The notes under the pieces: model-generated | What the model saw: only the letters and a program-made list of their open reading frames with translations | Database searches by the model: none | What the model was told of the DNA's origin: nothing | Source: a virus | Direction: 5' to 3' (one strand) | Length of the DNA: 29,121 nt | IMG/VR virus record: IMGVR_UViG_3300031525_000028 | Location: 1 to 29,121 of that record | Shown here: piece after piece, positions 1 to 29,121 of the stretch | Numbering within the stretch: the first letter of the stretch is position 1 | Layout: the number at the start of each line of letters is the position of its first letter | Position numbers and translations under genes: made by a program

Positions 1-450
1 TAAAGTGATGGTATCAAAATCTACTGGAACTCCAGGCGTGCCTACTGCTTGATACGTTTGTAATTGGAAATTTTCATTTGCAATAAAGCCTTCTACATTA
101 TTAGCCAATGTCTTAGCCCTTGGATTCAACATCATGTCTAAATAGGGTTCATCACGAGCGCGATCGAACGTTAATTCAAACCCATCGAATTCGACCATGG
201 TATTGAACTGAGTGGTAATAGTGAGTGGTCTAATGACCTGTACGCGAGCTTCAGATGTAGCAGTTGCACCGCGTCCACCCTTATAACGCTCTTCTAATCG
301 ATAGTTAATAGTTTGGCCGGTTGCGTATTTTAAGCCTTTGAAATCACCTTCAAGGTTACGATTAGCAACTTTTGCAAAATTAAGATAGTTAACAAAACGG
401 ATAAAAACTTCATCAAGAACGTATTGCGTAGTTTGGAATACATTTGTCAT
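1..450 (-). CDS. Major capsid (coat) protein, P22 gp5-like, 3' end outside window
   Basis: The reading frame is open from an ATG at 450 to the left edge, giving the first 150 residues. The protein starts MTNVFQTTQYVLDEV and contains RDEPYLDMMLNPRAKTLANN followed by VEGFIANENF. This resembles the 'RDE...A..LANNVE..+AN' segment of P22-type coat proteins, which assemble the icosahedral head on a scaffold. A strong Shine-Dalgarno (AGGGAGGA, about 6 bases upstream) fixes the start. It is the last visible gene of the leftward head module, but about 3.9 kb separate it from the scaffold gene, where P22 has the two adjacent. The family call rests on the pattern and on neighbouring portal, terminase and scaffold genes; the C-terminal two thirds are unseen. 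Confidence 0.8.
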   Translation of the reverse strand, partial: MTNVFQTTQYVLDEVFIRFVNYLNFAKVANRNLEGDFKGLKYATGQTINYRLEERYKGGRGATATSEARVQVIRPLTITTQFNTMVEFDGFELTFDRARDEPYLDMMLNPRAKTLANNVEGFIANENFQLQTYQAVGTPGVPVDFDTITL

Positions 451-825
451 GGTGTCCTCCCTGGACAGACAAAATTAAGTAAAGAAAAATTACTTAGCAT
501 TTGTCCGGCGGAGACTTGTTACACACCATTTTGGCAAGGGCAGACTACCTGGAACTACATACCCAGAATGAAAAATTTGCTAATTGCGAATATTATACGC
601 AGGTAAGAAATAACTATGCAAGTATTGCTTATTATTTGCACTAAAGCACAATGACCCATGCTAAATTAAAGGTGAATGTCTCACTTTTAAAGTACTTAGG
701 TATAGAAACTAATAGTTTTGAGTCCGATACTTTTGTTACAATCTGTGCGTCAAAACCTAGGATGATCACCGAAAAGCTGTCTACCATCAGTCAGCCTGGT
801 TTTGTCTTATTATTGAGGAAAACTT
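451..825. other. Non-coding stretch between coat gene and rightward cassette
   Basis: These 375 bases separate the leftward coat gene from a rightward gene cassette, so promoters in both directions are expected here. I could not place a convincing -35/-10 pair. An open frame on the + strand from 651 to 860 has no ribosome-binding site, overlaps the start of the next real gene and has no recognisable composition, so I do not call it a gene. Confidence 0.4.
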
Positions 826-1005
826 ATGGACCAATCAGACCAGCTATATATAAACCATGAAGTCAGATTGCAGTTATTAGAAGAAGCAGTGAAAGATAAT
901 AAAGAAATGAGAAAAGAAATACATAGCAATTTCCGATGGACAATCGCCATAATATTAGGCTCAGTATTATTGCCTGTCGCTTTACATTGGGCAAAATTAT
1001 TATGA
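826..1005 (+). CDS. Small coiled-coil protein with C-terminal membrane segment
   Basis: A 59-residue protein starting MDQSDQLYINHEVRLQLLEE. The first 35 residues are charged and helix-prone, and the last 23 (about WTIAIILGSVLLPVALHWAK) form one hydrophobic membrane segment. TGAGGA lies 5 bases before the ATG and supports translation. It opens a three-gene rightward cassette inside the leftward head module. Its helix (RLQLLEEAVKDNKEM) resembles that of the small membrane protein at 10199-10456 (RLSLLEQSINNINETM), so the two may be related. The function is unknown; an inner-membrane anchored accessory protein is the most that can be said. Confidence 0.6.
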   Translation: MDQSDQLYINHEVRLQLLEEAVKDNKEMRKEIHSNFRWTIAIILGSVLLPVALHWAKLL

Positions 1006-1084
1006 ATAAAGTTACCGCAATTTCGGTGAACATATGATGTAATATTAGTATAGGTGTAAATTCGAATAAAATTAAGGATAATTG

Positions 1085-1387
1085 ATGAAATCTTTTCAAA
1101 AAGATACTCCCTCCGATAAAAATGAAAAATTAACATCTGAACTTCTCGATAAATTATATACTCAAACTAATAAATTTATAGAGAAAAATTCAACCCTTGA
1201 TACATTTGAACTTTTAACAATACTACAAAATGTAGGCATCAACTATGTATGCTCACTTACCTCAACTTGTTCGCAACACATTATTGATAAAAGTATGCAG
1301 ATAGACCATATAGATTTTATAAAAACATCTATTGACACTATATTAGACATGATTAAAGTCAATATAAAAAGTGTAAATCTTAATTAG
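1085..1387 (+). CDS. Hypothetical helical protein, first of a paralogous pair
   Basis: A 100-residue, mainly helical, soluble-looking protein, MKSFQKDTPSDKNEKL onward. AAGGA at about 1074-1078 sits 6-7 bases before the ATG at 1085, which favours this start over the in-frame TTG at 1082. It has no signal peptide, membrane segment or motif I recognise. It can be aligned over most of its length with the protein encoded next door at 1402-1716: 'ELLDKLYTQT' with 'ELVAKLKTTT', and 'DHIDFIKTSIDTIL' with 'DQLHFVKNVDSSLHHIL'. This suggests an old tandem duplication. The genes are only 14 bases apart and likely co-transcribed. Function unknown. Confidence 0.65.
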   Translation: MKSFQKDTPSDKNEKLTSELLDKLYTQTNKFIEKNSTLDTFELLTILQNVGINYVCSLTSTCSQHIIDKSMQIDHIDFIKTSIDTILDMIKVNIKSVNLN

Positions 1388-1401
1388 TAAAAGGTCCCGT
1401 A

Positions 1402-1716
1402 ATGAAAAAACACAATATTGATCCGAAATATCAGGAAACCGAAGACGATATCATTGGATGTGAATTAGTAGCAAAATTAAAAACTACTACGCAAGAATAT
1501 TTTAAATCCGTCAAGACAGAAGATCTTACTTCTAGTAATTTCCAAACTATCTTCAATGCTTTAATGAACTATTTTCATCATACTCTCTATGCATTAATTC
1601 ATTGTATAAAAGACACAAAAGATCAATTGCATTTTGTGAAAAATGTTGATTCTTCACTACATCATATTTTAAGTCATCTATTAAACGAAATTGGTAATGA
1701 CACCACTAAACATTAG
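1402..1716 (+). CDS. Hypothetical helical protein, second of a paralogous pair
   Basis: A 104-residue protein, MKKHNIDPKYQETEDD onward, rich in His in its second half (YFHHTLYALIH, SSLHHILSHLL). AAAGG lies about 7 bases before the ATG. It is the distant sibling of the preceding gene at 1085-1387 and ends the rightward cassette. No transmembrane segment or known domain is visible. Because the cassette opposes the surrounding late genes, it is a good candidate for a 'moron' or early-expressed accessory pair. The role is unknown; possibilities such as host take-over, superinfection exclusion or a heteromeric complex are guesses. Confidence 0.65.
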   Translation: MKKHNIDPKYQETEDDIIGCELVAKLKTTTQEYFKSVKTEDLTSSNFQTIFNALMNYFHHTLYALIHCIKDTKDQLHFVKNVDSSLHHILSHLLNEIGNDTTKH

Positions 1717-2046
1717 TCATTTCTTCTCTTCAGGTGCGGAAAAATCCAATTACTCTTTGTTGAGGACAGAAGTGGGTTTTTTGCATTTTTTGCATTCGTA
1801 CCAAGATAATCCCTCTACACAAAAATTTATATGCCAGTTTATAAAAGATGAGCAACATTCAGATTTAAAATTACCAGGCAATAACAGGATATATCTCATT
1901 AGATTTCCATATCGTATTTCATATAACAATATATTATGTAATATTTTTATTTTATTTGTTTATTATTCAATCCATTATTACTATCTATAATAAGTCTTAT
2001 GGTAAGTAAAATAAAAGCCCCATTTCTGAGGCCATATATTTGTTCC
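1717..2046. other. AT-rich convergent intergenic region
   Basis: A 330-base AT-rich region between the convergent paralogue cassette and the collagen-like gene. A 99-codon open frame (1691-1990) runs through it, but it starts inside the previous gene, has no ribosome-binding site and ends in a low-complexity string of Tyr, Ile and Asn typical of AT-rich non-coding DNA. Apart from a weak leftward terminator near its right end I see nothing definite. Confidence 0.4.
2008..2032 (-). terminator. Weak intrinsic terminator after collagen-like gene
   Basis: Read leftward, GCCTC (2032-2028), a six-base loop and GGGGC (2021-2017) can form a 5-bp stem with one G-U pair, followed by TTTTATTTTA. It lies 15 bases downstream of the stop of the leftward gene at 2047. 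The stem is short, so efficiency is doubtful. Confidence 0.35.
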
Positions 2047-2901
2047 TTACTTAGCGCCTGCTCTTAAAAGCTGGATCTTAAGATACGCACTATTTGTCTG
2101 GGCATTTGTACCCAAAGTCGGTGCACTTAGGAAAACATTTGCCGTAGAAGTATTGGCCAATGTAAGTACGTCACCAACATTACAATAGATAAAAGTATCT
2201 GCCGTAATTTCATTCGAACCTTGGGCAGGTGAGAGCGGAATATTTGAGAACGTTGATCCAGGGACTATGACGCCATTCAAGAACAGACTAAGCGTCCAGA
2301 CGGGCAATGGAGCAGGAATTGGATTCAATGTGCCTGTCATTCCTGCAGCAACATCGTACCAACCCGCTAAATTTACCTTAAACTTACCTTGCGATGCTGC
2401 TAATGATGAATCGATATTTGAAGTTGAAATAATAAGGTTTTCTAAAAGAACAGTCCCACCTGCTTGGTTCGCAGCTGGTGATGGAGCTAAATTTTGAGAA
2501 ACCTGAGAATATGCTTCTGCAAACTCATTAATATCATCACTTTTACATTCAACGCAAGTTCCTGGGACGCCCTGCAAACCTTGTGGGCCTGCGACCCCTT
2601 GAGCTCCCATTGGTCCAACAGCACCATTTTGACCAGCTTGACCCTGGATTCCACTAACGCCAGCAGGTCCAGTTTCTCCGCGCGGTCCTGGTTGACCATC
2701 ATTTCCATTATTTCCTGGAATTCCTTGTGCGCCTTGCAGACCTGGAATTCCTTGTGCGCCAGCAGGCCCCGCATTTCCCTGAGCTCCAGTTTGTCCAGCT
2801 TGGCCTTGCGGGCCTGTTGCCCCTTGAATCCCTTGCAAACCTTGAGGTCCAACCGGACCGGCAGCGCCAGGGCAACAACCATTGCAATTTGAATCAGTCA
2901 T
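2047..2901 (-). CDS. Collagen-like virion protein with C-terminal jelly-roll-like domain
   Basis: A 284-residue protein starting MTDSNCNGCCPG; GGAG 7 bases upstream selects this ATG rather than one 12 codons earlier. Residues 12-113 are 34 uninterrupted Gly-X-Y triplets (for example GPVGPQGLQGIQGATGPQ), the signature of a collagen triple helix. The block is flanked by cysteines (C6, C9, C10 and C116, C119), which could cross-link a trimer. Residues about 120-284 look like a compact beta-rich trimerising head similar in style to BclA/TNF-like C-terminal domains (GWYDVAAGMTG, NVGDVLTLANTS, NSAYLKIQLL). Phage collagen-like proteins are usually fibres or head decorations. The position between scaffold and coat genes suggests a head-surface fibre, which is an inference. 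Confidence 0.85.
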   Translation of the reverse strand: MTDSNCNGCCPGAAGPVGPQGLQGIQGATGPQGQAGQTGAQGNAGPAGAQGIPGLQGAQGIPGNNGNDGQPGPRGETGPAGVSGIQGQAGQNGAVGPMGAQGVAGPQGLQGVPGTCVECKSDDINEFAEAYSQVSQNLAPSPAANQAGGTVLLENLIISTSNIDSSLAASQGKFKVNLAGWYDVAAGMTGTLNPIPAPLPVWTLSLFLNGVIVPGSTFSNIPLSPAQGSNEITADTFIYCNVGDVLTLANTSTANVFLSAPTLGTNAQTNSAYLKIQLLRAGAK

Positions 2902-2964
2902 AATAAAACTCCATGTATAATTAAACGTCCTTGTCAAGGATTATAATATCACCAATATTTGTCT

Positions 2965-3165
2965 TTATCCACGTTCTCCATAGCGCTTTGGACTGCTATT
3001 TCCTTCTGACTTTTTAGCTTTTCCTTTGGGTATTTTTGCGCCTGCTTTTCGACTAACATCTAATGCGATAGCAATGGCTTGCTTCTTTGGATATTTTCCC
3101 GTACGCTCAAGTTCGCTAATATTTTTACCTACAGCTTTCTTACTTTTACTATGGACTAAAGGCAC
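2965..3165 (-). CDS. Small basic phage protein, GTG start
   Basis: A 66-residue lysine-rich protein, MPLVHSKSKKAVGKNISELE onward, with the segment GKYPKKQAIAIALDVSRKAG. Short proteins of this style (a 'SKSKKA.GKN...KQA.AIA' pattern) are common next to phage head genes, but no role is established that I can name. The start is GTG at 3165, preceded 5 bases upstream by AAGGAG. No membrane segment is present. The charge would suit binding to nucleic acid or to the acidic interior of a capsid, which is inference. Confidence 0.7.
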   Translation of the reverse strand: MPLVHSKSKKAVGKNISELERTGKYPKKQAIAIALDVSRKAGAKIPKGKAKKSEGNSSPKRYGERG

Positions 3166-3238
3166 TTTTACTCCTTAATATAAAAATCTTATATTAGCTT
3201 CCGGTATCCACAATTGCTTGCGCCTATTTCAATATATA

Positions 3239-3430
3239 TTATTCACGTCCCTCTTCTCTGAGTTTCTTTTCTTGATGCTTCTCATATGTTCGTATGGCTT
3301 TGTAAATACGGTTAGCGAGTTCAACGCCAATCTCATTTTTCACTTCCATGAGGTTCATGAGAGCTTCATCTAACAGGCATACGCCAGTCTTAAGCAATTC
3401 TTCTTGTGTGACTTCCGTGTTTTTTGTCAT
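3239..3430 (-). CDS. Hypothetical 63-residue helical protein
   Basis: MTKNTEVTQEELLKTGVCLL onward, 63 residues, charged and predicted fully helical, ending in a Lys/Glu-rich tail (EKHQEKKLREEGRE). Its ATG at 3430 overlaps the stop of the lysine-rich mini-gene upstream as TAATG, so it is probably translated by coupling; an upstream in-frame ATG at 3436 lies inside that mini-gene and is less likely. It is part of the string of small genes between scaffold and coat. Function unknown. Confidence 0.6.
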   Translation of the reverse strand: MTKNTEVTQEELLKTGVCLLDEALMNLMEVKNEIGVELANRIYKAIRTYEKHQEKKLREEGRE

Positions 3431-3501
3431 TAACACTTTCCTTTCTTCATTGGTTTCTTCTCTTCTTTCTTTGGCATTTTCTTTTCGTGTTTCTTTTTCA
3501 T
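3430..3501 (-). CDS. Lysine-rich 23-residue mini-protein
   Basis: A tiny gene encoding MKKKHEKKMPKKEEKKPMKK followed by GKC: 12 of 23 residues are lysine. A near-perfect Shine-Dalgarno (AAGGAG) precedes the ATG, and its stop overlaps the next start as TAATG, both signs of real translation. There is no counterpart I can name. A polycation of this size could neutralise packaged DNA or bind the acidic scaffold, but that is speculation. Confidence 0.55.
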   Translation of the reverse strand: MKKKHEKKMPKKEEKKPMKKGKC

Positions 3502-3519
3502 GGTGTTTCTCCTTGGTTG

Positions 3520-3696
3520 TTAACGATATTCACTATAACGGTCTTTGTGATACATATAATACGGTTGCTCAGGTCCTTCGTTGACCATGTCAGTCCATCT
3601 AGTTGGAAACCGCTGGGTCTCCTCATAGTTCGGACGGCCATCGCCAGCATAGCGAGCTTGCATCATGTCTTCTTTGGTTGGTTTTGGATATTGCAT
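3520..3696 (-). CDS. Hypothetical 58-residue protein
   Basis: MQYPKPTKEDMMQARYAGDG onward, 58 residues, rich in Tyr, Arg and Pro, with a C-terminal aromatic run (EQPYYMYHKDRYSEYR). Its ATG overlaps the stop of the upstream gene as TAATG, so translation is coupled. It shows no membrane segment or known motif. It belongs to the set of small, charged, co-translated genes downstream of the scaffold gene. Function unknown. Confidence 0.6.
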   Translation of the reverse strand: MQYPKPTKEDMMQARYAGDGRPNYEETQRFPTRWTDMVNEGPEQPYYMYHKDRYSEYR

Positions 3697-3914
3697 TAGC
3701 GGTGTTCCTTATGACCACGGCCTAATACTTTATCTGCTTTAGCATCGATCTTGGCTTTGCTGGACTCAGATAACTTTCCTTTGTGTTCCATTTCTGAAGC
3801 ACGTGCCTTAGCATTGCGAGCATGATTTTTGTCATTTACGGGATAGGATCGATCAGCACCAGCAAATTCGGAACCAGGTAATTTATTCCTTTTCTTTGTC
3901 GTGAGTTTAGTCAT
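3696..3914 (-). CDS. Small basic protein of the DUF6582-like type
   Basis: A 72-residue protein, MTKLTTKKRNKLPGSEFAGA onward. The pattern 'KLP..EFAG.DRSYPV.D..HARNAKARASEM' followed by an Ala/Lys-rich helix (KAKIDAKADKVLG) recalls a short family found in many phages and prophages and annotated only as a domain of unknown function (DUF6582-like, from memory). Start and stop are both overlapped by neighbours (TAATG on each side). A virion or capsid-associated role is plausible from context only. Confidence 0.7.
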   Translation of the reverse strand: MTKLTTKKRNKLPGSEFAGADRSYPVNDKNHARNAKARASEMEHKGKLSESSKAKIDAKADKVLGRGHKEHR

Positions 3915-4099
3915 TAATCATTCCCCGATTCTTTAGCAACAACAACCGAATCATACTCACCTTGCCCTGGGACTGGAGGCGTATGATTGACGTACTTGCC
4001 ACGATCAACGCCACTGACCTTTCGAGCATTGCCTTCGGGCATAGCGTTGTGTCTTGCAATCATTTCTCTAGTAAAGAAATCACCTTCTCGATCTGCCAT
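3914..4099 (-). CDS. Hypothetical 61-residue protein
   Basis: MADREGDFFTREMIARHNAM onward, 61 residues, ending in AKESGND. The stop codon overlaps the next ATG as TAATG. A moderate ribosome-binding site (GGGGAGAT) precedes the start. No motif is recognised. The gene lies in the tightly coupled run of short genes behind the scaffold gene. Confidence 0.6.
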   Translation of the reverse strand: MADREGDFFTREMIARHNAMPEGNARKVSGVDRGKYVNHTPPVPGQGEYDSVVVAKESGND

Positions 4100-4129
4100 T
4101 AGCTTATCTCCCCTAGGTAAGTCTTTTGT

Positions 4130-4312
4130 TTAGGAGCCGGAGGATTGAACTTCAACACTGGTTCCACTCTCGTGGTTTCGGTGTAGTGGTTCATCTCGTT
4201 CGTTTGTTTCCACATCTGCGCGTTTTCTTTGGTCATCTTGGGGGGGTGTTCGTTGATCATGTACTTGTCTCCTTTGGCGTCGTATATACTCTCTAAATTC
4301 TTCCATATTCAT
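4130..4312 (-). CDS. Hypothetical charged 60-residue protein
   Basis: MNMEEFREYIRRQRRQVHDQ onward, 60 residues, extremely rich in Arg, Asp, Glu, Gln and Pro and probably disordered. It begins 1 base after the scaffold stop, so it is probably translated by re-initiation; the third codon is also ATG and could be the start. Composition resembles a scaffold-associated or disordered tail peptide, but no function can be assigned. Confidence 0.5.
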   Translation of the reverse strand: MNMEEFREYIRRQRRQVHDQRTPPQDDQRKRADVETNERDEPLHRNHESGTSVEVQSSGS

Positions 4313-4313
4313 A

Positions 4314-5246
4314 TTATCTACGTCCTAATTTACGCTTTGCGTCTTGCCGAATCAAGTCATCTATGTTTTGTTTTATAGCACCTCTGTCAGCCATGTCGCC
4401 ACGCGTCTTTGCAATAGGTTTAGGTGCTTTGGAAACTGTCCGTGCCTTCTTCATTCTTTCCTCTAATCGACCCACCTCAGTTGCCAACACATAAGGATCT
4501 CTAATCTGCGAGATACGTTCAAGTTCTTTTGGTTGCTGCTTGGCAACAGCATAGATAAACGCAGCAGGATCGTCCATGCTTCTTGCTGCCATCATGATTC
4601 CATTGGTAATAGGTTTGCCTGAGACTACATCACTAAAATCAGAGTATTTCGACATACCACTGGTAAATCTGGATTCAAATTCGGCTTGTGATCGTTGTTC
4701 TTCTTGCTGCCAGGCCACTTGAGCTTTTTCGTTCTCAAGCTTTTGTACAGTTTGCTTAATATGACTTTCAAGTTGAACTTCCCACGGTTGATCGTTAAAT
4801 TGGTCATGTTGAAACTCCTCTTGAGGTTGTTGCGGAGGCGGTTGATACTGTTGCTGTTGAGCTTTTTCTTCATGATGCAGCTTTAGGCGTTTTCGAATCA
4901 TTGCCTGGACTTCTTCTTCGGTATAAGTTTTACTTTTTATAATCTTATTGCCGTATTCATCGATATCTTGTCGATCTTTCACGTCATTTTCGTTTTTTTG
5001 TGAATCTTCTGGTGTATTTTGCAGATTTTCTGCATTTTCTGGTTCTGTTTTTGATAGAAATTCTTCTTTGTCCTTACGAAATTGCTCTAAATGACTAAGT
5101 TTTTCTTCTTCTTCTTGAGCTACTTCATCCTTTGCAGTCTGGACAATATCATCCTTTATATTTTCTGGTTCGACTTCAGATAATGGTTCGACAGGGTCAT
5201 TTTTTTGTACTTTAATTAACAAATCATCAATATTGTTTAACGACAT
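4314..5246 (-). CDS. Scaffolding protein (P22 gp8 position)
   Basis: A 310-residue, strongly acidic and Gln-rich protein placed directly behind the portal gene (3-base gap), the position of scaffold in P22-type head modules. Residues 1-100 are acidic and low complexity. Residues about 105-200 carry a long charged helix with Gln/Pro runs (AQQQQYQPPPQQPQ). The C-terminus is basic and helical (NIDDLIRQDAKRKLGRR), like the coat-binding C-terminal helices of P22 scaffold. Scaffolds direct coat assembly and leave the head before DNA enters. Identification rests on context, length and composition rather than on a sequence motif. Confidence 0.75.
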   Translation of the reverse strand: MSLNNIDDLLIKVQKNDPVEPLSEVEPENIKDDIVQTAKDEVAQEEEEKLSHLEQFRKDKEEFLSKTEPENAENLQNTPEDSQKNENDVKDRQDIDEYGNKIIKSKTYTEEEVQAMIRKRLKLHHEEKAQQQQYQPPPQQPQEEFQHDQFNDQPWEVQLESHIKQTVQKLENEKAQVAWQQEEQRSQAEFESRFTSGMSKYSDFSDVVSGKPITNGIMMAARSMDDPAAFIYAVAKQQPKELERISQIRDPYVLATEVGRLEERMKKARTVSKAPKPIAKTRGDMADRGAIKQNIDDLIRQDAKRKLGRR

Positions 5247-5249
5247 AGT

Positions 5250-7400
5250 TTATTTACCTTCCTTGGATTTGGGTTCTTTCTTTTCATGTGGGTGTGCGTG
5301 GATTAATAACTTAGTTAAATTATTTGCATGGGTTGTATCAGCATCTTGATTGATACGCGCCATCTCACCTTTGTATCGCATTTCTTGTTCTTCAAGTTTA
5401 GCTGCTGCTTGTAACTTATCTGCTTCTAACTTATGCCATTCCATTGTGACACGTTGCTTATCATGATCGACTTTGACTTCAAGTTCGTGTTGTTTAAGTG
5501 TTAGCTCTTGCATCTCTTTTTGTGCTTTCATTTGTGAGTCTTGCATTGCCAGTTGTAACTGTTGTTTTTTAAGTTCTAGTTCTTGCATTTTGATCATGAT
5601 TTCAGGGGGCGGCCCTTCTTGCTTCGGTGGCATTGGTTTTCCTGTCTTGCCAGCTTCAATAATTTCTGGCGAGACAATAGTCCTTAGGCGATTACGTAGT
5701 TCAATGTTGTTTTCAAGCGGCAGGTTCTCAGCATAGAGATCAGCGATAAGCGTAAATAACTGAGGATTAGCTTGCAATACCATCTGGAAAGATTCCATCG
5801 CTTGCTCTTTCTGTCCTTCATGACTTGGTCCGGGTAATAATCGTATCTTGAACTTTCCTTTGGTCATGTCGTTTCTAATGCTACTGCCGTACTCATCCAT
5901 TTGCTCATTGAGCACGACGGGTTTGACCATTTGATCTTGCATTTTAAGCATCATCTTGCGCTCAGAGTCATATACAACAGGAATCATTTCATTAATGATT
6001 TCTCCGGCGCATGTGATTGCGCGTTTAAGAGAATTATACGGAACATTCGTATTATGACTTGATTGGCGAGTGCGTTTGTCTACAGCTTTACCCGAAGTTT
6101 CATTACCTTGCTCTCCCAATTGGGTAGCATAGATACCAGTGCTGGTTTGTATATCTTGTAAAGCTCGCTCATATTGCACTGACAATGATTGAGATAACTC
6201 AGGCGGAGATAAACGCTCAGGCTTATTGCCATTAGGTGATTCATCATAGAATAATGTTCCCTGGACAGTAAACGGGTCGCGCCATGCCGCTTGTGTATCG
6301 GCGCTCTTGATGTTTGCTTTAGACGCAATGAATTGATCGTAACGTGAAATCTTAATAAGATATGCGATTTGCGTAGTGAGATAATTTAAGAACCTTTGCG
6401 AATCTCTAGCATCTTTGAAAAATGGCCTGCAAATCTGTTTGCCTGACTTGTCCCAATAGGAGTTTTGATCGATGAATACGATTGGTGATTGCTTGGCCGG
6501 AAAATCATTGCGTTCTAATATATAGTCACCCGCGACCTTGGTATGGACTACACGATACTCGAATGTCTCACGCTCATCTAAGACCTCGACTATATCATAA
6601 TCCATGACCAAAACTTCTTGTCCTTCTATTTCTATACGTTCAAGCTCATCTAATTCTTTTTGCCTTAACACATCTCCATTGGAAAGTTTGTATATCTTGA
6701 ATGATTTGTACTTTAGTTCGTAGTCATCGATTACTGTTATTGAGTCATCATCGTTAAAACTCATTAACGTTGTATCATCACTATATGAACTCGACGGAAT
6801 GCTACGCTCTAACTTCTCGCCATGTTCACCTCGAAATGATGTGCGAGATACTCTTGTGCGAATACCTGAACGAGCCGAATCTGTCTTGCTAGGGTTCTTC
6901 GCTGATATGTCCCAGTAGCATTTACAAGGATCTCGTATCTCGAATGGCACAATAATTTGATCTAATGACATTGTATCTTCATATTCAGTCCCGACACCAA
7001 ACGCACCAAAACCACCAATGACGCTGCATTGAAAACCTGTTTGATATGAGAGCTCACTTGCTGGTTGAAAGGTGATATTTCTTACTAACGCCTCACGCAC
7101 TTCAACAGTTTCTTGCGGGGTGTTTTCGTCGGGCACAACTTGCAAGACTGGCGTGTTACGTTGCTGTTCTCCCACCATCCATGACGCTAAAGGTGCGAGC
7201 TTATTGGCTGTTAACGGGACCTTATCATAACGTGTAAAGACTTTGCTTTCGTCCTCTTTCCACATGTCACCCATCACGAAATCCATAAACTCATAGTATT
7301 GTTCACGATTAAAACGCCAATAGTCATCCCACTTTTTGATCCATTGTCGTAAATCTTGAGCAAACTTCGGGTCTTTTTTAGCCATGTGATATACGTCCAT
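5250..7400 (-). CDS. Portal protein, P22 gp1-like
   Basis: A 716-residue protein matching the usual length of P22-type portals. The N-terminal 150 residues contain YRFNREQYYEFMDFVMGDMW-type aromatic segments and WMVGEQQRNTPVLQVVPDE. The middle has GIYATQLGEQGNETSGKAV and KRTRQSSHNTNVPYN, a region typical of this family. Residues about 600-716 form a very long Gln/Lys/Glu coiled coil, as expected for a portal barrel reaching into the head. The portal ring is the vertex through which terminase pumps DNA. No clear Shine-Dalgarno precedes ATG 7400; the in-frame ATG at 7385 (MAKKDPKFAQDL) is an alternative start. Confidence 0.9.
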   Translation of the reverse strand: MDVYHMAKKDPKFAQDLRQWIKKWDDYWRFNREQYYEFMDFVMGDMWKEDESKVFTRYDKVPLTANKLAPLASWMVGEQQRNTPVLQVVPDENTPQETVEVREALVRNITFQPASELSYQTGFQCSVIGGFGAFGVGTEYEDTMSLDQIIVPFEIRDPCKCYWDISAKNPSKTDSARSGIRTRVSRTSFRGEHGEKLERSIPSSSYSDDTTLMSFNDDDSITVIDDYELKYKSFKIYKLSNGDVLRQKELDELERIEIEGQEVLVMDYDIVEVLDERETFEYRVVHTKVAGDYILERNDFPAKQSPIVFIDQNSYWDKSGKQICRPFFKDARDSQRFLNYLTTQIAYLIKISRYDQFIASKANIKSADTQAAWRDPFTVQGTLFYDESPNGNKPERLSPPELSQSLSVQYERALQDIQTSTGIYATQLGEQGNETSGKAVDKRTRQSSHNTNVPYNSLKRAITCAGEIINEMIPVVYDSERKMMLKMQDQMVKPVVLNEQMDEYGSSIRNDMTKGKFKIRLLPGPSHEGQKEQAMESFQMVLQANPQLFTLIADLYAENLPLENNIELRNRLRTIVSPEIIEAGKTGKPMPPKQEGPPPEIMIKMQELELKKQQLQLAMQDSQMKAQKEMQELTLKQHELEVKVDHDKQRVTMEWHKLEADKLQAAAKLEEQEMRYKGEMARINQDADTTHANNLTKLLIHAHPHEKKEPKSKEGK

Positions 7401-7470
7401 GTATATTAATTTGATAAATAGTTTATCAGTTTTATATAATCTTAAATACTAATCCATATTGATGAAGATA

Positions 7471-8997
7471 TTAAATAAACATTGTGCGGTGCTCATTCCG
7501 CGGAATAATGACCATCGATGAATCGCTTTCATATCCATAAACACCGCTGAAGAACGTCAAACTGAGTGCGTCCGCTTCATCGGGTGACGGCATACCACGA
7601 GCACGTAAATCATCTTTAGATTCTATTAGCATTTGTCCATTGCTTCTCGGTCTCTTATTGCCCACAGAACAAAGAGCACCGTGCAAATCATCATCGTCCG
7701 GTATTTGAACCGGCAATTCATTTTGATACAGCCAGTCTTTCATCTCGTCCCACAATTCAACACGAACGTTAGCATAACGTTCTTTGTTATTTGCAGTGCG
7801 AGCTACATTAACACCTTCAACGCAACTAAATCCCAGTTCCAGCATTCGATCGACCACCCCAGCGCCAACACCGATACAATCTATATATACTTTAGCTGGC
7901 CGTTCTTCGCGTATAATTTGCGTAAGTTTTCCGCATATTTCCATCGTATTATGATTTCGATGTGTTTCTAGTCCATAAGCCCTTCGACCTTTTCGCCGAA
8001 TAATTGCAAGTTTGTCTTTATCTGATATGCCAACATCCACGCCGATGATTAACGGGCTATCTGTTGTAATATCATTGCGTCTTGCCCTCATAACAAACTT
8101 AGCATTGATAAAAGCATTGGCTGTAGGATTACGAAAAGCTTCATCCGCGTTCATGGGATATTCAGAGCAAAAACTATCTTTAGCAGAGTCTATATCATGT
8201 GATTTGCTTATCTTGATTCTACGCCATGCTAGGTGCTCAATCGTTAAACCATCATGTGCGTAAAAGTTTAATAATACTTGTTCTTCTTCGTCTAACTTAA
8301 AACCTTCGTGAAAAACTCTGTACTCGCTCATCCAATACCAAGGTATAAATATCGCTTGATATTCACTCGTCCCACTGTTCGCAGCCTTCCACGTGTTATG
8401 GAAATAGTTTCCAATACCATTAGCTGTTGACTCTAATATAATCTCAGTGCCTGCTTCGTTAGATACAGCTTCCATCACACCTTTGTCATGTAATTCCGCA
8501 TTCGGCCAGAATGCAACCTCACTCCCATGCAGTAATTGCAAAGTTTGCGAGCGACCTACTCCGGTATTGCCAGCGGTGCCGACACTGTAACCGGAATCAA
8601 ACTGAATGAACCGCAATTCTTTTGCGCTAGATCTATCAGCTTCGGGACACAAACCTGATGGCAAAGTATCATAATAACGTTTAGTCATCTCGAAGAGGTT
8701 CTTTGTTGCTTCGCTCTCGTGCGTCAAGATAAAAGCTTTCTGTCCACGCTTTGTGATTACTTTCTGAAAGTATCTCGCACCGATGTACGTGCTCATGCCC
8801 ATTTGTCGGCCTTTGAGCACTAACGCTCGCACTTTACCAGTTTCTCGTAGTTGATCTTCTAAGCGTTTGTGGGCAAATAGCTGCGCTTGATTTAGTTCAA
8901 ACGCAATAGGACGTCCCGCTTTGTTCTTAATAGTAAGAAAAGCGGGGGCAAACTTGGTCAGGTCTTTGAGCGTTGCAAGCTTGGCATCAGCTATCAT
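7471..8997 (-). CDS. terL: Terminase large subunit (ATPase/nuclease)
   Basis: A 508-residue packaging motor subunit. Walker A-like KGRQMGMST is at residues 62-70, Walker B with its catalytic Glu in LLHGSEVAFW (E160), and the coupling motif ESTANG at 189-194. The RNase H-like nuclease follows: IIGVDVG (D321), VYIDCIGVGAG (D373) and a C-terminal acidic motif SPDEADALSL. It cuts concatemers and drives DNA through the portal. The neighbours on both sides (TerS at 9261-9674, portal at 5250-7400) agree. Whether packaging is headful, as in P22 and Sf6, cannot be read from this gene alone. Confidence 0.95.
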   Translation of the reverse strand: MIADAKLATLKDLTKFAPAFLTIKNKAGRPIAFELNQAQLFAHKRLEDQLRETGKVRALVLKGRQMGMSTYIGARYFQKVITKRGQKAFILTHESEATKNLFEMTKRYYDTLPSGLCPEADRSSAKELRFIQFDSGYSVGTAGNTGVGRSQTLQLLHGSEVAFWPNAELHDKGVMEAVSNEAGTEIILESTANGIGNYFHNTWKAANSGTSEYQAIFIPWYWMSEYRVFHEGFKLDEEEQVLLNFYAHDGLTIEHLAWRRIKISKSHDIDSAKDSFCSEYPMNADEAFRNPTANAFINAKFVMRARRNDITTDSPLIIGVDVGISDKDKLAIIRRKGRRAYGLETHRNHNTMEICGKLTQIIREERPAKVYIDCIGVGAGVVDRMLELGFSCVEGVNVARTANNKERYANVRVELWDEMKDWLYQNELPVQIPDDDDLHGALCSVGNKRPRSNGQMLIESKDDLRARGMPSPDEADALSLTFFSGVYGYESDSSMVIIPRNEHRTMFI

Positions 8998-9006
8998 TGT
9001 GACTCA

Positions 9007-9243
9007 TTATCTTAGTGTAATTTCAACAGCTTTCCGGAAATCTTCAAGTGTCACTTGAATCATTTGTTCGTTGGCGTGTTTTTTGTAAGGTGATTTAGAA
9101 CTAATAATAATCATAACTCTATTCTTATCTATAGTTTCATCGTGTCTTATAAATTTGATGATTGTTTGTTTCTCTTTGTATTCTTGGTTGCAAATACCGT
9201 CTTCATCATGGTCATGGTTTACTGTTACTAATCTATACATCAT
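9007..9243 (-). CDS. Hypothetical 78-residue protein between terminase genes
   Basis: MMYRLVTVNHDHDEDGICNQ onward. Two tandem ATGs (9243 and 9240) follow AAGG, and either could be used. The protein is mixed alpha/beta with a His/Asp-rich N-terminal stretch and 'DKNRVMIIISSKSPYKK' in the middle. It contains no catalytic motif I recognise and no membrane segment. It is inserted between the small and large terminase genes, so it is co-transcribed with the packaging genes. Function unknown. Confidence 0.6.
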   Translation of the reverse strand: MMYRLVTVNHDHDEDGICNQEYKEKQTIIKFIRHDETIDKNRVMIIISSKSPYKKHANEQMIQVTLEDFRKAVEITLR

Positions 9244-9260
9244 TCACGCCTTTATATATG

Positions 9261-9674
9261 TCAGAGTTTATCAATAAGTTTTTCCAGCAGGGTGTCAGTG
9301 GTTGTTTTATCTTCGCCGACCTTGTCGCCGTAAACTCTCGGCAATAATTTAGACAATAACCATTTTCGAGAATCAATGCGAAGTCGTGCGCGATTAATGT
9401 TGTCGCTATTAACTTTAACTTTACCATCTATGATCTGATAATCGCCTTTGCTGTTGTCAGAAATTTCAATGATTTGATCAGCCAAAACGAACGCCTGTAA
9501 AGTTTTCGCGCGAGCGTATTGTTCACTGAATTTAGCGTGTTTTGAGCGCCATTCATAGATAGTTTTTGCTCTTGGCCAATGTTTGTTTTTTTTGCAAAGT
9601 TTGCGAATTCCTTCGCTTGTACAAGATACTTTTTGGCAAATTTCATCCGCTATTTCTTGAGAGAATTTAACCAT
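9261..9674 (-). CDS. terS: Terminase small subunit, Sf6/P22-like
   Basis: A 137-residue protein, MVKFSQEIADEICQKVSCTS onward. The N-terminal helix-turn-helix (ICQKVSCTSEGIRKLCKKN, then TIYEWRSKHAKFSEQYARAK) and the C-terminal DSRKWLLSKLLPRVYGDKV match the small-terminase family typified by Sf6 gp1. This subunit binds the packaging site and stimulates TerL. The frame is open further upstream, but AGGAT about 9 bases before the ATG at 9674 supports this start; the extra 18 codons would add a hydrophobic stretch unlike the family. A pac site is likely within or near this gene but cannot be located by eye. Confidence 0.88.
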   Translation of the reverse strand: MVKFSQEIADEICQKVSCTSEGIRKLCKKNKHWPRAKTIYEWRSKHAKFSEQYARAKTLQAFVLADQIIEISDNSKGDYQIIDGKVKVNSDNINRARLRIDSRKWLLSKLLPRVYGDKVGEDKTTTDTLLEKLIDKL

Positions 9675-9728
9675 TGCAATCAATCCTATCTTAATTAATA
9701 GAACAAATATAACACAATGGATTAGCAA

Positions 9729-9905
9729 TTACACGTGATTAAGAAACCCTGACAATTTGACTTGCAAATTGGCGAGATCTTCTTTGATTACAGCTATATC
9801 ATAAGAGATATTATTATCACTGCGTTTTACGAACAGATAGCTAAGACCTAGACATATCAAGAGAGCAGAAGGAAAAGCGAAGAAGAAACCGACGAAAAAA
9901 TCCAT
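9729..9905 (-). CDS. Small N-terminally membrane-anchored protein
   Basis: A 58-residue protein, MDFFVGFFFAFPSALLICLG onward: one membrane segment at residues 3-25 followed by a short charged helix (DIAVIKEDLANLQVKLSGFL). AAGGA ends 9 bases before the ATG at 9905; the in-frame ATG at 9914 abuts the AAGGA and is ruled out. It is the first gene of the leftward terminase/head operon. It could be a holin-like or anchoring protein, but the true 3-TM holin is at 11669-12127. Function unknown. Confidence 0.6.
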   Translation of the reverse strand: MDFFVGFFFAFPSALLICLGLSYLFVKRSDNNISYDIAVIKEDLANLQVKLSGFLNHV

Positions 9906-9937
9906 TAAGTACATTCCTTGTAATAAATAGGATGCCT

Positions 9938-9966
9938 ACAATACCAAACAAAAAAGACTAATACAA
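9938..9966 (-). promoter_or_regulatory. Candidate sigma70 promoter for the head operon
   Basis: Read leftward: TTGTAT (9966-9961), a 17-base spacer, TATTGT (9943-9938). Transcription would start near 9931, 26 bases before the first gene of the leftward module. Both boxes keep 4 of 6 consensus bases and the spacing is ideal. It stands back to back with the rightward promoter at 9970. Confidence 0.45.
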
Positions 9967-9969
9967 CAT

Positions 9970-9998
9970 TTGCAATGCGCTGCATATATGTGTATTAT
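9970..9998 (+). promoter_or_regulatory. Candidate sigma70 promoter for the small-gene cassette
   Basis: TTGCAA (9970-9975), 17 bases, TATTAT (9993-9998), ahead of the first rightward gene at 10028. The same -35 hexamer and spacing occur in the promoter proposed at 17676-17704, so the two rightward early cassettes may share control. Confidence 0.55.
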
Positions 9999-10005
9999 GT
10001 GCAGC
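9979..10005. promoter_or_regulatory. Operator-like inverted repeat over the promoter
   Basis: Arms GCTGCATATA (9979-9988) and TATGTGCAGC (9996-10005) pair at 9 of 10 positions across a 7-base spacer. The repeat covers the spacer and -10 box of the rightward promoter at 9970-9998, as a repressor site would. The ligand is unknown; a ribbon-helix-helix protein is encoded in the same cassette at 11171-11329. Confidence 0.5.
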
Positions 10006-10027
10006 ATATTAACCATAGGAATAAAAA

Positions 10028-10180
10028 ATGAAAATAATTACCAATTATCTTTTTCCGCCAATACCCGACCGTAATTTTGACTGGCACGCAACAATTGAAG
10101 GACGCGAAGAAAAAGGAATAAACGGGTTTGGTGCTACTGAACAAGAAGCAATTGAAGATTTAAAAGAACAACTTAATTAA
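10028..10180 (+). CDS. Small HicB-like protein
   Basis: A 50-residue protein, MKIITNYLFPPIPDRNFDWH onward, with ATIEGREEKGINGFGATEQE and a closing helix AIEDLKEQLN. This strand-strand-helix arrangement ('..A..EG.EE.G...GFG.T...A..DL...L') is the HicB antitoxin-like fold in minimal form. No HicA partner is next to it, and it lacks the usual C-terminal DNA-binding domain, so an antitoxin role is not implied. First gene of the rightward small-gene cassette, 30 bases after its candidate promoter; ATAGGA lies about 8 bases before the ATG. Confidence 0.6.
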   Translation: MKIITNYLFPPIPDRNFDWHATIEGREEKGINGFGATEQEAIEDLKEQLN

Positions 10181-10198
10181 TTAACTGAGGACAACACA

Positions 10199-10456
10199 AT
10201 GAAAGCATACAAACACAGCGAAGAAACACGTTTATCATTACTAGAACAATCTATTAACAACATTAACGAAACCATGAAAAGATTTGAAAAACGTTTTGAT
10301 ACTTTGGAAAATAAAATTGATTCAGGCTTTGTAAGCGTTAACAAAAGAATAGACGAGGTAAATAATAGGATATGGAAAAACTTCTATTGGCTAGTTAGCG
10401 CATGCTCAACCATTACATTCTTTATTGTTAAATACAGCCCAAACTTTATTAAATAG
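10199..10456 (+). CDS. Coiled-coil protein with C-terminal membrane anchor
   Basis: An 85-residue protein, MKAYKHSEETRLSLLEQSIN onward. Residues 8-60 form a heptad-patterned helix (FEKRFDTLENKIDSGFVSV), and residues 62-82 a single hydrophobic segment (FYWLVSACSTITFFIVKY). TGAGGA lies a few bases upstream. The layout is that of the small tail-anchored proteins frequently found near phage early genes. It resembles the 59-residue protein at 826-1005. Probably sits in the inner membrane with the coiled coil in the cytoplasm. Function unknown. Confidence 0.7.
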   Translation: MKAYKHSEETRLSLLEQSINNINETMKRFEKRFDTLENKIDSGFVSVNKRIDEVNNRIWKNFYWLVSACSTITFFIVKYSPNFIK

Positions 10457-10501
10457 ATAACAAAAGTTTATAATATTTATCTTAAAAGGAGAATCAATAC
10501 A

Positions 10502-10762
10502 ATGAACAGAGAAGAACTAATAAAACATTTCAAACAAAAAACCTACATCGGTGACAGTGTTTATATTCATTTCGATGGTTACCATTTCGTATTAGAAACC
10601 CACAACGGTTTTTCAGACGATCCGAGCAACATAATTGCTCTTGAACCTGGACTAATTGAAAAAATAGTTAAACATCAAAAATATGTTTATGAACAGTTCG
10701 AAGAATTACGAGAAAGAGAGGATGATATATACAAGAAGAACAAGAGGGAACAAAATGAATAA
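10502..10762 (+). CDS. Conserved-type phage hypothetical protein
   Basis: An 86-residue protein, MNREELIKHFKQKTYIGDSV onward. The stretch 'YIGDSVYIHFDGYHFVLETH NG...IALEPGLIEKIVKH' resembles short phage proteins with a 'YIGDGVY..FDGY...LET.NG....I.LEP.....L..Y' pattern that I recall only as hypothetical. A Lys/Glu-rich tail ends the protein. AAAGGAG precedes the ATG. The end overlaps the next gene by 8 bases, indicating translational coupling. Cytoplasmic; function unknown. Confidence 0.75.
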   Translation: MNREELIKHFKQKTYIGDSVYIHFDGYHFVLETHNGFSDDPSNIIALEPGLIEKIVKHQKYVYEQFEELREREDDIYKKNKREQNE

Positions 10763-10910
10763 ATGCTGCAAAGAAATATTTATATTATCACTAGAAGAAG
10801 TGCTTCTTCTAATTGAAAAAAACAACATAGACTCTATTGAAACATTAAAGCGCACTTTGCAATGGGCGATTAATAATTTACAAAAAGAGGACAAAGACAC
10901 ATGTTTATAA
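10755..10910 (+). CDS. Hypothetical 51-residue protein
   Basis: MNKCCKEIFILSLEEVLLLI onward, 51 residues, predicted to be two helices. The ATG at 10755 lies inside the end of the previous gene and is preceded by AGAGGG at good spacing; the longer frame beginning at 10683 would run far into the previous gene without a ribosome-binding site. The last codons overlap the next mini-gene. Function unknown. Confidence 0.55.
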   Translation: MNKCCKEIFILSLEEVLLLIEKNNIDSIETLKRTLQWAINNLQKEDKDTCL

Positions 10911-10987
10911 TATTAATTTTATGCTGCATATTTGCCCCGTGGTGGTTTTCGGTTATAGTTGCTATCTGTATACTTTGTGAGAGTTAA
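10901..10987 (+). CDS. 28-residue single-span membrane peptide
   Basis: MFIILILCCIFAPWWFSVIV followed by AICILCES. Almost the whole peptide is one hydrophobic span with four cysteines and two adjacent tryptophans. AGAGG lies about 11 bases before the ATG, and the start overlaps the end of the previous gene. It is a typical phage micro-protein, possibly a membrane modulator, but short enough that translation needs proof. Confidence 0.4.
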   Translation: MFIILILCCIFAPWWFSVIVAICILCES

Positions 10988-10990
10988 AAA

Positions 10991-11167
10991 ATGACAAAAA
11001 AATATAGCACTGAAGAACACATACTATTATCTCAAAGCATATTAATAATTATGGGAGAGATGTATAAAGTGAGGAACATTATCTACGAAGACCAAGCACT
11101 TCTTATAGATTTAAAAAATGCTTCAAAAGCCTTTGAAAAGTTCTCACGAAAAATGCTGGAGCGTTGA
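10991..11167 (+). CDS. Hypothetical 58-residue helical protein
   Basis: MTKKYSTEEHILLSQSILII onward, 58 residues, helical and basic at the end (NASKAFEKFSRKMLER). It begins 3 bases after the preceding mini-gene and ends 3 bases before the next gene, so it fits the packed cassette. GTGAGAG lies upstream in the previous gene. No known motif. Confidence 0.5.
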   Translation: MTKKYSTEEHILLSQSILIIMGEMYKVRNIIYEDQALLIDLKNASKAFEKFSRKMLER

Positions 11168-11170
11168 AAT

Positions 11171-11329
11171 ATGGCAGTCACTGAAAAAAGAGTCTCAATA
11201 AATCTGACTAAAGAAGATATACGAATCTTAAACTTAATGAAAAAACTCACTGGAGAAAATGTTAATATTTTAGTCAAAAAAGCCCTCTTCTTTTATTACC
11301 TCTCACATTTCAAGGAAGATAAAAATTAA
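11171..11329 (+). CDS. Putative ribbon-helix-helix DNA-binding protein
   Basis: A 52-residue protein, MAVTEKRVSINLTKEDIRIL onward. 'KRVSINLTKEDIRILNLM' followed by a turn and 'ENVNILVKKALFFYYLSHF' fits the strand-helix-helix pattern of CopG/Arc-type repressors, in which the strand residues (R7, S9, N11) would contact DNA as a dimer. Its stop overlaps the next ATG as TAATG. It is the best candidate in the cassette to bind the inverted repeat at 9979-10005, but that link is inference. Confidence 0.55.
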   Translation: MAVTEKRVSINLTKEDIRILNLMKKLTGENVNILVKKALFFYYLSHFKEDKN

Positions 11330-11511
11330 TGGATTTATTACCAGAAATATTATGCGCATTATCATTTATAATTATGTGGTTTACTATAATTTTGCAACGC
11401 AAACAAATTATAGAACATGAAACCCGCATACACCAAATGATTTTTATTTTAGAAAAATTAATAAATTTAATCGAAGAAAAGGAAACAAAATGTCAGAAAA
11501 ACCAGAAATAA
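11329..11511 (+). CDS. Small N-terminal membrane protein
   Basis: A 60-residue protein, MDLLPEILCALSFIIMWFTI onward: one membrane span (residues 5-22) followed by a charged amphipathic helix (HETRIHQMIFILEKLINLIEE). AAGGA lies about 10 bases upstream and the start overlaps the previous stop (TAATG). The design (TM then coiled-coil) is that of several other small proteins in this window, in the opposite order to 10199-10456. Function unknown. Confidence 0.55.
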   Translation: MDLLPEILCALSFIIMWFTIILQRKQIIEHETRIHQMIFILEKLINLIEEKETKCQKNQK

Positions 11512-11666
11512 CCGTTGAAGAATCATACAAAAAATTTCCATTTTTAAAGAAACTAAATAGTGAAGATATAGTTCAACTATTGATGTCCCTTTTAAGGATG
11601 GCTTTAACCGGGGGACAATCAAATGATACATTATTAGATGCTATTAAAGTAATTTTGAAAGAATAA
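11490..11666 (+). CDS. Hypothetical 58-residue protein
   Basis: MSEKPEITVEESYKKFPFLK onward, 58 residues, acidic and helical (SEDIVQLLMSLLRMALTGGQ). The start overlaps the previous gene by 22 bases and is preceded by AAAAGGAAAC, a good ribosome-binding site. It is the last gene of the rightward cassette and ends 2 bases before the convergent holin gene, with no terminator hairpin visible between them. Function unknown. Confidence 0.55.
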   Translation: MSEKPEITVEESYKKFPFLKKLNSEDIVQLLMSLLRMALTGGQSNDTLLDAIKVILKE

Positions 11667-11668
11667 AA

Positions 11669-12127
11669 TTATTTTTTCTTATTAAAGATATTCGATGAAT
11701 CATCACTGCTACCAAAGTAGAATTTATAGATTTGTCGAATGTCCCATACAAGAAATACTAACATCATGACCAGAATTTCACTTAGCATTTTGTCGGTGAC
11801 ATATTGTATTGCGTAGATATCCGCGACAAGCGCGAGCATCGCAAGCAAAGCAAGAAATGGACGTATTAGTTTTAATCCTCCCGTGTCCTTCTGCGCTACA
11901 AGACGTGCATTTTGTAAATCAGTCAATTGCAATTCAAGTTCTTTTAACTTTGTCACCATATCTGGATTTTCTAAAGCTTTTTTCACTTGTTCCGTGTTCG
12001 ACATATCAACCCCCCCTAAAACGGTGGATATCAGACTGCCTACAACGTTGCCAATGGGTCGAGCTAAAGCGTCCCCTAAAAGTGGTGTATATTTACTAAT
12101 CAATCCTATTAAACTGAGTGGGAACAT
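11669..12127 (-). CDS. Holin of the 3-TM (GTA-holin-like) type
   Basis: A 152-residue protein. An N-terminal Gly/Leu-rich amphipathic stretch (LIGLISKYTPLLGDALARPI) is followed by a charged linker with a helix (KLKELELQLTDLQNARLVAQ), then two strong membrane spans at about residues 89-108 and 113-132, and a hydrophilic tail. This is the pattern of the holin family first described for gene-transfer-agent release. Holins open the inner membrane to let the endolysin out. It follows the lysozyme gene, whose end it overlaps by 19 bases; GGAGA lies just upstream. Confidence 0.82.
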   Translation of the reverse strand: MFPLSLIGLISKYTPLLGDALARPIGNVVGSLISTVLGGVDMSNTEQVKKALENPDMVTKLKELELQLTDLQNARLVAQKDTGGLKLIRPFLALLAMLALVADIYAIQYVTDKMLSEILVMMLVFLVWDIRQIYKFYFGSSDDSSNIFNKKK

Positions 12128-12546
12128 AATTCTCCACTTCTCATGATTTCCGCATCCTCAATTGCCCTCTGCCCCACTTGTCGCGCCCATAGTGAATTTA
12201 AGATCTCTAGCGAGGCTTTCTCATAGTCCCCCTGGGAAAGTGCCTCAAAAAGCTTTATGAAGCCCTTGAGCGCCTTATAGCCCATAAAGGCCATATCGAT
12301 AAGCACCATTTGTCTAGCTTCACTCAAAGAGGAATACCAGGGAAAATCATGCCAAAGTTGTGCATTGAAATAAATGACGTCTTTTTCGTATTGATCATCA
12401 ATCCAGGCATCAGACAATCCACGGTCGCTTAAATTGTAACCAATCCCGATTGTGACTTTGCCCACTGTATCAGTATAAGGAAAATTTGATCTCGATTCAT
12501 GGCTAATAATAAATTGCTTAAGAGAGGCTTTGAAAGACTGTTCCAT
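12109..12546 (-). CDS. Endolysin, T4-type lysozyme (GH24)
   Basis: A 145-residue muramidase, MEQSFKASLKQFIISHESRS onward. The catalytic triad of T4 lysozyme (E11, D20, T26) is reproduced with identical spacing as E17, D26 and T32 in the run HES...PYTDTVG..TIGIG. It hydrolyses the glycan strands of peptidoglycan. GGAG 6 bases upstream of 12546 selects the start; a 15-codon upstream extension lacks a ribosome-binding site. No signal peptide or SAR segment is present, so export depends on the adjacent holin. I see no recognisable Rz/Rz1 spanin pair beside it. Confidence 0.93.
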   Translation of the reverse strand: MEQSFKASLKQFIISHESRSNFPYTDTVGKVTIGIGYNLSDRGLSDAWIDDQYEKDVIYFNAQLWHDFPWYSSLSEARQMVLIDMAFMGYKALKGFIKLFEALSQGDYEKASLEILNSLWARQVGQRAIEDAEIMRSGELCSHSV

Positions 12547-12598
12547 CAGTAGCTCCAACAAGAAAAGACAACATGTTTCATTATTAGCCATCTACCGG

Positions 12599-12862
12599 TT
12601 ATTTACAATATTTAGATTTTCTGTAAGTAAAAAAGACCCATGTACTGCGATCATCAGGGTCATAAAGAAATTTCGGTTTCGGCATAAAAATACCGCATTC
12701 ATCTAAAAATTTTCTGAGTGCGTCAAGGTTTTTATCATAGTCTTTTATGACATCATTTTTTACACAGATGGTATTATTTTTGAACTTTTTTAGTTCTTTT
12801 AGCATTAAAAATGCAGACTTTTCATATTTTTTACAGTAAATCCGATGCATCAGGGGGTTCAT
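12599..12862 (-). CDS. Hypothetical 87-residue basic protein
   Basis: MNPLMHRIYCKKYEKSAFLM onward, 87 residues, Lys-rich with five Cys/Trp-bearing positions and a C-terminal segment 'PDDRSTWVFFTYRKSKYCK'. AAGGA lies 9 bases upstream of the ATG at 12862. It is located between the nuclease genes and the lysozyme gene in the leftward operon. No domain is recognised. Confidence 0.6.
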   Translation of the reverse strand: MNPLMHRIYCKKYEKSAFLMLKELKKFKNNTICVKNDVIKDYDKNLDALRKFLDECGIFMPKPKFLYDPDDRSTWVFFTYRKSKYCK

Positions 12863-12878
12863 ACATTAGCTTCCTTGT

Positions 12879-12894
12879 TGTTCTACGTGGAACA
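12879..12894. promoter_or_regulatory. parS-like 16-bp near-palindrome
   Basis: The site TGTTCTACGTGGAACA differs at one base from TGTTCCACGTGGAACA, a well-known chromosomal parS sequence bound by ParB (for example in pseudomonads), and keeps the central ACGT with TGTTC/GAACA arms. It overlaps the stop codon of the VRR-NUC remnant. No parA or parB gene is in the window, so if functional it would use a host or distant ParB. Chance occurrence cannot be excluded. Confidence 0.45.
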
Positions 12895-13065
12895 TAATCC
12901 TAAATAATTTACGATAACATTTTTTGCTTCTTCAAAACCTTTGCAAATGACCGCTTCATGACCGAACGAATTTAAAGCCTCTAGGACGATTTTCTGTTCA
13001 GGTGATACTTTCCCACCAGTTTGTCTTTTTAATTCAATGTAGAGGCTGTGCTTGCCTTTAAACAT
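12883..13065 (-). pseudogene. 5'-truncated VRR-NUC nuclease remnant
   Basis: From the ATG at 13065 the frame encodes 60 residues: MFKGKHSLYIELKRQTGGKV onward to NVIVNYLGLCST. This is the C-terminal half of a VRR-NUC domain and aligns with the complete copy at 13603-13995 (LYIELKRQTGGKVSPEQ against LFLEMKKEKGGVVSEAQ). The E-x-K pair (E11, K13) is kept, but the upstream acidic residue of the 'G.PD' motif and the N-terminal helix are missing. The open frame continues up to 13143, but there it merely shadows the HNH gene. The ATG overlaps the HNH stop, so the fragment might still be translated by coupling. Confidence 0.7.
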
Positions 13066-13573
13066 AATCCTTAAGATCTTTCCATGTCTCTCGTAAACAA
13101 ATCGATCTAATATTTGTAGCGCTAACGGGATATAATTTAGCAAGTTTATAATAAGTGAACCCTTTTGAGTGTAAACTTCTTATTTCTTTTACTTGTTTTT
13201 CAGTTAATTTTGTTTTGTTATTATTTTTCCCGTAAAAAATAGGAGGAATTGTATCTGCACGTCTCCCTTTTAAATCTCTATCTCGATTGTTTTCTCTCGG
13301 AGTACCAAGCCACAAATGATCAGGATTAACGCATTTTCTATTATCACAAGTATGGCAAACACATAACTTTGTATTAAATTTTCCTTTATGAAAAAAATAG
13401 GATGCTCTATGAGCTGAATTTCCTATCCCTGTTAATCTAAAAACTCCATAACCATCTTGATCTAATTTCCCTGTCCAAATCCAACATAAATTAGGGTCTT
13501 CATTTTTTTGAATACACTTCATAAAATCATATTTTCTTACTAACAGGCCAAGAACACCATATTTTCCGCTCAT
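13058..13573 (-). CDS. HNH homing-type endonuclease
   Basis: A 171-residue protein, MSGKYGVLGLLVRKYDFMKC onward. An N-terminal WIWTGKLDQDGYGVFRL block leads into the HNH_3-type core (residues 54-95: HRASYFFHKG, CVCHTCDNRKCVNPDHLWLG) with H74, N83 and H86 and zinc-type cysteines C73, C76 and C81. The C-terminus (LTEKQVKEIRSLHSKG...YYKLAKLYPVS) is a helix-turn-helix DNA-binding region. AGGAGG 7 bases upstream gives a very strong start at 13573. Such free-standing HNH genes are mobile and insert near or in other phage genes; here the gene directly abuts a decapitated VRR-NUC gene. Confidence 0.9.
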   Translation of the reverse strand: MSGKYGVLGLLVRKYDFMKCIQKNEDPNLCWIWTGKLDQDGYGVFRLTGIGNSAHRASYFFHKGKFNTKLCVCHTCDNRKCVNPDHLWLGTPRENNRDRDLKGRRADTIPPIFYGKNNNKTKLTEKQVKEIRSLHSKGFTYYKLAKLYPVSATNIRSICLRETWKDLKDYV

Positions 13574-13602
13574 TATATTTCCTCCTGATATATGTAAGAA
13601 TA

Positions 13603-13995
13603 TCACAAGGAGAAATAATGCGCAATCTCATTTATTGCATGATCAGCGCCATGACAAACTTCAACTTTATAATTTTGTTCTCGTAAAATTCCTATCCAAT
13701 ATTTTTGCGCTTCCGAGACAACTCCGCCTTTTTCCTTTTTCATTTCCAAAAACAATCCATGCCACTTTCCGCACGCTATTGGAATCATTAAATCAGGTAT
13801 ACCGGCCATTACACCAGAGCGCTTTAAACGCATAGCTTCAAACATTCCACGTTTCCCGCCGTTCGGAATACAAAAATATGGTAATCCACGTTTTGCTAAA
13901 TAAACACAGACCTTAGTTTGTTCATGCTCTTCTTCATATTTTCGAACTTTCTTCTTTGGGAATAGTTTGGTGCTGATCTTTGCTTTCCTTAGCAT
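13603..13995 (-). CDS. VRR-NUC domain nuclease
   Basis: A 130-residue single-domain nuclease of the PD-(D/E)xK superfamily. It has the VRR-NUC signature in order: HEQTKVCVYL (helix 1), IPNGGKRG, GVMAGIPDLMI (catalytic D68), LFLEMKKEKGG (E84, K86) and SEAQKYWIGIL. Stand-alone phage proteins of this type are thought to be structure-specific or resolvase-like DNA nucleases that act in replication or recombination. GGAGAG 5 bases before the ATG at 13995 favours this start over ATG 14007. It overlaps the upstream small gene by 62 bases. Confidence 0.9.
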   Translation of the reverse strand: MLRKAKISTKLFPKKKVRKYEEEHEQTKVCVYLAKRGLPYFCIPNGGKRGMFEAMRLKRSGVMAGIPDLMIPIACGKWHGLFLEMKKEKGGVVSEAQKYWIGILREQNYKVEVCHGADHAINEIAHYFSL

Positions 13996-14101
13996 TTTTC
14001 TCTCCATAAAGTTGTTTCATACATTCCATGTACTTAAGTTTTTTCTTTTTGCTTAATTGAGACCATAACTTAGGCGGGGCATTTGACTGGTAATAACTCA
14101 T
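13934..14101 (-). CDS. Small hypothetical protein overlapping the VRR-NUC gene
   Basis: A 55-residue protein, MSYYQSNAPPKLWSQLSKKK onward, with KLKYMECMKQLYGEKNAKES in the middle. AAGGA sits 5 bases before the ATG at 14101, and its last 21 codons overlap the start of the VRR-NUC gene in another frame. The composition (Lys, Gln, Ser, Trp) is that of a genuine protein rather than a shadow. It may serve to couple translation of the nuclease. Function unknown. Confidence 0.55.
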   Translation of the reverse strand: MSYYQSNAPPKLWSQLSKKKKLKYMECMKQLYGEKNAKESKDQHQTIPKEESSKI

Positions 14102-14412
14102 AAAATCCTTTTTATGTGATTAATAATTTATCTATTTTATATCAATTTATCAATTAAACCCAAAATACTTTGTCCGCCATGCTATATGTGACAATACGGA
14201 CAAGGGACAGACAAACATAATATAATAATAATATAATATATATATATAATATATTTAATATGTCCCTCTCTCTTCCGTTAGAGGGACAGAAGGACAGATG
14301 TGCAACATTTATGCAATACAATTATTGAACAAAGTTCTGTCCCTTTGTCCGTCAAGTGGGACAATAGTAAATCGCGCTCTATCAAGGGTTGTCTGTCTGT
14401 CCCTCTGTCCCT
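14102..14412. promoter_or_regulatory. Non-coding TGTCC/GGACA repeat region with AT tract
   Basis: No gene is visible. The 311 bases contain eleven copies of the pentamer TGTCC/GGACA (starting at 14171, 14198, 14205, 14261, 14284, 14292, 14338, 14346, 14359, 14398 and 14406). Some form inverted pairs: TTGTCCG/CGGACAA (14170-14176 and 14197-14203) and TGTCCCTCT/AGAGGGACA (14261-14269 and 14280-14288). Near the right end TGTCCCTC is directly repeated (14398 and 14406). Positions 14217-14260 are 44 consecutive A/T bases. Repeated protein sites around an easily melted tract suggest an origin or a multi-operator control region; further copies lie inside the helicase gene (14556, 14622). Confidence 0.6.
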
Positions 14413-15498
14413 CTACTCTGCTGGCAAGCTCCAAATTTTGCCTCTTCTGCCCACAAATGAATCATTTTCATAAATTTTTAGTGCATTTTTTGCCGCGTAC
14501 ATTCTGTTGACTGATAGTCCGTCTGCCTCAAAAGCCTTTCTAATTTCAGAGACAGGGACAGATCCATTTCTGAGCATTTCTAGTAAAAGTGTTTTAGCAT
14601 CATCCAATTTTGGGCTACTTTTGTCCCTCTGTGAGTTAAGCAAATCATCGGCTGTCTTATTAGATGTTTCATTAGACCATTTGATACGACTTGTTTCAAT
14701 TTTATCCACCAAAAACGATTCAATGGTATAAATAAGTCCTTTACTTTCTTTGACAAGATTGTTTTTAATGGAAGAAACAACACGTTTTTCAGGATCTTCA
14801 TCATCCTTTAAAACAGCAAAAGCCATCCGTGATCCAGCGATAAACCCAATACTTCCCATAACACGATAAATCGCAGAACTTTTGCTGGCATTATTAGAGG
14901 GTTTAGTAAAATGGCTATTCAGAACAATACATGCATGATGTCTTTCTGCTAACGCATTAAGTATTGCTAATACATGGCGTATTTCTTTGTTTTTCCCATC
15001 ATCTATAGAACCTAAATATAATGAGATTGGATCAATAATAATCAATTTATACGCATTGGCTTTGATTTGATTTTCCAGCTCTACAATATTTTCAACAATA
15101 GAAATTGGGCTAAAATATTCATTACCACCAGCATCAAATGTCTGTATGCCTTTAACGTAATCTATATTTTCCAAATCCGCACCAAGCGCCATTAATCGTG
15201 GTTTGATAGTGTCATCGGCGTTGTCCTCATTACAAATTAAAAGTACTTTGTCCTTATTGCAAAGACGGTTTTCCCCATGAAACCTACCGCCTAGACTGAC
15301 AATACTGGCCATGTAAAGAAGCAATTGAGATTTTCCAACGCCTGGTTCGCCAGCATAAATAGTGATTTTTCCATACGCTAATCGTTCCTTCCATAGCCAA
15401 TTGACATTTTTTTGGTTTACTTCTGATATTTTACCGACGGCCATTTCTCCGGATTTTTCGTGTTTTTTGGCTTCATTTTGTATAAGAGTTAATCTCAT
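14413..15498 (-). CDS. RepA-like hexameric DNA helicase / AAA ATPase
   Basis: A 361-residue RecA-fold ATPase. Walker A GEPGVGKS is at residues 50-57, the acidic KVLLICNEDNADDTI motif around 84-98, Walker B KLIIIDPISLYLG at 151-163 (D156) and the sensor-like IVLNSHFTKPS at 191-201. The C-terminal 60 residues contain a small winged-helix-like region (PVSEIRKAFEADGLSVNRMY). This matches the RepA/AAA_25 type of replicative or accessory helicases found with phage primases. The start overlaps the primase stop (ATGA), so the two are translationally coupled and probably work together at the fork. Confidence 0.85.
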   Translation of the reverse strand: MRLTLIQNEAKKHEKSGEMAVGKISEVNQKNVNWLWKERLAYGKITIYAGEPGVGKSQLLLYMASIVSLGGRFHGENRLCNKDKVLLICNEDNADDTIKPRLMALGADLENIDYVKGIQTFDAGGNEYFSPISIVENIVELENQIKANAYKLIIIDPISLYLGSIDDGKNKEIRHVLAILNALAERHHACIVLNSHFTKPSNNASKSSAIYRVMGSIGFIAGSRMAFAVLKDDEDPEKRVVSSIKNNLVKESKGLIYTIESFLVDKIETSRIKWSNETSNKTADDLLNSQRDKSSPKLDDAKTLLLEMLRNGSVPVSEIRKAFEADGLSVNRMYAAKNALKIYENDSFVGRRGKIWSLPAE

Positions 15499-16406
15499 AT
15501 TTTGTCCTTAAGTTGTAATTCCATTGTAGTCATGCCAGCTAATCGCATTAAATCGTTGAAATCAGTGGGTTTGCTTGAAACATTTAATCCTGAAAAATCG
15601 GGATATCGAATGAGTGTGTTATATTGATTAGCGCAGTATATGGCTGCTTTAAGCCCAGTGTTTGTGGTTGTCCATTGATCGTTATCGGCACATATCACAA
15701 TCGTATGGTAGGGATATCTTACACGCATAAGACGCGCAACGTGTTTCAAATTCTCGGCACTAAAGGCCACTATAACAGGTGCGCCAACAGCTTCATAAAT
15801 TGAACATCCAGTAGCCCACCCCTCGCATATTCTTATGGTATTACCTATTGTTATCTTTTCACCTAAGCATAAATACCCTTCAGCCGGACTTGTGCCGCGT
15901 TTAAATCTTTTGCGGCCATTCTTGGCGATAAACTGTAAGGATTGGATATTTCCGTCATAATCATAAACAGGGACAACAAGCCTAGATCTAATTTGTCCGC
16001 AATAAACCGGCTTGATCCCTTTTCTCAATACATATGGATGCCGAACGTCAACAGCAACACAACTATGATGCCTAACCATAAGTTTAGTTCGATGGATTGC
16101 ATAACGCCTAGCGGCTTCTTCAGAATGCACCAGACCTTCTAGCAGTAATTGACGCTGCTTTTTTTGTTGCGTTGTTAATTGCTCGTGAGGAACAGCCCAC
16201 CAAGTAATCCAACTTGTGGAATCTCGCCAATCTCCGAAGGCAGCGCCATCTCCTCCTCCAAGAATAATGACAAAGAGATCTTTTCCCCTCCAGCGCCGAG
16301 ATATACGCCTGAAGCGCTGGAACTTGGTTGATGAATAATTGATTTTGCCGTCAATATCAAAACCATGATTTTGTAATTCTTTTTCCAGTAAGTCGTGAAA
16401 TTGCAT
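15495..16406 (-). CDS. DNA primase with TOPRIM domain
   Basis: A 303-residue protein, MQFHDLLEKELQNHGFDIDG onward. The TOPRIM domain lies in the second half: TIRICEGWATGCSIYEAVG (catalytic E195) and HTIVICADNDQ (D241, D243), followed by GLKAA. The first half contains GGGDGAAFGDWRD and VVPVYDYDGNIQSLQF, typical of the phage/plasmid primase family related to P4-alpha and Toprim_3 proteins. No zinc finger is seen. It would make RNA primers for the helicase encoded next. ATG 16406 overlaps the RNase HI stop as TAATG with AGGAT upstream; a start at 16430 would run into that gene. Confidence 0.88.
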   Translation of the reverse strand: MQFHDLLEKELQNHGFDIDGKINYSSTKFQRFRRISRRWRGKDLFVIILGGGDGAAFGDWRDSTSWITWWAVPHEQLTTQQKKQRQLLLEGLVHSEEAARRYAIHRTKLMVRHHSCVAVDVRHPYVLRKGIKPVYCGQIRSRLVVPVYDYDGNIQSLQFIAKNGRKRFKRGTSPAEGYLCLGEKITIGNTIRICEGWATGCSIYEAVGAPVIVAFSAENLKHVARLMRVRYPYHTIVICADNDQWTTTNTGLKAAIYCANQYNTLIRYPDFSGLNVSSKPTDFNDLMRLAGMTTMELQLKDKI

Positions 16407-16822
16407 TAACTTAATCCTATAGCTTTCCAAGACAATTTATCTGCAAGACCGTTAAATTCTCTTGGTAACCACTCAAATTGTATTCGAGAGAAATGTTGTA
16501 TTAAGTCCTTTGTTCTGCATGCAATATCGGTGTACGCGCCTTTTCCAATTTGCCATTTTCCTGAAAGCTGGTTAATAACAAGCTGAGAATCGCCGCGAAA
16601 AATAATGGGAAGCTGCTGCCAGTTTTTATAAATTAAATATTTTAATGCCGCATAAGCAGCGCAGTACTCAGCCATGTTATTAGTGGTTTTTACATCGCTC
16701 CCGCATTTATATTCTTTAGAAATCTCATAAACTATTTTACCATCGTTAAAAATAATCGCTCCATAGCCTATACGGCCATAGGGGTTGGGCGCGCATGCCC
16801 CATCAAAATACACTTCAATCAT
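16406..16822 (-). CDS. rnhA: Ribonuclease HI
   Basis: A 138-residue RNase HI with all four catalytic acids: D7 (VYFDGAC), E52 (NNMAEYCAAY), D78 (FRGDSQLVINQL) and D128 (NGLADKLSW). It degrades the RNA strand of RNA:DNA hybrids, here most simply primers or an R-loop at the origin. The length is close to the E. coli enzyme (155) but without the basic handle loop. AAGGAT 8 bases upstream supports the ATG. Phage-encoded RNase HI lying between an initiator and a primase suggests a role in origin priming or Okazaki-fragment processing, which is inference. Confidence 0.93.
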   Translation of the reverse strand: MIEVYFDGACAPNPYGRIGYGAIIFNDGKIVYEISKEYKCGSDVKTTNNMAEYCAAYAALKYLIYKNWQQLPIIFRGDSQLVINQLSGKWQIGKGAYTDIACRTKDLIQHFSRIQFEWLPREFNGLADKLSWKAIGLS

Positions 16823-16851
16823 GTTTCATCCTTGAAATTTTGGTTTACTTA

Positions 16852-16977
16852 TCAAATATCAAATATCTTTGCTAAATCTATCATAAACCTCTCATATGCC
16901 TCTGGACTTGCAAATAGCGCTTCATGTTTCAAAAGAAGTCTTTGTATTGCGTTGTAAAAATAATATCCATTTTCCAT
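16852..16977 (-). CDS. Small hypothetical protein (41 residues)
   Basis: MENGYYFYNAIQRLLLKHEA onward to FMIDLAKIFDI, 41 residues, two short helices. AAGGAA 7 bases before the ATG is a good ribosome-binding site, and the gene ends 29 bases before the RNase HI start in the same direction. The regular amphipathic pattern argues that it is a real micro-protein. Function unknown. Confidence 0.5.
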   Translation of the reverse strand: MENGYYFYNAIQRLLLKHEALFASPEAYERFMIDLAKIFDI

Positions 16978-17059
16978 AGCATTTCCTTTTGCTTTGTCCG
17001 TAAAAAACAAATAAACTGGGTCTATAGAAATTATTCAGTTACACCCTCCTTACTGTTTC

Positions 17060-17086
17060 CGCCCTTGGCCACAAGGGCGTTTTTTT
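17060..17086 (+). terminator. Strong intrinsic terminator facing right
   Basis: CGCCCTTG (17060-17067), loop GCCA and CAAGGGCG (17072-17079) form a perfect 8-bp GC-rich stem, followed by seven T (17080-17086). It is a textbook rho-independent terminator for rightward transcription, yet every gene from 11669 to 17626 reads leftward. On the leftward RNA the hairpin lacks a U tract. It may end an antisense or small RNA. Confidence 0.8.
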
Positions 17087-17092
17087 AAATAA

Positions 17093-17626
17093 TCAAATAT
17101 TCAGTCGATCATAATCAGGATGCCCAGGCCCCCAGAATGTAGCTAATTGTTTTTGTTCTTTGTTTGTTTTTTGATCTTTCGTTTGATCTTTCGATTTACC
17201 AAAATCTTTATTTATATTCTTAAGATTAAGCTTCTTCGTATTATGTATCGCTCTAGCGATACCCCCCCTATCGCTCTGGCGATACCCCCCTATCGCTGTA
17301 GCGATACCCTTATCCACAGGTTGTTCATTAATTGATTCTTTTATTATCTCTATATGGCGACTCGGTTGAATGAAATATCTTTTGCCGTCTTTTGTTATTC
17401 TCTTTAGCTCGCCATGGGCTTCGAAATATTTAAAAGAATCAATTAATGTAGAAATTGAAGTGACTCCAGTTCTTTCTTTGATCATCTCATTACTAAGAAA
17501 ACACGGTTTCCCATGATTTAAAAACTGAAATATTGTTTCGTAAATGCGCAAATAGGCCAATGTTATATTAGGCAAATTTAAAATTCTGGAAGGAACAATA
17601 AAAAAAGCTGCTTGATATTCTGACAT
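17093..17626 (-). CDS. Winged-helix replication initiator (lambda O-like role)
   Basis: A 177-residue protein, MSEYQAAFFIVPSRILNLPN onward. Residues about 35-90 form a helix-turn-helix/winged domain of the HTH_36 type (LSNEMIKERTGVTSISTLID, then YFEAHGELKRITKDGKRYFI). The C-terminal part is Lys/Gln-rich and disordered, ending FWGPGHPDYDRLNI. The central region is encoded by three palindromic iterons next to a DnaA box, so the gene carries its own likely origin, as lambda gene O does. It heads the leftward operon of RNase HI, primase and helicase. AAGGA 8-9 bases upstream supports the start. An alternative role as a transcriptional regulator cannot be excluded. Confidence 0.7.
   Translation of the reverse strand: MSEYQAAFFIVPSRILNLPNITLAYLRIYETIFQFLNHGKPCFLSNEMIKERTGVTSISTLIDSFKYFEAHGELKRITKDGKRYFIQPSRHIEIIKESINEQPVDKGIATAIGGYRQSDRGGIARAIHNTKKLNLKNINKDFGKSKDQTKDQKTNKEQKQLATFWGPGHPDYDRLNI
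17246..17318. other. Putative replication origin: three iterons and a DnaA box
   Basis: Three 16-bp palindromes at 17246-17261 (TATCGCTCTAGCGATA), 17269-17284 and 17291-17306 recur every 22-23 bp, separated by runs of 6-7 C. They differ only in the central bases. TTATCCACA, the perfect E. coli-type DnaA box, follows at 17310-17318, and an AT-rich stretch (17320-17355) lies beyond it. Iterons plus DnaA box plus AT-rich DNA inside an initiator gene is the classical build of a theta origin. Activity is inferred. Confidence 0.75.
17420..17446. repeat. 27-bp direct repeat, copy inside initiator gene
   Basis: The 27 bases here recur at 17644-17670 with a single mismatch (A for C at the 18th base). 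This copy encodes LIDSFKYFE in the initiator's winged-helix domain. See the partner entry. Confidence 0.85.
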
Positions 17627-17643
17627 TAGTTTTCCTTATTGAA

Positions 17644-17670
17644 TTCGAAATATTTAAAAGCATCAATTAA
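17644..17670. repeat. 27-bp direct repeat, copy in the divergent promoter region
   Basis: Partner of 17420-17446. Read leftward it would encode LIDAFKYFE, then a few codons and a stop that overlaps the initiator ATG; the frame closes a short way upstream. It looks like the tail of a related initiator gene left behind by recombination, and it now lies in the 5' leader of the present initiator. Confidence 0.7.
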
Positions 17671-17675
17671 AATGG

Positions 17676-17704
17676 TTGCAATGTATAGAACGACAGAGTA
17701 TCAT
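17676..17704 (+). promoter_or_regulatory. Candidate sigma70 promoter for the AlpA/RecT operon
   Basis: TTGCAA (17676-17681), 17 bases, TATCAT (17699-17704), with the first gene at 17745. Box and spacing match the promoter at 9970-9998. It overlaps the candidate leftward promoter, so the two directions would compete. Confidence 0.5.
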
Positions 17705-17722
17705 GGTAATCGATGAAGTCAA
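17695..17722 (-). promoter_or_regulatory. Candidate promoter for the replication operon
   Basis: Read leftward: TTGACT (17722-17717), 16 bases, TACTCT (17700-17695). The -35 is close to consensus and the -10 weak, suggesting activator dependence or low basal activity. The -10 boxes of this and the rightward promoter overlap at 17699-17700. Confidence 0.35.
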
Positions 17723-17744
17723 ACAAACAAATAGGAATATTTGA

Positions 17745-17927
17745 ATGGAAAAAGAAATAAAAATTATTAGGTTCCCTGAACTTAAAGAAACACTTGGAGT
17801 AAGTCGAAATACGATCGATCGCTGGGAAAGAGATAGTAACTTTCCAAAAAGAATTAGACTGGGAAAAAACAGCATCGGCTGGGATGCGCATCTAATCGAT
17901 ATATGGCTAAAGCAAAGACAGGAATGA
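17745..17927 (+). CDS. AlpA-like / excisionase-type regulator
   Basis: A 60-residue MerR-fold DNA-binding protein, MEKEIKIIRFPELKETLGVS onward. The helix-turn-helix 'FPELKETLGVSRNTIDRWER' is followed by the AlpA-family wing 'FPKRIRLGKNSIGWDAHLIDIWL'. AlpA proteins activate prophage or integrative-element genes or act as recombination directionality factors. It is the first gene of the rightward operon and is divergent from the initiator, the usual place for the switch regulator. TAGGA lies about 8 bases before the ATG. No integrase is in the window, so an excision role is unproven. Confidence 0.88.
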   Translation: MEKEIKIIRFPELKETLGVSRNTIDRWERDSNFPKRIRLGKNSIGWDAHLIDIWLKQRQE

Positions 17928-17951
17928 TCTTCATAGGGATACGATTCGGAC

Positions 17952-17984
17952 GGTAAGTAAGAAGCTTAGAACTCCTTACTCACC
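17952..17984 (+). promoter_or_regulatory. Leader hairpin downstream of the AlpA gene
   Basis: GGTAAGTAAG (17952-17961) and CTTACTCACC (17975-17984) pair at 9 of 10 positions around a 13-base loop, in the 88-base gap between the AlpA-like gene and the next gene. There is no T run, so it is not an intrinsic terminator. An RNA structure or a DNA-binding repeat is possible. Confidence 0.45.
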
Positions 17985-18015
17985 TGCATTCAATTAACGG
18001 GAAAGGAAAATTAAT

Positions 18016-18159
18016 ATGCTGGAAAACAGTATAGTACAATTTATAACAGAAACACAATACTCAGATAAAGAACAAATTTTCTGCCCTATGTGCGATATAT
18101 GGCATGAAAACACCTCATGGTGCCAGGCGCCGTGCCAATTCCCAGGAAGGGAGGACTAG
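18016..18159 (+). CDS. Small Cys-rich protein, possible zinc knuckle
   Basis: A 47-residue protein, MLENSIVQFITETQYSDKEQ onward. The second half carries CPMCDIWHENTSWCQAPC: a CxxC followed by WC and C, with His, suggesting a small zinc-binding knuckle. AAAGGAA precedes the ATG at good distance. It ends 3 bases before the next gene. Phage proteins of this kind are often host-factor binding, but no function is known here. Confidence 0.55.
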   Translation: MLENSIVQFITETQYSDKEQIFCPMCDIWHENTSWCQAPCQFPGRED

Positions 18160-18162
18160 AAC

Positions 18163-18384
18163 ATGGAAAAAATTAATACATATATTGATCATTGTTTGAT
18201 CCAAGAATACGGGACACCGAACAAAGAACTCAATTGTTTTGAACTAGATATTGATGATTTACCAGATAACGAACTAGATAATTTTCTACATCGGTTAATG
18301 CAAGAAGATACGACGGTGCGTGATGTTGTTCATCACCACATGCAAAAACTGATAGAAAAAAGACTGTGCGAGGTGACGCCATGA
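18163..18384 (+). CDS. Hypothetical acidic helical protein
   Basis: MEKINTYIDHCLIQEYGTPN onward, 73 residues, with a strongly acidic centre (ELDIDDLPDNELDNFLHRLM) and a His-rich stretch (VVHHHMQKLIEKR). GGGAGG lies about 8 bases upstream. The stop overlaps the next ATG (ATGA). No known domain. Located upstream of recT in the rightward early operon. Confidence 0.65.
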   Translation: MEKINTYIDHCLIQEYGTPNKELNCFELDIDDLPDNELDNFLHRLMQEDTTVRDVVHHHMQKLIEKRLCEVTP

Positions 18385-18530
18385 TGCGTGACCAAGTAAC
18401 AGCAAAGCAACGGCTAAAAATGACAGATAAAATATGGGAAATGATAATAATCATCCTGATTTGGTCAGCGGCCGCAATGTTTACAATCTTTTACATTTTC
18501 GTTCTATTAAAAATACTGGAGATCATTTAA
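18381..18530 (+). CDS. Small single-span membrane protein
   Basis: MMRDQVTAKQRLKMTDKIWE onward, 49 residues. A basic N-terminal 18 residues are followed by a long hydrophobic segment (MIIIILIWSAAAMFTIFYIF) to near the end. The ATG overlaps the preceding stop as ATGA, so translation is coupled, and recT begins 2 bases after its stop. Likely an inner-membrane micro-protein; function unknown. Confidence 0.55.
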   Translation: MMRDQVTAKQRLKMTDKIWEMIIIILIWSAAAMFTIFYIFVLLKILEII

Positions 18531-18532
18531 TC

Positions 18533-19402
18533 ATGTCTATGTCACAACAATTAGTAAAATCACACCATGCCCCGTTTCTAATAACACCGCAAACTATTAC
18601 AGAAGCGATGGAATATGCAAAGATGATATCCAATAGTTCGTTTTGTCCCAAAGGCATGCAGGGAAAACCTGGTGATGTGATTATCGCTATACAAATGGGC
18701 GCAGAGGTCGGTCTCAGCCCCATACAAGCTTTACAGAACATAGCTGTCATTAGCGGACGGCCTTGCATTTGGGGAGATGCATCACTTGCATTAGTACAAG
18801 CGTCACAACATTATGTGTCGCATAGAGAATGGGAAGAAGTCACTGACCAAGGACTAAAAGCATTCTGCGCTATCACTAGAAAAGGTTCTGAGGAGTATGT
18901 TAAGTCATTCTCTGAAGCAGATGCTAAGAAAGCTGGATTATGGAACAAAGCAGGAACATGGGTACAATATCCATCACGCATGCTACAGATGCGAGCAAGA
19001 AGTTTTGCGCTTCGAGATAAATTCGCAGATGTATTAAAAGGCTTAAGCATTCGTGAAGAGATCGAGGACTATCAAGATTTCCAGGAAGCGCCGAGATCAA
19101 AGATTGTGCCGATTGCATCCAAGCAAACGATTAAGATAAAAGTGGTCCCAGTAGAATACGATCACGATGAATTCATGGCTGCTGTTGAAGAAATTAATAA
19201 CTGCAAAAACGAAACCGAATTAAAAACAATTTTCACCGCAGCTTATAAAAACCAAAAGATCGCATGCAATATGAAATCCAAGAATGCTTTAATCAAAGCC
19301 AAAGATGAAAAGAAACTCCAACTTGGACAAGAAGAATTTTTAAACGACTACGATTCAAGCACCGGCGAACTTGCTCAAGCTTCAGAGGAGGCCCCATCAT
19401 GA
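18533..19402 (+). CDS. recT: RecT-family single-strand annealing recombinase
   Basis: A 289-residue protein, MSMSQQLVKSHHAPFLITPQ onward. The core carries GDVIIAIQMGAEVGLSPIQA, ISGRPCIWGDASLALVQ, then FSEADAKKAGLWNKAGTW and YPSRMLQMRARSFALRDKF, the conserved order of RecT/Bet-like annealases of the 'GLSP.QAL..I..I.GRP' group. These proteins anneal complementary single strands during phage recombination and replication. The C-terminal 90 residues are charged and variable. The longer frame to 18434 overlaps the membrane micro-gene and is not used; the ATG at 18539 is a possible second start. It is followed by a 4-base overlap with a Gp157-like gene; no exonuclease partner is adjacent. Confidence 0.88.
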   Translation: MSMSQQLVKSHHAPFLITPQTITEAMEYAKMISNSSFCPKGMQGKPGDVIIAIQMGAEVGLSPIQALQNIAVISGRPCIWGDASLALVQASQHYVSHREWEEVTDQGLKAFCAITRKGSEEYVKSFSEADAKKAGLWNKAGTWVQYPSRMLQMRARSFALRDKFADVLKGLSIREEIEDYQDFQEAPRSKIVPIASKQTIKIKVVPVEYDHDEFMAAVEEINNCKNETELKTIFTAAYKNQKIACNMKSKNALIKAKDEKKLQLGQEEFLNDYDSSTGELAQASEEAPS

Positions 19403-19887
19403 AACTCTACGAAATTTCAAATGAATTTCAAAATATTGTTGACTTAATTGAAAATTGTGATGAAATGTCACCCGAACTAATTGATAAACTTAATAATGTT
19501 TCAGAGAACGCCTCCGAAAAGGTAATAAATGTCGCAGCATATATTAAAAACTTAGAAGCAGAATCGGACACCATGCAGCTTTATTTAAACAACATGAGAA
19601 ATCGACAAGATAGAGTTGAGAAGAGAATTGAATCATTAAAAGAGTATCTGAAATACAATATGGATATATTAAAACTAAACAAAGTCGAATCCCCAGAATT
19701 TGACGTGCAATTGCGAGCGAATAATTATTCACTAGATTTATTTGACCAAACAGCAATACCAAAAGAATATTTTAGGACTAAAGAAAGTATCAGCATATCA
19801 AAACAAGATATTATTAAAGACCTTAAAGTTGGTTGCGATGTGCCCGGTGCAAGATTCGTCACAACAAAATCAGTGCTAATTAAATAA
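19399..19887 (+). CDS. Siphovirus Gp157-like protein
   Basis: A 162-residue protein, MKLYEISNEFQNIVDLIENC onward. The long central coiled coil (INVAAYIKNLEAESDTMQLY, RQDRVEKRIESLKEYLKYNM) followed by a short beta-rich tail (AIPKEYFRTKESISISKQDI...DVPGARFV) is the architecture of the Gp157 family (named from streptococcal phage Sfi21, where expression affected phage sensitivity). Genes of this family usually neighbour single-strand annealing or SSB genes, as here behind recT. GAGGAGG 8 bases upstream and an ATGA overlap with recT support the start. Confidence 0.85.
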   Translation: MKLYEISNEFQNIVDLIENCDEMSPELIDKLNNVSENASEKVINVAAYIKNLEAESDTMQLYLNNMRNRQDRVEKRIESLKEYLKYNMDILKLNKVESPEFDVQLRANNYSLDLFDQTAIPKEYFRTKESISISKQDIIKDLKVGCDVPGARFVTTKSVLIK

Positions 19888-19898
19888 GGACAATTTGC

Positions 19899-20129
19899 GT
19901 GGATGATGAATCAATGTGCAGGCATAACAGAAGTTTACGTAACTGCTATGAATGTTATTTAGAATATACAAATCCAAAAGAAAAAACTCAATTGGATACG
20001 CTATACGAGACGATATGCGAACTAAAAATTCGCATATCAAAACTAGAAGAATACAAAAGATTGCAAGATGATCTAAATAAGAGTTATACAAATTCGATTG
20101 TACTTCTCATGGAAAGACCGCATGGCTGA
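19899..20129 (+). CDS. Hypothetical protein with Cys-rich N-terminus and coiled coil, GTG start
   Basis: A 76-residue protein starting at GTG 19899 with AAGGA about 9 bases upstream. The N-terminus has CRHNRSLRNCYECYLEY, a Cys/His cluster of possible zinc-knuckle type, followed by a coiled-coil segment (TICELKIRISKLEEYKRLQD). An internal ATG six codons in is an alternative start. It overlaps the next gene by 8 bases. Function unknown. Confidence 0.6.
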   Translation: MDDESMCRHNRSLRNCYECYLEYTNPKEKTQLDTLYETICELKIRISKLEEYKRLQDDLNKSYTNSIVLLMERPHG

Positions 20130-20280
20130 TGGACAGCATCATTTGGGAATTGCAAAAGAAGAATTAAAAAGTTTGTTCTTCGGAAAAGATTTAAAAGAAA
20201 TCGGCATGGACATGGCAAAAGTGGGAATGATAGGGCCACTAGAATATGCAGCGTATTATCCTAAAGATGAAGAAAAATAG
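20122..20280 (+). CDS. Hypothetical 52-residue protein
   Basis: MADGQHHLGIAKEELKSLFF onward to YYPKDEEK, 52 residues. The ATG at 20122 is preceded by GGAAAG and overlaps the previous gene; the TTG at 20098 would be an extended alternative. The Met/Gly-rich middle (EIGMDMAKVGMIGPLEYAAY) is of moderate hydrophobicity. No known domain. Confidence 0.5.
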   Translation: MADGQHHLGIAKEELKSLFFGKDLKEIGMDMAKVGMIGPLEYAAYYPKDEEK

Positions 20281-20316
20281 TTTATGGACAATTACCAGAG
20301 AACAAGAAGGCTGGTC

Positions 20317-20586
20317 ATGACAAAAGTAATTAAAATCATGCTATTTTTAGGCTTATTTTACAGTATAAACGCTCACTCATGGTTCATTACTGTAAATATA
20401 AAAGAGCCAAGATTTAAGCCTATGACAGATGAAGAATCAAAACAGGAACAAGAAAAAACACTGGCTGATTTGAAAAATTCTATAATTTTTAATAAAACAA
20501 TGGTGGTTTTACAAAATGAAAAAAGAAATCAAGATGCTTGGTATTATACTTATTGCAAGCATAGCAATGAAAACAAATGCAACTGA
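20317..20586 (+). CDS. Secreted hypothetical protein, first of an overlapping pair
   Basis: An 89-residue protein with a clear signal peptide: MTKVIKIMLFLGLFYSINAH with probable cleavage after Ala19. AAGG 6 bases before ATG 20317 and the signal peptide favour this start over ATG 20284. The mature part is charged and helical (TDEESKQEQEKTLADLKNSI) and ends in a Cys pair (YCKHSNENKCN). Its last 71 bases overlap the next secreted gene. The pair layout recalls embedded lysis genes, but no lipoprotein box is present. Periplasmic; function unknown. Confidence 0.6.
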   Translation: MTKVIKIMLFLGLFYSINAHSWFITVNIKEPRFKPMTDEESKQEQEKTLADLKNSIIFNKTMVVLQNEKRNQDAWYYTYCKHSNENKCN

Positions 20587-20935
20587 AAATGTAACTTGCT
20601 TTATGAATAAAATAGAAGCCGTTCATTCTACAAAAAACAAGATATCAGTTAGAAGTGATCATAGTATAAATATCACTAATAGCGGTGCTGCAAATACGTA
20701 TCGCATAGAATATAGAAACCAATTTATGAACGGCGGTTTTTGGACAGATAACAATCGTCAACAATATGATATTAAATTGCTGGAAGGAAAATCGTATACT
20801 GAAAGTTCTATATTGACTAATGATTTAATGTTTTCTAAGTCACAATCGTTTGAAACACAGGCAGTCACTACAATTACAATGAATGGAAAGATTTTGAAGC
20901 AATGTCTTAATAAGAATGTGGCGATTATTTATTGA
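20516..20935 (+). CDS. Secreted hypothetical protein, second of the pair
   Basis: A 139-residue protein with an N-terminal signal sequence (MKKEIKMLGIILIASIAMKT, cleavage probably after NA). The mature part looks beta-rich, with NSGAANTYRIEYRNQFMNGG and two cysteines (C28, C132) able to form a disulphide. The start lies within the previous gene in another frame and has only a weak GGTGG ribosome-binding site. It is neither a lipoprotein nor an obvious enzyme. Possibly a periplasmic or surface factor carried by the phage; role unknown. Confidence 0.6.
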   Translation: MKKEIKMLGIILIASIAMKTNATENVTCFMNKIEAVHSTKNKISVRSDHSINITNSGAANTYRIEYRNQFMNGGFWTDNNRQQYDIKLLEGKSYTESSILTNDLMFSKSQSFETQAVTTITMNGKILKQCLNKNVAIIY

Positions 20936-21129
20936 AAGTTTATGGCCGAAGATAATTCAGTAAGATGACTCGAGAGGTTTAATCTGAAGATGAATGACAA
21001 TAGGCCGCCAGCTTGTGCGGGCTGCGAAAGCAGATAAAAAGACTCGTCTTTCCCGCTCCATCATTGCATTTATCTCCTTCTTATACAATAATAGTCATAC
21101 CGAAATGGTCCCTATAGGAGCGCCAAGGA

Positions 21130-22506
21130 ATGGCAATTACTAGTATTGTTCGAGATTTACTTGCAAGTTATATCGTACGCGTTGTATCAAATGACACCTT
21201 GGCACAGGTTTCAGCAGCAAATTATGTAACGTCCCAAGCAGCCAACATATCAGCCTTAAATCATGGCGCATGGCAATGGCTTCCTGGCGATATGGTGCTG
21301 ATCGTAGCAGCAGATGGCGATGCTTTCTTTACATTGAGCAATAATTTTAGCACATTTGTGCTCAATCAAAATGCAGCGAATACCTTAGCGACCCTAGGCA
21401 TACACTCAGCGACCGCTTCAGTTGCAGGCGGCTCAGCAACATCAGTTATAAGTGACGCCGCTATTGCAGCGGGAAATGTTATATTAGCACGCTTCCAAAG
21501 CAGCACTAATCTTGCAAGCATTCAAAGTGTTTTAGCAGGGGCTGGGACTTTAACTGTTGTAGCGAATACCGCTCCAGGCGCATCAGTAATTGAATACATC
21601 GCATATACTCCATCTACTTTACTATCAGCCGAAGGAATTGTTGTAGGTAAAGGATCTTACGCTGGCGGATCTGCATCATTTACTATAGCTGATCCAAATA
21701 TTTTATCCGGAATGGTTGTCAATGCTAACTACCAAAGTCAAGCCAATGCTTCTATTATCCAGACCACTATTGCGAGTGCTGGATTATTGAGTTTCGTTAC
21801 CACCGCAAATCCAGGCGCGTCCATTATTGAATACTCAGCAATGTTACCATCCATTGAAATAAAAGGTCTGGAAGCTGCCCGTAGTTCATATGCAGGCGGT
21901 TCAACTACAATTGCAATTACAGATGCTAATATAACCGCTTCGAGTATTGTAAGCGCTGGCTTTGAATCTCAAGCTAATGCATCCGTTGTTCAAAAGGTCA
22001 CTCCATCATTAGGTGCTTTAACTCTTGTAGTAAATGCTGACCCAGGTGCGTCCGTAGTAGATTATATCGCTACCTCAGCAGCTTCTGGCGGCACTTATCT
22101 TTTAGCTACAAATAACCTATCAGATGTTGCAAGTGCATCTACGTCCCTCGCTAATCTTGGTGGCTTGGCACTCGCTGGCGGTCAGATGACCGGGCAGTTA
22201 TTGCTAGATCGTGGTACTGCTACAAGCACAGCGGCAGCGGCCACCATTAATCATCAAGCAGGTGTCGTAACTACTGAGGCGTTGACCACTGCGTCGGGCG
22301 CTGCTTATGCTTTCACCTTGACTAATTCACGCATCACGACAGCCTCAATAGTATTGTGTCAATTATTAGGTGGAACAAACTCTAAGCATGGACTTTCGTT
22401 TACAGCAGTCCCAAGCAACGGAAGCGCTGCAATATCAGTATTGAATAATGATATTTCTGCTGCTGCACTTAACGGAACATTGATCTTTGGGTTTGTAGTA
22501 ATCTAA
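21130..22506 (+). CDS. Repeat-containing phage appendage protein
   Basis: A 458-residue, Ala/Ser/Thr-rich, beta-type protein without signal peptide. Three repeats of about 63 residues (roughly 97-160, 175-238, 250-313) share the pattern 'YAGGSAS..I.D..I..G..V.A..QSQANAS..Q', then 'G.L..V..A.PGASVIEYIA'. They are followed by NNLSDVASASTSLANLGGLA and GGQMTGQL, motifs of tail-fibre shafts also present in the 1417-residue fibre on the other strand, and by a C-terminal beta domain. It is probably a tail-fibre or receptor-binding subunit. It is encoded in the rightward operon, away from the other fibre genes. Confidence 0.75.
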   Translation: MAITSIVRDLLASYIVRVVSNDTLAQVSAANYVTSQAANISALNHGAWQWLPGDMVLIVAADGDAFFTLSNNFSTFVLNQNAANTLATLGIHSATASVAGGSATSVISDAAIAAGNVILARFQSSTNLASIQSVLAGAGTLTVVANTAPGASVIEYIAYTPSTLLSAEGIVVGKGSYAGGSASFTIADPNILSGMVVNANYQSQANASIIQTTIASAGLLSFVTTANPGASIIEYSAMLPSIEIKGLEAARSSYAGGSTTIAITDANITASSIVSAGFESQANASVVQKVTPSLGALTLVVNADPGASVVDYIATSAASGGTYLLATNNLSDVASASTSLANLGGLALAGGQMTGQLLLDRGTATSTAAAATINHQAGVVTTEALTTASGAAYAFTLTNSRITTASIVLCQLLGGTNSKHGLSFTAVPSNGSAAISVLNNDISAAALNGTLIFGFVVI

Positions 22507-22527
22507 TTAATTATTGGAGAATTTATT

Positions 22528-22767
22528 ATGTCAAATTATGATGACGGCGAAGCCGGGCAAGTTGAAGCGGAATCTTATTGCATGAAGAAATCTTGGGAAG
22601 CTAGAAATGTCGACCAAATGACAAATGCTATGGGCTATCACAATATGTCTGACCTTGCGAACACTGCCAGACCACCGACCCCCGTAAAAGCAGCAAAAGA
22701 AAACATGCAAGTAGGACCTAAAGCAGCCGATGCCAGCAGAAACGACCGCAAAGGAAAAGCTTACTAA
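22528..22767 (+). CDS. Hypothetical 79-residue protein
   Basis: MSNYDDGEAGQVEAESYCMK onward, 79 residues, hydrophilic, with an N-terminal acidic segment, a central helix and a basic disordered tail (ADASRNDRKGKAY). GGAG 8 bases upstream supports translation. It is the last gene of the rightward operon and directly precedes a strong terminator. Its position next to an appendage gene suggests a virion or assembly role; no domain is recognised. Confidence 0.65.
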   Translation: MSNYDDGEAGQVEAESYCMKKSWEARNVDQMTNAMGYHNMSDLANTARPPTPVKAAKENMQVGPKAADASRNDRKGKAY

Positions 22768-22775
22768 AATAATAG

Positions 22776-22807
22776 ACCCCGTCATCATAAATGGCGGGGT
22801 GGTTTTT
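22776..22807 (+). terminator. Intrinsic terminator of the rightward operon
   Basis: ACCCCGTCAT (22776-22785) pairs with ATGGCGGGGT (22791-22800) over 10 bp with one G-U, loop of 5, then GG and five T (22803-22807). The opposite strand gives the same stem followed by an imperfect U-rich stretch, so it may also end the convergent gene at 22821. Confidence 0.85.
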
Positions 22808-22820
22808 AATGGCTTAAGTC

Positions 22821-23075
22821 CTATTTAGTATCTTTCTCAGAAAGTTTTTGAGTTAAAGAGGCAACGCTTTCTTCGAGGAATTTTGTTCTTTCTAAACGAT
22901 CATTCGATTGTTTTGCGAGCAAAATATTGGCTGCCTTCAATTGAAAGATTTGATTTAAATTATCATTATACATTTGCTTAGACGCTTCTAATTGAGCATT
23001 AAGCAGATCGATTGTTTCTTTGTAACCATCTAGCGTTTTTTTTAAATCATCAATTTCTTTATTATCTACTGTCAT
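22821..23075 (-). CDS. Coiled-coil hypothetical protein
   Basis: An 84-residue protein, MTVDNKEIDDLKKTLDGYKE onward, that is a continuous heptad-patterned helix (LLNAQLEASKQMYNDNLNQI, FLEESVASLTQKLSEK). AAGGA lies about 10 bases upstream of the ATG. It is the final gene of the leftward fibre block and converges on the terminator at 22776-22807. It could be an assembly chaperone for the long fibre, as small genes behind fibre genes often are, but no signature proves it. Confidence 0.65.
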   Translation of the reverse strand: MTVDNKEIDDLKKTLDGYKETIDLLNAQLEASKQMYNDNLNQIFQLKAANILLAKQSNDRLERTKFLEESVASLTQKLSEKDTK

Positions 23076-23131
23076 TTTAATTGCATTCCTTTTATGTTAA
23101 TTTACCCATTATAAATGAAAGTTGATAAAAA

Positions 23132-23218
23132 ATGAAATACGAATTTGCATTAGATTCTATAGTTATTATCACATTTATTGTGGTGATGGTGTTATTGTCC
23201 TATTTAATATCTCATTAA
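23132..23218 (+). CDS. Possible 28-residue membrane peptide
   Basis: MKYEFALDSIVIITFIVVMV followed by LLSYLISH: a single hydrophobic span with a short charged N-terminus. There is no convincing ribosome-binding site, and the stop overlaps the convergent fibre stop by 4 bases. It resembles the other micro membrane proteins of this phage in composition, which is why it is listed. Confidence 0.3.
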   Translation: MKYEFALDSIVIITFIVVMVLLSYLISH

Positions 23219-26200
23219 CGAGCCCGCCTGGCATAAATTCCACCACTACCATTTAATGTGCCTGTACCGCTTACATTCCCTACCAAATATACAGCTTGTG
23301 TAGTAGCAACAGTAAATCGTCTTTGTGGAGCCACAAGACCTATATTCACACTCGTAGCAAGTGGAGAGACATAAGTAAAAAGAGATGAATCAGGAAGGGT
23401 ATTAGTAGCAGTATTCAATCCGACAGCACCATTAGTAATAGTTGTGCCAGCCCAATCAATATTTCCCCAAACATCCCAGTCGCCAGCACTTAAAGTGATT
23501 GTCTGTAAAGTTTTTGCTACGCCTGTGCTAAAAGTGATCGGTGATCCGGACACATTAGAAGCAGACATAAATTCACCTACATATCCTGCACTTGCATTAT
23601 CATTTGTAGTCGTTCCAACAATACCATTTGTAGTGGGACTGAATGTTATACTAGTTGCAGTAGCAGCCCCTAACGTTGGAGTGACTAATGTGGGTGATGT
23701 CGCAAGAACAGGAGAGCCTGATCCAGTTGAGGCGACCCATGTAGGGACACCACCAGCTGTTGTTGTAAGGACTGCGCTGTTAACAATCGTTACTCCACTC
23801 ACTGTGGTACCAGCAGCGGCATAATAAGCTAACTGATTAATTAATCCAGAACTAACAGTACCAGTACCTGTGGAGGGTGAAGATATCCAGTTAGTCCCAT
23901 TTGATGTTAGAACATTACCTGACGTACCAGGGACAGCATATGTTTCTGTTGAGGCGACCCAGTTTGTACCGTCGGAGACAATGATCTTTCTAGCTGTAGC
24001 TGAAGCATTAGGAAACGTTGGAGTGCTTGCAATCCAATTAGTCCCATCACTTACCATGATAATTCCAGCAGCGGAACTTGCATTTGGGAACGTTGGCGTA
24101 GAGAGAACATAATTCGTACCATTGCTTAATAGTAACTTATTAGCAGTAGCACCCGCTGACGTTGGAATAGTCGAAGTCGAATAACCAATATTCGTTCCGT
24201 CTGAAATTAAGAATTTTCCTGAAGTCCCACTAGCACTTGGATAAGTAGGAGTCGACCAAGAGGCCGTCCCTGAAGTAGATGCTTGCAGCACCTGGCCAGT
24301 AGTCCCAGCGGACAATATTGAAGGTACACCCGATCCACTAGTTACCAGTACACCAGAATTTGCTGTTGCTAATGCTGACATAACATTGGCAGCGCTTGCA
24401 TATAGAAGAGTATTAATTGCGTTTGTTGTTGGATAAGTGCTAGTTGTATTAACGATATTAGTGCCGTTCGAAATTAATAATGTTCCAGCAGCGCCAGACG
24501 TTGAAGGAAAAGTAGTCGTTGAAAGCACATAGTTTGTTCCATCACTCGTTAAAACTTTACCAGCGACCGCTCCAGCAGAAGTTGGTATCGTTGAAGTGGA
24601 ATAAACATTGTTTGTCCCATTCGAGATCAAGAACAATCCAGACGCTCCCGATGCAGAAGGATACGTAGGCGTAGACCAAGCCGGCGTTCCCGCGGTTGAA
24701 GCTTGTAATACTTGTCCCGTTGTTCCAGCAGCGAGAACGGAAGGAACGCCTGTGCTACTAGTGACTAATACTCCAGAATTCGCCGTTGCGAGAGCTGACA
24801 GTACATTTGCAGCACTGGCATAAACTAATGTATTGATCGCATTTGTATTTGGATATGTGGTTGTAGTCGCGACCCAATTAGTCCCATCTGATCTTAATAT
24901 CGTACCAACAGCGCCAACACTTGCTGGGAACGCGGCAGAGGAAAGGACATAATTCGTACCATCGCTAACGAGTGCTTTACCTGCTGTGACGCCTGCACTT
25001 GTTGGTATTGTAGATGTTGAGTAAACATTATTTGTACCATCGGAAATGAGAAACTTACCTGACGCGCCGCTAGCACTTGGATAGGTCGGCGTTGACCAAG
25101 TAGCAATAGAACTGTTCCCCGATTGTAGCACCCTGCCAGCAGCTCCAGGGTTCGTTAATAACTGAGGCACACTACTTGCATCAGTAACAAGAACACCGCC
25201 AGCATTACTGGTAAGACCTGCAATTGTATTAGTAGCGCTTGAATACAATAATTGATTAGCCGTTGTTGTAACAGGATAAGTAGCAGTAGACCAAGCAACA
25301 CCGGGTGTAGCGCCAGAGGCAACTTGTAACATCATTCCATTCGTAGTACCTACGGGTATTCTAATGTTTCCAGTAGAATAACCAATTAAGTCACCTTTTG
25401 TTGTGAGAGGACTTATGTTATTAAAGGAAGTTACTGTATTGGCAACGTCACTTAAATTATTGGCTTTTAATAAGACTTGGGTTGACGAAAAAGTAAACTG
25501 ACTAAATTGTATTGGATCTGTTCCGACAGCAGTTACCGTATCGGTTTGTACGAATGATGTACCTGCATATAATGTTCCATTATTAATAATGATCAAGTCA
25601 CCAGGATTGATTTGACTAGGTTGATTATAAAATGTGGCCCTCGTTAAAATGGCGGGTAATATTGCAGATCCAGTTTGAGTTAAAGTATATATTCCATTTT
25701 GAAAAGTAGTTGTTTGAAATTGTACTAATATTTCTGCATTAGTCGCAGGTGTAGTACCATCAGTGGTAAATACAGCATTCGATCCGGCTGTTAATGTTGC
25801 TCCGATCCCACTTGATCCATTTAAATAAGTATATCCGGCTAAATTTGCAGTAGTTGAAGCATAAGCGGCAGGCTTAACACTAAGACCTGCTGCGAATGAA
25901 TCTACATATGCTTTTGTAGCGGCGTCAGTCCCATTTGTAGGTGTGCCAAGCCCTACAATCTTATTGCTGTTCATATTTATGGGGCCGCCCATCGTCCCGC
26001 CAGCAAGAGGCAAATAAAATCCTAATTGGGTATTCAGATATTCTAAATTAACAGCATCTTTAGCAAGCGTTGGGTCTGCCATGTTATCAATCTTGAAATT
26101 ACCCATATTTATAGCACCTTGCATGGTGCCGCCGAGTAATGGCAAGAAAGTTGCTGCTGTTGTATTTAAATAGTTTAACGTGACCGCATCTTGGGCATGG

Positions 26201-27468
26201 GTAGGATCTGTAATATTACTGATTTGATGGCTGCCCATATTTAAAATGCCACTCATAGTGCCGCCAGTGAGAAGCAAATAAAGTGCTAATTGAGCATTTA
26301 AATATTCGATATTAACGGCATCTTTAGCAAGGGTGGGATCTGCCATATTGCTGATTTTGAAATTACCCATATTAATGACACCTGCCATGGTGCCACCAGC
26401 GAGAGGCAAATAAGCACCAGCAGTTGTAGTAAGATAGGATAAAGTCACTGCATCTTGTGGATTTACAGGATTAGCTAGACTATTAATTCCAAACGTTCCC
26501 ATATTGATGGCGCCAGTCATAGTGCCGCCAGACAATGGAAGATAGCCTGTCACACTGCTTGTCAGATAAGCTTTAGTTACTGCATCTTGTGGATTTATGG
26601 GATTTGCCATATTAGTGATATTAAAACCACCCATGTTAATAACACCAAGCATCGTGCCACCAGCAAGCGGTAAGAATGATCCTCCGACGCTGGTCACGTA
26701 CGCTTTAGTCGCAGCGTCCTGGGGGTTAATTGGGTTTGCTAAGTTCGTAATATTAAACCCACCCATGCTAAACGCTTGGGACTGCGTGCCTAATTGTGTG
26801 ATATTGGACTGTACGGCTGTCGGTAATGTCGTACTTAATGATGGGACACTTCCTGCGCTTGTCACTAATACACTATTCGCAAGCGGTGCAATCACTGAAT
26901 AAGTCGTTGGAGAAGTAAAATAAGGAACCGCATTTGCGACACCGCTGACAGCTGCAAGAGAAGTAAGTGCCGCACTATAAGCTTGTACATTCACACCAAT
27001 TGCAAGACCTAGATTTGTTCTAGCGGTCGATGCGTTAGTAAGATCAGAAAGATTATTAGCTGATAACAAAAACGTTGCCAACGACGTTACGGCCGGAAGA
27101 CCAAAGCTACCAGTCGTATTTGCCCAAAAACTATTTGCTGCAATCGCTGTAAATGAAATAGTCCCAGTTGATGTAATGGGGCCACCAGTCAGGCCTAACC
27201 CTGTATTAACAATCGTGACCGACCCACCGCCGCCCCCAGAACCTAATTCAACCCAATCAGTAGCGTGAGCATTCCAATATTCATAATCAGAGAGATCAGT
27301 GTTATATCCCAACAGACCATTATATGGTGTCGCTGGACGCGTTGCTGTAGTCCATGTGACAGTTACAGGCGATTGTGAGTTAACACCATTGGATAGACCA
27401 ACGTTTACATTGTTAGGCGCCGAGGGAACAGTCGCAGCAAATTCAGAAAACTTAATCGTTGAAACCAT
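23215..27468 (-). CDS. Long repetitive tail fibre protein
   Basis: A 1417-residue fibre. Residues 1-90: virion-attachment region (PYNGLLGYNTDLSDYEYWNA, then a poly-Gly hinge). Residues about 240-510: six 'LPLAGGTMxGxINM...NPQDAVTKAYL' repeats of 36-45 residues. About 510-680: a unique domain (SVKPAAYASTTANLAGYTYL). About 720-1200: some fourteen 25-28-residue repeats of the 'FPxxxGxxGxxLxSDGTNWVxST' type, arranged in three larger units each beginning WSTPTYPSASG. About 1210-1417: a C-terminal beta-rich head (TLSAGDWDVWGNIDWAGTTI...), probably the receptor-binding tip. AAGGA 7 bases upstream fixes the start. Confidence 0.9.
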   Translation of the reverse strand: MVSTIKFSEFAATVPSAPNNVNVGLSNGVNSQSPVTVTWTTATRPATPYNGLLGYNTDLSDYEYWNAHATDWVELGSGGGGGSVTIVNTGLGLTGGPITSTGTISFTAIAANSFWANTTGSFGLPAVTSLATFLLSANNLSDLTNASTARTNLGLAIGVNVQAYSAALTSLAAVSGVANAVPYFTSPTTYSVIAPLANSVLVTSAGSVPSLSTTLPTAVQSNITQLGTQSQAFSMGGFNITNLANPINPQDAATKAYVTSVGGSFLPLAGGTMLGVINMGGFNITNMANPINPQDAVTKAYLTSSVTGYLPLSGGTMTGAINMGTFGINSLANPVNPQDAVTLSYLTTTAGAYLPLAGGTMAGVINMGNFKISNMADPTLAKDAVNIEYLNAQLALYLLLTGGTMSGILNMGSHQISNITDPTHAQDAVTLNYLNTTAATFLPLLGGTMQGAINMGNFKIDNMADPTLAKDAVNLEYLNTQLGFYLPLAGGTMGGPINMNSNKIVGLGTPTNGTDAATKAYVDSFAAGLSVKPAAYASTTANLAGYTYLNGSSGIGATLTAGSNAVFTTDGTTPATNAEILVQFQTTTFQNGIYTLTQTGSAILPAILTRATFYNQPSQINPGDLIIINNGTLYAGTSFVQTDTVTAVGTDPIQFSQFTFSSTQVLLKANNLSDVANTVTSFNNISPLTTKGDLIGYSTGNIRIPVGTTNGMMLQVASGATPGVAWSTATYPVTTTANQLLYSSATNTIAGLTSNAGGVLVTDASSVPQLLTNPGAAGRVLQSGNSSIATWSTPTYPSASGASGKFLISDGTNNVYSTSTIPTSAGVTAGKALVSDGTNYVLSSAAFPASVGAVGTILRSDGTNWVATTTTYPNTNAINTLVYASAANVLSALATANSGVLVTSSTGVPSVLAAGTTGQVLQASTAGTPAWSTPTYPSASGASGLFLISNGTNNVYSTSTIPTSAGAVAGKVLTSDGTNYVLSTTTFPSTSGAAGTLLISNGTNIVNTTSTYPTTNAINTLLYASAANVMSALATANSGVLVTSGSGVPSILSAGTTGQVLQASTSGTASWSTPTYPSASGTSGKFLISDGTNIGYSTSTIPTSAGATANKLLLSNGTNYVLSTPTFPNASSAAGIIMVSDGTNWIASTPTFPNASATARKIIVSDGTNWVASTETYAVPGTSGNVLTSNGTNWISSPSTGTGTVSSGLINQLAYYAAAGTTVSGVTIVNSAVLTTTAGGVPTWVASTGSGSPVLATSPTLVTPTLGAATATSITFSPTTNGIVGTTTNDNASAGYVGEFMSASNVSGSPITFSTGVAKTLQTITLSAGDWDVWGNIDWAGTTITNGAVGLNTATNTLPDSSLFTYVSPLATSVNIGLVAPQRRFTVATTQAVYLVGNVSGTGTLNGSGGIYARRAR
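23880..25310 (-). repeat. DNA encoding the SDGTN-type fibre repeats
   Basis: About fourteen units of 75-84 bp encode the Gly/Ser/Thr/Asn repeat of the fibre, nested in three longer units of about 420 bp (boundaries near 24240, 24660 and 25080). The copies differ heavily at silent positions while the protein pattern is kept, so the array is old and under selection rather than a recent slippage product. Confidence 0.75.
25970..26790 (-). repeat. DNA encoding the GGTM-type fibre repeats
   Basis: Six units of roughly 108-138 bp encode the 'GGTMxGxINMG' repeat, a shaft motif common in podovirus and myovirus fibres; a degenerate seventh copy (MGGFNITNLANPINPQDAAT) lies at the N-terminal side. Copies with 'NPQDAVT' and with 'TLAKDAVN' alternate, suggesting duplication in pairs. 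Confidence 0.75.
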
Positions 27469-27516
27469 GAGTAAATCCTTTTACTTTGGTTGGATATAAC
27501 TTATTTTAATCCATTT

Positions 27517-27855
27517 TTAGCTTGGTAACACTAATAGCTCAAATCCCATATTGGACACGATTGACCCACTAATGAAACTCAATACATCGCCGCCACGGAC
27601 ATATTTAATCTTAGGATTATGAACAATAGCCGAATTAGATGCAGTTGTAACAGTTCCAGCAGTAGGTACAACAGCAGTGGTATTAAAACCAACCCACACA
27701 TTAGCATCATACGCATATGAAAACTCACATCGATATTGAACACTTGAATCACCAGGTATTGTATAAGGTAAAGCAGTATTGGCTGCCAATGCAACTTGTC
27801 CTGATAAATCTGAAAATGGCAATGTTTCTAAAAAGTTTGTATTAAATCTTGTCAT
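27517..27855 (-). CDS. Virion-associated hypothetical protein
   Basis: A 112-residue beta-rich protein, MTRFNTNFLETLPFSDLSGQ onward. AAGGA about 8 bases before ATG 27855 selects this start over a longer frame that overlaps the upstream gene. 'NTALPYTIPGDSSVQYRCEF' and 'YVRGGDVLSFISGSIVSNMG' suggest a small jelly-roll or decoration-type fold. It lies between two virion-surface genes in one leftward transcript. Probably a structural or fibre-accessory protein; exact role unknown. Confidence 0.65.
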   Translation of the reverse strand: MTRFNTNFLETLPFSDLSGQVALAANTALPYTIPGDSSVQYRCEFSYAYDANVWVGFNTTAVVPTAGTVTTASNSAIVHNPKIKYVRGGDVLSFISGSIVSNMGFELLVLPS

Positions 27856-27872
27856 AGAAATGTCCTTTTTAA

Positions 27873-29121
27873 TTAAGTCCCTAATATAGCTTGCGCAGCG
27901 TAATGGAATCGTATTGAGCAAGATAAGTTATCAGCGCCGCCACTAACAGCAGTTGCTATAGCTGTCATATTGTTTGGTAAGTATTCTACGCTCTTTGTGC
28001 TCACTCCACCTGCCGTCCAAAATGATGCAACAATCTGATCCGTTATGGCTTGCGGAGTTCCATTTCTAAATATTTGAAATGAAACATTATTTATTGTTCC
28101 GACAGTAGAAAAAATACTTGTTACTGGAATAGCGCGTTTTACAGTATTAAATTGAAATTCCCACGGCGCGCCGTAACATCTTCCATCGTCAACTCCTGGA
28201 GTTTGGTTTTTATTAATAACACCGACTAAAGTGCTGGCACCTTGCAGCGTTCCATTATCATAAGATTTTTCATAATAGTATTGACACTGCCGCAATACAT
28301 CATCAAAAGTCTGAGCTTGTGTATCAATAGCAAAATCATTATTTACCAAAGAAATAGAATCAATCACAAAATAATCAGGCGTTCCTGAGCTGCTTATATT
28401 TCCAACCGTATAGAACACAGCAGCTAAATACATCGTGTTAGAAGTCGCAATTGGCAACGCAAATCCATTGAATGTATAGTTTTGAGTTGTGCCTAACGCT
28501 GAAGTTGAAACACTATAACTAGGATCATTAACCGGTTTTATGGCAGTCCAACCAGGTGCTATAGTAAGATCAGTTCCAGACCATCCAGCAATAGGTTCAC
28601 TAGCACTTAAAGTTGGAGGTGCTCCAATCGATCTATACAGCAATAACATTTTAAATTTAACGTTAGTACTATTCGTGCTATTAAAACGTAATTTTACCAG
28701 AGCAGAAAGATTATAACCCCAATACGGATCTGTTGTACTGGTGTCTATATATTGAATCAATGCAAATCGGGTCGTAGTAGCCGGAGAAACCGCTTGTATA
28801 ACTAATCCAAAATTATCAGCAAAAGTAGCGGCGCCTGTCGCAAGTTGACTAGCAGCTTCTTGATGCAAAATAGTTTGGTCAGCTATGTATTGGGTTTGGA
28901 CTGCAATGGGAGTGACTGTGGTTGTAACAAACTGAAATGGATTCAATGGAAAATTCCATCCCGTGAGAATTGTTGCTTTAGGCTGAAATATTATTGAATT
29001 TCTATAATAATGAAATAAGTGGTCAATCTGTCGTTCATTCGTTTGCTGTTGATAAATTGGCGTGGCCGGAGCTGTTGATCCACTAACAACTTCTTGTCCT
29101 ACAATCTGAATATTGGTTATT
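27873..29121 (-). CDS. Virion surface / tail protein, 5' end outside window
   Basis: The frame is open from 27873 through the right edge, giving at least 415 residues; no start is needed inside the window. Visible near the edge is QEVVSGSTAPATPIYQQQTN, followed by RNSIIFQPKATILTGWNFPL. The remainder is beta-rich and ends with an RCQYYYEKSYDNGT segment, a motif of the 'CQRYYEKSY' type frequently seen in phage carbohydrate-binding or tail-associated proteins, then AIPVTSIFSTVGTINNVSFQ. This pattern points to a tail fibre or baseplate-like surface protein upstream of the long fibre. Identification is by pattern only. Confidence 0.7.
   Translation of the reverse strand, partial: ITNIQIVGQEVVSGSTAPATPIYQQQTNERQIDHLFHYYRNSIIFQPKATILTGWNFPLNPFQFVTTTVTPIAVQTQYIADQTILHQEAASQLATGAATFADNFGLVIQAVSPATTTRFALIQYIDTSTTDPYWGYNLSALVKLRFNSTNSTNVKFKMLLLYRSIGAPPTLSASEPIAGWSGTDLTIAPGWTAIKPVNDPSYSVSTSALGTTQNYTFNGFALPIATSNTMYLAAVFYTVGNISSSGTPDYFVIDSISLVNNDFAIDTQAQTFDDVLRQCQYYYEKSYDNGTLQGASTLVGVINKNQTPGVDDGRCYGAPWEFQFNTVKRAIPVTSIFSTVGTINNVSFQIFRNGTPQAITDQIVASFWTAGGVSTKSVEYLPNNMTAIATAVSGGADNLSCSIRFHYAAQAILGT

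Follow-up and report, generated by a model that had tools for sequence, protein, structure and literature searches.

A probable lambda-O-type phage replication origin inside the coding sequence of its own winged-helix initiator

The DNA analyzed here (the window) is a linear IMG/VR fragment of 29,121 bases, in which a minus-strand operon for replication begins with a gene for a 177-residue protein (Table 1). This gene is followed by a 52-codon open reading frame and by genes for an RNase HI, a Toprim primase, and a RepA-like helicase; a preliminary description of the window had credited the operon with its own set of these three enzymes, and Pfam and PHROG matches bore this out. Three 16-bp palindromes, with start-to-start spacings of 23 and 22 bp in the order of the window coordinates, lie inside the 177-residue reading frame about 300 bp into the gene, away from the promoter. 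The copies are separated by C7 and C6, and CCC follows the last of them (17291-17306). The palindromes, their 22- to 23-bp spacing, the C-run spacers, and the position of all of these within winged-helix coding sequence had been described before, and each was found in place. The window has no further copy of them: when the 29,121-base record was searched with the iteron pattern and up to 3 mismatches allowed, 7 matches were obtained, six of which were the three sites read on both strands; in 100 shuffles the mean was 0.89 and the maximum was 4. The C-run spacers were set aside as a functional element, as most relatives of the gene are without them.

Table 1. Features of the initiator locus; positions are those of the window except where a relative is named.
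Feature	Positions	Strand	Basis or remark
Initiator gene, 177 aa; winged-helix N domain (aa 1-90), then predicted disordered linker and tail	17093..17626	-	ORF, AF2
Predicted recognition-helix codons (aa 58-70)	17417..17455	-	helix 58-70 in model
DnaA box TTATCCACA	17310..17318	+	3 bp from array
Iteron 1 (gene order), TATCGCTACAGCGATA on gene strand	17291..17306		plus-strand reading TATCGCTGTAGCGATA
Iteron 2, TATCGCCAGAGCGATA on gene strand	17269..17284		plus-strand reading TATCGCTCTGGCGATA; 22 bp after iteron 1
Iteron 3, TATCGCTAGAGCGATA on gene strand	17246..17261		plus-strand reading TATCGCTCTAGCGATA; 23 bp after iteron 2
Probable DNA unwinding element, codes HNTKKLNLKNINK	17194..17245		nearest-neighbour stability
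Short C-terminal tail LATFWGPGHPDYDRLNI	17096..17146	-	common to L141, there KFWGPGHPDWERLNL
52-aa ORF between initiator and RNase HI	16852..17010	-	no Pfam or PHROG match
RNase HI	16406..16822	-	PF13456 (E 1e-13), PF00075; phrog_531
Toprim primase	15495..16430	-	PF13362 (E 1e-10); phrog_2249 (E 2e-52)
RepA-like hexameric helicase (AAA_25)	14413..15498	-	PF13481 (E 6e-24); DnaB/primase-helicase PHROGs
Cold-shock-like gene downstream of initiator in relatives	L016 6022-6234; L140 3581-3784; L142 8047-8277; L143 6518-6730; L151 2609-2806; L155 4417-4668; L160 4003-4239; L161 1032-1241; L162 8210-8425

To describe the encoded protein, an AlphaFold2 (AF2) model was built on an alignment of 21 sequences. 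Residues 1 to 90 were confidently modeled as a winged helix (pLDDT of 81 to 97, falling to about 50 beyond), with helices at 46-53 and 58-70, a two-strand wing, and disorder past residue 95 or so. Family searches were less telling. The protein scored 17.2 bits against Pfam HTH_36 (PF13730), below the cut-off of 25, which relative L142 exceeded with 27.3 bits. Unlike lambda O, it fell short of Phage_rep_O (PF04492), to which it had no match; relative L140 also scored below the curated cut-off of that family (13.4 versus 28.7 bits). Searches of PHROG, NCBIfam, and the RepA_N Pfam likewise gave no match, and Foldseek of the model against the PDB returned nothing below 0.001. The structural neighbors were generic winged helices, among which staphylococcal plasmid initiators (4pql, 4pt7, and 5kbj; Z of 7.9 to 8.7) were tied with Fur and ORC2. 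Taken alone, the sequence of the window protein thus offers weak evidence for a role as initiator. Its short C-terminal tail is a possible partner-binding peptide.

A family of related loci was then assembled. L016 was found with the window protein as the query, five more relatives were found with a two-sequence alignment, and the remainder were found with a 94-residue alignment of the N domain that ends before the array and therefore excludes it. After removal of duplicates there were 20 distinct relatives, consisting of 18 viral contigs, a prophage of Legionella londiniensis (L164), and a contig filed under a Bacteroidetes metagenome-assembled genome (L163). L163 may be misbinned, since its palindrome is the same as that of the Legionella prophage. 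A first scan of genome contigs gave no relatives and a second gave two loci; a protein search among named phages with the initiator gave nothing credible. When the exact palindrome of the window was used as a DNA pattern in viral contigs, a true tandem array was present, among the matches listed, only in L016. Such scans are poor at finding arrays because the palindrome sequence is lineage specific.

In 19 of the 20 relatives, 2 to 4 copies of a lineage-specific palindrome were found at the same place in the gene, for example TATCGCCACGGCGATA in L016, TCTCGACTTAGCGAGA in L145, GTCCGCTCCAGCGGAC in L140, GTCTACAGCTGTAGAC in L143, and GCCGGAGAATCGGC in L141. The middle copy is degenerate in L164, and no clear dyad array was found in L161, the one exception. 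On the gene strand, 12 relatives share with the window a spacing of exactly 22 and then 23 bp, and the arrays of the others contained at least one step of 22 or 23 bp; most arrays surpassed both 100 dinucleotide shuffles and 100 codon shuffles. It is the DNA and not the peptide that is conserved, since the palindromes differ and the frames shift while the spacing stays fixed. The array might nevertheless be a tandem repeat at the level of the protein, a flexible linker with no function of its DNA, as disorder is predicted for the linker it encodes and repeats can come from slippage. However, successive copies occupy reading frames 2, 0, and 2 and so encode different peptides, and dyad symmetry is retained at fixed spacing though the sequences differ between lineages, and we consider this the least probable of the readings weighed here.

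The conserved symmetry lay in the outer part of each site. Half-site pairs at positions -7 to -4 were complementary in 151 of 156 cells, with not a single G-T wobble, and the center was free to vary. The term "full palindrome" in the preliminary description therefore holds insofar as each site is an inverted repeat whose outer pairs are almost always complementary family-wide, but pairing is not conserved among the central six bases. Such a pattern is what a dimer-binding site in double-stranded DNA should show, rather than a hairpin in RNA. A short stem-loop could in principle form in RNA from each copy, so that the repeats might act as mRNA hairpins in the control of translation or stability or in antisense control. 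Such a role is scarcely credible given the lack of wobble in the 156 cells, the conserved helical spacing, the covariation with a DNA-binding helix described below, and copies such as GTCTACAGCTGTAGAC, which are palindromic throughout and leave no loop.

The dyads adjoin DNA of low stability. In the window, the least stable 35 bp of the gene were located at about 17194-17228, inside an AT-rich stretch that reaches 17245 (17206-17245, 77.5% AT) and that is abutted by iteron 3. Measured from where the last palindrome ends, the start of the least stable 35 bp fell at -3 to +17 bp in 19 of 20 genes. An AT-rich stretch had been noted previously on the other flank of the array, and this stretch (17319-17358) does exist, with 72.5% AT; the conserved AT-rich element, however, is the one on the opposite side, at 17194-17245. 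The flank at 17319-17358 was set aside as a functional element, being absent from relatives. Cumulative GC skew, which had been proposed as a check, had its minimum at 17 to 18 kb, but the gene direction switches there as well, and this confounded measure was given little weight.

The DnaA box next to the array, also described before, was confirmed as the only perfect one in the 29 kb. Since 1.83 perfect boxes are expected by chance per window, a single one is not above chance, and the box is of interest for its position beside the array, not for its occurrence. A perfect box lay inside the array or no more than 50 bp 5' of it in 5 of 20 genes (the window, L139, L141, L147, and L155), versus 0.02 genes expected from codon shuffles. 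DnaA is therefore likely to help in some lineages, and it appears to be dispensable in most.

To determine which part of the protein might read the palindromes, pairwise differences between palindromes were compared with pairwise differences between protein segments (Mantel test). Palindrome divergence followed divergence of the segment at residues 55 to 69 (r = 0.72), and the association persisted when the rest of the domain was removed (partial r = 0.65; P = 0.0002) and after near-duplicate palindromes were dropped (partial r = 0.59). The N terminus and the wing showed no association with the palindromes once the rest of the domain was accounted for (partial Mantel test). The peak of covariation coincides with the predicted recognition helix, residues 58 to 70. 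Within two subfamilies the association was weaker (partial r of 0.38 [P = 0.04] and 0.36 [P = 0.07]), and the permutation P values of the Mantel test correct for shared ancestry incompletely. Since the palindromes diverge in step with the recognition helix but not with the remainder of the domain, they are probably bound by the encoded protein, as a dimer; the case is strong but falls short of proof. For this initiator family, we found no description of such a multilineage association of helix and palindrome in the open-access literature, and it is the part of the analysis most relevant to specialists.

Binding by the encoded protein would also be compatible with a different function, in which the palindromes are operators through which a winged-helix regulator represses its own gene from inside and replication starts elsewhere. 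In favor of this, repressors typically combine a winged helix with palindromic sites, and the best structural matches include Fur-like regulators besides initiators. Yet the array is deep within the gene, away from the promoter, and borders the DNA of lowest stability in the gene, the neighboring genes encode helicase loaders or DnaB, and the PHROGs matched by the relatives concern replication initiation, not regulation. Several relatives matched PHROG 270, "replication initiation protein," and the O-like PHROGs 678, 391, and 345 (E values of 1e-24 for L144, 3e-22 for L139, and 3e-16 for L140), and the alignment of these three with the window protein spans the N domain. Moreover, the next gene encodes a P-like helicase loader in L139, L140, L143, L144, L155, L160, and L163 and DnaB in L142 and L162; that is, one or the other adjoins the initiator in nine relatives, wherever a replication gene was recognized. 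We therefore regard a purely regulatory array as very unlikely; autoregulation through binding at the origin could exist alongside the origin role. At least nine relatives also have a cold-shock-like gene (motif VKWFN..KG.GFI) shortly downstream of the initiator, a place where the window has none.

With the location, geometry, symmetry, covariation, and stability minimum established, we interpret the array as part of a theta-type phage origin of the lambda O kind, situated inside the coding sequence of its own initiator and working by the mechanism outlined here; we put the probability of this reading at about 0.88. The earlier proposal of an origin embedded in the initiator gene is well supported by the comparative data, namely, the array, its symmetry, the covariation, and the position of the unwinding element in relatives. 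A dimer of the 177-residue protein would bind each palindrome through helix 58-70, as the covariation suggests. With three such dimers lined up on one face of the helix at intervals of about two turns, an O-some-like complex would then arise, bending the DNA and melting the AT-rich stretch at 17194-17245; position and analogy suggest this step. Help would probably come from host DnaA bound at the adjoining box, which this initiator family can do without. Finally, and this is the weakest step, the phage helicase and primase would be brought in, taking the role that a P-type loader and host DnaB have in lambda, with the conserved tail FWGPGHPDYDRLN as a candidate contact for their recruitment. 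The DNA would be free to keep its sequence because the linker encoded by the iterons and the AT-rich DNA is predicted to be disordered.

The enzymes of this last step set the window apart from its relatives, in which a P-like loader or DnaB follows wherever a replication gene was recognized. None of the 20 relatives was found to combine a short initiator tail with a phage-encoded RNase HI, primase, and RepA-like helicase, as the window does. With the window helicase as the query, no close relative was found in viral contigs, and no full-length homologue was found in the records of 18 relatives; we did not treat a weak, partial match in the L154 record (E = 3e-4) as homologous. The primase query did find relatives, none of them with the initiator, RNase HI, or helicase of the window alongside. 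A more far-reaching proposal is that the winged-helix domain and the origin travel as one cassette, whose palindrome code could be read from the recognition helix, and that the cassette is joined here to a new mode of starting forks: an initiator with no C-terminal loader-binding domain would recruit the RepA-like helicase, Toprim primase, and RNase HI via the short FWGPGHPDYDRLN tail, with host DnaA helping. We offer this proposal as a speculation that is unlikely to hold in full.

The closest known parallel is phage lambda. In the passages cited (PMC5043065, PMC7466680, PMC3349717), the iterons of lambda are 19-bp inverted repeats, nearly perfect, to which O dimers bind; they are located in the middle of gene O, and a 38- to 40-bp AT-rich stretch lies next to them. 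The contrast with lambda drawn in the preliminary description, in which full palindromes were peculiar to the window, fails, since the lambda iterons are inverted repeats as well. As far as these accounts extend, lambda O and its origin share with the window an N-terminal DNA-binding domain (predicted in the window), inverted-repeat iterons about two turns apart inside the initiator gene, and an AT-rich stretch after the iterons; lambda also has a helicase-loading gene downstream, and the window has its AAA_25 helicase in the same operon. By the same accounts, the two differ in that lambda has four iterons of unrelated sequence versus three in the window and uses the P loader with host DnaB, whereas the window encodes its own helicase and primase. 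A DnaA box beside the iterons is not described in the cited passages (PMC5043065, PMC7466680, PMC3349717), and the window has one.

Comparable arrangements occur elsewhere. According to the section cited (PMC8022706), lambda, P22, and phage L have divergent O-like initiators, each with different repeats inside its own gene. As described there (PMC8022706), gp18 of P22 and gp18 of Salmonella phage L resemble the window in their internal repeats and in the accompanying phage-encoded helicase; their repeats differ, and their helicase is of the DnaB type, versus AAA_25/RepA-like in the window. That section (PMC8022706) does not report an RNase HI for P22 or L, and the window encodes one. In SPP1, oriL lies in gene 38, where the initiator binds repeats and an AT-rich unwinding element is present (PMC6316719). 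Thus, SPP1 is like the window in having initiator repeats within the gene itself (binding in the window being predicted) together with an unwinding element; it is unlike the window in its direct repeats, its second origin (oriR), and its use of a loader with a DnaB-type helicase. In the pSK41-like staphylococcal RepA_N plasmids, the boxes bound by the winged-helix N domain lie midway through its gene, the linker encoded by the origin is dispensable, and the C domain is genus specific; in pPR9, the N domain and origin are replaced by a phage-like helix-turn-helix of PF13730 (HTH_36) (PMC5703833). Staphylococcal plasmid initiators of this kind (4pt7 and 4pql) were similar in fold to the window model, with Z values of 8.3 to 8.7 that were tied with those of unrelated winged helices. 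The plasmid systems differ from the window in that their initiators belong to another sequence family, their setting is Firmicute plasmids, and their iterons are A-tract iterons. The internal-origin arrangement of the lambda O type is therefore already known, and the window adds another case. The designation "distinct replicon type" applied in the preliminary description was too strong, given the phage-specific iterons inside the initiator genes of lambda, P22, and L and the internal origins of SPP1 and RepA_N plasmids.

Some 20 lineages with the same layout and different palindromes constitute a natural data set for joint change of specificity in initiator and origin, which could show which residues of the recognition helix read which half-site. 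The layout also provides a sequence rule for finding origins in uncultured phages: dyads 22 and then 23 bp apart, followed by AT-rich DNA, inside a winged-helix gene. In the window, where the initiator tail is short and the phage brings its own primase and helicase, the question of how the loader step can be replaced becomes tractable.

Several other features of the window were recorded. Just upstream of the initiator start codon, a 27-bp stretch (17644-17670) matches the recognition-helix codons at 17420-17446 in 26 of 27 positions. It encodes a variant, LIDAFKYFE, that resembles IIDAFKYFE of L016, and it ends a short open frame (YIATILIDAFKYFEFNKEN*). The copy was absent from all relatives checked, and it has the appearance of a remnant left when initiator alleles recombined. 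Between the 3' end of the initiator gene and the 52-codon frame there is a strong intrinsic terminator, CGCCCTTGGCCACAAGGGCG followed by T7 (17060-17086, plus strand); no plus-strand gene is evident there, and the terminator would stop antisense transcription. A divergent operon opposite the replication operon (17745-19887, plus strand) encodes an AlpA-like regulator, a RecT-like annealing protein, and a Gp157/Gam-like protein. The morphogenesis genes (5250-9728 and 23215-27468, both minus strand) are of podovirus type as judged by their products, which include a P22-like portal, a terminase, an Sf6-like small terminase, and a 1,417-residue tail-fiber-like protein with long internal repeats and a match to the T7 tail-fiber N domain. 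A collagen-repeat protein with a weak BclA-like C-terminal match is encoded beside the head genes (2047-2937, minus strand). Downstream of the replication operon, a gene for an HNH homing-type endonuclease (13058-13606, minus strand) overlaps the end of a VRR-NUC gene.
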